A stretch of 50,381 nucleotides of DNA from a virus. The position numbers and the translations under genes were made by a program. Where the stretch lies: positions 1 to 50,381 of IMG/VR virus record IMGVR_UViG_3300008954_000076; one strand, 5' to 3'. The notes below the pieces were generated by a model. That model was not told the origin of the DNA and did not search any database. It saw nothing but the letters and a program-made list of their open reading frames with translations. Positions 1 to 50,381 of the stretch are shown here, piece by piece; positions within the stretch are counted from its first letter, which is position 1; each line of letters begins with the position of its first letter.

Positions 1-2024
1 GCGGCGCAACTTTCGGTGATGATACTGAAGCGCTTGCATTCGATGGTTCTGGTAATGTCGATTTCGATGCTGTTGCATTGGATATCGACGCTTCTGGCGC
101 AATCACAATGGATTCGACCTCAACAATCGTAGTCAGTGGTGACGCTGGTGCTACTTTCGGTGATGATACTGAAGCTCTTGCATATGACGGTTCTGGTAAC
201 CTTGATCTCGATGCTGTTGCTTTAGACGTTGACACAAGTGGAGCTATCTCCATTGTCGCTGCCGGCGTTGCTAGTGATATCCTCATTCAGACTGCTCACA
301 CTGAAGGTGTTGCATTCCATATTGACGCGAATGCTGACGCTGCTTCTGAAGTTCAGATTGACGCTGGTATCCTTGATATCGACGTTACTGGTGCTGCAAC
401 GATGGATGCTGTTGGTATCGCTCTTGGAGCTGGCTCTGGTGAGCTTGACTTAACCACAACTGGAACAGTGGATGTAAATGCTGGTGTCCTTGATATTGAT
501 GTAACTGCTGGTCTCACGCTCGATGCGACAACAATGTCAATCGATGGTACTGATGATTCAAATATCACCGTTACTGCAGCTGCAAAAGACTTAGTCTTAG
601 CGGTCGCTGGTGGTGGAGCTCAGAAGCTTCAGCTTGACTCTGCTGGTACAGGCACTGACGCTATCGACATCTCAGCTTCTGCTGGTGGTATCGACATTGA
701 TGCTACGACCTCTGTTGCAGTTAATGCTACTACGACCTTGGTTCTTCAAGGAAACGGATCGGCTTCTTTCGGCGACGACGTTGAAGCTCTTGCATATGAC
801 GGTTCTGGTAACCTGGATCTCGATGCTCTTGCATTGGACATTGACGCTTCAAATGGTGTTAACATGGCTGCTGCTGCTGGTGGTGTTCAAATCACTTCTG
901 CTGGTGATGCAGTTCTTCTTCAGGTCACTTCAGACGCCGCTGGGGAAGACTTGACGATCCAACAGGCCGGTGCAAATGACTCTGGTGTTGCAATCGTTGC
1001 TGCTGGTACAGGCGCAGATGCTATTAAGCTCGGCGCTTCTGCTGGTGGTATTGATATTGATGCTGCATTAGGGTTTGATGTCGACGCTGCTGGTGCAGTT
1101 GCTCTCGATTCAACTGCTGCTTCAATGACAGTGGGTGCTCTACTTGCTGATGGTCAAACATTAAAGCTCGGAAAGAACGGTGCTGTTGAAATGACGCTCG
1201 CACCACACGGGACACCTGCAAATGAGGTTTTCTCCGTCGTTAATACAGCTGGTAGCGGTGCTGAAGCCATTAAGCTTCAGGCGATTGCTGGCTCTATCTT
1301 GATGGATCTGGACCATGCAACTTCCGTGTTCAAGGTTGACTGTGAAGGGACGACCGCAGCTGCGATCGATCTGGATTCAGCTGGTGGTATTGAGATTGAT
1401 GCTGCAGGAGCTATCGGAATTGAATCTACGGGTGGAGCTATCAATATTGGCACTGACAATGCGGCTCAAGATATCTCCATTGGTACGCAGGGCGCCCGAA
1501 ACATTCTCCTCGGCTCAGCCGCGGGACAGTCGACGTGGATCGGACAAGCCTTGGTAATGTCGGGTACATCACCCAACGCTCTTGCTTTCACGGGTTCGGT
1601 ATCGTTCTCCTCTGATGGTTTGATGACAAGTGGTGAGGGTGCAAAGACGATGTTGTTTGCGTCCTACGATGACTTTGCTATCTTCAGAGGTAAGAGTATC
1701 TTCTCTGCTTCTGATACTGTCATTAGTGCTTTGAATACTCTCGCGAGTAATATTACTGGTGCAACTGCAACAATCTTTACTGGCTCGTTGGCTGCAAATG
1801 TCGCCGCGGGTAGTAACGTTACTGTTGCGAAACTGTCAGGTGATAACGCTTCGCTATCTCCAGAGTGCGGTATTGAGAAGTGTCAGGTCTTCGTTAATGG
1901 TCAGCTTCTCGTTTCTTCTTCCATCGGAGGAACTAACGATTATCAGATCACTGCTGCGAACACCTTACAGTTCCAATTCGTACTACAGACCGGTGATATG
2001 GTTCAAGTAATCGACCGTTCATAA
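1..2024 (+). CDS. Repeat-rich tail fibre / adhesin-like protein, 3' part only
   Basis: The reading frame is open from the first full codon (base 3) to the TAA at 2022-2024, so the start lies upstream of the window and at least 673 residues are present. The protein is built of short Asp/Gly/Ala-rich strands of the type LDIDxxGAxxxD, which suggests a repetitive beta structure such as a beta-helix or beta-prism. Near-identical blocks around GDDxEALAYDGSGNLDLD recur three times, and SAGGIDIDA blocks occur at about 680 and 1040. The last ~170 residues differ: they lose the repeats and end with a strand pattern around VFVNGQLL and FVLQTGDMVQV that resembles C-terminal domains of phage fibre proteins. 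A surface adhesin or fibre shaft is inferred. No enzymatic motif was seen. The gene ends an operon, because a strong terminator follows 28 bases later. Confidence 0.7.
   Translation, partial: GATFGDDTEALAFDGSGNVDFDAVALDIDASGAITMDSTSTIVVSGDAGATFGDDTEALAYDGSGNLDLDAVALDVDTSGAISIVAAGVASDILIQTAHTEGVAFHIDANADAASEVQIDAGILDIDVTGAATMDAVGIALGAGSGELDLTTTGTVDVNAGVLDIDVTAGLTLDATTMSIDGTDDSNITVTAAAKDLVLAVAGGGAQKLQLDSAGTGTDAIDISASAGGIDIDATTSVAVNATTTLVLQGNGSASFGDDVEALAYDGSGNLDLDALALDIDASNGVNMAAAAGGVQITSAGDAVLLQVTSDAAGEDLTIQQAGANDSGVAIVAAGTGADAIKLGASAGGIDIDAALGFDVDAAGAVALDSTAASMTVGALLADGQTLKLGKNGAVEMTLAPHGTPANEVFSVVNTAGSGAEAIKLQAIAGSILMDLDHATSVFKVDCEGTTAAAIDLDSAGGIEIDAAGAIGIESTGGAINIGTDNAAQDISIGTQGARNILLGSAAGQSTWIGQALVMSGTSPNALAFTGSVSFSSDGLMTSGEGAKTMLFASYDDFAIFRGKSIFSASDTVISALNTLASNITGATATIFTGSLAANVAAGSNVTVAKLSGDNASLSPECGIEKCQVFVNGQLLVSSSIGGTNDYQITAANTLQFQFVLQTGDMVQVIDRS
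3..845 (+). repeat. Three in-frame coding repeats of about 87-90 bases
   Basis: Copies lie at 3-89, 147-233 and 756-845, all in the reading frame of the fibre-like gene. Copies 1 and 2 start 144 bases apart. They encode a block with the core GDD(T/V)EALA(F/Y)DGSGN followed by (V/L)D(F/L)DA and (V/L)ALD(I/V)D. The DNA is similar but carries synonymous differences, so the copies are old enough to have drifted under protein-level selection. More degenerate units fill the space between them. Confidence 0.8.
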
Positions 2025-2051
2025 TACTTTAGGTTTTTTAACCTATCCCCT

Positions 2052-2083
2052 GAGGGCCGGCTTTTTGCCGGCCCTCTTTTTTT
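2052..2083 (+). terminator. Intrinsic terminator after the fibre-like gene
   Basis: A perfect 10-base-pair GC-rich stem (GAGGGCCGGC, 2052-2061, with GCCGGCCCTC, 2067-2076) closes a TTTTT loop and is followed by a run of seven T. This is a textbook rho-independent terminator and separates the fibre-like gene from the next operon. Confidence 0.93.
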
Positions 2084-2108
2084 ATAGATCTGATATGGCG
2101 TGTATAAT
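2081..2108 (+). promoter_or_regulatory. Candidate sigma70-like promoter
   Basis: A perfect TATAAT lies at 2103-2108, preceded 16 bases earlier by TTTATA (2081-2086), a four-of-six match to TTGACA. It sits immediately after the terminator and 33 bases before the next gene, the right place to start a new operon. The -35 box overlaps the T-run, so the call rests mostly on the -10 box and position. Confidence 0.5.
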
Positions 2109-2140
2109 ATGATTGTCTTTTGTAAAATGTGGAGGTAGTT

Positions 2141-2713
2141 ATGGAAGAAAATGAGTTTACTTCTAATTTGGATAAGAAGATAGACGGACTAGCTGCGAAA
2201 CGGCAAGAAGTAATGGATAATCTCCTTAATGGATCTTGGCATGCTAACGTAGTCGAGGGTAGTTTGAAGTCTGCTTTGAAAGAATTAGAAGATCGTGACC
2301 CAGCTGAATTACCCAGGTTATTGTTAAGCATAATAGAGCAGGTGCCAGCTTTAGTCAAAGGTATTTGGACGAACGGGATAAACGATGCGCAGTCTCTGGA
2401 GTCAGAGATTGCGAGATGGCAAGAAATGCAGCAATATTATAGAGATTATCTAAAAACGCACATATCGGCAGAATTAGAGAAAAATGTAGAAGAGCCAAAG
2501 AATAAAATAGAAAATAGTAGTCAGAATGAAGAAATTGCTCGAGAAGCTCTAAGGGCTGGAATTGAGTCTGGTGACATTAATGAGCCCTCTAAGATGTCTG
2601 CAATAAGGAGAGAAGTTGGTACGCACCCCGGCCCGACGTTAGGCGATTATAGAAATATGAAGAGCGAGCTAGAGGACGAACAAACAACTGCTGCAGATGA
2701 TTCTACAAGGTAA
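2141..2713 (+). CDS. Hypothetical protein, 190 aa, helical and charged
   Basis: The product is not recognised. The ATG at 2141 is chosen over an in-frame GTG at 2129 because a strong GGAGG (2131-2135) lies 5 bases upstream of the ATG. The protein is hydrophilic, rich in Glu, Lys and Asn, and looks almost entirely helical. Residues 60-100 contain hydrophobic heptad-like spacing, and the C-terminal third looks disordered and acidic (ending EDEQTTAADDSTR). No signal peptide, membrane segment or catalytic motif was seen. It is the first gene of the operon opened by the promoter at about 2081-2108. It precedes a structural-type gene by 11 bases, so a virion or assembly role is possible but not shown. 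Confidence 0.75.
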   Translation: MEENEFTSNLDKKIDGLAAKRQEVMDNLLNGSWHANVVEGSLKSALKELEDRDPAELPRLLLSIIEQVPALVKGIWTNGINDAQSLESEIARWQEMQQYYRDYLKTHISAELEKNVEEPKNKIENSSQNEEIAREALRAGIESGDINEPSKMSAIRREVGTHPGPTLGDYRNMKSELEDEQTTAADDSTR

Positions 2714-2724
2714 TACTTATACCC

Positions 2725-3663
2725 ATGGGAATATTAGACAGAAAGACTAGGTTCATGGATACGTTCTTAACCCAGCAGGGGAGAGAGCAGATTGCAAAGG
2801 GAGAATTACGCTTTTCGTTTGCGACATTTTCTGACTATTGCACGTTCTATGAAAGCTCTTTAGACGATCCTTCTGTCGCTTCCGATGCCATTAACCGTAT
2901 ATTTTTTGAAGCCGCCAATCGGCCTCAAGATTTAGTGATTCCTGAATTTGATGCAGACGGCGGTATGGTTTTCCCCGCGGGTGACTTTGATTTGGTTGAC
3001 GGCCAGCTACAGATGGCATCCGGATCTGCAGGTGTTTCTTTATCTGGTGCAGAATTAGTCACATCTGCTTCTTTAGCAATTTCAGATTGTGTTGAATCGT
3101 TTGCAGCGATGCGACCTCTTCGGTCAGAAGATCTTCTCTCCAATGCTTCTGGGTTTGAATTAAGTCAAAATACAGGTGAATTTTTAGTTACCTCTTATCT
3201 ACCTATTTCTCCCGGTGTTCCAACGCAGATTAGTCTTTCTAATATTGAGAGCTTATGGCAGGATAAGAAGTTAACGCACATTGAAAACTTCAAATTTAAG
3301 CCTCCGATCAATAAAACATCTGGAAAAGAGCTAAGGGTTTTCCCCAAGTTACAACAACCAGAGCCGACCACTTTCGGAGATTTAGCGAATGAGCTTGGTT
3401 CAAATGACCCTAGCGGAGAGACTGGCGTTGGCCCCCCAATTAGCTTGACATTCCCAGCCACGAGCAATGATAATAATCTTGTATGCCAGGTATGGGAAGT
3501 TTGCAGTGGTAGCATAAATAAATTGCGCATGATTGATTTTGGCGAATTTGAAGATGCAGATCCGTACAGTCCAGGAAAGCATGTGTTTTTTGTTGGTAAG
3601 TTGTTTAAAGATGATGATGGCGAATCAACGTTCTTAAATCTATTTACAGTGGTATTTGACTGA
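2725..3663 (+). CDS. Putative virion structural protein sharing an N-terminal motif with the gene at 11835
   Basis: A 312-residue protein starting MGILDRKTRFMDTFLTQQGR. Its first ~40 residues follow the pattern MGxLDxxT...D.xLTxxGRExxAxGxxxFSxxxFxxxD, which recurs in the protein encoded at 11835-12545, so the two share an N-terminal domain. The rest is mixed and beta-like with no recognised motif; two Cys occur near residue 250 (VCQVWEVCSGS). The start is preceded only by a weak AAGG within the end of the previous gene, so translation may be partly coupled. The stop overlaps the next start (TGATG). The family appears to belong to phage structural clusters. A baseplate or fibre-attachment role is inference only. 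Confidence 0.6.
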   Translation: MGILDRKTRFMDTFLTQQGREQIAKGELRFSFATFSDYCTFYESSLDDPSVASDAINRIFFEAANRPQDLVIPEFDADGGMVFPAGDFDLVDGQLQMASGSAGVSLSGAELVTSASLAISDCVESFAAMRPLRSEDLLSNASGFELSQNTGEFLVTSYLPISPGVPTQISLSNIESLWQDKKLTHIENFKFKPPINKTSGKELRVFPKLQQPEPTTFGDLANELGSNDPSGETGVGPPISLTFPATSNDNNLVCQVWEVCSGSINKLRMIDFGEFEDADPYSPGKHVFFVGKLFKDDDGESTFLNLFTVVFD

Positions 3664-6203
3664 TGATCTTTATTCTACCAACGTTAAAAGACGTTATGAG
3701 CTTCCCTTCCCACTGCGCAAAGCTTCGAGCGGCGCGTGGTGACGCAGGGGGCCGTATCTTCTATTATGAAATCACCATGGATGTTGATGTTGAAAAAGCC
3801 TTGTATAATGATGGATTGACTGTCATTGTTGACGTGCTACCCAAGAAACCTACACCGGTGCTTGATAGAAAACCCAAAAAGATAGGATCGGCACGTTCAT
3901 TTACTAGAAGCACAAAGACGCTAGAGAAAACCATCCGCAAAGCGAAGAAGAAAAATCGTGAAAAGATTGTTAAGCGAACGAAATTGGATCTAACGAAGTA
4001 TGTCAATAATAAGCTAGCCAAATTAATAAAGAGCAGAAAAAAGCAGAGTAAAGCTAGGGCTGCCGCTGGTAAGAAAACTTCTTCTCGTTTTGGCGGTTCA
4101 GGTATTACTAAGAAGAGCAGCAAATCTATCTCAACAAGTAAGTTGGCTTCTACAAAGCGGATCACCGCGATGTCTCCTCTAAGCTCAGCTAAATCGACCC
4201 TTGCGGTATCTTCTTCTATCTCTCCACGTACTGTTGTACCGATGCGAAAGATGTCAAAAAGCTTTATTTCTTCTAAAAAGGATCCTGCTCAAATTGCAAG
4301 AATGCCAATAACACGTTTACCAAGCGCTCTCGGCCAGAAAGCGCAGAGCTTGCTCTTTACCCCAGCTATTAAGAAAAAACCAGAACAGACGTATAAGATA
4401 ACAACTAAGAAGAAAGAGATTAAATTTCGTGTTGTCATACAAGAAAAAGCACTTGGCTCGTTATCCACCTATTATCTTCGAGCTACCCTGAAGGATGATA
4501 AGGGCGTTAAATTATCGACAGTCGGGACCATAATTCAACATGCAAAAATCGTTAATGATTTTTTAACTCCACGAATAGAACCCACACTAGAGACCTCCTT
4601 TATAAAGGCAGGCCAGGTCTCTATAGGCGTAAAGCAGATTGATAAAAAAGCAAAGCATATTAGGGTGTTTCGAAGAATTGGGCCTGCGGAGACAGGTGGT
4701 TCAGATGGCGGCTCTTCCTGGTTAGAGATTTTAGACACCCCCCTGTCATCAGACGATGAAGAGGTCAGGTTCAAGGATGAAGTGGCCAGCCCACGACCGT
4801 TGATGTATAGAGCATTATGCTTCGGAGAGAATATGAGACCTGCAGAAGACTTTGCGTCGTCTATTCTTCTGCCGCTTCCAGAGCTAAAGTTGCCCCAGAC
4901 TACAGCGTTAAGCGCTGTCGGTACGATTTTGAAAAACGGCGCAGTAGTTAGCATAACGGTTTCTGATTTTCCAGATGATGCTGTTTCGGTAATGGTCAGA
5001 AGGTACGATTTAACTATAAATTCTGCTGCTAGAAAAAGAGCGGGCACCAGTGCTGGTTTTTCGTACGTTGGAAAATCTCCGCAGGATCAAACGCAATTCG
5101 TGGTAGGTGATGAAGATAATAGCGTAACTTTTATTGATCAAGCGCAGAAAACCGGCCATGATTACCGTTACGTTCCTATCGCAACAACTATACACGGCAA
5201 AGAAATAGTAGGTACAGATGCGCTAATAGAGATTCCTGAATCAGCTGGCGATGATGAGAAAGTTGAATTGTCAACGCCCAGTCCTGTTGTTAGTGTAAAA
5301 AGTCAGATTGCCGCTGTAACGTTTGATCTATCAGCGGAATTTACGGATTTTGGATTTGGTGAGATAAAAGCAAGTCTCCAAACGGGTGATCAGAAGTCTT
5401 TGTTCGAAAATGATTTAGAGGACGAACGTTCAAATTTCGCGGACCTAATTAACTTTCTTGTAGAGCGAGAAAATTTTGTTTCGGGTGAAGTAGAGTCTTT
5501 TGGTGTTAATGAAGCTGGTACATTCGAAGATAATGTCACCACCCAGGCCTCAAACAATGTTAAGCCTCTCGAGCTGGGGGTACGATATGGATACAAGGTT
5601 ACTGCTTTGGTTCGGTCTGCTGAGTCAATGTTCCCCAAACTTAAAACGTCTGAAGAGAACAGCGCATCTTTGTTAAAATTTCAAAGACAGGTCGGAAAGT
5701 TTCGAAATCCTTTAGCATTAAGGAAGGGTACGCTTCAATCAACTGCCAGACAGAATGACATGACAGCTCCGAGCAGAGTCGAGCCAACAGACCCTTTCTT
5801 GGCTGGGCGTACAACAGTGCAGTCACGAGTCGAAGTTGCCATTCCGATTCCCCAACAAAAGGGTCATCAAGTTCGTACCGAAGACCGCGGTACAAACATG
5901 CTAGTTTCTTGGTCGTACTTTGGCAGAATTTCAGACATCGATCATTTTCAGGTGTTCATTTGTTGGAACGGTGGTAAGCAGATGCTAGGGACAGTTCATC
6001 CAGATTCCGCAACAGCGAATTTTTCATTTAGACATTTTATTAGGGGTGACGGATTTTCAGTGACATATTTTTATGAAATTCACTCCATCAAACTAAATTA
6101 CAAATTGCGTTCAAAAATACGATCTGCGAACGTGGTACCAAAGAGCTTTAACAAGATGATCAAACAGAAATCACGAAGTTCAAAGAGGGTAGTTAAACTA
6201 TAA
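3663..6203 (+). CDS. Large virion-type protein with basic N-terminal region and fibronectin-III-like domains
   Basis: An 846-residue protein whose ATG overlaps the previous stop (TGATG), implying translational coupling. After a short globular start, residues ~60-150 are extremely Lys/Arg/Ser-rich (RKAKKKNREK, KSRKKQSKAR) and probably disordered. From about residue 255 the chain shows repeated beta-sandwich-like segments with a central strand ending VFRR or VRRY (residues ~330-390, ~410-520, ~740-825). These resemble fibronectin type III or Ig-like modules. No catalytic motif was found. It is first of three large coupled genes (3663, 6203, 9985), which suggests the products are made together and may form one virion substructure. 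The role of the basic tract, possibly DNA or lipid contact, is unknown. Confidence 0.6.
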   Translation: MIFILPTLKDVMSFPSHCAKLRAARGDAGGRIFYYEITMDVDVEKALYNDGLTVIVDVLPKKPTPVLDRKPKKIGSARSFTRSTKTLEKTIRKAKKKNREKIVKRTKLDLTKYVNNKLAKLIKSRKKQSKARAAAGKKTSSRFGGSGITKKSSKSISTSKLASTKRITAMSPLSSAKSTLAVSSSISPRTVVPMRKMSKSFISSKKDPAQIARMPITRLPSALGQKAQSLLFTPAIKKKPEQTYKITTKKKEIKFRVVIQEKALGSLSTYYLRATLKDDKGVKLSTVGTIIQHAKIVNDFLTPRIEPTLETSFIKAGQVSIGVKQIDKKAKHIRVFRRIGPAETGGSDGGSSWLEILDTPLSSDDEEVRFKDEVASPRPLMYRALCFGENMRPAEDFASSILLPLPELKLPQTTALSAVGTILKNGAVVSITVSDFPDDAVSVMVRRYDLTINSAARKRAGTSAGFSYVGKSPQDQTQFVVGDEDNSVTFIDQAQKTGHDYRYVPIATTIHGKEIVGTDALIEIPESAGDDEKVELSTPSPVVSVKSQIAAVTFDLSAEFTDFGFGEIKASLQTGDQKSLFENDLEDERSNFADLINFLVERENFVSGEVESFGVNEAGTFEDNVTTQASNNVKPLELGVRYGYKVTALVRSAESMFPKLKTSEENSASLLKFQRQVGKFRNPLALRKGTLQSTARQNDMTAPSRVEPTDPFLAGRTTVQSRVEVAIPIPQQKGHQVRTEDRGTNMLVSWSYFGRISDIDHFQVFICWNGGKQMLGTVHPDSATANFSFRHFIRGDGFSVTYFYEIHSIKLNYKLRSKIRSANVVPKSFNKMIKQKSRSSKRVVKL

Positions 6204-9200
6204 TGCCTGACTTTCTATCAAATATGAAACTAGCAGCTCTAGTGAGCGTAGAGAAGGAAGAGGTAGTTTCACTCCCAGAACTCTTACTAAGTGAACAAGC
6301 GGCAGTGTATAATGCGGTAGCTGAAAGTGCTGAGGATAATAGCACACCTGGTGTGAAGGTCAAGAGCCGTAGAGACAGAAGGAGGAGAGGGAGGTCTTCT
6401 ACAACCAAGAATAAAGAAAAATCAAAAACAGGATCTTCGCTTCAGAAGATGGAACAGCTTCGACAATCTAAAAAAAGGCAAGACTTTAGGAAAGCGGCAC
6501 TTCTAAAGTATCAAACCCAGAAAGGGCAAAGAAAGAGTTCGGCTACTGCAACTTCTGCTGGTGATGGTCGTAGTTCTAAAAGAGTAGAAAAGAAACGAGC
6601 AGAAGAAGAAGCGAATTCTATAGAGATCAACCCGGCCTTACGCCCTGTTATTTTGGCGATTATAGACTTTAAGCCTCTTTTTGATTCGGAAAAAAATGTG
6701 ACCTCAGTGGGCAATATCATCAAAGTAAAAAGAGCGGCTCGTGCTCTTTCTACAGAGAGCCTGTTAGAGATTGATACTTCTGAACAAATGATTGAAGAGC
6801 TTGATTTTCTTTCAGCTCACATAGCGAATGTCTCGCAACGACAGACATTTCTAGATGGTCTCGACGCTGACAGTTTAACCCTGTATGAAGAAGCACTTTC
6901 TGCTTTTGAGATAGAAGAAACCTCAGTTTCCTCTGCGTCAAATACAGAGGTACTTTATACCCTACTAAGAGACTACTGTTTTTCGCTAAATTCCTGCACA
7001 CCCAGGTTACTAGAGTGTGCAACAAGGGAATTTGAGGCAGGTACGTCTCTTATGCTTGATCCATCCACTCTCAATCCTGCCCCCAACGACCTAAGGAAAC
7101 AACTGCGGACTTGGTCGACAGCAATAAGCGGTCTATATTCTACGCTGCCAGAAGATAATGAGATATCGCTAAAGTGGTTAATCGCGACTATATCTCGTGA
7201 ATTTCTTTTCTCTTATAATAAGGCTGCCTCCGATGTATCAGATCCGCCGGCGACAACCTACGATTCACGCACAAAATTAGAGGGTGATCCAGTCTACACA
7301 TTCTCGCATTATTTTAATTTGAAGTCAGGGCAAAGGTCAATGATTCCTAGAACGGCTGGAATTACTACTGACAATATTTTTGGCACAGAGAATTTAAACG
7401 GAATTCTATATCCAGCTGGGTCAGGGAGTGGAACAGAATATTTCTTTCCATTTGAAAAATGTGAGTTAATAGCACCGACCGGATACAAGAGCTCGAATTC
7501 TGCGCCTGATGAGGTGGCCAAGCTGTACACCAAAGCAACACCACAAGCCACAGATGGACCGTATACAGACATTGCTTCTCGCTATTCAACTTTAAAAGAG
7601 AATGTTGACGCTTTAATAACAACAGACAGTTTCGATTTCGATTATTCTCCGCCAGTGATGATGCTAGAATTGATCTGTAGGAATATCGTTTCGAGATGTT
7701 TGGAGGAACTTCCTGAGTCTTCTTCTTCTTCAGCTGCTAAGAAAGATTCGATTCAAATAGGTTGGTTGATTGCCGCCGCGAAAGACGAAAAGGCGTATAA
7801 GTGGTTAATAACTTATCTTGCTTTTTTACAAGATATGCTGACAGGAACAGCAATAACAGGAGATGCATCTTCTGCTACTCCGCTTTCTTATCTGGTCAAA
7901 GGTGATAGTGGATTGAGCAGTCTTATTGGAAAGCCTTCATCTTCTAACACTACTAGAAGATCTTTCACATCAGAACCTTCAGACATATCCATCAGCCCGA
8001 CGCCAGAAGATTTTGAGAACCCTACATCAGTAGATGCCATGACTGTTACACAAGAGATAGAGCTAGCTGAAGGCGAAACATCAGGCTCAAGCGCATCTTT
8101 GCTAACATACTTTGGGAAAAGTTGGGAAGAATTATGCACCTCCGCTACGATGGGCATCAGGCCTTCGCTAAATACGATAACAGACAGCTCATTAGCAGGA
8201 AGCGACGGGGAATCATCTGAGACAACCGTGAAGCTTGATGACTTAAAAGATGTGCTTACAGACCTTGGTACAGATCCCGACTGTATTTTTGCTGAGTTAA
8301 TTTCGTTTATCGATGATGCAGATGCATTGTTTGGATATCAAGTATTCAGTGATACAGGGTTTTCAAATTATTCATCCATTCTTCGACAGCGGCTACACGC
8401 TACTATGATCGCCGCGATAGCTAAGGCAACGAGCTTCTATATAGGGGATTGTACAGTAGTTTCAGGGGGTATGAGTACCAGCTTTGAGGCTTCCAGCGCT
8501 ATAAGCGCATCCACTTCCACCACGAAAATTTCTACTTCAACATCGAAAACCTCTGGTATACGTGCCATTCAAACCAGCACCGCAGATGCTTCATCATTCA
8601 CTGTTGGTTCTTACCTGACCTATAAATACGCTGGTGTGTCAACAAGAAAAGAAGCGCTAACTGCATTTTTAGACTCTCAAGAGCTTGATACTTCTCTGAT
8701 AGAAGATTACTCTTCATCTTTAGCCAGATGTTTTTCAGGTCTGGAAGAGGAAAGTGAGTTTCAAGAAGAATTTATGGGGTCATTAGATGACTATTTTGGT
8801 AACATCCGGGATTCATATCAGATGGTTGTCGATGCTCTGCTTACTGATATCGATGAGTCTGAGGATGTGGAAGAAACGCTTGTTCAGCGCATAGGTGCTG
8901 GTCTTCCCCTGAGTTCAGATATGTGCAAGATGCTTTTAAATTACGTAAGAGTTTATGACTCCTCAGATGCGACGTATAACGATATTCGAACAAGAGACAA
9001 GGTTCTGGCATGCGCCAATATGTCCTTGTTGTCTGATGTTTTCCAAGGCCAGGATTATTGCGAGGCTGGAAAACTTAAGTACATGGTCGTAGGTATCAGG
9101 TCAGGTTGTCTTGACATGACTAAGGAAGAGCCAATAGATATGGAAGATGTGGACCGGGACACTGCGGCTACATCTCAAGCAAATTTTGTTGTATCTCTAG

Positions 9201-9988
9201 AAAAGATAGACTTAACACGTCCAGAGCTGGAATACGTAGATAAAGACTATTCATTTTCTCGTAATCTATTCGTAAATAGGGTTGATGATTCCACAGAGGG
9301 AGAAATTAACGTTTATTTTGACAATATTAATTCTGATTTTTCTGTTACAGAAGAATCAGAATCAGGGTTATCGGAAGATGATTTTTCAGATGACCAAATA
9401 GAAAATCTTAAAAATGATTTCGCGCTTAAGCTATATTCAGATTTATTTTTAGACTTAGACTTTTTTGAAGATGCGTATCCAGCGGGAGCTGCAGAGAAGA
9501 AAGCTTTATTGACGGGATCAATTAGCATGCCATCTCTTACGAGCGTAGATAAGGAACAAAATTCATTTTTATCTGGTAGCAATATAGCTTTTGACAGTGA
9601 ACAGAGACAAATTGCGGGCTTCACTTTTTATTCTGAGGGGACAGAGAGTTTGGATCTAAAATCGCTGCAGGGGCTTGATCCAACTGCTTACTCAGTATTT
9701 ACATACTTAAATTCATATGGTAATGTAGCAAATGCAGCGGCAAAGAAATCGTCGTTGAAATATGGTACCGAGTTTGAGCGAATTGTGTGTATACCTTTTG
9801 ACCCAACTGATTTTGAAGTTGACACAAGCAGCGATGATGAAGAAGCAGCAGAGATTGATGCACGCGTCGCAAAATTAACGGAAGCTGAAGAAGAGGTGGG
9901 GATCGGTTTGGAGACTTCTCAAGGAGTTGAGCTTTCTAATTTTAGAGTGTACGTTACAATTCCAGACTTAGAGGGAGACGAATCATGA
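6203..9988 (+). CDS. Very large protein of unknown function (1261 aa) with basic N-terminus
   Basis: The ATG overlaps the previous stop (TAATG), so the gene is coupled to its neighbour. Residues ~50-140 form a second Arg/Lys-rich low-complexity tract (RRDRRRRGRSS, QSKKRQDFRK), echoing the tract in the preceding gene. The remaining ~1100 residues are acidic, Ser/Thr-rich and mostly alternate helical stretches with Ser-rich linkers (for example SESSSSSAAKK near 510 and a Thr/Ser/Lys tract near 770). No domain is recognised, and no signal peptide or membrane segment was seen. Size, position in a cluster of structural-looking genes and coupling to two others suggest a virion protein, perhaps of the baseplate or head interior. 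That is inference. Confidence 0.6.
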   Translation: MPDFLSNMKLAALVSVEKEEVVSLPELLLSEQAAVYNAVAESAEDNSTPGVKVKSRRDRRRRGRSSTTKNKEKSKTGSSLQKMEQLRQSKKRQDFRKAALLKYQTQKGQRKSSATATSAGDGRSSKRVEKKRAEEEANSIEINPALRPVILAIIDFKPLFDSEKNVTSVGNIIKVKRAARALSTESLLEIDTSEQMIEELDFLSAHIANVSQRQTFLDGLDADSLTLYEEALSAFEIEETSVSSASNTEVLYTLLRDYCFSLNSCTPRLLECATREFEAGTSLMLDPSTLNPAPNDLRKQLRTWSTAISGLYSTLPEDNEISLKWLIATISREFLFSYNKAASDVSDPPATTYDSRTKLEGDPVYTFSHYFNLKSGQRSMIPRTAGITTDNIFGTENLNGILYPAGSGSGTEYFFPFEKCELIAPTGYKSSNSAPDEVAKLYTKATPQATDGPYTDIASRYSTLKENVDALITTDSFDFDYSPPVMMLELICRNIVSRCLEELPESSSSSAAKKDSIQIGWLIAAAKDEKAYKWLITYLAFLQDMLTGTAITGDASSATPLSYLVKGDSGLSSLIGKPSSSNTTRRSFTSEPSDISISPTPEDFENPTSVDAMTVTQEIELAEGETSGSSASLLTYFGKSWEELCTSATMGIRPSLNTITDSSLAGSDGESSETTVKLDDLKDVLTDLGTDPDCIFAELISFIDDADALFGYQVFSDTGFSNYSSILRQRLHATMIAAIAKATSFYIGDCTVVSGGMSTSFEASSAISASTSTTKISTSTSKTSGIRAIQTSTADASSFTVGSYLTYKYAGVSTRKEALTAFLDSQELDTSLIEDYSSSLARCFSGLEEESEFQEEFMGSLDDYFGNIRDSYQMVVDALLTDIDESEDVEETLVQRIGAGLPLSSDMCKMLLNYVRVYDSSDATYNDIRTRDKVLACANMSLLSDVFQGQDYCEAGKLKYMVVGIRSGCLDMTKEEPIDMEDVDRDTAATSQANFVVSLEKIDLTRPELEYVDKDYSFSRNLFVNRVDDSTEGEINVYFDNINSDFSVTEESESGLSEDDFSDDQIENLKNDFALKLYSDLFLDLDFFEDAYPAGAAEKKALLTGSISMPSLTSVDKEQNSFLSGSNIAFDSEQRQIAGFTFYSEGTESLDLKSLQGLDPTAYSVFTYLNSYGNVANAAAKKSSLKYGTEFERIVCIPFDPTDFEVDTSSDDEEAAEIDARVAKLTEAEEEVGIGLETSQGVELSNFRVYVTIPDLEGDES

Positions 9989-11778
9989 GTGTAGAGTCTA
10001 TTGCTAGCCGTCCTCTTCCCGTTTTTGATGTTCCTGAGATGGAAAAAGTGAAAGCAAGCTTCACATATAATTTTTTTGTTAGTGATGAAACAATCGACGA
10101 GTCTGGCAACGACGCGCTTAACGGAAACTTATCTTCTCGATTTTTAAGAAAGGGAACAGTTGATACAACAAATTTAAACGCTCGAATACCGAGATTTGCT
10201 ACTTTGACCTTCGGTCTAAAAGACACAAAGAAAAGTATGCTGGCCACAAAGTCTTCCGCGGTATCTTCTACCAAAGGTGAGATAGAGTGGGCGTTAAGCA
10301 ACGGAAAGATCTTCTCTGAAGATGACGCATCCGGGATGGGATATGAGTCGATTTGCGTAGCGAACGAGTGCTTACCACGTGACATTGAAAACATGTTAAG
10401 GGCTCGCTTAAATTCTATGGGTCTTGATGAAGCAACACCACTTGAATTACTGTCACTGATTGCTGAAACTAGCGATATAGATTCGAATTTATTGGAAAGC
10501 ATGTTACCGCCGTCATTAAAAGATGAGACAGACGTTTCCACAACTAATGGTGGTTTTTTTGAAGAAGAAGCAAAGCAGTTCACACTGATGCAGTTGAATT
10601 CCTTTTACGCTCCTCTCATGAAGCGAACAGTCGTAGAGCGTGGTACATCACTTGGAAAATCTCAAGCGATAGCTGATTTCCTGTTATGGGGCAGCAGAAA
10701 ACCGAAAGATACGTCTCACCTGCTAAGTAATGATGAGTATTTATTTGATATACCGTACGTCAGCATTGAAGAATCTGAAACAGAGGATTTCGTATCCCAG
10801 GCTGACGTTGTGGGCTTCATAATAGAAAAGAGGCGGATATATAAGGGCGTACGTTATCCGATGCCTCCGATCATCGCCATGGGTCAAGAAGTAAGAACAG
10901 TTTATGACAGCCAGGTAGCTTATGGACAAACATACGAATATGTAGGAAGAACGATAGCGAAATTCAGGGTGCCTGCGACAAGCACAGAGGGAGAAATATT
11001 CATAAAGTCTTTTTTGCTGGCGTCAAAGCCATCCCCCGCCGTATCCATTACTATAAAAGAAGACCGTAGACCAGAACCACCTGGCGACATTAATTTTTAT
11101 TTCGAATATGATAAAGAGAATCTAGTGCTCACTTGGGCCCCACCTGTTAACCCACAACGTGACGTGAAGTATATTCAGGTCTTTCGAAGGAAAACCATCA
11201 AGGATCCCTTTGAGCTTATTGTTAATTTTGATTTTGATGATTCAGTAGTTCGAACCGAGCCCAAAGAATATATAGACCCCAGCTTAAACAGGTCGATAAA
11301 ATCATTCCCAACTTATTTTGTTGATACAGAATTTGATAAGACAAAGACGTATATTTATTCTGTAGTGGCAGTTGATGCAAGACAAATAAGTTCACACTAT
11401 TCTGCTCAGATTCAGATTAGCTTTGATACTTCCAAGAATAAAATAAAGAAAGAGTTTATCTCATATAGCGGTGCCCCAAAGCAGTACCCTAATTGGCACT
11501 TAAAAGAAAACTTCTTTGTTGACACCATGAAAGATAGCGCACACAAAGCAGTTAACATTTACTTTAATCCAGAAGCATATACACTACTTAAAAATGGAAG
11601 AGAAGTAATACCAGCTTTTTGTACAACTACGATAGATCCTTTGTCTAAATACGTTTTTCAGTTTATCAATACTGACAGATTGCTCGATCAGAAGCTAGAG
11701 GTCGTCATCGATGATTCGATTCTGCAGGACAGTGTTTCGGAGAAAAAGACTACCCTAGAGCAAGATATAAGTGAGTGA
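9985..11778 (+). CDS. Structural-type protein with C-terminal fibronectin-III-like domain
   Basis: A 597-residue protein starting at an ATGA overlap with the previous gene. The first ~350 residues are not recognised; they contain an acidic, Ser-rich part and a beta-rich part near 250-350. Residues ~362-480 look like a fibronectin type III module: a Pro-rich entry (PEPPGDI), a strand LVLTWAPP, then YIQVFRR, and the Tyr-containing strand KTYIYSVVAVDA. The VFRR strand matches the equivalent strand in the protein encoded at 3663. Such domains are common on phage virion surfaces and often help bind carbohydrate or mediate assembly. It closes the coupled three-gene set; a short spacer with a promoter candidate follows. 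Confidence 0.62.
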   Translation: MSVESIASRPLPVFDVPEMEKVKASFTYNFFVSDETIDESGNDALNGNLSSRFLRKGTVDTTNLNARIPRFATLTFGLKDTKKSMLATKSSAVSSTKGEIEWALSNGKIFSEDDASGMGYESICVANECLPRDIENMLRARLNSMGLDEATPLELLSLIAETSDIDSNLLESMLPPSLKDETDVSTTNGGFFEEEAKQFTLMQLNSFYAPLMKRTVVERGTSLGKSQAIADFLLWGSRKPKDTSHLLSNDEYLFDIPYVSIEESETEDFVSQADVVGFIIEKRRIYKGVRYPMPPIIAMGQEVRTVYDSQVAYGQTYEYVGRTIAKFRVPATSTEGEIFIKSFLLASKPSPAVSITIKEDRRPEPPGDINFYFEYDKENLVLTWAPPVNPQRDVKYIQVFRRKTIKDPFELIVNFDFDDSVVRTEPKEYIDPSLNRSIKSFPTYFVDTEFDKTKTYIYSVVAVDARQISSHYSAQIQISFDTSKNKIKKEFISYSGAPKQYPNWHLKENFFVDTMKDSAHKAVNIYFNPEAYTLLKNGREVIPAFCTTTIDPLSKYVFQFINTDRLLDQKLEVVIDDSILQDSVSEKKTTLEQDISE

Positions 11779-11781
11779 ATG

Positions 11782-11808
11782 TTTACTACGTTTTTAGAGA
11801 GATATAAT
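11782..11808 (+). promoter_or_regulatory. Candidate sigma70-like promoter
   Basis: A perfect TATAAT lies at 11803-11808, with TTTACT (11782-11787) 15 bases upstream, in the 56-base gap before the gene at 11835. The spacing is short for sigma70, so the -10 box and the intergenic location carry the call. No terminator precedes it. Confidence 0.38.
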
Positions 11809-11834
11809 TAAACCCTGAGTAATGGAGGAAGTAC

Positions 11835-12545
11835 ATGGGCTTTTTAGATAACAGCACTAACAATATTATAGTGGATGCCGTGCTCACGGACTATGGCAGG
11901 GAATTGTTGGCCCGAAATGATGGTAGTTTTTCGATTGTTAAATTTGCATTCGGAGATGATGAAGTAGATTATTCAACTATCCAAAAATTCGGTAGAACAG
12001 TGGGCAAAGAGAAGATAGAGAAAAATACTCCGGTTTTTGAGGCTCAAACAAATCAAAATTTTGCATTAAAAAATAAGCTGATAAGTCTTTCCAACCCAAC
12101 CCTTATTAAGCTACCATCGGTTACGTTGTCAGGAGACGGTGTGACTGGGAATACTCTGGCGTTTAAGAGGACTGGCTCTACTTCTTCAAGGTCTATTACA
12201 TTCACACAAACGCTAACTGATGAAAACACTGTTGATCCCGAATTAAGAGATCAAACGTTCTTGGTAAAACTCCCATATAGATTCCTTGAGCTGGTGGGAA
12301 CGGATAATACTCCAGATTCCATTGACTCGAATGATATCGCGACCTATATTATTACACGGGATAGTACCACAACAGCAATTGGTGGTTCGAAGTTAACATT
12401 GAACATCAAGACGCGATCGATATCAGACAGCGTATTCACATATTACGGTGACGCAGACAACAAGTCTCAGATATCCAGCACCCTTAGGGTTGTCGGTATA
12501 CAATCAGGCGTGGTGTCAGAAATGACCGTCACGATAGAGAAGTGA
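11835..12545 (+). CDS. Virion structural-type protein, paralogous at its N-terminus to the gene at 2725
   Basis: A 236-residue protein beginning MGFLDNSTNNIIVDAVLTDY, preceded by a strong GGAGG (11823-11827) 7 bases upstream of the ATG. The N-terminal ~45 residues (DAVLTDYGRELLARNDGSF, then FAFGDDEVDYS) match the pattern of the protein at 2725. The rest is beta-rich with an SGDGVTGN turn and Ser/Thr-rich strands; no enzyme motif was seen. The N-terminal motif appears typical of a family found next to tail-fibre and baseplate-type genes of large myoviruses, but I know of no assigned function. It leads a set of three genes (11835, 12556, 13887) with spacers of about 10 bases. Confidence 0.65.
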   Translation: MGFLDNSTNNIIVDAVLTDYGRELLARNDGSFSIVKFAFGDDEVDYSTIQKFGRTVGKEKIEKNTPVFEAQTNQNFALKNKLISLSNPTLIKLPSVTLSGDGVTGNTLAFKRTGSTSSRSITFTQTLTDENTVDPELRDQTFLVKLPYRFLELVGTDNTPDSIDSNDIATYIITRDSTTTAIGGSKLTLNIKTRSISDSVFTYYGDADNKSQISSTLRVVGIQSGVVSEMTVTIEK

Positions 12546-12555
12546 GGGAAAATTA

Positions 12556-13875
12556 GTGGCTACTTTTAAGGAAATTTCAGCAGCAGATGTTAAGACATCT
12601 CGGTCTGTGCTAAACCAGCTTGTAGATCTTATCCAAGAAGATATATCTGGGTCGGCTACCAGAAGGACCTACCAGATGTGGGTTACCGGTGGCGTTGGAC
12701 CCGGTGTGACGTCTTCTCTTTATCAAACAGTTTATGACCAGGATTTCTCTCTGCAGACCGCGAACCCAATCGTTGATATGACGGTTGGTTTGTGGGTTTC
12801 TGGCTCGACAGTTGTAAGTTGCTCTTCTGGTTTAGACGCAAATGGAAGAATGTTATTTCCCTCTAGCTCACTAATGATGAGAGAGAAGGTTGACATTTAT
12901 AAGCAGTACGCTGCTAATCTTCTTGGCGACGCGAATGCATCATTTTCGACACCTTTTGGAAGTTCAGAACCAACAGAGCAAGTCAACGCAGCTGTCTTCC
13001 TTTCTTTTAAGAGGTTGTTCACTAGAGATAAAGTGAAGAGAGAAACTGTCGCAATCAAAATGTACCAATCAGCTTCTGAGTGTGCGTATAATCCACCTCA
13101 AACGCAGCATGAGGCCCCGGGCGTGACCGCTACTGGGTGGAACACCTGGCTCGGCGCGCCTAACCTAAACCAGACATCTACAAGTTCTGTGAAGATCTAC
13201 ACAGATTTTGGTGCATCTCAAAACCGTAGAAGAACGTTCGGGGGTGAGGTGGGGGATCTTGTTGATTCTGCAGATACGACGAGTAGAGTTGGTCTAGTGT
13301 TCTATGATTCAGGAACAGTCATCTTAAACGTTGCTAAGGTGATCAACGCAGATCAAGTTGTTAGCGGAGTTATTGATGGTATGACATCTGTAGTTAGACC
13401 AACCGCCGCAAACGTTGCTCGTGGTAAAATGATTATCGGATTCGGTAATGGAGTTAACACAACATCAAATTCGGAAGACGAAAACGTTGGAAGTAGAGCA
13501 AAGTTTGTTCCTGACTTCTTTACGTCTGGTAGCATCGATGACATTGTAAACCACTTTGCAACAGCACGATTCAGTTCGGGTTCTCTAACTGCAGCAACCT
13601 TCCAGAACAACACGAATATTAACTCGACGTTAATCTTCTGTCGTGCAACAGCTGATGAGTTCAATTATTCTTCTAATCCGACGTACACTAGTTCAGATAA
13701 CAGAATAAGGGTTATTGACCAGGGTCAAGAAGACGTCCAGCGATCATTTAGCTTTATTACGACCATTGGATTGTATGATGTAAATGATAACCTATTAGCA
13801 GTTGCAAAGCTTTCTCGACCGATTGAAAAGAATGACGAAAAGGATTTGACTGTTAGGGTACGGCTGGACTTCTAG
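12556..13875 (+). CDS. Putative virion structural protein with C-terminal module shared with the next gene
   Basis: A 439-residue protein starting at GTG (12556), preceded by GAGGG (12544-12548) that overlaps the previous stop. No ATG start fits better. The N-terminal ~100 residues contain a Gly/Thr-rich stretch around MWVTGGVGPGV and many short beta strands. The last ~45 residues, from FITTIGLYD through LLAVAKLSRPI to VRVRLDF, resemble modules at the ends of baseplate and fibre-attachment proteins. They align with the end of the product of the next gene, which finishes VRVKLDF. No catalytic residues or membrane segments are visible. A tail or baseplate structural role is inferred from context. 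Confidence 0.6.
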   Translation: MATFKEISAADVKTSRSVLNQLVDLIQEDISGSATRRTYQMWVTGGVGPGVTSSLYQTVYDQDFSLQTANPIVDMTVGLWVSGSTVVSCSSGLDANGRMLFPSSSLMMREKVDIYKQYAANLLGDANASFSTPFGSSEPTEQVNAAVFLSFKRLFTRDKVKRETVAIKMYQSASECAYNPPQTQHEAPGVTATGWNTWLGAPNLNQTSTSSVKIYTDFGASQNRRRTFGGEVGDLVDSADTTSRVGLVFYDSGTVILNVAKVINADQVVSGVIDGMTSVVRPTAANVARGKMIIGFGNGVNTTSNSEDENVGSRAKFVPDFFTSGSIDDIVNHFATARFSSGSLTAATFQNNTNINSTLIFCRATADEFNYSSNPTYTSSDNRIRVIDQGQEDVQRSFSFITTIGLYDVNDNLLAVAKLSRPIEKNDEKDLTVRVRLDF

Positions 13876-13886
13876 TGGGGGTGTAA

Positions 13887-16358
13887 ATGTCCCTGTTTAG
13901 GCTGGATAAAAATTACTTTGATAGCTTTAAGATCCTGACAAAACCCCGAAGAACTTTCTTTTCGGGGTCTAATAGAGGGATAACGGGATCTATCAAAGTT
14001 TTTCCAATGACCTCTTTGGGCGTTAAAGAAGTCCCAAGAGAGTCTGCTGATGATTCTGTGTCTGATGAAACAATGGAATCGACGCGTCTTTCCGTCGTTC
14101 AGGCATTCTTAAATTCATCTGGTGGTTTTGAAGATGTTGACCTCTATATGGAGAAGGTTAACTCTGCGTCTGTCTCAGCAAAGAGACAGAAGGCAGTTGA
14201 GGTATTAAGATTTGAGCCATCTTTTAAGTTCACTAGTGATACGTTACGAAAAAGAGTAATTCAAAGTGTGTTGTTTCCATTCTACAGACCGCAATACGGG
14301 TCAACCTGTAATTGGGCATTTACAAATTATCATACCTTAAATTTCTTTGCTACCAATGAGCTTGTAGATCTTCCCAACAATCCAGAGATAACGAGGATTC
14401 CATCTAGCTCAGTGTTGATATATCCAGCGATGTCATCTTCAACACAGCAGACACCCTACCGTCCCACCGGATCATTCTCTTTTGAGTTCTATATCAATCC
14501 GCGCTATTCAAACTTTACACGCTCCGGCGCATTTCATGCTGGAACCTTGTTTCACATGTCAAGCTCTTTTGCTTTGTCTCTTGTGTCGGGTAGCTCAAAA
14601 GACCCAAATGGATATACTGACGGATTTCGGTTGCTGCTTCAGCTATCTCACAGCGCTGATATACCCCCTTCGCAAATTACGATGGACAGTACGCAGTATT
14701 CGCCCAACGCTAATCATCTAATTTTCTCTAGCTCCAATAATTCTTTAAAGAAAAACCACTGGCATTATTGCTGCGTACGGTGGGCTCATGATGAGCAGAA
14801 TTCAACGGGTTCATTCTTTATTGACGGTGAAAATCAGGGTGAATTTGTAATTCGTGATATGTACCTTACTGCTAGCGGTTTAACTCAATCTGGAAGCTGG
14901 CTGCAGCAAGTCAATTTCTATGATCCGCACGGCCAGCCAGATGCGCTATTTGTTGGGAATTATTACGCAGGCCCAAATAACGACGCCGGCGTAGATGAAT
15001 CGTATATCGCTCAATTTTTTAATCCTGACGCTGCATATGATGATGGTATTGAGAATTTCTATCCCACCGTGAGTGCTGACTCTGATGACGTCTTGGAACC
15101 AAGTTTAAGCACAAGCTGTTTCAGTCATCCACTACAGGCCGAGGTACACGAGTTAAAAATTTATGGTAGATATCGTGATGATGGAGAAATTTTATCTTCA
15201 TCAGTGGACGGAATAGAGAATTTAGCATCAGCTTCTTTAGACGGCTTAATGTTCTATCTACCCCCGTTCTTTATGAAAGACACCGCTACACGGAATATAT
15301 TTCAGACACCGTTTCAAACAGTCCGCGGATCTACCGATGATCCCTTCAACGTACCTCTTTCATTCGGCGTTGGTGGTCATTATTTGAACTTGGAGAATTT
15401 TACGAAGGAATTGGTAGAAGGAAAATTCCCGAGACTATTCCACCTCACAGCAAGTACGATAGATACAGACACAGGATGGCAGTCTTGCAATTACTTCTTG
15501 TTCACAACAGGGAGCACAAGAAAGCGGAATCTTACGATCCTTCCTAATGATAACGGTCGATTTAGCCAAAATTATGGATTACTCAAGCAGGCAGTTACAC
15601 AGTCTTCTTCGCTGAGCTTGTTCGTTAATGATAGAGGCACACAAATGTTAAGTCTTATTAGCTTGAATAATCTTCTCCCAACAGGAAGTATCGGAGAAGG
15701 TTTGCTCGGTGCAGAAACAGCGGGCTCTATATCAGAGGCATTAGCTGGTGCGACACCTGATGATCCCTCTATACCTGCTGGAGCCATTCTCACTATCTAT
15801 AATAGAACAAGAGACGCATCTTCGAATGAAGTATCGTTCTTTGACGCCAGTAATTTGTTTTATGGAAATAGGATAGCTCCCGGATCTTATGTATTACAAG
15901 ACAGTGCGGTCACAGGTTCCGCAGGTCGTGTTAAGATTACATTCAGAGATAACGGTACAGGTAATCTATATCGTGCAGATGCAACAGGTAGTCATGCGAC
16001 ATGGGCATCTGCCGGTACATTACTATATGATGAGGGTCTTGCTATTGTTAAGACACCTACGATCCCGATGTTTGGAAAAGACCAATTTCAGGTAGACATG
16101 GTTGGAAATCAAAATATCCATACGCTGAGGATGAGCGTTCCAGCAGGTGAAGGTGATTTAGACCTCTCAGTTAATCCCACGTTCGAATCCCTCGCGCCCT
16201 CTGGCTTAACAGCTGATGCTCAATCTGAATTTTGTTACATTACTAACGTGAACTTTCTAGATGAAAACCTTAATGTAATATGTAAATCGAATTTCTCTCA
16301 AGCCATTGTCAAAAGGGTGGATGATAGATTTGTTGTAAGGGTTAAGCTGGATTTTTAG
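13887..16358 (+). CDS. Structural-type protein with LamG / concanavalin A-like lectin domain
   Basis: An 823-residue protein starting at ATG 13887 behind a GTGGGGG tract. Residues ~190-436 show the hallmarks of a LamG-type (ConA-like) jelly roll: an entry strand SFSFEFYINP, the central HWHYCCVRW strand near 291-300, then GSFFIDGENQGEF near 310-320, and the closing strand AEVHELKIYGR before a DDGEI turn near 430. Such domains usually bind glycans or form fibre and spike modules, so host-surface contact is a plausible role. The last ~45 residues repeat the C-terminal module of the previous gene and end VRVKLDF, which suggests both proteins dock into the same partner. The stop overlaps the next start (TAGTG). 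Confidence 0.68.
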   Translation: MSLFRLDKNYFDSFKILTKPRRTFFSGSNRGITGSIKVFPMTSLGVKEVPRESADDSVSDETMESTRLSVVQAFLNSSGGFEDVDLYMEKVNSASVSAKRQKAVEVLRFEPSFKFTSDTLRKRVIQSVLFPFYRPQYGSTCNWAFTNYHTLNFFATNELVDLPNNPEITRIPSSSVLIYPAMSSSTQQTPYRPTGSFSFEFYINPRYSNFTRSGAFHAGTLFHMSSSFALSLVSGSSKDPNGYTDGFRLLLQLSHSADIPPSQITMDSTQYSPNANHLIFSSSNNSLKKNHWHYCCVRWAHDEQNSTGSFFIDGENQGEFVIRDMYLTASGLTQSGSWLQQVNFYDPHGQPDALFVGNYYAGPNNDAGVDESYIAQFFNPDAAYDDGIENFYPTVSADSDDVLEPSLSTSCFSHPLQAEVHELKIYGRYRDDGEILSSSVDGIENLASASLDGLMFYLPPFFMKDTATRNIFQTPFQTVRGSTDDPFNVPLSFGVGGHYLNLENFTKELVEGKFPRLFHLTASTIDTDTGWQSCNYFLFTTGSTRKRNLTILPNDNGRFSQNYGLLKQAVTQSSSLSLFVNDRGTQMLSLISLNNLLPTGSIGEGLLGAETAGSISEALAGATPDDPSIPAGAILTIYNRTRDASSNEVSFFDASNLFYGNRIAPGSYVLQDSAVTGSAGRVKITFRDNGTGNLYRADATGSHATWASAGTLLYDEGLAIVKTPTIPMFGKDQFQVDMVGNQNIHTLRMSVPAGEGDLDLSVNPTFESLAPSGLTADAQSEFCYITNVNFLDENLNVICKSNFSQAIVKRVDDRFVVRVKLDF

Positions 16359-16906
16359 TGTCGCTTGTATTAGGGTTAGATATTTCCACGTCTGTAGTGG
16401 GGTGGTGCATTTTAGATAAGGATACTAACGAGTTTGTATCTGCTGGTGCTATTGATCTTAAAAAGATAAAGTGCGTATTTCATAAAGCAACGAACGTCTT
16501 TAATGAGCTTAAGTCGCTTGAGCGTACGCACCGGGTTGACTATGTTGCGATTGAAGAGAATCTTCAAGCATTCCGCCCTGGATTCTCAAGTGCAAAAACC
16601 CTGGTATCACTAGCACGGTTTAACGGGATGGTCAGCTTATATTCTCACGATATATTCGGTATTGTTCCAGACTTCATTAACGTAAATCACGCACGAAAGC
16701 TTGTTGGACTTAAAATAGACAGAAAATCTTCCCTTTCGACAAAAGAACAGGTATTTGATTTTGTTAAAGCGAGATTGCCTGGTTACGACTGGCCTATGAA
16801 GACTATGAAATCAGGCCCTAGAAAAGGTCTTGTACTCTTCGCAGATGGTTGTTATGATATATCAGATGCTTATGTTATAGCTGCTTCTTGTGTGAAAAAT
16901 GAGTGA
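16358..16906 (+). CDS. RuvC-like Holliday junction resolvase (RNase H fold)
   Basis: A 182-residue protein starting at GTG 16358, which overlaps the previous stop (TAGTG). The fold signature of RuvC-type nucleases is clear: first strand VLGLDIST with D8, second acidic motif YVAIEEN with E66/E67, and C-terminal CYDISDAYVIA with D167 and D170. These would form the metal-binding active site. The length is close to that of bacterial RuvC. In phages such enzymes cut branched DNA before packaging, a job done in T4 by the unrelated endonuclease VII. It is the first gene of a DNA-metabolism block and overlaps the primase gene by 8 bases. The fold assignment is strong; junction specificity is inferred. 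Confidence 0.82.
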   Translation: MSLVLGLDISTSVVGWCILDKDTNEFVSAGAIDLKKIKCVFHKATNVFNELKSLERTHRVDYVAIEENLQAFRPGFSSAKTLVSLARFNGMVSLYSHDIFGIVPDFINVNHARKLVGLKIDRKSSLSTKEQVFDFVKARLPGYDWPMKTMKSGPRKGLVLFADGCYDISDAYVIAASCVKNE

Positions 16907-17873
16907 TGACCACCTAATAAGAAAAAGAGTAAATTTAATCCAGCGTGCTTTCGGAACTTCCATCATGGATAGAGATGGGGTGAATGTTGCTGTAGGCTGT
17001 GTTAACAAAAACTGCTCTTCATTTGGGAAACCAGCAAAAAAGAAGCTCACGCTTAGGGTGGATAATGAGTTTTATCATTGCTGGGTCTGCGGTTTGCGTG
17101 GCCGAGGTTTAGTTCGATTTTTTAAGATTTATAAGCCTCGATATCTAGAGGCTGCTAGTTCGATTTTCGAGAAGAGAGTAGCAGAGAAAGAAGAAGAGCA
17201 ATTACCAGCGATAGCGCTTCCAGATAATTTTAGACTATTGGCAACACTGAATGGAAGCGCAGACCCTGATTTAAGAGCATGCAAAAACTATTTGTTGACT
17301 AGAGGGTTTGCTCAAAAAGATTTGTGGTATTTTCGGTTGGGCGCAGTTTCTTCGGGAAGATATCGTCGAAGGATCATCATTCCTTCCTTTGACTCAGAGG
17401 GTGTATTGAACTATTTTACGGCGAGATCTATTGACACTGATGCTGGTCGGAAATATATCAACCCTCGTGTAAAGAGAAGTGAGATCATTTTTAATGAAAT
17501 GAACATAGATTGGACAAAAGAATTGACGATTGTAGAGGGTCCCTTTGACCTTATGAAAGCAAATCAAAATTGCACATGCCTTTTAGGAAGCTCGTTAAAC
17601 GAAAAGCACTCGCTATTTCAACGTATTGTTCAAAATAAGACGCCTACTATTCTTGCGCTAGATCCTGATGCCAGCAAAAAGACGCAAGACATCGCGAGAC
17701 TCTTGAGCTCGTTTGATGTATCGGTTAAAATTCTAGATGTTACTCCCTACGAAGATGTGGGTGAAATGCCCTTGGGTGAATTCAATAAAATGTTGCCAAA
17801 TGCAAAGCAATGGACAGAGATGGACAGGTTGATGAGTATGATTAGTAAGATAAAGTCTGGATCATTGATATGA
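16899..17873 (+). CDS. DNA primase, DnaG / T4 gp61 type
   Basis: A 324-residue primase that would make RNA primers for lagging-strand synthesis together with a replicative helicase not present here. An N-terminal zinc ribbon is visible as C34-x4-C39 and C61-x2-C64 (the second pair in YHCWVCGLRGRG). A TOPRIM domain follows, with the glutamate motif LTIVEGPFDLM (E213) and the aspartate motif LALDPDAS (D255, D257). The conserved basic segment RRRIIIPSFD (about 157-165) precedes it. The size and layout match T4 gp61 (about 340 residues) rather than the larger bacterial DnaG, because the helicase-binding C-terminal domain is short. It overlaps the resolvase gene by 8 bases and is followed by the recombination nuclease gene. 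Confidence 0.88.
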   Translation: MSDDHLIRKRVNLIQRAFGTSIMDRDGVNVAVGCVNKNCSSFGKPAKKKLTLRVDNEFYHCWVCGLRGRGLVRFFKIYKPRYLEAASSIFEKRVAEKEEEQLPAIALPDNFRLLATLNGSADPDLRACKNYLLTRGFAQKDLWYFRLGAVSSGRYRRRIIIPSFDSEGVLNYFTARSIDTDAGRKYINPRVKRSEIIFNEMNIDWTKELTIVEGPFDLMKANQNCTCLLGSSLNEKHSLFQRIVQNKTPTILALDPDASKKTQDIARLLSSFDVSVKILDVTPYEDVGEMPLGEFNKMLPNAKQWTEMDRLMSMISKIKSGSLI

Positions 17874-17888
17874 AGGGAGTGAATTTTG
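17874..17888 (+). promoter_or_regulatory. Ribosome binding site supporting a TTG start
   Basis: AGGGAG at 17874-17879 lies 6 bases before the TTG at 17886. This is the only start that keeps the complete first phosphoesterase motif (FADIH) and has good spacing, so the unusual TTG start is accepted. Confidence 0.7.
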
Positions 17889-20800
17889 TCTTTTAAGTGT
17901 GCGCATTTTGCAGATATACATTTCAGAGGGTTGACACGTCATGATGAATATCGAAAAGTATTTCAGCAGTCCTTTGAAAAGCTTCAAGATCTTCAGCCAG
18001 ATGTTATTTTTCTGGGTGGAGATATCGTCCACTCAAAGACACAGGGTATAAGCCCGGAGCTAATTGAGATTTTGCGCTGGTGGTTTACTTCATTAGCTGA
18101 AATAGCTCCTGTGCATGTTATCTTAGGTAATCATGACGGGCTTATGTTGAATGAAGACCGCCTCGACGCGATCACTCCGATTATCAACACTATGAATAAC
18201 GATCGTATTCAGTTAATGAAGGGTACCGGCGTTTATCCTACAGGGGTCGACGGATACAACTGGTGTACCTTCTGTTGCTTTGACGAGAAGTCTTGGGGTG
18301 AACTAACACCCCCACCAGAAGGGGTCAATCTGGCGCTCTATCATGGGCCTGTGAATGGCTCACTTACAGATCAAGATTGGGAAATTAATGGCGACACTAT
18401 TAAGGTCGATTTCTTTAAAGATTATGATTATGCGCTGCTGGGAGATATTCATAAGAGACAATTTCTGACTGAGAAGGTCGCGTATCCTGGCTCTACCATT
18501 CAGCAAAATTACGGGGAAGATGTCGAGAAAGGATTTTTATTTTGGCATATCAAGAGCAAAGATGATTTTGATGTGCAGTTTATCCCTCTACACAATCCAC
18601 ACTCATTTCGAACCATAGCCTGGCAAGGCGATGTCGTAGAGACGTTAGATCAGATACCTGATGAATGGTCTGGTTCTAGATTCAGGATCGCGCACAGCGG
18701 AATAAATCAGTTAGATTTTAGGCAACTTCAGGCCGCGCTTAAGGAGAGGTTTGCCGCGTATGAAGTTGTTTCAAAAAATGAAGCTTCATCATTCACTGGT
18801 TCCGAAGTAGAGATTAGTACAAGTATTGGAAAGATTAGTCGCAATGATCTAAGGAACTTCACGCAGCAAGATAAGCTTATGAGCGATTTTGTTTCTAAGC
18901 TTGAAATGCCTGAAGAAGATAGAGACCTCTTAAGACAATTACACAAAGATATTTTTAAGCGATGTGTGCAGCAGGTAATTCACAAGTCTCACCAGTGGAG
19001 ATTGAGAAAGCTGGCTTTTGATAACACTTTCGGATATGGTGAGGGAAACATAATAGACTTTGACGTCTTGAATGGGATCACTGGTATTTTTGGAAAGAAC
19101 AGGTGCGGCAAGTCCTCGATACCCGGTACATTAGTTTATTCACTATTTAATTCTACTGACAGAGGGGTCTTAAAAAATCTCCATGTTGTAAATAATCGAA
19201 AGACATTTTGTCGCGCTACTGTGGATTTCTCTGTAGGGGGAGAGCTATATCGAGCAGACCGCCAGACAATTAAGCGCACTAACAGAAAAGGAGCTGTCTC
19301 TGCCCCGACTAATCTCAACCTGCTTAAGTTAGACGCAAGCGGTGAGCAGATAGAAGACAACACTGGTGAGCAAAGGAGGGAAACAGAGAAAGTCTTAAAA
19401 ACGCTCGTTGGCAGTGTTGATGATTTTCTTATGACATCCTTTGCGTCACAGGGAGAAATGAACGCGTTTATACGCGAGGGCTCAACTCGTAGAAAAGCTA
19501 TTCTTACTCGTTTTCTAGATCTTCAGATTTTTGATGAAATGTTAAAGATCGCAAAAAATGAAATGTCAGAATTGCGAGGAGAAATGAAGTCTGCTCCAGA
19601 TAAAAATTGGAAGATCCTGATATGCGAACAGGACGAATCTTTGGAGAGCTTTGCTGATGAGAAAAAAGAGGTAGAAGATGAGCTGGAAGAGTTGAAGGAA
19701 AAGAGGGATGATCTTAAGATTAGATTGGCTGCTTTACCCACATCAGGAAAATATACAAAGGTGCAACTAGAAGAGCAAGTTGAGAAGCTTAACGTGCTTG
19801 AAACAAAGAAGCATACAGCACGCAACAAGATAATAGAGCTATCGACTGAAAGAGATGCGATATCGAAGAGGCTGGAGAAAATTGCGATTATCAAAGACCA
19901 GTTTCCGATTGATGAGTTAAGAGCACAAGCAGTGCTTAAGAATGAATTAAGAAGTCAATGTGAACTTATCGAAGCAGGCTTGAATTTGGAGATTCAGAAA
20001 TTAAATTCAAAGAAAAAGCTGGCAAAAAAGCTTGAGAGCGTTCCATGTGGGGATGAGTTCCCAAAATGTCCGTACATCAAAGATGCGCACAAAAGCTCTA
20101 GGGAGTTAGACGGTCAGAAAGAGATCGTAACGAATGTGCGCAAAGAGTTGAGGGCAGTCAAGTCGAATCTAGATTCTCTACTTTCCGCAGGTGTCGATCA
20201 GAAGCTTAAGAAATATGAGGGTCTGTTGCAGCAAGAGCAGACGTTAAAGTTAGAGAATTCAGAGATGAAACTCTCCATGAAAGAATCTGAGTCGGACCAT
20301 CAAGAGCTTGTTACTTCTTTGCTCGCTGGAAAAGAAGCACTGCGTGAAATGCGATTGCGATCTATAGATGAAGAGAAAGATGGTGAAGTTATAGAGATGC
20401 GAAAGGATCTTACATCGATTGAGCATCGGATATCTGAGCTTGATGGATCAAGGCTTTATTTGACTGAGCAGATTAGCGTGACGAAACAGGTCAGAGAAAA
20501 TCTTAATGAAGAACGAGAGCGCTATAGCACGATTAAGACAAGATGGGAAACGTATAGCACATTCATGCAGGCAGTTGATAAGAAGGGGATCCCCCTAACG
20601 ATTCTTTCATTACAGCTTCCGCAGATCAATGCTGAGCTTACCAAGATACTACAGGGCGTCGTTAATTTTGAATTAACGCTTGAGGCAGACCCTGACTCCA
20701 ACAACATGGATATTTTTATAGATTATGGTGATTCCAAGCGCATTATCGAATGCGGCTCCGGTATGGAAAAGATGATTGCATCTCTTGCGCTAAGAGTTGG

Positions 20801-21032
20801 GCTTATCAATATCTGCAATGCACCGCGAAGCGATGTGTTAATAATTGACGAGGGATTTGGCGCTCTTGATGATAAGAATATTGAAGCCTGCTCAAGGCTG
20901 TTGACTTCATTGAAGAAGTATTTCACTAATATTCTGATTATCTCGCATGTTGATGCTGTGAAAGATATCGTCGACAACGTCATTGATATTCAAAAATCGG
21001 GGAAGGACGCAAGGGTTAGATATGCAGAGTGA
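17886..21032 (+). CDS. Single-chain fusion of Mre11/SbcD-like nuclease and Rad50/SbcC-like ATPase (gp47-gp46 type)
   Basis: One uninterrupted 1048-residue frame carries both subunits of the DNA-end processing complex. Residues 1-~230 are a calcineurin-like phosphoesterase with all metal-binding motifs: ADIH (9-12), GGD (44-46), GNHD (81-84), YHGP (152-155) and GDIH (186-189). A cap and linker region follows to ~370. Residues ~375 onward are the Rad50-like half: Walker A GKNRCGKSS (403-411), two long coiled-coil arms (~560-710 and ~735-890) around a possible zinc hook (C721, C728), an ABC signature near SGMEKM (~957-962), and Walker B LIIDEGFGALDD (~985-996). In T4 the nuclease (47) and ATPase (46) are separate adjacent genes in this order, so a gene fusion is the simple explanation. 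The expected role is DNA-end resection in recombination-dependent replication. Confidence 0.88.
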   Translation: MSFKCAHFADIHFRGLTRHDEYRKVFQQSFEKLQDLQPDVIFLGGDIVHSKTQGISPELIEILRWWFTSLAEIAPVHVILGNHDGLMLNEDRLDAITPIINTMNNDRIQLMKGTGVYPTGVDGYNWCTFCCFDEKSWGELTPPPEGVNLALYHGPVNGSLTDQDWEINGDTIKVDFFKDYDYALLGDIHKRQFLTEKVAYPGSTIQQNYGEDVEKGFLFWHIKSKDDFDVQFIPLHNPHSFRTIAWQGDVVETLDQIPDEWSGSRFRIAHSGINQLDFRQLQAALKERFAAYEVVSKNEASSFTGSEVEISTSIGKISRNDLRNFTQQDKLMSDFVSKLEMPEEDRDLLRQLHKDIFKRCVQQVIHKSHQWRLRKLAFDNTFGYGEGNIIDFDVLNGITGIFGKNRCGKSSIPGTLVYSLFNSTDRGVLKNLHVVNNRKTFCRATVDFSVGGELYRADRQTIKRTNRKGAVSAPTNLNLLKLDASGEQIEDNTGEQRRETEKVLKTLVGSVDDFLMTSFASQGEMNAFIREGSTRRKAILTRFLDLQIFDEMLKIAKNEMSELRGEMKSAPDKNWKILICEQDESLESFADEKKEVEDELEELKEKRDDLKIRLAALPTSGKYTKVQLEEQVEKLNVLETKKHTARNKIIELSTERDAISKRLEKIAIIKDQFPIDELRAQAVLKNELRSQCELIEAGLNLEIQKLNSKKKLAKKLESVPCGDEFPKCPYIKDAHKSSRELDGQKEIVTNVRKELRAVKSNLDSLLSAGVDQKLKKYEGLLQQEQTLKLENSEMKLSMKESESDHQELVTSLLAGKEALREMRLRSIDEEKDGEVIEMRKDLTSIEHRISELDGSRLYLTEQISVTKQVRENLNEERERYSTIKTRWETYSTFMQAVDKKGIPLTILSLQLPQINAELTKILQGVVNFELTLEADPDSNNMDIFIDYGDSKRIIECGSGMEKMIASLALRVGLINICNAPRSDVLIIDEGFGALDDKNIEACSRLLTSLKKYFTNILIISHVDAVKDIVDNVIDIQKSGKDARVRYAE

Positions 21033-21261
21033 TAGCTTCTTTGTTCCTCTCGATTGTCCTATCTGTGAATTAATGATGCGGGATATGAAAGATTCCGTGC
21101 AATATTTAGAGACTAACTGCTGCGTGGAGTGTTGGATTTCGTTAGTAGAACCGTTGAGAAAATTAAAAGAAGATAAAGATTTCTCCCCCTCTGAAGAACA
21201 TATTTCAAGGTATAGAGAAAAGTTAGTGGAAGACAGGATAATTAAGCAAGAGGAGCTTTAG
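21022..21261 (+). CDS. Small Cys-rich protein, possible zinc-binding
   Basis: A 79-residue protein. The ATG at 21022 is chosen over an in-frame start at 20983, because AAGGG (21011-21015) precedes it and the shorter form overlaps the fusion nuclease gene by only 11 bases. Two cysteine groups, CPIC (residues 11-14) and CCVEC (about 34-38), are arranged like a small zinc ribbon, followed by a charged helical tail. No function is recognised. Its position directly behind the recombination nuclease, with overlap, suggests co-expression with the DNA-processing genes. Confidence 0.68.
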   Translation: MQSDSFFVPLDCPICELMMRDMKDSVQYLETNCCVECWISLVEPLRKLKEDKDFSPSEEHISRYREKLVEDRIIKQEEL

Positions 21262-21263
21262 AC

Positions 21264-21641
21264 ATGTTAACAGTAGAAGAAGTCAGGGCGTTAGGCGAAT
21301 GCCTAAACACAACTTGGGGTAAGTCGAGCACGAACCCATCATCGATTAAAGTTACACACCATCTGGCTGGAGATATGTTAGATCTACAGACTCAGTCTAT
21401 CGTCTATTTTGATGGTGAAAGATCTCTGAATCCTCAGGTGATTCGTGAACGTGAGATTTCAAATGACATATTCAAAGATGTCTTAAAGAAAGTGAAGGCT
21501 GATTTCAAGGACTCTATGGGGAAGACTTTAACGTTAAAAGAAGTATCCAGAGACGATGACGTCCAGTTGATTCAAGCTACTTCAAATTCCCCAAGAAAAA
21601 TTGCTTATTATCGGTGCTTGTTGAGACTCCAAGTCAGTTGA
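21264..21641 (+). CDS. Hypothetical protein, 125 aa
   Basis: The product is not recognised. It starts at ATG 21264 behind a strong AGAGGAG (21249-21255), two bases after the previous stop. The protein is hydrophilic and mixed alpha/beta, with a basic C-terminal strand (KIAYYRCLLRLQVS) but no catalytic motif. It lies just before the large terminase gene, where the small terminase subunit is found in many phages. However, it shows neither an obvious helix-turn-helix nor the long coiled coil of T4 gp16, so I do not call it a small terminase. Confidence 0.7.
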   Translation: MLTVEEVRALGECLNTTWGKSSTNPSSIKVTHHLAGDMLDLQTQSIVYFDGERSLNPQVIREREISNDIFKDVLKKVKADFKDSMGKTLTLKEVSRDDDVQLIQATSNSPRKIAYYRCLLRLQVS

Positions 21642-21647
21642 GGTCGT

Positions 21648-23243
21648 ATGCCACCTCTGAACAAACAGAAACAAGTCGCAGAGATTGTAAAGTGCGGGAA
21701 AGATCCGTCTTATTTCATCAATCGCTATGTCCAAATTCAGCATCCTATTCGTGGTCGAATCCCTTTTCATACATTCCCATTTCAGGATGATTGTCTAGGG
21801 TACTTTAACGATCATCGTTATAGTGTTGTTGTAAAGTCTAGACAGCTTGGACTATCAACATTAACTGCTGCGTACGCAGTGTGGATGACTTTATTTCGTA
21901 AAGATAAGACAGTGCTTGTTATCGCAACAAAGCTAGCAGTGGCTCAAAACTTTATTAAGAAAGTAAAGATTGCTCTCTCTGGTATTCCTAAGTGGATGTG
22001 GATAACTGAAATCACTGCCAAGAATACTCAGGCTATTGAATTTTCAAATGGTTCCGCAATAAAGGCTGTTCCAACCTCTGATGACGCCGGCCGTTCCGAG
22101 GCGTTAAGTTTATTGATCGTTGACGAGGCAGCATTCATTCGTAACTTTGATGAGCTGTGGAAGGGGCTATACCCAACCCTATCGACGGGTGGTAGGGCGA
22201 TTGTTGTTAGCACCCCCAACGGTACGGGTGGTCAATATTACGACATATACCACGATGCTGTGAATGGTGATAATGAATTCAAGGCCATAAAGCTTCCTTG
22301 GGATGTACACCCCGAGAGAGACGACACATGGTTTCAAAATGAGAGTAAGAACTTAAATCGTCAACAAATAGCACAAGAGCTGCTGTGCGATTTCCAGGCA
22401 TCTGGAGAAACGTTTTTATCTTCCGAAGATATAGAAAAATTAAGAATGCAGATTCGCCATCCGCTTGAAAAATGGGGTCCAGATAATGGAGTCTGGGTCT
22501 GGAAGTACGCGCTTGAGGGTCATTCCTATATAATTTCTGCAGATGTTGCTAGGGGAGATGGGGGAGATTATTCTGCATTTCATGTAATAGACACAACGAT
22601 TTCTGAAGTGGTGGTAGAGTTTAAGGGGCGTGTACCTCCAGACCAATTAGCTTTTTTATTGATGGAAGCCTCTAAGAGATATGACGATGCTATGATATGT
22701 CCTGAAAGTAATACGTACGGCTACGCGGTACTTATGAAGCTACAAGAGCTAGGGTGCCGGCAGATATATTTCAAGAAAGAGAAAGACAAATTTAACGTCT
22801 TATACGGAAATGGGTCTATCGGGAAAGCCGGCTTCTCCACACAAGGAACAAGCAGAGCTCAGATTCTTACAAAGTTAGAAGAAGTGCTTCGTAATAATAA
22901 GGTATCGATTTATTCTTCTCGATTTGCAGATGAAATGAAGACGTTTATCTGGACCAACAATAAGGCTCAAGCTCAACGTGGAAAAAATGACGACTTAGTA
23001 ATGTCTTTAGCTATTGGGCTCTGGCTATATGATGCGAAATCAAGTGGTAAGGTAAAGAAGGTAGATATGAACGCAGCAATGTTGGCTGGCTTCGCTATGA
23101 ATAAAAAAAATGAGGCCCCGCAAAGGGACATGTCTCCCTTTAATCAACAGGTGGGTATATTTACTGCAAGAGGAATGCCAATCTCTATGGACGATACCCA
23201 TCCCTTGATATCAGGCAGCGCAGATTTTAAGTGGTTGCTTTAA
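21648..23243 (+). CDS. Terminase large subunit (T4 gp17-like): packaging ATPase and nuclease
   Basis: A 531-residue DNA-packaging motor. The ATPase domain has Walker A SRQLGLST (64-71, the T4-type variant with Gln-Leu-Gly), Walker B LLIVDEAAF (155-163) and the coupling motif VVSTPNGTG (186-194). The RNase H-like nuclease domain has D299 in ISADVARGDGGD, E353 in CPESNTYG, and D448/D449 in GKNDDLVMSLA. The length is slightly shorter than T4 gp17 (610). It docks on the portal, whose gene follows 27 bases downstream, pumps DNA into the prohead and cuts concatemers. The ATG at 21648 has GAGGT directly upstream, overlapping the previous stop. No small subunit gene is recognisable next to it. Confidence 0.95.
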   Translation: MPPLNKQKQVAEIVKCGKDPSYFINRYVQIQHPIRGRIPFHTFPFQDDCLGYFNDHRYSVVVKSRQLGLSTLTAAYAVWMTLFRKDKTVLVIATKLAVAQNFIKKVKIALSGIPKWMWITEITAKNTQAIEFSNGSAIKAVPTSDDAGRSEALSLLIVDEAAFIRNFDELWKGLYPTLSTGGRAIVVSTPNGTGGQYYDIYHDAVNGDNEFKAIKLPWDVHPERDDTWFQNESKNLNRQQIAQELLCDFQASGETFLSSEDIEKLRMQIRHPLEKWGPDNGVWVWKYALEGHSYIISADVARGDGGDYSAFHVIDTTISEVVVEFKGRVPPDQLAFLLMEASKRYDDAMICPESNTYGYAVLMKLQELGCRQIYFKKEKDKFNVLYGNGSIGKAGFSTQGTSRAQILTKLEEVLRNNKVSIYSSRFADEMKTFIWTNNKAQAQRGKNDDLVMSLAIGLWLYDAKSSGKVKKVDMNAAMLAGFAMNKKNEAPQRDMSPFNQQVGIFTARGMPISMDDTHPLISGSADFKWLL

Positions 23244-23270
23244 TTTTTATAATGATCGGTGAGGAATTAA

Positions 23271-25220
23271 ATGGCAGATAAGGGAAATATATTTCAAAGA
23301 CTTACGAAGCTGTTCCGTTCAGGACCGGTCGTAAAAAGAAGGGTACGTCAAAATGTACCAGGTCTTTCGTCTTCGGCTGCAGAGGTTTTTAAGCGCGCCC
23401 ATAATGATGTGTACAATAATACGCTCAGCGCGTATGGTTCATTTGACAGGATGTCAAGATATTCTGACTTTGCTGAGATGGAGGCCACGCCAGAAATCGC
23501 TTCTGCTTTAGACATATACGCTGAAGAAACTGTCAGTCCCGATGAACATGGGAAAGTACTACATATTTTTTGCGAAGATGAACTAAAGAAAGAGTTGCTA
23601 GAAACGCTTTTTTATGATACCCTGAACCTTGAGTTTAACTTGGTCATGTGGGTTCGTAATTTGTGCAAGTACGGTGATTTCTTTTTGTTCAATGATGTCG
23701 ATCCGAAGTTTGGGATTGTGAATGCTTATCCCATCCCAATCGCTGAAATGGAAAGAGAAGAGGGTTTCGATCCAGAGAATCCTGGTGCTGTACGCTTTCG
23801 GTGGCTAACACAGGGAAATACGGTGCTAGAGAATTGGCAGGTATCTCACTTTCGTCTTCTGGGTAATGATGCATTTCTTCCATACGGATCATCTGTCCTC
23901 GAGTCAGCAAGACGCATTTGGCGTCAGTTGATTCTTATTGAAGATGCAATGCTGGTTTACCGAGTCATCAGAGCTCCAGAGCGTAGAGTGTTCTATATTG
24001 ACGTAGGAAATGTGGCTCCTGAAGATGTCACAGATTATCTTGAGCAAGCAACAAGCACGTTAAAGAGATCCCAGGTGGTTGATAAGACATCAGGGAAGGT
24101 CGATCTACGTTACAACCCATTATCAGTTGACGAAGATTATTTTATCCCAGTCCGTGGTGGAGATTCAGGCACCAAGATTGATACCCTCGCAGGAGGTCAG
24201 AACACGGCGGCGATTGAAGACGTCGAATATATTCAAAAGAAATTATTCGCTGCTCTGAAGATCCCAAGAGCGTATCTTGGTTACGATGAAGAGATTGGTG
24301 CAAAAGCCACCTTAGCTCAAGAAGATATACGCTTTAGCCGCACGATTCAAAGAATTCAAAAGACAGTGATCGCTGAGCTTAACAAAATCGCGATGATCCA
24401 CCTTTATGTGCACGGTTATGATGCTGAAGACTTAATAGATTTTGAGCTGAAACTTTCTAATCCATCTTCTATTGCACAGATGCAGAAGCTGGAATTAATA
24501 TCTCAGCGCTTTGATATTGCAGGTAAAGTACCCGAGGGAATGTTAGATCGTAGGTGGGTTCAAAAGCAGGTTCTTGGACTAACTGATAAGCAGATCGAAG
24601 ATATCCATGAAGGGAAGATGAAAGATAAGATCGAAGATGCTGAAGTGGAGGGTGCCGGAGCTGAAGAAGGCGGCGAAGAAGGTGGTGGCGAAGAAGCCGG
24701 CGGCGGCGGCCTATTCTCTGCTGACGTTCCAGAAGATGGTCAACTATTAACAGCACTTCCCGCGACTGGAGACAGAATAAAAGATGACTCGGATGAAGAT
24801 GAAGAAGATGACATTATTGACATTTCAAAATTATCGATCGACGATCCAGACGCCCCGTTGAAAGCACAGTCAGCGGTTAGGAATCAAAGCAAGAAATCTT
24901 CTGGTGGTCCACTTAAAACTCATATGCCAGACTTTCGTACGATGGTCACTCATAAGCGACCACAAGACTCTATGAGAAAACCTTTTGGAGATGATTACCT
25001 TCGCACAACGTTCGAGGGGACAGAATGGGAAGACCGGAATACTTATAAAAAGAATGTCGGCGTTAAGCCGGTAATCACGCCAGAATTAAGGGGAACATTT
25101 AGATCATTATCTTCAATCCTTGCTCCTGAAGGCGGAGTGCTTCTTAGCGAAGCGGGTTTAAGTGGGGAAGACAATTTCGACCTCGATGAATACGATGCCG
25201 GAGAAATAGATGAAAGTTAA
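23271..25220 (+). CDS. Portal protein (T4 gp20-like)
   Basis: A 649-residue portal, the dodecameric ring at the packaging vertex that nucleates the prohead and joins the tail. Recognition rests on the conserved core with YRVIRAPERRVFYIDVGN (about residues 235-252), the earlier ALDIYAEE segment (~77-84), and the later LFAALKIPRAYLGYDEE segment (~325-341). The C-terminal extension (~445-500) is acidic and Gly-rich (AEEGGEEGGGEEAGGGG), probably disordered, and makes the protein longer than T4 gp20 (524). GAGG precedes the ATG at 23271. It lies between terminase and head-assembly genes and overlaps the next gene by 11 bases. Confidence 0.94.
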   Translation: MADKGNIFQRLTKLFRSGPVVKRRVRQNVPGLSSSAAEVFKRAHNDVYNNTLSAYGSFDRMSRYSDFAEMEATPEIASALDIYAEETVSPDEHGKVLHIFCEDELKKELLETLFYDTLNLEFNLVMWVRNLCKYGDFFLFNDVDPKFGIVNAYPIPIAEMEREEGFDPENPGAVRFRWLTQGNTVLENWQVSHFRLLGNDAFLPYGSSVLESARRIWRQLILIEDAMLVYRVIRAPERRVFYIDVGNVAPEDVTDYLEQATSTLKRSQVVDKTSGKVDLRYNPLSVDEDYFIPVRGGDSGTKIDTLAGGQNTAAIEDVEYIQKKLFAALKIPRAYLGYDEEIGAKATLAQEDIRFSRTIQRIQKTVIAELNKIAMIHLYVHGYDAEDLIDFELKLSNPSSIAQMQKLELISQRFDIAGKVPEGMLDRRWVQKQVLGLTDKQIEDIHEGKMKDKIEDAEVEGAGAEEGGEEGGGEEAGGGGLFSADVPEDGQLLTALPATGDRIKDDSDEDEEDDIIDISKLSIDDPDAPLKAQSAVRNQSKKSSGGPLKTHMPDFRTMVTHKRPQDSMRKPFGDDYLRTTFEGTEWEDRNTYKKNVGVKPVITPELRGTFRSLSSILAPEGGVLLSEAGLSGEDNFDLDEYDAGEIDES

Positions 25221-26061
25221 ACACAATAAAAAAAGAAATGTCGGTCTTATTTTCGCTCAGCTGTCTCAATATATTTCTGAGGCTCTAGTGGAGGGTAAAG
25301 TAAGAAAAGCAAAGAAAGCGATTGATGTACTTCAGCGCCATTTTCGTCCAGGAACAGAGCTGTTTCGAGAGTTTCGTTTGTTTCGTGCGATGATGGTAAC
25401 AGAAGTTCCATCATCTGCTTTGGCGTCTTCAATTATTTCAGAAGCCAAACAAGCTGCAAGAAATTTGGACGTAAAGATTCTAACACAACAAAAGTCAGCG
25501 CTTATTAAGGACATCAATTATATTTTAGGCGAAGGAGATTTCTATAATAGGCGTGTCCCCGACTACAAAGAGTTTGCGACTGTGCAAACTCTTTTGTCTC
25601 AATGGCGTTCATCTTCTCCCGATCTCGTAGTTTCTTCTCGGTTTGAGGGCGAATTACACACATATCTTTTGAAAGAAAAAAGTAACGCTCATATCGAAGA
25701 GTTGAAGACTCCATCTGCAAGTCACTTAGTTTTAGAAATAATGCATAAGAAGATTGAGGAAAAATTTGGGGACTCGTTTTCGCCTAATCAAGTGGTGCTG
25801 TTAAGAGAGTACGTTTTTTCTGAAGAAAACGATCAGCAATTCAAAAATCATTTACAAAAAATTAAGGGGGACACATCGAGGTCCCTAAATGAATTTTCTT
25901 TGATCTGCGAAAATAGTGTATTATCAAATCAGGTGGAGAAAGTTAAAGAGCAGGTAGCACACTTAGATGTGGATAGATTTGATGATGATTCGATTTCTAA
26001 ATACTTAACCCTAATGAAGCTCACGGAAGAGCTGACCTCTGGAGAAGAATTAAATGTCTGA
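25210..26061 (+). CDS. Conserved head-module protein of unknown function, 283 aa
   Basis: A helical, charged protein starting at ATG 25210, which overlaps the portal gene by 11 bases and the protease gene by 8. The N-terminal half has a pattern I associate with proteins in the same place in other T4-like marine phages: KKRNVGLIFAQL, then HFRPGTELFREFRLFRAM, then ASSIISEAKQAARN. The rest is lysine-rich and helical with no catalytic motif. Its tight placement between portal and prohead protease suggests a role in head assembly, perhaps in the core, but no function is established here. No membrane segment or signal peptide is visible. Confidence 0.72.
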   Translation: MKVKHNKKRNVGLIFAQLSQYISEALVEGKVRKAKKAIDVLQRHFRPGTELFREFRLFRAMMVTEVPSSALASSIISEAKQAARNLDVKILTQQKSALIKDINYILGEGDFYNRRVPDYKEFATVQTLLSQWRSSSPDLVVSSRFEGELHTYLLKEKSNAHIEELKTPSASHLVLEIMHKKIEEKFGDSFSPNQVVLLREYVFSEENDQQFKNHLQKIKGDTSRSLNEFSLICENSVLSNQVEKVKEQVAHLDVDRFDDDSISKYLTLMKLTEELTSGEELNV

Positions 26062-26674
26062 TCTAAAATTACTAACAGAATGGTCGCCCTGGCAATACTC
26101 TAAGGAGATGATCGAAGAAGCAAAAGCAGAAAATGGCGGAAAGCTTCTTATGAAGGGTGTATTGCAAAAAGCTGATACGCTTAATCAAAATGGGCGTGTT
26201 TACCCACGATCTATTCTAGATAGAGAGATTCGAAATTATCAAAAGTTTATTGCTGAAAATCGTGCTCTCGGAGAATGTGATCATCCTGACAGCTCAGTAG
26301 TTGAGTTGAAGAACGCTTCTCATATTATACGGGAAGCTTATATGGATGGAGATGTAGTATACGGGACAGTAGAGTTGTTAGATACTCCCGCAGGACAGAT
26401 TCTTCAGAGTCTGGTTGAGGCCGGCGTAACTCTTGGCATTTCTTCCAGAGGTGTTGGATCGACAAAGCGTTCTGGTGATACAGATGTTGTACAAGATGAT
26501 TTCCAGCTTATATGCTGGGATTTTGTTTCAGAGCCTTCCACACCCGGAGCATTCATGATGAGAGAGGGTGTGTCGATTAGAGAAAAAGACCTCAATAAAG
26601 TTTTTAACAAATCAGATCGAATCCATCGCTTGTTCAATGAAGTGCTGGATTGGGAAGAAGGAGAATCAGAATGA
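26054..26674 (+). CDS. Prohead core protease (T4 gp21-like)
   Basis: A 206-residue serine protease that matures the prohead by digesting scaffold and clipping the capsid protein. Family motifs are NGRVYPRSIL (46-55), GECDHPDSS (73-81, with the presumed catalytic H77) and TLGISSRGVGS (126-136, with the presumed catalytic S130 or S131). The length is similar to T4 gp21 (212). Its start (ATG 26054) overlaps the preceding gene by 8 bases, and its stop overlaps the next ATG (ATGA). In T4 the enzyme cuts after (L/I)xE sites, and the capsid protein here has LRE at residues 59-61. Confidence 0.92.
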   Translation: MSDLKLLTEWSPWQYSKEMIEEAKAENGGKLLMKGVLQKADTLNQNGRVYPRSILDREIRNYQKFIAENRALGECDHPDSSVVELKNASHIIREAYMDGDVVYGTVELLDTPAGQILQSLVEAGVTLGISSRGVGSTKRSGDTDVVQDDFQLICWDFVSEPSTPGAFMMREGVSIREKDLNKVFNKSDRIHRLFNEVLDWEEGESE

Positions 26675-27204
26675 GTAATACGTGGCCAAGCCCCGGCCTT
26701 GGAATGGTTGGTGAATATCAAAGAAGCGGTATTCCTTTCGTAACGTCTTCGAATGGAGCTGAATTAAAAACGGCGACTAGCAACGTAGTTCAGATTTCTT
26801 TTCCTCGAGTAACCAGATGGTTTGAGGTCCGTGGATTAGACGCAAGTAATTCTGCTGCAGAAATTAGAATAGGTTTCACTGAGAATGGTGTAAAGGGCGA
26901 AGGCGCTGTTACTGGCTCTATTCCAACTGGCGAGTTCAATACTAACGGAACACAAAAGTGGAGAAAGCTCCAGCCGCTACCAAGCACTGAGGCGCAGGTT
27001 GCTAATCACCAAAATTATTTCGTTATTCCAAGTTCGCAAACTTCTGAAGCTCCAGCTATGCGGTATGAATTAATGTGCACCGATCTCTTTTTGACAATGC
27101 ACTCCGCTCACAATAGCGGGTTTTGTGTGGTAGCGGGGTTGACAGATATTCCCGTCGGATCCCTCGCGCTCACAGGCTCGAACGGGTATCAGGGAGTAGG
27201 CTAA
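26671..27204 (+). CDS. Putative head-associated structural protein, 177 aa
   Basis: The start ATG 26671 (ATGA overlap with the protease stop) is preferred over an upstream in-frame start at 26650, because AAGGAG (26657-26662) precedes it at 8 bases. The protein starts with NTWPSPGLGMVGEYQRSGIP and is mostly beta strands with Ser/Thr/Asn turns, as expected for a small virion coat or decoration-type protein. It has no membrane segment or catalytic motif. It lies between the protease and core-type genes, so a role on or in the capsid is plausible. The exact function is not recognised. The stop overlaps the next start (TAATG). Confidence 0.65.
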   Translation: MSNTWPSPGLGMVGEYQRSGIPFVTSSNGAELKTATSNVVQISFPRVTRWFEVRGLDASNSAAEIRIGFTENGVKGEGAVTGSIPTGEFNTNGTQKWRKLQPLPSTEAQVANHQNYFVIPSSQTSEAPAMRYELMCTDLFLTMHSAHNSGFCVVAGLTDIPVGSLALTGSNGYQGVG

Positions 27205-27650
27205 TGGCTAAGGTGTCCCGCGAGATGCTGAAGGGGCTAGTCAAAGAATGTCTTTTTGAAATTCTTTTAGAGTCTACTGGCGAATCGACGCAATCTTTAG
27301 TCGAGTCTAGAGCTCGACCCCCACGACGCACCGGCGCTAAAAAAAATAAGACCAGCGTTAAGCGTCCCGCATTAGACTCTATTTCTTTTGGGTCTAAGCC
27401 AAAAGTTTCAAAGCCACGACCGGTTGATGTGAGTAGTATTACTTCTGATCCGGTTATGGCATCGATATTTCAAGATACTGCAGCGACCACGCTTAGAGAG
27501 CAAGCTGCAGCTGAGAGAGGAAGACCTGGGACACCGCTTGGCGAGGGTGTCTCATTAGATAGTATGGGTCCGTCTGGTTCGCCGAGCAGCTTGCTTGGAG
27601 AAGCTTCACAAAATTGGGCTTACCTCGCTTTTAACGATAAATCTGAGTAA
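27204..27650 (+). CDS. Small prohead core-type protein, 148 aa
   Basis: The ATG at 27204 overlaps the previous stop (TAATG) with AGGGAG upstream (27191-27196), which decides against a longer frame reaching back to 27123. An amphipathic helix, MLKGLVKECLFEILLES, forms residues ~8-24. It is followed by a basic Pro/Ser/Lys-rich part and a Gly/Ser-rich C-terminus that looks disordered. The arrangement recalls small internal head proteins that T4-like phages digest during maturation (such as T4 gp67 and gp68), but no direct similarity is claimed. It sits among head-assembly genes. Confidence 0.6.
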   Translation: MAKVSREMLKGLVKECLFEILLESTGESTQSLVESRARPPRRTGAKKNKTSVKRPALDSISFGSKPKVSKPRPVDVSSITSDPVMASIFQDTAATTLREQAAAERGRPGTPLGEGVSLDSMGPSGSPSSLLGEASQNWAYLAFNDKSE

Positions 27651-27698
27651 AGAAACGGTTCCAACGAAATACATAGAAATAGTCTGGAGGAAAATAAC

Positions 27699-27968
27699 AT
27701 GGCTAAAAATATTAGACTTACCCCCGCTCTTTTAAGAAAACTTGTTCTTCAAGAGAAGAAGAAGATTCAAGAGGCCCTTGAAAAGGGTGAAGAAAGTGTG
27801 GAGGATGTGCACGCTGAAGAAGTAGATGCTGGTGACGAAGCTGATTCACTTGAAAAAGATATCAACTGGATGGCCGCATTAAAAATTCAGGAGAGTATAC
27901 TTAAGAAAAAGTACGCTAAAGTGCAAAAAGCAAAGAAGATTCTTGTTAAGAAAATTAACGATCGATAA
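27699..27968 (+). CDS. Small charged helical protein, possible prohead core component, 89 aa
   Basis: ATG 27699 has GGAGG (27686-27690) at 8 bases. The protein opens with TPALLRKLVLQEKKKIQEAL, an amphipathic helix similar in style to the one in the gene at 27204. An acidic middle (EEVDAGDEADS) and a strongly basic helical tail (KKKYAKVQKAKKILVKK) follow. Its small size, charge segregation and position before the scaffold gene fit an internal head protein of the gp67/gp68 kind, but sequence identity cannot be shown by eye. No other domains are visible. Confidence 0.6.
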   Translation: MAKNIRLTPALLRKLVLQEKKKIQEALEKGEESVEDVHAEEVDAGDEADSLEKDINWMAALKIQESILKKKYAKVQKAKKILVKKINDR

Positions 27969-28003
27969 CCAACTAACTAACTTATTCTAGGAGAAATTGA
28001 AAA

Positions 28004-28486
28004 ATGCCCAGTCATACACAAACAATGGTAGAAGCAGTCTCAACAGCAAAGGGGATGGGATCGTCGGATACTGCCACTGTCCAGGCATCGTTTCCAGCGT
28101 CTCCTATTTATAAAGGTGATTTAACAGATCAGGGAATCAAGGACGAATATCAGGCATTGGTTCTTGATGGCGAAGTTAATGATGGTGGTCACACCTTCGG
28201 AACTTACAGTCGTGATTACCCCGATGCACCGGATATTAACGAAGTTGAATGGGGCGGCGGCGGACTTCCTGGAAGTCCATGGACACCGAACCCGGTTTCC
28301 CCCGGTCCTGGAAGCATCAATGCTTCAGACCAGGCCGATCCTCCAGACGGGTGGGGCCAAACTCCCCCCGAACAATGGGGTACGGGTGTTGGGTCGCAGC
28401 TGCAGCCCAGCGAAAGTTCCACGCAACAGTCAGGCGGAGTTCTTGGTGACTACGTCATGGGTAAGGCGTGGGGCGCTAGCTCTTAA
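28004..28486 (+). CDS. Gly/Pro-rich hypothetical protein, 160 aa
   Basis: The product is not recognised. ATG 28004 is preceded by AGGAG (27989-27993). The N-terminal half is Ser/Thr/Ala-rich with an acidic segment. The middle (about 85-130) is dominated by Gly, Pro and Trp (GGGGLPGSPWTPNP, DGWGQTPPEQWG) and is probably disordered. No enzyme motif or membrane segment was seen. Its stop overlaps the next start (TAATG), so the two products are probably made together. The location in the head-assembly block is the only functional clue. Confidence 0.62.
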   Translation: MPSHTQTMVEAVSTAKGMGSSDTATVQASFPASPIYKGDLTDQGIKDEYQALVLDGEVNDGGHTFGTYSRDYPDAPDINEVEWGGGGLPGSPWTPNPVSPGPGSINASDQADPPDGWGQTPPEQWGTGVGSQLQPSESSTQQSGGVLGDYVMGKAWGASS

Positions 28487-29076
28487 TGGGTGTTGGTCCT
28501 ACCGACCCTGACAGTCCCATAAGCCTCGGCCGTAGGTCAGGTATGAATCTCGATTATCGGGATGACCTGGGTTACGGCCGGAGTTCTGCGAAATATCATG
28601 AACCACGAGTCAAGGCATCAAGCTATCCCTATACCGAAGAAGATCCATATGATGATGTTGATCTTGGGTTAGAGATTGATGTCTTACAGCATATTATCAA
28701 TAAGATCGCTACACCGTACAAAACCGATGATTCGCTAATAGGTCGTTCAGCAGACCATAATGCGAAAGTTGATGGTAATAAACCTATTTTGTCATTGGGC
28801 GAAATGGCTGTCGCAAAAGGCATGGTACCATTCCCATCTATGTACAAAAAGAGAATTCAAGTGGGTGGCGGAGCCGGCGGCGGATCAATGCAGTATACAA
28901 GAGGTGACGCTAAGCCTAAGATTGGTTCTTGGCTTGGGTGGGCTCATTCGCCAGAAGAAGTGGGCGGGCCGGAAGGTGTTGACATTACATTCGACGAGTA
29001 TATTGATGACGAAGAGGATGCGAACATTCTCAAGCTTAGAAAGGTTGTGAGAGGGATATTAGATCAACAAGAATGA
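28486..29076 (+). CDS. Hypothetical head-module protein, 196 aa
   Basis: Translationally coupled to the previous gene through TAATG at 28484-28488. The N-terminal third is rich in Asp, Tyr and Pro and looks extended. The middle contains ILSLGEMAVAKGMVPFPS and a Gly-rich loop (QVGGGAGGGS). The C-terminus is an acidic stretch followed by a short amphipathic helix, ILKLRKVVRGILDQQE, in the style of the core-type proteins at 27204 and 27699. No known domain was identified. A prohead core or capsid-associated role is inferred from position only. Confidence 0.62.
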   Translation: MGVGPTDPDSPISLGRRSGMNLDYRDDLGYGRSSAKYHEPRVKASSYPYTEEDPYDDVDLGLEIDVLQHIINKIATPYKTDDSLIGRSADHNAKVDGNKPILSLGEMAVAKGMVPFPSMYKKRIQVGGGAGGGSMQYTRGDAKPKIGSWLGWAHSPEEVGGPEGVDITFDEYIDDEEDANILKLRKVVRGILDQQE

Positions 29077-29154
29077 ATAGAAAACTACAAATGGTAAGTA
29101 ATCTCTATTTGTTCGGGATATTTAAGTCTAAGTGCACACAAATAAGGTGGATTC

Positions 29155-30645
29155 ATGTCGACAAATCTTTATAGAGAGGCGATAGCAGAGGCACAGCAAT
29201 TAAAATTGCTGGCTGAGCAGAATGCCAAGAATAAAATCATCGAAGCACTCACCCCCCGAATTCAGGCGATGGTTGAGTCTCAATTATTATCAGAACAGGA
29301 AGAGATTCAGCTCGTTGATGTTGAAGCCCCTGTAGCAGAACTAGTTCCAGATGAGCTACTAGATGACGAAGCGGATGAAGAAGCTTCCATTATAGTTAAC
29401 GCGCAAGGTGATGTGAACCTATCTGTGTCTGAAAGTCTTCCTAAAATTAGGAAAAACCTGAGAAATCAAAAAGCTCAGATTACAAACTCTGTGTCTTCCG
29501 ATCAAAATAAGCTAGCCGAAAGAATTGCAAAGCTTCGAGGGAAGGTTAGGAGAATGGATGCCTTGCTGTCAGAAGTAAATGCGAGCGCATTATCGAGGCA
29601 GCAAAAGTCTGTAATTAAAAAGTCATATCAAAAACTTCTAGGCGAAGCCATAACTTTACGTTCAGAGGTAATAGTTAGTTCTAGCAACAAGAGTCAGGGC
29701 AACCGCTTAGCGATATTCGAAACATTAAAGGAGATGAATATAATGACTACCAAACGCAGCCGCGCCATCTTCAACCAACTTTTTGAAGCTGGCTACGGCG
29801 AATTAGATGAAATGGAATTGGTCCTCACCGACGACGACCTAGAAGCCCTTGGTGTTGAAGATGCCGAGGCCGCTGATGTTGAGGCCTTAGATATTGAGGT
29901 CGCAAGTGATCTTGGCGAGGAAGAAGCTGAAGGCGAGGAAGAAGAAGCCGAAGGTGAAGAGGAAGAAGCTGAAGGCGAGGGAGAAGAGGAAGAAGTTGCT
30001 CTTGACCTTGGTGAGGTTTTTGAGATTGACCCCCGTATGTTAAAAATGGAGCTTCGCAAGCTTCGTAGAATGCGTGAAGCAACCGAGGGTAGCACGGAAG
30101 CTACCGATCAGGCCGATGCGTTTGGTGGTGGAGAAGTGGAAGATGAGTCTTTTATCGACGTCGATGAAGAAGATCTTCTAAATGCCCTCGCTGACGAACT
30201 CGGCGATCCCGGAGTTCCTACTCCAACAGTTGAATCCCGCCGTCGTGCCCGCCGCCGCCGAGTCTCTGAGACCCGTCGCAGTCGCCGCACTTCAAAAAGA
30301 GGCTCCGCTACAGTCCGCGAAAACCGCGCCCTGAAGCAGCAGCTTACTGAAATGAATCTTTTTAACGCAAAACTGCTTTATGTGAACAAACTGATGCAAA
30401 ATCGTAATGTAAGTTCTAAGCAGCAGCGTGCCATAGTCGAGGCTTTAGATAATGCCAAGACAATCCGTGAGGCAAAGCTGGTATACGAAAGTATTACTCG
30501 TTCGCTAAACAAGAAGTCCCTCTCTGAGGGCAAGAGAAGAGTTCTTGGATCTTCTAGCAAGCCGACTCGTAGAGGTAGCTCTACAGTAAATGAGTCGACA
30601 CAGACAGATCGTTGGGCGAAGCTCGCTGGTATTACAAACAAATAG
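29155..30645 (+). CDS. Prohead core scaffold protein (T4 gp22-like), with an N-terminal extension
   Basis: A 496-residue frame starting at ATG 29155 (AAGGTGG at 29144-29150). The C-terminal part carries a pattern typical of T4-type scaffolds: NRALKQQLTEMNLFNAKLL (about 385-403) and VEALDNAKTIREAKLVYES (about 424-442). The middle is very acidic, with GEEEEAE repeats (about 255-281), then an Arg-rich stretch near 365. The first ~196 residues are a separate helical region. Codon use changes at about residue 197: AGA and GCA dominate before it, CGC and GCC after it. A very strong internal ribosome site lies exactly there, so a shorter 300-residue scaffold is probably also made, perhaps as the main product. 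The scaffold fills the prohead and is then digested by the gp21-like protease. Confidence 0.82.
   Translation: MSTNLYREAIAEAQQLKLLAEQNAKNKIIEALTPRIQAMVESQLLSEQEEIQLVDVEAPVAELVPDELLDDEADEEASIIVNAQGDVNLSVSESLPKIRKNLRNQKAQITNSVSSDQNKLAERIAKLRGKVRRMDALLSEVNASALSRQQKSVIKKSYQKLLGEAITLRSEVIVSSSNKSQGNRLAIFETLKEMNIMTTKRSRAIFNQLFEAGYGELDEMELVLTDDDLEALGVEDAEAADVEALDIEVASDLGEEEAEGEEEEAEGEEEEAEGEGEEEEVALDLGEVFEIDPRMLKMELRKLRRMREATEGSTEATDQADAFGGGEVEDESFIDVDEEDLLNALADELGDPGVPTPTVESRRRARRRRVSETRRSRRTSKRGSATVRENRALKQQLTEMNLFNAKLLYVNKLMQNRNVSSKQQRAIVEALDNAKTIREAKLVYESITRSLNKKSLSEGKRRVLGSSSKPTRRGSSTVNESTQTDRWAKLAGITNK
29728..29745 (+). promoter_or_regulatory. Strong internal ribosome binding site with in-frame ATG in the scaffold gene
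   Basis: AAGGAG at 29728-29733 is followed 9 bases later by an in-frame ATG at 29743. The spacing and composition resemble efficient phage leaders. Initiation here would give a 300-residue product (29743-30645) starting MTTKRSRAIFNQL. Codon preference shifts at this ATG towards that of the highly expressed capsid gene. Confidence 0.65.
29917..29996 (+). repeat. Acidic tandem coding repeat (GEEEEAE units)
   Basis: Three to four imperfect copies of a 24-27 base unit encoding (G)EEEEAE lie in frame in the scaffold gene. The result is a polyglutamate tract of about 27 residues. Such tracts can expand and contract by slippage, and the negative charge suits a scaffold lining a DNA-filled shell. 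Confidence 0.75.
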
Positions 30646-30675
30646 ACGCTAAATTCTTAAAGGAGAAAAAAGAAA

Positions 30676-32583
30676 ATGTCCAAGAAGTTTACACTTGACC
30701 AACTGACGGAAGGTATTCGTCAGCGTCACCAAGGCGACTCTAACAAGCGCCTGACAGAAAAGTGGAGCAGGACTGGTCTTCTTAGAGGTCTCGAGAGCGT
30801 CCATCGTGAAAACATGGCAACGTTGCTCGAGAACCAAGCAGGTCAGATCCTACGTGAGCAGAACACCCTTGGTGGTGGTGGTCTCACACCCGCTGCAAGC
30901 TCCGGAGATATCCGGGGTTTTACTAACATCGCTTTCCCCATTGTTCGCCGAGTCTTCGGTGGCCTTGTGGCAAACGAGTTGGTTTCCATTCAACCGATGA
31001 GCCTACCTTCCGGTCTGCTCTTCTATCTTGACTACACTTACGGTTCAAACGTCGGTGGTACTGTTGACGGTTCCCTAGGGTCCGCCACCAAGAACATCTA
31101 CGATGCCGGTCAGTCAATTTATAATAACCCCGCAGGTAAGGGCATTCAGTCTGGTTCACTCGGCGCCGGTGGTCAGTATGACCTCGCTGGTTCCGGTTAT
31201 TCCAGAGTCCATACCGGTTCTAATCTCGCACTTGGCACATCTGCCATGTTCGCTCTTGGTACCAATGCTGCACAGACTCGTACAACCACCATCAGTTCTG
31301 GTGTAGGTTCTACTGGTGCTGACGGCCGGTTCCTACAGTTCGATCCTCAGGTAACGCAGAAGATAGACGATGATAGCAATGGCTACTTCTTCTTGACTGT
31401 TGACCTTGGTGTGCTTGGTTCAGACTTTGACGTTACAGCTGTTAAGGAAGCTGCGCTTGTATTAACAGGTTCGTCTCTTAACGCTAGTTCAGTCATGGCG
31501 GTTCCTGGTGAGACATTCCAGGGTGGTAAGGGTGTATATAACATCCGTCGTCTTAACCAACTTGTTAAGTCTGGTTCTGCACTAGGTGCGATTTCACCGG
31601 ATCCGATGGCAACTGCACAGAAGGCGGGTTCCGCTCTTCTCATGGTTATGTCTGGAACGGCTCTCGCAAGTGGAGACCTCGCAAGTTTCCGTTTGAGTTA
31701 TCCCAAGACGAACACACTGAACGTTAACTCTTCCAACGCTGACACTCTTGTTGTCCCCGTTTTTGAGTCTAACTTTAGCACTGGTACACCCGCTCCCGCC
31801 ATTCCTGAGATTGACATTAAGATCGAGGCTATCTCGGTTGTCGCTCAGACTCGGAAGTTGCGTGCACGTTGGTCCCCAGAACTCGCACAGGATTTGAACG
31901 CCTACCACAGCTTGGATGCTGAGGTTGAGCTTACTCAGATTCTCTCTGAGCAGATTGCTCTTGAGATTGACCGCGAGATCCTGAATGACCTCCTCATGCA
32001 GGCTGACACAAACTACTACTGGAGCCGTAAGCCCGGTGACTTCGTTAATAAGAAGTCTGGTGCTTCTGCTGTCAAGGCCTCCTCCCTCGCGGGTGGTCCA
32101 GCCTTTACCGGTACAGTTCGTGAGTGGTACGAGACTCTCGTTGAGACCATCATTGATGTCGCAAATGAGATTCACCGCTTGACTCTTCGTGGGTCCGCCA
32201 ACTTTATCGTCGTTAGCCCCGACGTTGCAACAGTCCTTGAGGCCTCCGTGCTTTACAAGCCTGTTTACAGCATCGACGGTGACGGTCAGGTTGCGCCCGG
32301 TATGAGTCTTGGTGCCGAGAAGGTTGGTACACTGAGCAACCGTTTCACAGTCTATAAGGATCCCTACTTCCCACGCAACAAGATTCTTGTTGGGTACAAG
32401 GGCGGTAGCTACCTTGAGACCGGTTACGTATACGCTCCTTACGTGCCACTGATCGTTACGCCTACTATCTTCGCTCCCGAAGACTTCACACCCCGCAAGG
32501 GCGTGATGACTCGGTACGGCAAGAAGATGGTGCGTTCCGACTTCTACGGTACAGTAACGTGCATGGGTATGGACGTCATCTAA
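30676..32583 (+). CDS. Major capsid protein (T4 gp23-like)
   Basis: A 635-residue HK97-fold capsid protein, longer than T4 gp23 (521). Family segments include SVHRENMATLLENQ (41-54), RGFTNIAFPIVRRVFG (about 80-95), PMSLPSGLLFYLDY (about 106-119), and the C-terminal LVGYKGGSYLETGYVYAPYVPL (in part, about 573-594). A probable maturation cleavage site for the gp21-like protease is L59-R60-E61 followed by Q62, close to where T4 gp23 is cut (after residue 65). Residues ~120-330 appear to be an enlarged, Gly/Ser-rich insertion. Codon choice is GC-rich and uniform, typical of a very highly expressed gene. AGGAG (30661-30665) precedes the ATG, and a terminator follows 28 bases after the stop. Confidence 0.95.
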   Translation: MSKKFTLDQLTEGIRQRHQGDSNKRLTEKWSRTGLLRGLESVHRENMATLLENQAGQILREQNTLGGGGLTPAASSGDIRGFTNIAFPIVRRVFGGLVANELVSIQPMSLPSGLLFYLDYTYGSNVGGTVDGSLGSATKNIYDAGQSIYNNPAGKGIQSGSLGAGGQYDLAGSGYSRVHTGSNLALGTSAMFALGTNAAQTRTTTISSGVGSTGADGRFLQFDPQVTQKIDDDSNGYFFLTVDLGVLGSDFDVTAVKEAALVLTGSSLNASSVMAVPGETFQGGKGVYNIRRLNQLVKSGSALGAISPDPMATAQKAGSALLMVMSGTALASGDLASFRLSYPKTNTLNVNSSNADTLVVPVFESNFSTGTPAPAIPEIDIKIEAISVVAQTRKLRARWSPELAQDLNAYHSLDAEVELTQILSEQIALEIDREILNDLLMQADTNYYWSRKPGDFVNKKSGASAVKASSLAGGPAFTGTVREWYETLVETIIDVANEIHRLTLRGSANFIVVSPDVATVLEASVLYKPVYSIDGDGQVAPGMSLGAEKVGTLSNRFTVYKDPYFPRNKILVGYKGGSYLETGYVYAPYVPLIVTPTIFAPEDFTPRKGVMTRYGKKMVRSDFYGTVTCMGMDVI

Positions 32584-32611
32584 TCTGATTAGACGAAGTC
32601 ATTAATATTCA

Positions 32612-32644
32612 GGGGCGGTCCTTTCGGGGTCCGCCCCTTTTATT
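32612..32644 (+). terminator. Intrinsic terminator after the major capsid gene
   Basis: A stem of GGGGCGG (32612-32618) with CCGCCCC (32631-32637) closes a 12-base loop that can extend the stem by further weak pairs. A T-rich tract (TTTTATTTT) follows. Position right after the capsid gene supports the call. Confidence 0.85.
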
Positions 32645-32672
32645 TTGGTAATTCGAATGCTTGTGCTATACT
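32645..32672 (+). promoter_or_regulatory. Candidate sigma70-like promoter with extended -10
   Basis: TTGGTA (32645-32650) lies 16 bases before TATACT (32667-32672), which is itself preceded by TG one base away, an extended -10 arrangement. It starts directly after a terminator and about 100 bases before the next ATG. This is the best promoter candidate in the window. It would give a leader of roughly 90 bases. Confidence 0.6.
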
Positions 32673-32769
32673 TAATGATAAGCCCCTGGCATGGACATAA
32701 GGCGGACCCCACACGCTAGCTAGGGAATCATGTGGACAAGTAACTCTATAATAAAAAAAGGAGAAAATT

Positions 32770-33228
32770 ATGCCAAAAATACTAGTAACAGGTGCAAAAG
32801 GTTTGTACCAAAAGGGTGGAACAACTGGTGCAACGGGTACGGCCGGAACACTCTCGGGTCACCGTTCAATGGTTGAAACAATAACAGCCTCTAAGACACT
32901 GGACGCAGAAGACAGTGGAAAAGTTTTCCTCGTCGGCACAGACGCTCTAACTATAACACTTCCTGCTACCAAGTCTGGACTGACTTATACTTTCATTAAC
33001 ACCGGCGCTGATGAAGCAGTGCTTATTACAATCAGTCCCAACGCTAGCGATGCGATTGAGGGAACTATTGCAAATGCTGCTGCCGATTCAGTATGCACCG
33101 GCACCGATGACGGTGATCTTACTAACACTAAGGCAACCGCCAACAAGGGGGACCGCGTCACGTTAGTGGGAGACGGCTCTGCCGGATGGTATATCGTTGA
33201 GGGTGTAGGTATCTGGGTTGGCGCCTGA
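32770..33228 (+). CDS. Probable head decoration / small virion protein, 152 aa
   Basis: ATG 32770 is preceded by AAAAGGAG (32756-32763). The first ~30 residues contain a Gly-Thr-rich, collagen-like stretch (GGTTGATGTAGT). Residues ~38-152 form a compact beta-domain-like sequence: ITASKTLDAEDSGKVFLVG, LTITLPA, TYTFINTG, then GDRVTLVGDGSAGWYIVEG. This strand-turn pattern is seen in many small phage virion proteins. The gene is its own transcription unit, with a promoter after the capsid terminator and a terminator behind it, which fits a product needed in high copy on the capsid. There are no enzyme motifs. The decoration role is inferred from position and expression signals. Confidence 0.66.
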   Translation: MPKILVTGAKGLYQKGGTTGATGTAGTLSGHRSMVETITASKTLDAEDSGKVFLVGTDALTITLPATKSGLTYTFINTGADEAVLITISPNASDAIEGTIANAAADSVCTGTDDGDLTNTKATANKGDRVTLVGDGSAGWYIVEGVGIWVGA

Positions 33229-33246
33229 TACGTAGATCTATATTCT

Positions 33247-33277
33247 AAAAATGCCGTCCTTTGGGCGGCATTTTTTT
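33247..33277 (+). terminator. Intrinsic terminator after the decoration-type gene
   Basis: AAAATGCCGTCC pairs with GGGCGGCATTTT around a TTT loop, with one G-T pair, and is followed by a run of seven T at 33271-33277. This is a strong rho-independent terminator. Confidence 0.92.
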
Positions 33278-33328
33278 ACTTCTGACTCTGCCTTATTAAA
33301 TTAAGCGAGTAGATAGGAGGCCCCAACA

Positions 33329-33682
33329 ATGGCAGCATCAACAACAAAGACAAGTACTAGTACAAAGAAAACCCCAGCAAAGGCACCTGCGACAGAGACA
33401 GCCCCAGCGACAGAGACAGGCGCATCAGCAGCTGAACTCGCCGCGGCACAAAAAGAAATCGCAGCGCTGAAAGGGCAGCTGGCTGAAATGTCCGCTGCTG
33501 ATGAACCCGATCCCGGTCCGCCCACGTTATCACAGATGGTCGCAGGATGTGAGACAGCAGATGAGAGCATGGCTCTTTTGGCTGGTCATATCGAGACGCA
33601 GACAAGAAGATCTGATAAAATGGTTGCTTTATTTAAGCGGCTGTGGGGTGAAGGACCCCTGGAAGACTTTGGCATCTTCTAA
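33329..33682 (+). CDS. Hypothetical protein, 117 aa, with Ala/Thr/Pro/Lys-rich N-terminus
   Basis: ATG 33329 has AGGAGG (33316-33321) 7 bases upstream. Residues 1-30 are a low-complexity Ala/Thr/Lys/Pro tract. A short coiled-coil-like helix follows (AELAAAQKEIAALKGQLAEM, ~35-54). After a Pro-rich linker come two helices with a Trp-containing end (FKRLWGEGPLEDFGIF). No known domain was identified. It lies between the decoration-type gene and the neck genes. A small virion or assembly protein is possible, but nothing in the sequence fixes its function. Confidence 0.68.
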   Translation: MAASTTKTSTSTKKTPAKAPATETAPATETGASAAELAAAQKEIAALKGQLAEMSAADEPDPGPPTLSQMVAGCETADESMALLAGHIETQTRRSDKMVALFKRLWGEGPLEDFGIF

Positions 33683-33758
33683 GTAAGAAGCCAACTTTTT
33701 CAAGAAAGTTAAGAAAGACATTTCACGCCCTACTTAATAGTTATCATTAGGGTGTGAT

Positions 33759-34931
33759 ATGTCTTCTTTTGCTTATACCAAAAATCCAACTCCGTTTAGT
33801 TTCTTCGATACTGATACAGATTTTCAGCAAGAAGCTGATGCTGTAGTTTCCTTTGTTAAGAGGAAATTAGGTGATGATATTCTAAGCGTTGAGTTGACAA
33901 AGAAACAGATGTGGGCTTGTCTAGAAGAGTCATTCCTAGAATACGGTCGCATAATCAATCAAGCAGACGCTAAATCTCAATTAAGCAATCTTTTAGGGTA
34001 CGCCACCGGAAGTAACAAGACCGGCCTTTTCCCCAAGCAGAATCTTGAATTTTTGCTCCGAATGGCAGAACCTTATTCTATGGAGGCTGGTATTGGAGGT
34101 TCTTATAACGAGGTTTCCGGCTCGATTCAGCTTGCATATAAGAAGCAAGACTACAACATCTACAATAGTCTGAAAGACTCTGCTGGGAATCTTATCGTCT
34201 CAAGCAGTAAAAATTCTCCCCGAACGAAGATGAGGATTAAAGAAGTATTTCACTTCAGTCCGCAAGCTGCGTATAGGTTTTTTGATACCACATCAGCTGT
34301 CAATTATCTTAATAACGAATTTAGCTTTGAGTCTTTTACACCAGAGACTATTTTTTACGTTCTTCCGGTTTTCGAAGATGTTTTAAGAGCTGGTCAAATG
34401 GACATTTCTAATCGTGTTAGGAAATCGAATTATTCTTATCGAGTGATTGGTGAGAATATTCGTATTTATCCAATGCCAACTCAAACAACTGGTTCTAGCG
34501 CGATGAAATTATGGATACGAGTTGCGTTTGCTCCCGACCCGTACGACCCAGACATTAAAGATGACACGATTTATGGCGTCTCTAATTTGTCGAATGTTCC
34601 GTTCGGTCGCATGAAATATAGCAAAACAAATTCTGTTGGCAGACAATGGATTCGTCAGTACTGTCTTGCATTATGTACAGAATTATTGGGCGCAGTCCGT
34701 TCAAAGTTTGCTACGGTCCCTATCCCGTCTGGCGATCTGCAGTTAAATGGCTCAGATTTGGTGTCACAGGGAAGAGAAGACCAGACACGTTTAAGAGACC
34801 AGTTGGTTGAGCTGTTAGATAGTTTAACATACAGCGCATTGCTTGAGGGTCAAGCAACAGACGCAGAAAATATCATGAGGGCGTTAAAGCACATGCCGAT
34901 GCCGCTAGGCAAATCAATAATCATAAAGTGA
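33759..34931 (+). CDS. Putative neck / head-completion protein (gp13-like position), 390 aa
   Basis: ATG 33759 behind AGGGTG (33749-33754). The N-terminal ~70 residues hold the segment VVSFVKRKLGDDILSVELTKKQMWACLEESFLEYG, quoted here only in part as FVKRKLGDDILSVELTKKQ, which I associate with a conserved structural family of T4-like marine phages. The middle is beta-rich, with FHFSPQAAYRFFDT and the Tyr-rich strand NYSYRVIGENIRIYP. The C-terminal ~60 residues are helical. It follows the capsid genes and precedes proteins resembling gp14 and gp15. A neck role equivalent to T4 gp13 is therefore likely, but this is assigned by position and general likeness. Confidence 0.62.
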   Translation: MSSFAYTKNPTPFSFFDTDTDFQQEADAVVSFVKRKLGDDILSVELTKKQMWACLEESFLEYGRIINQADAKSQLSNLLGYATGSNKTGLFPKQNLEFLLRMAEPYSMEAGIGGSYNEVSGSIQLAYKKQDYNIYNSLKDSAGNLIVSSSKNSPRTKMRIKEVFHFSPQAAYRFFDTTSAVNYLNNEFSFESFTPETIFYVLPVFEDVLRAGQMDISNRVRKSNYSYRVIGENIRIYPMPTQTTGSSAMKLWIRVAFAPDPYDPDIKDDTIYGVSNLSNVPFGRMKYSKTNSVGRQWIRQYCLALCTELLGAVRSKFATVPIPSGDLQLNGSDLVSQGREDQTRLRDQLVELLDSLTYSALLEGQATDAENIMRALKHMPMPLGKSIIIK

Positions 34932-34941
34932 GTAGTATAAG

Positions 34942-35616
34942 ATGGCACGACTTTTCATAACTCCTCGAGAGCAAGACCTGATATCAGATATTACAAAAGA
35001 GCTGATAAAAGACGTTGTCGGTCAAAAGATATACTACTACTCTATTCGCACCGACGTTACTAAGATTCACGATATATACGAAGAAGCAGTAGACAAATAT
35101 TTCAATCCACCGATCGAGATTGACGCGCAGGTAGCTTGGGAACCCCAAGCAGTATCAACCGGTCGATTTGGGAGTGAAAATCTTTATACAACAGAAGCAT
35201 ATCTGCACTACAAAGATTTGATCGACAAAGACATTGATGTTCAGGAGGGTGATTATTTTTCATACGGTGAAACATTCTTCGAAATTACTTCAATCACATG
35301 GCAGTCCAATATTTATGGCGAGATTGAATATATGACTGGGGTGAAGCTGCTTGGGAAGCAAGCCAGAAAAGGTCTTATTGATAAGGAACCACACGGCCCG
35401 ACAGATGAGGGATATTATCCTGGAGATCCAGATGCGATTCAGAGAACGTTTATTCAGCAGAGGGGCTTCGCTGAAATTGATGGAGAAGCGACAGGAGACA
35501 CCAGGGCTTTGATTGAGCAGGGAAAACTCCAATTACCACCCGAACCGGCACCGGCTGAGGTTTCTCCAGAGGGATCCCCCGGTGAAATAAGTTCTTCATT
35601 CTACGACGAGAGTTAA
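34942..35616 (+). CDS. Putative neck / head-tail connector protein (gp14-like), 224 aa
   Basis: ATG 34942 lies 10 bases after the previous stop, with only a weak ribosome site. Residues ~25-65 contain VGQKIYYYSIRTD followed by DIYEEAVDKYFNPPIEIDAQV, a pattern typical of small myovirus connector proteins. A beta-rich middle with YFSYGETFFEITSI follows. The last ~60 residues are Pro/Glu/Gly-rich and likely disordered. The length is near T4 gp14 (256). In T4, gp13 and gp14 seal the filled head and form the surface where the tail attaches, and the gene order here matches that. The assignment is by pattern and context, without alignment. Confidence 0.62.
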   Translation: MARLFITPREQDLISDITKELIKDVVGQKIYYYSIRTDVTKIHDIYEEAVDKYFNPPIEIDAQVAWEPQAVSTGRFGSENLYTTEAYLHYKDLIDKDIDVQEGDYFSYGETFFEITSITWQSNIYGEIEYMTGVKLLGKQARKGLIDKEPHGPTDEGYYPGDPDAIQRTFIQQRGFAEIDGEATGDTRALIEQGKLQLPPEPAPAEVSPEGSPGEISSSFYDES

Positions 35617-35617
35617 T

Positions 35618-36940
35618 ATGGCAACACGATATTCTATAACCAAGGGTGCGTACGAGAGAGTTGAAACTGGCTACACGAATGAGGATGTTGCCGATGATTT
35701 CTTTATGCCGTCATGTACGATCGAAGATGTAGATAGAGGAGTTTTTAATCTCTTCAATAAAGAGCTTCCATTATTTTATAAGCGCAAAGACCAGCTTAAA
35801 CGAGTTCCAGTTATTTTCGCAACAGGTGAACGTTTTGCGTTATTAGCTAGAAATAGGCCCCTTAGAGATAAGGCTGGTGCATTGATACTACCACTCATAT
35901 CTGTGATTAGAACTGGTATCGATCAAGAAAGTGCAAAGGGAGCCGCACAATTTCAGGGTGGACCGATAACAGTAAAAGTTAGGTTAAGCAAAGACGATTT
36001 AAGATATCAGCGTCTTAAAAATAATCATCTATTTAAGAATTCGGATGAAATAGTTATTAGTGCATACGATAAACTTGCTGATGGAGACGGTGGCGGAACT
36101 ACAGGCGGCCGCCTGGCTACAAGAAGAGCAGCTCCACCTGTTTCTGTATCTAGTCGTCTTGGGACTGTATTAACGCCGTCAATATCAAGTAACCTAATCG
36201 AAACCATTCAAATTCCACCGATCAAGCAATACACGGCATCATATGAAATAACTTTCTGGACACAGTACACGCAAGAAATGAATTCTCTCATTAATGTAAT
36301 GATGAACGGATATGTCGAAAATAGAAGAAGAACATTCGTGATTGAGACTGAAGACGGCTATCGATTTACTGCATTTGTCGACGCCGCGTTAACACCGCAG
36401 AATAATTTTGATGATTTTACAGACGTAGAAAGATTAGTCAAGTATAGCTTCTCGATGAGCGTTGCTGCTTATATGGTGGCTGCCCAAGAGCCCGGCATGC
36501 CCGTGCCATTCAGGCGAACCGTTTCGTCTCCAGACGTTTCGTTCGACGCTTCTCAAACCATCGGTGGTGTTCCTACTGGTCCCCCACCCGCTGGAATTCC
36601 TTCCGGAAACCCTGCTGACTGGATTTTAACAGACATCATGCCTTTAGATGAGGGAGTGCCCCCAGCGGGAATTGGCGTAGGAACCGGAATAATTACTGGC
36701 TTTCCAGGTACTCCCACATTAGAGATCGGAGGACAGTCTGCAGCCAATATTGCTGGCTCAACGAGTTTAACGCGTCCGACGACTATAATTACAAATATCA
36801 ACCCTTTTACAGGGGAGAAGGAGCACATCGAAATTATAATTTCTAGTGCAGACCCGAAGAACGGAGAGGCTGTTTTTAAGTTTAGTAAGAAGTCCCCAAG
36901 TGGCATTGCTATTGATCTTGGAAAACTCCTTAAAGATTGA
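35618..36940 (+). CDS. Putative tail completion / sheath stabiliser protein (gp15-like), 440 aa
   Basis: ATG 35618 follows the previous stop by one base. Residues ~185-280 contain IQIPPIKQYTASYEITFW, YTQEMNSLINVMM and DVERLVKYSFSMSVAAYMV. This alternation of strands and a helix resembles T4 gp15-type tail terminators, which cap the tube and sheath and bind the neck. A Gly-rich loop (GDGGGTTGG) lies near 155-163, and a Pro/Gly-rich low-complexity segment occupies ~315-385 before a small beta C-terminus. It is longer than T4 gp15 (272). The position right before the sheath genes supports the call. It could alternatively be another structural protein of the same region. Confidence 0.55.
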   Translation: MATRYSITKGAYERVETGYTNEDVADDFFMPSCTIEDVDRGVFNLFNKELPLFYKRKDQLKRVPVIFATGERFALLARNRPLRDKAGALILPLISVIRTGIDQESAKGAAQFQGGPITVKVRLSKDDLRYQRLKNNHLFKNSDEIVISAYDKLADGDGGGTTGGRLATRRAAPPVSVSSRLGTVLTPSISSNLIETIQIPPIKQYTASYEITFWTQYTQEMNSLINVMMNGYVENRRRTFVIETEDGYRFTAFVDAALTPQNNFDDFTDVERLVKYSFSMSVAAYMVAAQEPGMPVPFRRTVSSPDVSFDASQTIGGVPTGPPPAGIPSGNPADWILTDIMPLDEGVPPAGIGVGTGIITGFPGTPTLEIGGQSAANIAGSTSLTRPTTIITNINPFTGEKEHIEIIISSADPKNGEAVFKFSKKSPSGIAIDLGKLLKD

Positions 36941-37014
36941 TAGGTCGATATAAGACATTTAGGCATCGTACGAAATAGTTATTTGTGACAAAGAAGATCC
37001 AGGAGACCCAACTC

Positions 37015-40000
37015 ATGGCAGAGCAAACATTTAGATCCCCAGGTTTTTTCGAGCGTGAAATTGACGCTACAGCGAGAACAACCGAAATAGTAGGTGTACC
37101 AGCAGGTGTTGTTGGTACAGCAGAAAAAGGTCCTGCCTTCGTACCAGTAACGGTAGGGAGCATGACTGACTTCATTAACAAGTTTGGTGATATTGATACG
37201 AACAGATTCGGTCCATACGCAGTCCAGGCTTTCTTGAGCAACAAGACTGCCCTAACATACATGAGAGTGTTGGGCGCTGGCGCTAATGAAACAACTACCG
37301 ATCTTAACAATACCCTCAAGTATGGAACAGTAAAGAACGCAGGGTTTAAGATAGCACCCAAGCTTTCTCAATGGAACATTGACAAACTTGGAGCAGTTAC
37401 AGACGGACAATATTCAGATAGTTGTGTCCAATTCCTTGTTGCGAGGCACTACGTATCAGCATCAGCTGACTATTCCTTCCCACAGTTCGTGGATAACCCA
37501 TCATTCAATTCGAGCGGTGGAGACACAGTAAACCTTGTTCGAGCAGTCATGTTCACCGCGTCTGGTAGCCGGATGCAGATTATGGATGTACCGAATACTT
37601 CGAATACAGCAGAGGCCTGGTCTAACACGCTTGATTCTCTTGCCAGAGTTCAGAGATCTACGAACAACAAGTATTTTGGGCTGGTCGTTTCTTCCTCACG
37701 AGGCGGAGCTTACACAAACGAAATTAATAGTCTTCCTGGTGTTCGAATCATGACAGCATCGCTTGATCCTTCTGATGAAGCGTATATTACAAATGTCCTG
37801 AATACCGATCCCCTTAAGTTTTATGAGCACCAGCATCTGCTGTATCTTGACTTTGCTGTTGAAGATGAGCTAGCTAGTATCGATCAAAGTTCAAGTCCGG
37901 ATGTGTATCCCGTTGGATTACTTTCTGGTTCTACCTCTAATCTGGCGAATGCGCTAGCCGGCGCCGATAGATATGCACTATCTTCATTCGGCCGCTTTGA
38001 CACGAGATACGCCACAGCACGAACACCCCAGATATTCTCGCAGCCTTACGGTGGGCAAGAATACGCTCTTATGTACTTTGAGTCTCTTTCCGATGGAACA
38101 TATGGAAATGATAAGGTAAAGATCACCATTGGTAACCTGCGGGCTTCCACGAATGACAATTATCCTTATCCTGAGTTTGAAGTCCAGGTACGAAGATTTG
38201 ATGATTCCGACTTACAGCCTCAGGTTTTAGAGACGTATCCCGCGTGTAATCTTGATCCTTCATCCGAGAACTTCGTTGCAAGAAAAATTGGCGATTACAA
38301 AGCTCGTTATAACTTTGACGCTGATAATGACGCTGAAAAGAGAATTGTCGTAACAGGTCGTTATCCCAATCTTTCAAACTTCGTTAGAGTTGTGATCGCT
38401 GATAAGGTCTACAAGCGTGATGTTCCAAAGAACGCATGTCCTTTCGGCTTCAATGGTGTACCAGTTATTAAGACAAATGATACCTTGACTGATGGTCTTT
38501 CTCGACTTGAGGTTAATGGCGTCATATATGGTAACACAAAAACAACAGACGCCTCTGCTGCTGACCCCAACCCTGGACGACTTTGGGGTGACGGGGTTCG
38601 CTCCCCATTAACGGGATCGATTGTTCCTCCACTGCCGTATCGCTTTAAGCTTACACGTGGAGCTGTAAAGAACAATTACTCTGGGTTCAGTGGCGACCCC
38701 AGCTCTACGGAAATTGTTGATAAACGATTGAACTGGGGTGTTAAGTGGTCTAGATGTCCAGAGACTGGAAGCATGACTAATGCTAATCTTGATGTTAACG
38801 CTTCGTCGATCCCTAACCCGTTGATTAAGTCATACGGTAAGTTCCAGGGCATCATGAAGTTGGATACGTTGGTTTCTGGTTCTGGGGCCGATGCGTTCAA
38901 TGGTAATAAGTTCACGCTCGCAAGAGTTGCTCTGGCAGAGATTGGCTCTAATGCCGCAACACTTCTCCAATATATAACTGCTTCTGCTACCGATAGCATC
39001 AAGGAAGCTTGCTACTTAAGAGAAGCTGTTCCCGATTCTCAGAATTATTCTATTCTAGATCCTGATAAGTCGAATTACTATCGCGTTTCACTTGCGACCC
39101 TAATTCAGTCTAGCTCGGTTAAGTTCAACAGGTTTACTTCGTATACTGCGTTCAACGTTCCGTTCTACGGCGGATTTGATGGTGTGAATATTCTTGATAA
39201 AGACATGTACTATATGACAGATAGGGCCAGCTCCACCGACGCTAGCTCTGGTGGTCTTACTGGAAAGGCTTCTGATGAGTTCAAGGCCTCTACAATCGGA
39301 ATGGCATCTAACCCAGCTGGTGATGGTCGACTTAACAATAGCATCGCTGCATATCGTAAAGCTGCCGAGATTATGACGGACGCTACGACTACTAGAATTA
39401 ATATTCTTGCGATTCCTGGAATCAGAGATTCATTCGTTACAGATTGGGCGGCTGAGAAGACTAGAGACTATTCTATGGCGATGTATGTTATGGATATTCC
39501 TGCATGGACAGAGAGCGAAACACGCCTCTTCGGTATGGAAGATAGTTCATTGATCGCTAGCGCGTCTTACTCTGTACCTGATGTTAGAGAAACAGCAGAA
39601 CAGTTCGAGAGCAGAGTGTTCGACAACAACTACACTGCGACATACTTCCCTGACGTCTTTATTACAGACTCTAATACAAGCTCGAAGGTTCAGGTTCCCG
39701 CTTCCGTCGCGGTTATGCAGGCGCTTGGATATAACGATAAGGTAGCTTATCCATGGTTCGCACCCGCCGGCTTCAATCGAGGCGGTCTAGGGATTGTAAG
39801 TAATACTGAGGTAAGACTTTCAGCGGCTGACAGAGATGATCTTTATGATGCACGAATTAATCCGATTGCTAACTTCTCGGATGGAAGCTTCGTTATCTTT
39901 GGTCAGAAGACATGTCAAATGGCGAAGTCTGCTCTTGACAGAGTGAATGTTAGAAGAATGCTACTTGAAGTCAAGAGACAAGTTGTGGGCGTTGCAGACA

Positions 40001-40251
40001 GATTATTGTTTGAGCCCAACACAGATGCTACAAGGGCACGTTTTATCAATCAAGTTACTCCGCTACTTGCCACGATCCAATCACAACAAGGGATTGAATC
40101 CTTCCAGGTGGTCATGGATGGTTCAAATAATTCAGTGGAAGATGTTGAGAACAATCGCTTGAATGGTCGCATCGTCGTCGTACCGACAAGAGCAATCGAA
40201 TTTATTGCGATTGATTTTATCATAACAAACAGCGGCGTATCGTTTGACTAA
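37015..40251 (+). CDS. Tail sheath protein, first copy (T4 gp18-like)
   Basis: ATG 37015, with AGGAG (37001-37005) 9 bases upstream, is preferred to an in-frame GTG at 36985, giving 1078 residues, much longer than T4 gp18 (659). The N-terminus starts with the sheath pattern FRSPGFFEREID and VGVPAGVVGTAEKGPAFVPV. The C-terminal core has the features that interlock subunits: YPWFAPAGFNRGGLG, then LDRVNVRRMLLEVKRQV, LLFEPNTDATRARF and a final strand FIAIDFIITNSG. The enlarged middle (~100-800) is probably a set of protruding domains. The sheath surrounds the tube and contracts to drive it into the host. A second complete sheath gene follows 35 bases later. Confidence 0.93.
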   Translation: MAEQTFRSPGFFEREIDATARTTEIVGVPAGVVGTAEKGPAFVPVTVGSMTDFINKFGDIDTNRFGPYAVQAFLSNKTALTYMRVLGAGANETTTDLNNTLKYGTVKNAGFKIAPKLSQWNIDKLGAVTDGQYSDSCVQFLVARHYVSASADYSFPQFVDNPSFNSSGGDTVNLVRAVMFTASGSRMQIMDVPNTSNTAEAWSNTLDSLARVQRSTNNKYFGLVVSSSRGGAYTNEINSLPGVRIMTASLDPSDEAYITNVLNTDPLKFYEHQHLLYLDFAVEDELASIDQSSSPDVYPVGLLSGSTSNLANALAGADRYALSSFGRFDTRYATARTPQIFSQPYGGQEYALMYFESLSDGTYGNDKVKITIGNLRASTNDNYPYPEFEVQVRRFDDSDLQPQVLETYPACNLDPSSENFVARKIGDYKARYNFDADNDAEKRIVVTGRYPNLSNFVRVVIADKVYKRDVPKNACPFGFNGVPVIKTNDTLTDGLSRLEVNGVIYGNTKTTDASAADPNPGRLWGDGVRSPLTGSIVPPLPYRFKLTRGAVKNNYSGFSGDPSSTEIVDKRLNWGVKWSRCPETGSMTNANLDVNASSIPNPLIKSYGKFQGIMKLDTLVSGSGADAFNGNKFTLARVALAEIGSNAATLLQYITASATDSIKEACYLREAVPDSQNYSILDPDKSNYYRVSLATLIQSSSVKFNRFTSYTAFNVPFYGGFDGVNILDKDMYYMTDRASSTDASSGGLTGKASDEFKASTIGMASNPAGDGRLNNSIAAYRKAAEIMTDATTTRINILAIPGIRDSFVTDWAAEKTRDYSMAMYVMDIPAWTESETRLFGMEDSSLIASASYSVPDVRETAEQFESRVFDNNYTATYFPDVFITDSNTSSKVQVPASVAVMQALGYNDKVAYPWFAPAGFNRGGLGIVSNTEVRLSAADRDDLYDARINPIANFSDGSFVIFGQKTCQMAKSALDRVNVRRMLLEVKRQVVGVADRLLFEPNTDATRARFINQVTPLLATIQSQQGIESFQVVMDGSNNSVEDVENNRLNGRIVVVPTRAIEFIAIDFIITNSGVSFD

Positions 40252-40286
40252 TATAGTTAGGAAAAGAATACAGGAGATTATTTCAA

Positions 40287-43200
40287 ATGGCTGAACTTAC
40301 ATTTAAGAGCCCGGGCGTTTCTACCAGAGAAATAGACCTTTCCGGTCCAACATCAGTGGGACCCTCGGGAACACCTGCCGGAGTCATTGGCATGGCTGAT
40401 CAGGGACGTGCTTTCGTTCCGATTACAATGGCAACTTTTGCCGATTTTATTGCTGAATTCGGCAATACAGACGGTACAAAATTTGGGCCGATGGCTATGA
40501 GGCAATGGCTGACATATGCTCAGGCTGGAACCTACTTGCGTACGCTTGGTATCGGTGACGGTAAGAAGCGTAATACAAACGGTTCTGTTACTAATGCCGG
40601 CTTCACCGTCGGTCAGCAGCTGCCAAAGGCGAATGGAATCCTTGGACAAAATGCTTTTGCTGGAACAGCACCAGCGGCGACGCAGAACGGCGGCTTGGGA
40701 AGAACTTCGTTCCTCGCGGTTTGTATGGCAGAACAGAACAGTTCGGGCCTCTTCACAAACGCTGGTCTTAAGGCATCACAACCCGTCCTTCGAGGGGTCC
40801 TTATGGCTCCTTCTGGAGTACTACCAGCGTTAAGCGCTTCAAGAGCGACAACAACTGGTTTTCATGGCGGCGGAAATTTCAGTGGTAATAACACTCCGCT
40901 TGGATCTCCTACGGCTCTTAATTACGCTTGCAGAGAATCATTCGGTTCCGCGGCAGGAGACGATGCGGGTTCAACTCTGGGTGCTGTTGATATCGCTGGT
41001 GGAAAGCAGGAGTTTGTGCTTCTATTAAATGGTCATACTCACACTGATTCATATCCTACAGTAATAACTGCGTCTTTTGATCCTCTTGCCCCCAACTATT
41101 TTGCGAACGTATTAAATACTGATCCGACGTTATCCCAGAAAGCTGGTCACCTTCTATACGCTCACTACGACATCTTCCCCAACATGGCAGTCCCGACAGG
41201 TTCGGCGCTAATGTCCTACAATTACAACCCCACCGTTAATGGAACTATTGCTGGGAAGAGTATAAAGTATGAAGATATCGCATTCCTCGTAACTTCGTCA
41301 GCAGGACGTGGAGCTGGGTCTGCAACGATCCCTGACTTTGAAGGGTTTAGTGATCGTTTCCGGACTGCTAAGACTCCGAAGGTTATATCTCAAGCGTTCG
41401 GTGGTAAGCCGAAGGACCTATTTTCTGTGCACTGCCTTGATGATGGTGCGATAGGAAATAAGAGAATTAAGATCTCTATTGAGAATATCGTCAAGTCTAC
41501 CAACATTAACAACAAATTTGGAACGTTCGATCTACTTGTACGTGACTATAACGACACAGACGACCTTCCACAAGTTATTGAGAAGTTCCCCAAGCTTTCT
41601 CTTAATCCTCTAGATGAGAGGTATGTCGCTAGAGTGATCGGTGATTATTATCTTTTCTACGATTTCGACAAGCGTGCCGGTTCACAGAAGCTCGTTGTTG
41701 AGGGATCATACCCCAATAAGTCTAACTACATCCGAATCGATCCAGTTGATGCTCTTGATAAGGGACAGATTCCAGCGACTGCTCTCCCATGCGGTTTCCG
41801 TGGAATTCAACACTTGGTCACATCGGCTTCTGCAATCTTCAAGGTAGACTCTGCGGACTTCGCGGTAGGAATTGGATCATATCCTTCGCTTGGTATTGTG
41901 CAGCCCCCTGTTCCATTCCGTGCTAGCGTTTCTAAGGGTGAAGCACCTAAGAAGAAACTGGCTGGTAATCTTTACTGGGGAGTTCAGTTTGAAAAGAAGA
42001 TGCGCGTCGCAACTCCGAATGAGAGTACAGTGAACGATGCTCAGATGGATTCATTCTCGAAGTACTTCCCCAACTATCACCAGACTTATCGTCCTGCGAT
42101 GGTCGGAGACAATGCTGGAACAGCTGATAGCGGTGGCACCATTCTTGACTCTGATAGATTCAACAACAATAAGTTTACCTTAGAGAATATCCAGGTTATT
42201 ACCACCACGTCTGACCAAGCTGATGCGAATCAGTGGGCAGCTGCTACCTACAAGAGAACGGGTGTGGCCGCCAGCACGATGAATGATATTGACGGAAGCT
42301 CTTCGTCTTCTACAAGGTTGCTTTCTGTATCGAAGGACTTCGGTCTATCCTCAGCAAGAAGATTCTTGAAATATACGTTTATCGCTCAGGGCGGTTTCGA
42401 TGGGTTGAATATCCTCGATAAAGAAAAGGCAACAATGTCTTCAACTGCCTGCAAGAGAGAGATGGACGATTCCAACCAGGGCGAGACAAATGGACCTACA
42501 GTTGCAGCGTATCGTAAGGCTCTAGACATCCTTGAAGAGCGCTCAGACGTGAATATCCAGCTTCTTGCTATTCCAGGTATCCGTCATTCGTCTGTTACTG
42601 ATTACGCGATTACGACTGTTGAGGATCGCTTTGATGCGATGTATCTAATGGATATTGAAGCGCAGAATAATCTAGGTAATATTGTGACTGGTTCTTCCGA
42701 CCTGATTAGCGTGACAAATACTGTGACTGCATTCACGAGTAGAAACTTGGATTCTTCATTCGCAGCAGCGTACTTTCCTGATGTACTGATGACAGAGGTT
42801 GCAACCGGACAGACTGTTGTTGCACCCCCAAGTGTTGCGGTTCTCGGGGCATTTGGTCTCAATGATCAGGTTGCGTATCCTTGGTTTGCCCCCGCTGGCT
42901 TCACCCGAGGAGCACTAAAGAATGTTACCGAAAGTCAAGTAAAGCTTAATAGGACTAACCTCGACGCTCTTTATGATGCTGATATCAATCCTATCACAGC
43001 GTTCCCACAATCTAAGGAAGTTATGGTATTCGGCCAGAAAACATTACTCGCCGCGCAGAGCGCGTTGGACCGAGTTAATGTTCGAAGACTACTCATCGAC
43101 ATTCGTCGTCAGGTAAGAGCGATTGGAAACACATTCCTCTTCGAGCCGAATAGAGAAGCTACCCTAGCAAGATTCTCAGCTGCTGTTAATCCAATATTAG

Positions 43201-43379
43201 GTAGAATTCAGCAGCAGCAGGGCCTTGAAAGATTCAAGGTGCAGATTGATGCAACCACAACCACCCAGGCTGACGTGGAAAATAACACGGTACGAGGTAA
43301 GATCTTCTTACAGCCTGTTCGTTCAGTCGAGTTTATATCACTAGATTTTGTGGTAACTAACGCCGGTATGGACATTTAA
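40287..43379 (+). CDS. Tail sheath protein, second copy (T4 gp18-like paralogue)
   Basis: A second full-length sheath protein (1030 residues) starting at ATG 40287 behind CAGGAG (40271-40276). It matches the first copy at both ends: FKSPGVSTREIDL, then GTPAGVIGMADQGRAFVPI at the start; YPWFAPAGFTRGALKN, LDRVNVRRLLIDIRRQV, FLFEPNREATLARF and FISLDFVVTNAG at the end. The middles share blocks (for example GGFDGLNILDK against GGFDGVNILDK) but diverge widely. All core motifs are intact, so it is not a decaying duplicate. The two proteins may mix in one sheath, occupy different parts of it, or one may serve an accessory role. Confidence 0.92.
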   Translation: MAELTFKSPGVSTREIDLSGPTSVGPSGTPAGVIGMADQGRAFVPITMATFADFIAEFGNTDGTKFGPMAMRQWLTYAQAGTYLRTLGIGDGKKRNTNGSVTNAGFTVGQQLPKANGILGQNAFAGTAPAATQNGGLGRTSFLAVCMAEQNSSGLFTNAGLKASQPVLRGVLMAPSGVLPALSASRATTTGFHGGGNFSGNNTPLGSPTALNYACRESFGSAAGDDAGSTLGAVDIAGGKQEFVLLLNGHTHTDSYPTVITASFDPLAPNYFANVLNTDPTLSQKAGHLLYAHYDIFPNMAVPTGSALMSYNYNPTVNGTIAGKSIKYEDIAFLVTSSAGRGAGSATIPDFEGFSDRFRTAKTPKVISQAFGGKPKDLFSVHCLDDGAIGNKRIKISIENIVKSTNINNKFGTFDLLVRDYNDTDDLPQVIEKFPKLSLNPLDERYVARVIGDYYLFYDFDKRAGSQKLVVEGSYPNKSNYIRIDPVDALDKGQIPATALPCGFRGIQHLVTSASAIFKVDSADFAVGIGSYPSLGIVQPPVPFRASVSKGEAPKKKLAGNLYWGVQFEKKMRVATPNESTVNDAQMDSFSKYFPNYHQTYRPAMVGDNAGTADSGGTILDSDRFNNNKFTLENIQVITTTSDQADANQWAAATYKRTGVAASTMNDIDGSSSSSTRLLSVSKDFGLSSARRFLKYTFIAQGGFDGLNILDKEKATMSSTACKREMDDSNQGETNGPTVAAYRKALDILEERSDVNIQLLAIPGIRHSSVTDYAITTVEDRFDAMYLMDIEAQNNLGNIVTGSSDLISVTNTVTAFTSRNLDSSFAAAYFPDVLMTEVATGQTVVAPPSVAVLGAFGLNDQVAYPWFAPAGFTRGALKNVTESQVKLNRTNLDALYDADINPITAFPQSKEVMVFGQKTLLAAQSALDRVNVRRLLIDIRRQVRAIGNTFLFEPNREATLARFSAAVNPILGRIQQQQGLERFKVQIDATTTTQADVENNTVRGKIFLQPVRSVEFISLDFVVTNAGMDI

Positions 43380-43385
43380 TCCAAG

Positions 43386-43399
43386 AACTATATAGTTAG
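43386..43399 (+). promoter_or_regulatory. Palindromic ATATAGTTAG element before the tube gene
   Basis: A perfect 12-base palindrome (AACTATATAGTT, 43386-43397) lies 25 bases before the tube ATG. Its right half is the ATAGTTAG motif that also occurs before the second sheath gene (40253-40260), with ATAGTTAT before the genes at 33759, 37015 and 45153. It could be a promoter element, a protein site or an RNA feature; its function is unknown. Confidence 0.3.
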
Positions 43400-43422
43400 A
43401 TAAGAACAAGGAGTAAGATAAA

Positions 43423-43911
43423 ATGCCAGAAACACTATCAGTTACCGATATGTTGCCGAACAAGTTTGAGCCCAAAAGAAAATTCAGATGGGTGTTCGCA
43501 ATCGAAGGTATTGACGCATTTTTGATCAAGACGGCCGCTCGTCCCACAATGAACACCGCTGAGGTTGAAATTCCCTTTATTAACTCTACCCGCTTTATTG
43601 CAGGTAAGACGAAGTTCGACGCTCTGTCAGTAACACTACACGATCCTATTGCTCCTTCGGGCGCACAGCAGGTCATGGAATGGGTTCGTACCCACTATGA
43701 GTCTGTATCAGGTCGCGGTGGTTATGCTGACTTTTACAAGCGCGACTGCCAGTTAAAGCTTCTCGATCCCGTAGGGACCGTGGTAGAACTCTGGGATATG
43801 AAGGGTTGTTTCCTCACATCAGCCGGTTTCGGTGATTTGGATTACGGCTCGGAAGACCCTGCTGAAATTGCATTGTCAATCCGTTTTGATAATTGCGTGC
43901 TTCAATACTGA
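43423..43911 (+). CDS. Tail tube protein (T4 gp19-like)
   Basis: A 162-residue tube subunit, almost the same length as T4 gp19 (163). Hallmarks are the N-terminal PNKFEPKRKFRWVFAIEG, the strand-rich core with RPTMNTAEVEIPF (about 41-53) and LSVTLHDPIAPSGAQQVMEW (about 70-89), and the end AEIALSIRFDNCVLQY. Subunits stack as hexameric rings to form the channel through which DNA passes, inside the sheath encoded just upstream. AAGGAG (43408-43413) precedes the ATG. It ends the tail-shaft operon, with a strong terminator 22 bases beyond the stop. Confidence 0.95.
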   Translation: MPETLSVTDMLPNKFEPKRKFRWVFAIEGIDAFLIKTAARPTMNTAEVEIPFINSTRFIAGKTKFDALSVTLHDPIAPSGAQQVMEWVRTHYESVSGRGGYADFYKRDCQLKLLDPVGTVVELWDMKGCFLTSAGFGDLDYGSEDPAEIALSIRFDNCVLQY

Positions 43912-43932
43912 TCATTACATTTACTTCCTATT

Positions 43933-43962
43933 AAAGAGCGCGGTTTACCGCGCTCTTTTTTT
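43933..43962 (+). terminator. Intrinsic terminator after the tail tube gene
   Basis: AAAGAGCGCGGT (43933-43944) pairs with ACCGCGCTCTTT (43947-43958) to form a long stem, ending in a run of T to 43962. It is a strong rho-independent terminator, and its A-rich side could make it work in both directions. Confidence 0.93.
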
Positions 43963-43973
43963 ATGTGGTTTGT

Positions 43974-44001
43974 TTTACACCCCACCTCCCCGGTTTAAGA
44001 T
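43974..44001 (+). promoter_or_regulatory. Weak candidate promoter before the gp26-like gene
   Basis: TTTACA (43974-43979, five of six to TTGACA) lies 16 bases before TAAGAT (43996-44001, four of six to TATAAT). An alternative CATAAT lies at 44005-44010. It follows a terminator and precedes the ATG at 44037, so a promoter is expected here, but the exact boxes are uncertain. Confidence 0.35.
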
Positions 44002-44036
44002 AATCATAATGTTGGAAACTAATATGAGGTGTACGT

Positions 44037-44888
44037 ATGTCAACTGAAAAAGGTGGTCCCACCGAACGAAGTGAAATATTTGGTTCGATGAAAGAGCACA
44101 TGCCAGCCAGAAATGTTATGAAAGATGATTTTGGCTTTGAAATTCCTGTAGAGACGGTACCGCTACCGTCGGGTGGAAAGTGTTATGATGCTGATCACCC
44201 CCTCTCCGGAAAAAATACTGTTGAGATTCGAGCGATGACGGCTCGAGAAGAAGATATTCTTACTTCAAAAGCCCTAATCAAGAAAGGGACAGTAATAAGT
44301 CATCTCATCAAGTCGTGTATGATTGATAAGAGAGTCGATCCAGACTCAATGCTCGCTGGGGATAGAAATGCCCTGATGGTTGCTCTACGTGTGACAGGCT
44401 ACGGCGCTGATTATAACGTAGAGGTTGATTGTCCAGCATGCAGTGAGCGCTCAAAGCAATCTTTTAATCTGGGTGAACTTCCGATTAAGCGGTTGGAAAT
44501 TGATCCAATTACAAATGGAACGAATATTTTTGAGGTTAAGCTTCCTGTGACTAAAGCGAAGTGCCGTTTTAAGCTTCTTACTGGTACTGATGAACAAGAT
44601 ATTATGACGGCGTCAGAGCGCCGTAAGAAGCAGGGACAACGTTCAGAGAATCTTGTAACACAAAGATTGAGATACTCCATTGTCGCTGTAAATGGCGTGA
44701 CAGATCGCACGAAGCTCGATATGTTCGCCTCTAGTCTGCCCGCAAGAGATTCGTTGTTTTTGCGCAAGCATATTGATAAAAACGAGCCGGGTATAGATAT
44801 GAAGGCCTGGATGGATTGTCCAGCATGTCTAGAGCACTCGGAGGTTAGACTGCCCCTGGGGGCGGCGTTTTTTTGGCCTGACTCATAG
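44037..44888 (+). CDS. T4 gp26-like tail assembly / baseplate-family protein
   Basis: A 283-residue protein starting at ATG 44037 behind GAGGTG (44025-44030). Features are a Gly-containing strand ETVPLPSGGKCY (about 38-49), the helix MTAREEDILTSKALIKKG (about 68-85), and two pairs of cysteines in CPACSE (about 132) and CPACLE (about 260) that could bind a metal. This is the pattern of the phage protein family that includes T4 gp26. Its location between tube and tape measure is that of tail assembly chaperones. The 0-frame ends FFWPDS then TAG at 44886-44888. A slippery run of seven T (44868-44874) and an overlapping coding segment in another frame suggest that some ribosomes shift and make a longer protein. 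Confidence 0.8.
   Translation: MSTEKGGPTERSEIFGSMKEHMPARNVMKDDFGFEIPVETVPLPSGGKCYDADHPLSGKNTVEIRAMTAREEDILTSKALIKKGTVISHLIKSCMIDKRVDPDSMLAGDRNALMVALRVTGYGADYNVEVDCPACSERSKQSFNLGELPIKRLEIDPITNGTNIFEVKLPVTKAKCRFKLLTGTDEQDIMTASERRKKQGQRSENLVTQRLRYSIVAVNGVTDRTKLDMFASSLPARDSLFLRKHIDKNEPGIDMKAWMDCPACLEHSEVRLPLGAAFFWPDS
44868..44888 (+). promoter_or_regulatory. Candidate programmed ribosomal frameshift site
   Basis: Seven T at 44868-44874 are read as TTT TTT TGG in the gp26-like frame, 12 bases before its TAG. The downstream segment lies in the frame reached by a +1 (or -2) shift. A second possible shift point is TCA followed by TAG at 44883-44888. A homopolymer sequencing error is the main alternative. 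Confidence 0.5.
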
Positions 44889-45132
44889 TACAAAAGAGTT
44901 CTATTTAGAGCAGATATTTCTGCTGATGTACTATATGGGCTTCTCGTATATAGAAGCCTACAACGTCCCCGTGTGGATTCGACATTGGTTCATTCGGCGA
45001 CTCAACGATGAGATAAAGAAATCTAACAAGAACCAATCAACCCACGCGGCACACCAAAATTCCCCTGACGCAAGAGCGATGATGGGAAGATATAGGTCAC
45101 AAGTTCCAGCAAAATTACGTAGATTCACATAG
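44872..45132 (+). CDS. Frameshift extension of the gp26-like protein, or a small separate protein
   Basis: This frame is open from 44833 and ends at TAG 45130-45132. Protein-like sequence (STKEFYLEQIFLLMYYMGF) runs without break from before the first ATG (44926), and the ATG has no ribosome binding site within the usual distance. Beyond it come SYIEAYNVPVWIRHWFIRR and a basic helix ending NDEIKKSNKN, a pattern I associate with small proteins next to tape measure genes in T4-like phages. It is best explained as the C-terminal extension of the gp26-like chaperone, made by a shift near 44868-44888. If independent, it is a 68-residue protein starting at 44926. Confidence 0.6.
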   Translation, partial: FGLTHSTKEFYLEQIFLLMYYMGFSYIEAYNVPVWIRHWFIRRLNDEIKKSNKNQSTHAAHQNSPDARAMMGRYRSQVPAKLRRFT

Positions 45133-45152
45133 TTATCTTAGAGGTGTTGGAA

Positions 45153-45401
45153 ATGAATGCAGCTAAAAGACAGTTTCTAAAAGATTGCGCCAGATACATC
45201 AGCGGTGAAATCGCTGAAATAAAATTGAGCGGATCTGAAAAAACGATTGATTTGTTCGCGCGGACGCTAAGAGAGTCTAGAGCGCTTTATGTGGTTCTCG
45301 AGACGAAGAAGAATATAAGCGATGTTATTCCCGTCTTAGAGTCGAAGAAAAAAGCTGCAAAACTTCTACATGCGAAGACAGGGTTTGTTTGGCCCTTCTA
45401 A
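45153..45401 (+). CDS. Small tail-assembly-region protein, 82 aa
   Basis: ATG 45153 is chosen because GAGGTG (45141-45146) lies 6 bases upstream; in-frame GTG and TTG codons at 45144 and 45147 fall within that ribosome site. The protein is helical and basic: QFLKDCARYISGEIAEIKL, a long central helix with TIDLFARTLRESRALY, then KKNISDVIPVLESKKKAAK and a C-terminal GFVWPF. It resembles small conserved proteins found before tape measure genes in large T4-like phages. No enzyme motif is present. A chaperone or tail-assembly role is plausible from location. Confidence 0.7.
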   Translation: MNAAKRQFLKDCARYISGEIAEIKLSGSEKTIDLFARTLRESRALYVVLETKKNISDVIPVLESKKKAAKLLHAKTGFVWPF

Positions 45402-45474
45402 TATCAATTTATTGTTTGTAGAATTCTGTTTACCATATTTAGTGTATGCAATGGTATACAGGGTGGTTTGTTAG

Positions 45475-48400
45475 ATGCCTGACTCAAAAGAGCTACAGAA
45501 CCAATTAGGAATCCAGCAGCAGATCAATAAACTGCTGAATGAGCGCGCTGCGCTGATGGATGCCCAAGCGAAAAAGCTGACCAGCCAAACGCAGCTAGCA
45601 ATACAATTGTGCAAAGCTTTAGAGTGCAAAGATTTAGACCAGGTCGCCGCAAGGCTCGACGAAATAAATAGCGGTCTTCAAGATGCTGCCTCAAATGCAC
45701 AAGCCGCAGCAGACGGTCAGCGAGACGTCGCCGGCGCTATAGATGAAGCTGGGGGCGCCGCCGATGGGACTACCAAAAGCTTTGGCGAAATGGTCAAGGA
45801 GATCAAGACAGCAGACGTTGCTGCCGCATCGGCTGCTAGCGGAATAATCAAAGGATTCAATAGCGCCAAGGCAACGCTAACCATGGTTGTGGGTACGTTA
45901 AGTTCCATGGCTAGTGGATTCATGAGTGTTGGTACAGCGATTATTTCGATGCCATTCAAGATGCTTGGCGGCTTGGTGGATATGGCGACGACCGGCGGCG
46001 GCGGAGTTAGCGCACTAACTCAAGCTATGGAAAAACTCAGGGGTGAGTTCGGTTCGTTAGCGTCTAATGAGGGTAAGGCCATAATGGATGGCTTTGATGA
46101 CCTTACGTCATCGACTGGTGCCCTCGCGCAGACCGGCCTTAGTGTTAGTGAGGTTTTTGGTCGGGGAAGCGCTGGGATGGCAGCAGCACTAGAGGCTGTT
46201 GCTGAAGTCGCTAGAGCAGCTGGGGCTGCATTCAGTATGCTTTCAGATTCCATTGCTGAAAATGCTGCGATGATGGTTACGATGAACAAGGGCTTGGGAA
46301 TGACCAATGAAGCCCTTGCTGAAATGACAAGAAAAGCTCAAAACGCCGGCGAAGATGTCGGTGATATGTTAACCGCCACCGCGAGTATGGCAATTCAGAT
46401 GGGCGACAAGTTTGGGGTTTCGAGCAAGATAATCGGTGCGAATATGTCTGCTCTTACTGAAGATGTTGCGAACTTCGGTAATATGAGTGTTAAGCAGCTT
46501 GGTGCAACTGCAACCTATATGGCGAAATTAGGGCTAGAGGCAAAAGACCTCCAGGGCGTTATCAGCAAGTTCGACAACTTTGAAGATGCTGCTGGTTCTG
46601 TTTCTCAATTGAACCAAGCTTTCGGAATGCAGCTTGATACTATGGAGATGATGAACGCTGAGAATCCTGCTGAGCGAATTGACATGATGCGTGATGCGTT
46701 CCACGAGGCTGGCAAGTCAGTCGAAGATATGACTCGACAAGAGAAGGCACTCCTTGCTGAGCAAATGGGTCTATCTGTATCCGCTATGGAGAATGCGTTA
46801 GCCGCAGAAAACCAGGGCGTATCTTATGAGGATCTTGAGGCTGGAGCTGAAGACGCTGAAGAGAACGCTATGTCGCAAGAAGAAGCGATGTCTAAGCTTG
46901 CTGACTCTATTGAGAAAATGACAGAAGGCGGCGGCGGCGGAGTCGAGGGCTTCTTTGATTCGTTCGCTAAGGGGTTCATGAAAGGCCTGGCGTCTTCCGA
47001 GGAATTTCAGGCAGTTATCCAGCAGATTCGTGATTCCTTAAAGGTTGTGTTTCAGTTCGGTGAACAGCTTGGAAAGATGTTTGCTGATCTTATGGGCGAT
47101 TTAGGAGTGTGGGACGGCCTTAAAGATCTGTTCGATCCCAAAGACTTGAGAGACCTTTTGGGTATTAACGAGAAGGGCGGCCTAACCGGTACTGGTCTTT
47201 TGGGGATATTCAAACGATTCAAGGATTCGCTGACCGGAAAAGGGACGTACAGTCCTCAGAACATGGCTGAAGATATGGGCAAAGAATTCGAGAAGTTCTT
47301 TGGCAAAAAAGGTCCAGCCATGCAGAAGCTTAAGAACGCGCTCATCAAAGGTATCGAGATGGTCGGGGCGTTTATCGCCGGGATGATACCGTGGATCGTT
47401 GGAAAGTTTGCGGACATGATTAAGGGAATCGCAGACTATATTAGAAACCCAGATGCAGTTAAAAATGCTGGTGAGAAGGGCATTGGCGGAGCTCTAGTCG
47501 AAGCGCTTTCTGGAATTGGGTCAGCGCTAATAGAGGCAGCTCCAGTTCTTTTAGACGCGATACTGGATCTTCTTAGCGCAGTTTTTGAGAAGCATGGAGA
47601 TAAGATCCTCATGGTCGGTGGTGCCATGGCTGCGTTTGTGTTTGGAAAAATGATTTTGACAGGTGCTCTTACTGCCGCCAAGGGCGCGCTCATAAAGATG
47701 GCGACAGATAAACTTATCGGACTGATGGGCGGTGTTACCGACGACGCCGGCAGAGCCAATCAAGGGAATGCTAAATCCACCGGTGATGGTATTAGAGAAG
47801 GTATGGGTGGGCTGGCCGACGGCCTGAAGTGCTTTATAGAGAAAGTTGGCGGAATAGATAAAAAAGATATCGGAAAGGCAGCGATCAATTTAACGTTGCT
47901 GGCAGCTGCAATGATTCCCGCAATGATCTTGTTCGCCATAGGGATAACATTGATGGCGAAGATCTTGTCTTCTGTTCCATTTATGGCTGTCGTCGCCGCT
48001 GTCATTGCGTTGGTAGGAGGGATATGGGCAACTAAGTTCATGGTCGAAACTGCTAACGAGATGCAAGAAGGCCAAATTACAAAGTCTATCGGAAAACTCC
48101 TCGCCGCAGCTCTAATGATGACAGTCGGTGGAGCTGCTTTCGTAGTTGGCTTGGGGGTCGTCGGTGAAGTGGTCTCACAGGTCGGTTTCGGAAAAATACT
48201 AGCTGGAACATTCGGCGTAATTCTAATGGCGGCCGCAATCTTTGCGATGGTACCGATGATAAAAGCAGCATCCAAGCTGAACGTGACAAAGAAGCGTACT
48301 CAGAATTTGGTGAAAGCTGGGGCGTTACTGGTTATCGGTGGTAGCGCATTTGCCTTAGGCATCGGTGCTGTTGGCGTCGTAGTTGGCGAAGTTGGTTTTG

Positions 48401-50381
48401 GTAATATTATGAAGGGCCTTATGGGCTTGGTGGTTATGCTGCTCGCAGTTGGCGCTACGGTATTGCTAATTAAGGCTTCTAAGCCAATGCAGAAAGCCGG
48501 CTCTGCAATCGGGCCCATGCTTATGGGCGCTCTTTTCATGCTTGTTGGTGTGGTAGCATTTTTGGGCGCCTTGTGGGTGGCATCGATGATAATAAATTCA
48601 CTTGATATGGGTACCATAGCGATGAGCATGCTTTTCCTTCTTGGAATTGTTTTGTTAACAGCTGCTATCGGTGCGACGGCACTGCTCTTCAATCTTTATG
48701 CCGGTATGGACACAGTCGGTGCGTTGTTGGGTGCATTATTTGTGGCGGTTGGTTTATCTGTGCTCGGCCTGGCGTTCCAGTTATTCCAGTCTGTTTATAG
48801 TTCTGTTGATTTACCGGGTGTTATTGTCACGATGTTACAGTTAACGCTGGCCATGTTAGCGCTTGTACTTCTTGCTGGAACCAGCGCCCTGGTGGCACTG
48901 ATGATTCCTATTATGATTGTCGGTGGTGTCGGCCTGATCGCCGCGGCTGCGTTCACCTTTGTAGTCTCAAAGACGTTTGCACCGGCGCTGCAAGAATTAA
49001 TGTCATCGATGTCGGGTATTGATGGCAAAGAATTAATGTGGATAGCGATAGGCATGCAGATGGCCATGGACGCGATTATCGAGATGTCGATATCTGCGAA
49101 GTCATTAGTGAAGTATCTTTTCCCGGGTATGATGAAACCGATCGAAGCGGGCTTTAGGGTCGTAAAGAAGATGGCAGATGCTATGCTGGACTCGTTAGTT
49201 CCTGCTCTGCGTATAATCGCTGATATGCCAATCGGGGATCCGAAATTATTCATATTAAAAATCAATGCGTTGCTGAAAGTCTTTGATGCCGTTAAGCAGA
49301 TGGGTGACCTTGTTTATAAGATCGCGATGCTTGATGTTTTGGCAAGCTCAGGTGGTGGAGAGTCTGGTGCGATATTAGAAGGCGCAGCTGGCTTTATCAA
49401 TGCTATTTTCGGTGGAGCAAAGGAACTTATCTTTGCGCTTGTAAAGATGTTATCTGTGATGAAAGAGGGTGATATTGCAAAACTCGAAGCGATTGGTGGA
49501 GTTTTGGCTGCGATTGGGAACCTGATTCAAGCCATGCAGCCCCCGCCTGGATTGATGGATGCGATTGCCGATCTGGCTGGTGGTGGATTTATGAGGTCTG
49601 GAGATCCTGAAGGTGCTGCCAGTCTTATGAAGACGTATGGCGACATGATGGGAACCATTATGGGCGCAGTCAAGGAACACATTCCTCCAATGATCGCCGA
49701 CATCTTAAAGATTAACATCGGGGATAATCCTGAGATGGCAAGAGTGAAGGCTGAGGTTATAGGAGCAGCAGTATCAGCTGTAGCGAAACTAATCGAGGCT
49801 GTTGGTTCGATAGCGCAGATGTTCATGGATAGAAATGCAAGCCAACAGTCTGGCTGGTTTGTCAAGTCGGGCCCATCGATGGGTCAAACGCTTAGCGAAA
49901 TGAAGCCAATATTTACCTCAATATTCAACATGATCAAGGGTAATCTACCGCAGATTATAAAGGCAGTTATAGAAGCAGTACCAGACAATATTGATGCGAA
50001 AGCAGCAGAAGTCAAGGTTAAGCTTGTCGCAATGGCTATGGAAGCCGTGGCCAAATTTGGTGAATCCATCGGTGCGATTGGAGAACTAATGCCACCCACC
50101 AAAACAGCTGGTTGGTTTTCTGCAGGCAAAACCCTACAGGAAAGCTTGGGCGAATTGATGCAAATGATAGCACGTATTGTACAGGCTGTTAAGATGCACT
50201 TACCGTCGCTAATCGAAGCAGTTCTTTCTGTTAAGATCGCCAATCCCGATGCAGCGGTGAAGAAGCTTGAAGTGGTTGGTTTGGCCATGGACGCGGTGAC
50301 GAAGTTTGCAGATGTTATAGGTTCTCTTGAGGGGAGTAACTTTGAGGGCGGCGCAAGCATGGCGATTGCAAATATGATGAG
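45475..50381 (+). CDS. Tail tape measure protein, 5' part (1635 codons in window)
   Basis: The frame opens at ATG 45475 (AGGGTGG at 45460-45466) and is still open at the window edge, so the protein exceeds 1635 residues. The N-terminal ~110 residues are coiled coil and Ala/Gln-rich. An Ala/Gly/Met-rich region with ALTQAMEKLRGEFG and MNKGLGMTNEALAEMTRKA follows, as in tape measure proteins with helical bundles. Residues ~803-1165 (about 47880-48970) contain roughly nine hydrophobic stretches, for example LAAAMIPAMILFAIGITLMA, that could span a membrane after ejection. The C-terminal part has 85-88 residue repeats. The protein sets tail length, lies inside the tube with the gp26-like chaperone assisting, and is ejected first. 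Confidence 0.88.
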   Translation, partial: MPDSKELQNQLGIQQQINKLLNERAALMDAQAKKLTSQTQLAIQLCKALECKDLDQVAARLDEINSGLQDAASNAQAAADGQRDVAGAIDEAGGAADGTTKSFGEMVKEIKTADVAAASAASGIIKGFNSAKATLTMVVGTLSSMASGFMSVGTAIISMPFKMLGGLVDMATTGGGGVSALTQAMEKLRGEFGSLASNEGKAIMDGFDDLTSSTGALAQTGLSVSEVFGRGSAGMAAALEAVAEVARAAGAAFSMLSDSIAENAAMMVTMNKGLGMTNEALAEMTRKAQNAGEDVGDMLTATASMAIQMGDKFGVSSKIIGANMSALTEDVANFGNMSVKQLGATATYMAKLGLEAKDLQGVISKFDNFEDAAGSVSQLNQAFGMQLDTMEMMNAENPAERIDMMRDAFHEAGKSVEDMTRQEKALLAEQMGLSVSAMENALAAENQGVSYEDLEAGAEDAEENAMSQEEAMSKLADSIEKMTEGGGGGVEGFFDSFAKGFMKGLASSEEFQAVIQQIRDSLKVVFQFGEQLGKMFADLMGDLGVWDGLKDLFDPKDLRDLLGINEKGGLTGTGLLGIFKRFKDSLTGKGTYSPQNMAEDMGKEFEKFFGKKGPAMQKLKNALIKGIEMVGAFIAGMIPWIVGKFADMIKGIADYIRNPDAVKNAGEKGIGGALVEALSGIGSALIEAAPVLLDAILDLLSAVFEKHGDKILMVGGAMAAFVFGKMILTGALTAAKGALIKMATDKLIGLMGGVTDDAGRANQGNAKSTGDGIREGMGGLADGLKCFIEKVGGIDKKDIGKAAINLTLLAAAMIPAMILFAIGITLMAKILSSVPFMAVVAAVIALVGGIWATKFMVETANEMQEGQITKSIGKLLAAALMMTVGGAAFVVGLGVVGEVVSQVGFGKILAGTFGVILMAAAIFAMVPMIKAASKLNVTKKRTQNLVKAGALLVIGGSAFALGIGAVGVVVGEVGFGNIMKGLMGLVVMLLAVGATVLLIKASKPMQKAGSAIGPMLMGALFMLVGVVAFLGALWVASMIINSLDMGTIAMSMLFLLGIVLLTAAIGATALLFNLYAGMDTVGALLGALFVAVGLSVLGLAFQLFQSVYSSVDLPGVIVTMLQLTLAMLALVLLAGTSALVALMIPIMIVGGVGLIAAAAFTFVVSKTFAPALQELMSSMSGIDGKELMWIAIGMQMAMDAIIEMSISAKSLVKYLFPGMMKPIEAGFRVVKKMADAMLDSLVPALRIIADMPIGDPKLFILKINALLKVFDAVKQMGDLVYKIAMLDVLASSGGGESGAILEGAAGFINAIFGGAKELIFALVKMLSVMKEGDIAKLEAIGGVLAAIGNLIQAMQPPPGLMDAIADLAGGGFMRSGDPEGAASLMKTYGDMMGTIMGAVKEHIPPMIADILKINIGDNPEMARVKAEVIGAAVSAVAKLIEAVGSIAQMFMDRNASQQSGWFVKSGPSMGQTLSEMKPIFTSIFNMIKGNLPQIIKAVIEAVPDNIDAKAAEVKVKLVAMAMEAVAKFGESIGAIGELMPPTKTAGWFSAGKTLQESLGELMQMIARIVQAVKMHLPSLIEAVLSVKIANPDAAVKKLEVVGLAMDAVTKFADVIGSLEGSNFEGGASMAIANMM
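49486..50340 (+). repeat. Three or more 85-88 residue repeats in the tape measure protein
   Basis: Aligned landmarks are IPPMIADIL (49681), LPQIIKAVI (49945) and LPSLIEAVL (50200), each followed by N-x-x-A-x-x-K helices ending in A(V/M)xAVxKxxxxIG. Spacing is 88 then 85 codons. SGWF and AGWF blocks (49849 and 50107) mark the last two copies. More degenerate copies may start near 49240. The DNA has diverged, so the repeats are old; length change by whole repeats would alter tail length. Confidence 0.75.

Follow-up and report, generated by a model that had tools for sequence, protein, structure and literature searches.

One gene of the window, which is the whole 50,381-base virus record with its terminase, portal, head protease and major head protein genes, joins an SbcD/Mre11 nuclease (residues ~3–299) to an SbcC/Rad50 ATPase (residues 370–1048) through a short linker. 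Its product is very probably the phage's own SbcCD/Mre11-Rad50 DNA-end nuclease made as a single chain, which would act as a homodimer and feed a RecA-type recombinase. The ORF listing and translation give one stop-free plus-strand frame of 1048 codons (Table 1), with a TTG start codon at 17886, AAGGGAG (17873–17879) six bases 5′ of it and a stop codon at 21030–21032; the longest overlapping minus-strand ORF encodes 123 aa. Pfam places Metallophos (PF00149) at residues 4–190 and AAA_23 at residues 378–626, both above their cut-offs, while SbcC_Walker_B (PF13558, residues 954–1007) scored 21.1 bits, below its cut-off of 27. The best NCBIfam match, TIGR00618 (SbcC subfamily), likewise scored 107.8 bits, below its cut-off of 478.5. 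PHROGs profiles describe residues 1–359 as SbcD-like and residues 303–1044 as SbcC-like.

All five nuclease motifs are present (D10-x-H12, G45-D46-IV-H49, G81-N-H-D84, H153 and G186-D187-I-H189), and the second half has the composition of an ABC head: Walker A (GKNRCGKSS, 403–411), Q-loop, signature (SGMEK, 958–962), Walker B (IIDE, 986–989), D-loop and H1021, split by an antiparallel coiled coil of ~170 residues per arm. A 1048-codon frame with five nuclease motifs and a Rad50 ATPase was what the initial annotation had claimed, and the ORF, Pfam, PHROGs and motif evidence confirm it. Key residues were counted across 153 distinct ORFs of at least 800 aa, a set that includes split second pieces and truncated ORFs. 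D10 was kept in 141 (12 gaps), H83 in 142 (11 gaps), H189 in 143 (6 gaps, 4 other), Walker A K409 in all 153 and E989 in 152 (1 gap). Chance is excluded because of the frame length, the E-values and this conservation. As given in a passage of PMC3175470, the SbcD/Mre11 motif carries a third Asp in GDXXD and a His in motif V. The window departs from it twice, with H49 for the third Asp (motif II GDIVH) and D187 for the motif V His (GDIH), and the motif V Asp is also present in T5-like D12. Together these variants could alter nuclease activity.

A structure model, built on an alignment of 67 sequences (the window plus 66 of 70 relatives), has a mean pLDDT of 85.6 and a pTM of only 0.47. Structurally, its C-terminal part is closest to Rad50/SbcC and its N-terminal part to SbcD. 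Residues 371–1048 aligned with the E. coli SbcC head (7yzp_C; Z 31.2, rmsd 6.8, 426 aligned), residue 1 of SbcC falling on model residue 371, and residues 3–299 aligned with the nuclease and capping domains of S. aureus SbcD (7dog_B; Z 26.1, rmsd 2.9, 276 aligned). In the model, two helices (325–337 and 343–363) occupy the place of the Mre11 helix-loop-helix and are followed by six residues and then the first Rad50 strand. A passage of PMC3175470 puts the Mre11 C terminus ~28 Angstrom from the Rad50 N terminus and estimates 9 to 12 linker residues for that distance. The six-residue linker of the window is shorter than this, and same-chain docking of the helix pair (325–363) therefore stays putative. 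Against a viral structure library, the best matches were Tupanvirus and other giant-virus proteins. Long alignments (E 1e-44 or better) included those with proteins of giant viruses, of Tenacibaculum phages (lengths 1310 and 1318 aa) and of one Listeria phage (1009 aa), at modest TM-scores (0.32–0.56), these matches being known by alignment and not by domain content. In another Listeria phage, the nuclease is a gene of its own.

Table 1. Features of the fused gene and its conserved neighbors (window positions)
Feature	Position	Strand	Basis
RuvC-like resolvase, conserved neighbor	16358..16906	+	PHROG 159 and 827
DNA primase, conserved neighbor	16899..17873	+	PHROG 47
Fused SbcD/Mre11-SbcC/Rad50 CDS, 1048 aa	17886..21032	+	ORF, Pfam, PHROGs, TTG with AAGGGAG
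Metallophosphoesterase core, residues 4–190, motifs I–V	17895..18455	+	PF00149; conserved motif columns in relatives
Beta-hairpin after motif V, residues 192–200, intact in the window; split site of ten relatives	18459..18485	+	Model strands 192–195 and 198–200; split relatives
Mre11 capping domain, ~residues 241–298 (limits inferred)	18606..18779	+	Secondary structure; 7dog_B alignment
Helices 325–337 and 343–363, putative Rad50-binding Mre11 helix-loop-helix	18858..18974	+	Secondary structure; position as described in PMC3175470; role inferred
Linker, residues 364–369, helix to first Rad50 strand	18975..18992	+	Model; SbcC residue 1 = model residue 371
Rad50 N-terminal ATPase lobe, Walker A 403–411, Q-loop region	18993..19520	+	AAA_23; structural alignment to SbcC/Rad50 heads
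Ascending coiled coil, residues 547–717	19524..20036	+	Model helices
Coiled-coil tip, C721-x6-C728 instead of CXXC	20037..20069	+	Sequence alignment
Descending coiled coil, residues 729–897	20070..20576	+	Model helices
Rad50 C-terminal ATPase lobe: SGMEK, IIDE, D-loop, His 1021	20589..21029	+	SbcC_Walker_B below cut-off; conserved columns; structure
Terminase large subunit, conserved neighbor	21648..23243	+	PHROG 2

Fused relatives and the origin of the fusion

Relatives were drawn from four viral-contig scans (one of them covering the best 80 matches) and one genome-contig scan. The initial annotation had proposed a search for other chains with both domains, and 142 distinct ORFs of more than 900 aa were found in one frame after removal of duplicates, the window's own counted; one-frame relatives reach down to ~25% identity to the window. 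In a first check, 96 of 98 loci were in one frame across the match and two (L003 and L016) were split. The 96 include loci cut by contig ends, several loci per contig and the MAG locus L115, where just the nuclease half is present and no ATPase half was recognized downstream; the 98 were counted apart from L005, the contig-end pieces L012, L014 and L017–L019, and the separate-gene loci L020 and L021. Further loci (L122–L151) were in one frame in 29 of 30 cases, L141 being split. Named relatives are a 735-kb uncultured phage and Microcystis phage Mel-JY01, whose protein is annotated just as an AAA protein and for which a literature search found no paper. With the MAG protein L114 as query, a viral-contig scan yielded no relative; the same kind of scan with L153 led to a second fusion group, from gut phages, with both halves in one frame in 17 of 18 loci (L157 of this group matched the ATPase half only). 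The halves are separate genes in more distant relatives (T4, T5-like, L020, L021 and others), which is far from the "always separate" that the initial annotation had named as evidence against its reading. PHROG 77 matches of separate SbcC proteins start at profile position 293–296 (five of five) and that of fused L153 starts at 167, which suggests that databases already hold such fusions silently. PHROG 35725 (metallo-phosphoesterase) matches nearly the whole of L145.

For phylogeny, the 94 proteins less than 90% alike were reduced to 37 less than 55% alike, and three split proteins were added; L114 was left out of both main trees, and the truncated L021 ATPase and L020 nuclease were left out of their respective trees. 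The sampled fused proteins and the three split ones group as a single clade both in the nuclease tree (39 rows versus 14, SH-aLRT 99) and in the ATPase tree (39 rows versus 16, SH-aLRT 99; with L114 included, 40 versus 16, also 99). Outside the question of what the gene makes, the number of fusion events may be one or more. On balance, an origin of the fusion on several occasions, with the gut (L153 group) and aquatic fusions having no common fused ancestor, is mildly favored: in both trees, the gut fusions adjoin the separately encoded proteins of a Moorella phage (SH-aLRT 94 and 82), and fusions are likewise not monophyletic in the part of PMC3175470 that treats them. However, a single fused clade was not rejected for either half (p-AU 0.30 for the nuclease, 0.37 for the ATPase), and long branches meet at that point. 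Read-through between adjacent SbcD and SbcC genes is the most likely source of the fusion; in three T5-like phages, the D12 and D13 genes overlap by 17, 20 and 11 bases (the first from an UNVERIFIED record).

Proposed function and genomic setting

In T4, end processing by gp46/gp47 feeds recombination-dependent replication and repair, and we infer every functional step for the window protein from this pair and from E. coli SbcCD. By sequence and predicted fold, the single chain carries an N-terminal Mre11 nuclease with a probable capping domain, the helix pair, the six-residue linker and a complete Rad50 ATPase. Two such chains would pair via their nuclease domains and ATPase heads into the usual M2R2 complex, and it is reasonable to expect, as the initial annotation did, that two copies of this chain amount to one normal complex. 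As the heads open and close under the action of ATP, the nuclease would be able to nick or trim DNA ends and hairpins, and the resulting 3′ tails would pass to a RecA-type recombinase, supporting recombination-dependent replication and repair. Fusion would fix the subunit ratio and help assembly; a changed coupling of nuclease and ATPase, which the initial annotation had thought it might bring, stays conjectural. No activity is known for any viral Mre11/Rad50 fusion, this protein included.

The setting of the gene is shared widely among distinct relatives with enough sequence: 90 of 120 have the primase immediately upstream, 81 of 110 have the RuvC-like gene upstream and 71 of 92 have the terminase downstream. 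RecA occurs in 13 of the 14 phage records that have a fused or split gene, including the 119-kb record G001, which encodes an identical copy of the window protein. An SbcD match was found in all 14, single in 13 and accompanied in one by a second weak match in a 242-aa frame, and an SbcC match was found in all eight records of an earlier set. The 735-kb phage has an extra, separate SbcC of 566 aa, and inspection by eye of the surrounding ORFs of at least 120 aa recognized no SbcD near it.

A different role, in which the protein now serves mainly as a tether, as an SMC-like DNA organizer, or in defense or counter-defense, with the nuclease minor, is unlikely. Such a role would fit the two nuclease positions that deviate from the usual motif, the variant coiled-coil tip, and the alignment of SMC and cohesin heads with the model (Z 24–26). 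However, the metal-binding positions of the nuclease are occupied by residues capable of binding metal, the top structural matches are those to Rad50/SbcC and SbcD, and the locus sits between primase and terminase with a resolvase nearby, all of which argue against such a role.

The junction, re-split relatives and the coiled-coil tip

That an assembly or sequencing error joined two genes truly parted by a stop, as might be imagined from the separate yet overlapping genes of T5-like phages, is very unlikely to the point of being ruled out, given that identical and divergent relatives carry the same fusion: L006 and L007, on contigs bearing different metagenome numbers, are 100% identical to the window over protein residues 1–1048, and 151 of the 153 distinct ORFs counted above (the window's own among them) read through residues 330–420 in one frame, down to ~25% identity and including the named genome Mel-JY01. 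A scan aimed at split forms gave, among its best 80 loci, 70 fused, 8 broken and 2 running off the contig. The initial annotation had pointed to a stop or frameshift at about residues 360–380 as the damaging observation, and among these 80 such a break was seen only in L195, which is broken near residue 379 and further on and so looks degenerate or badly sequenced; the other seven breaks lie inside the nuclease domain, at a hairpin. As a whole, the initial interpretation is partly supported, and the fusion itself is real and conserved.

In ten loci (L003, L016, L141, L175–L180 and L200), the gene is in two pieces with the break just after motif V, at the position of the 192–200 beta-hairpin of the window model, and thus inside the nuclease and not between the domains; in L180, the second piece runs to the contig end. 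In all ten, the tail of the first piece carries a net charge of −2 to −8 and the head of the second +1 to +6, as compared to 0 to +5 for the same loops in 35 fused relatives. The second reading starts in or beside the first stop in eight of ten, and in L016 it starts 8 bases after the stop. An endonuclease gene (305 aa, with HNH and TnsA-like matches) lies between the pieces of L003, and no endonuclease gene was found at the split site in the other nine. Comparison of L178 and L179 points to selection on both pieces, because nonsynonymous change is far below synonymous change in the first (0.034 versus 0.642 per site) and in the second (0.055 versus 0.590 per site); the picture is less clear for the 29-codon tail by itself, where 8 codon differences are synonymous and 5 nonsynonymous. 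Judged by insert size and reading frame, a group I intron or an intein is not favored at this position, since the L016 insert is only ~100 bases and the pieces are in different frames. Translational bypassing is a further possible reading of L016.

A single split origin for L003, L016 and L141, three of the ten, was rejected on the nuclease tree (p 8e-6). A tree of 45 rows needs at least four changes between the fused and split states, and fused L194 lies among the split rows, so re-fusion or repeated splitting is possible. These patterns lean toward a part of the clade having been re-split into two working chains that would re-pair across the strands of one hairpin, with at least two splits at that same hairpin and, in one case, a homing-type endonuclease gene still present. 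Chain A would comprise nuclease motifs I–V and an acidic tail, and chain B a basic head, the remainder of the nuclease and all of Rad50; the two would be expected to reassemble. An open-literature search found no published report of this split form. The natural re-splits point to a site at which the nuclease may tolerate a break without loss.

The tip of the coiled coil is also unusual. In place of a CXXC zinc hook, the window has C721-x6-C728. In the same set of 153 distinct ORFs, CX6C alone occurs in 123, CXXC alone in 28 (including Mel-JY01 and the megaphage group) and neither in two. Of eight separate SbcC proteins, six have CPxC and the Acinetobacter one has CLVC; in the Moorella one, no tip candidate was found. 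Most of the clade, the window included, may thus pair its arms via a CX6C tip rather than a CXXC zinc hook. According to a passage of PMC5093744, all forms of life and even viruses conserve the CXXC hook, a statement that the CX6C tip calls into question.

Comparison with known systems

The initial annotation had taken two separate subunits as the known arrangement, which stands for T4, T5-like phages and E. coli but overlooks fusions published in 2011. In passages of that paper, Yoshida, Claverie and Ogata describe an Mre11/Rad50 fusion in Mimivirus R555 and twelve more proteins, one from a Bacillus phage, and judge marine metagenome homologs of R555 to be mostly viral (PMC3175470). As in R555, known here by that description, the window protein is one virus-borne chain with the nuclease first and the ATPase second, and it shares both motif substitutions that the paper gives for R555, with His instead of the third Asp of GDXXD and Asp instead of the motif V His. 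It differs in length (1048 aa versus 1351 aa for R555), in belonging to a tailed phage with primase and terminase genes beside it, and in its CX6C tip. In the same passages, the evidence for aquatic fusions consisted of a few long metagenome pieces; long phage contigs now confirm, one gene after another, that aquatic phages are the home of fused SbcCD. According to a jumbo-phage review, conservation of SbcC and SbcD is practically universal, with fusion unmentioned in its relevant passages (PMC7824862), and an open-literature search found no description of phage fusions other than that in PMC3175470.

E. coli SbcCD has similar head and nuclease folds; however, it is encoded by two genes, with an SbcC of 1048 residues, whereas the window has one chain, an ATPase half of ~680 residues and the CX6C tip. 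A one-chain SbcCD with so short a coiled coil could ease biochemical and structural work. T4 gp47/gp46 and T5-like D12/D13 share PHROG families 100 and 77, the gene order and the phage replication setting with the window. Their genes are separate, with two small genes between them in T4 and overlaps of 11–20 bases in T5-like phages, in contrast to the fused gene of the window, and T4 and the one T5-like protein examined have a CPxC hook where the window has CX6C. The split relatives, though not the window, are reminiscent of Aeh1 nrdA/mobE and T4 gene 60/mobA, described in a passage of PMC2988022 as genes left in pieces by homing endonucleases, with Aeh1 nrdA keeping its function: a critical enzyme region is interrupted, and two chains have to reassemble. 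Those cases concern a different enzyme, and only one of the ten split relatives has an endonuclease gene where the pieces part. This kind of fusion has thus been known since 2011 from Mimivirus, a Bacillus phage and marine viral sequences, and the window gene is a further example of it; the CX6C tip and the re-split within the nuclease go beyond the parts of PMC3175470 drawn on here, and both merit specialist attention.

Two-piece and interrupted relatives

The fused SbcD-SbcC gene occurs in a two-piece form at ten loci (L003, L016, L141, L175–L180 and L200), with the break at the beta-hairpin that follows nuclease motif V. First pieces end in acidic tails and second pieces begin with basic heads; the gap between the L003 pieces holds an HNH/TnsA-like endonuclease gene. 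At L195, the gene is spread over several frames, with breaks beginning near residue 379, and appears either degenerate or affected by sequencing error.

Other arrangements of nuclease and ATPase

L153, from human faecal samples, and L158–L174 form a second group of fused proteins, ∼1280 aa where whole, with motif V reading GHIH in the six inspected. The ATPase half at L157 is 97% identical to that of L153, and the nuclease half is absent from the same frame, a pattern suggestive of a chimera or recombination. The 735-kb phage LR756501 encodes both a fused protein (L004) and a separate SbcC, beside which no SbcD was recognized by eye among surrounding ORFs of at least 120 aa.

Upstream ORFs and the coiled-coil tip

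Nine long ORFs in window 3–16358 had no PHROG match at E 0.001; a Pfam scan of eight returned one weak match, below its cut-off.

Locations of features in the window and related loci
Feature	Locus	Coordinates	Strand	Remark
CX6C coiled-coil tip	window	20037–20069		replaces CXXC zinc hook
PHROG-unmatched ORF (example)	window	3663–6203		
PHROG-unmatched ORF (example)	window	9985–11778		
PHROG-unmatched ORF (example)	window	13887–16358		
Split gene	L003	2944–7166		two pieces
Split gene	L016	4498–7732		two pieces
Split gene	L141	2983–6223		two pieces
ATPase half	L157	2925–5975		
Broken gene	L195	3448–6502		
Separate SbcC	L121	4006–5703	−	566 aa; uncultured phage LR756501

Across the window protein and its distinct relatives of at least 800 aa, split second pieces and shortened ORFs included, 123 of 153 ORFs carry a CX6C tip rather than the CXXC zinc hook.
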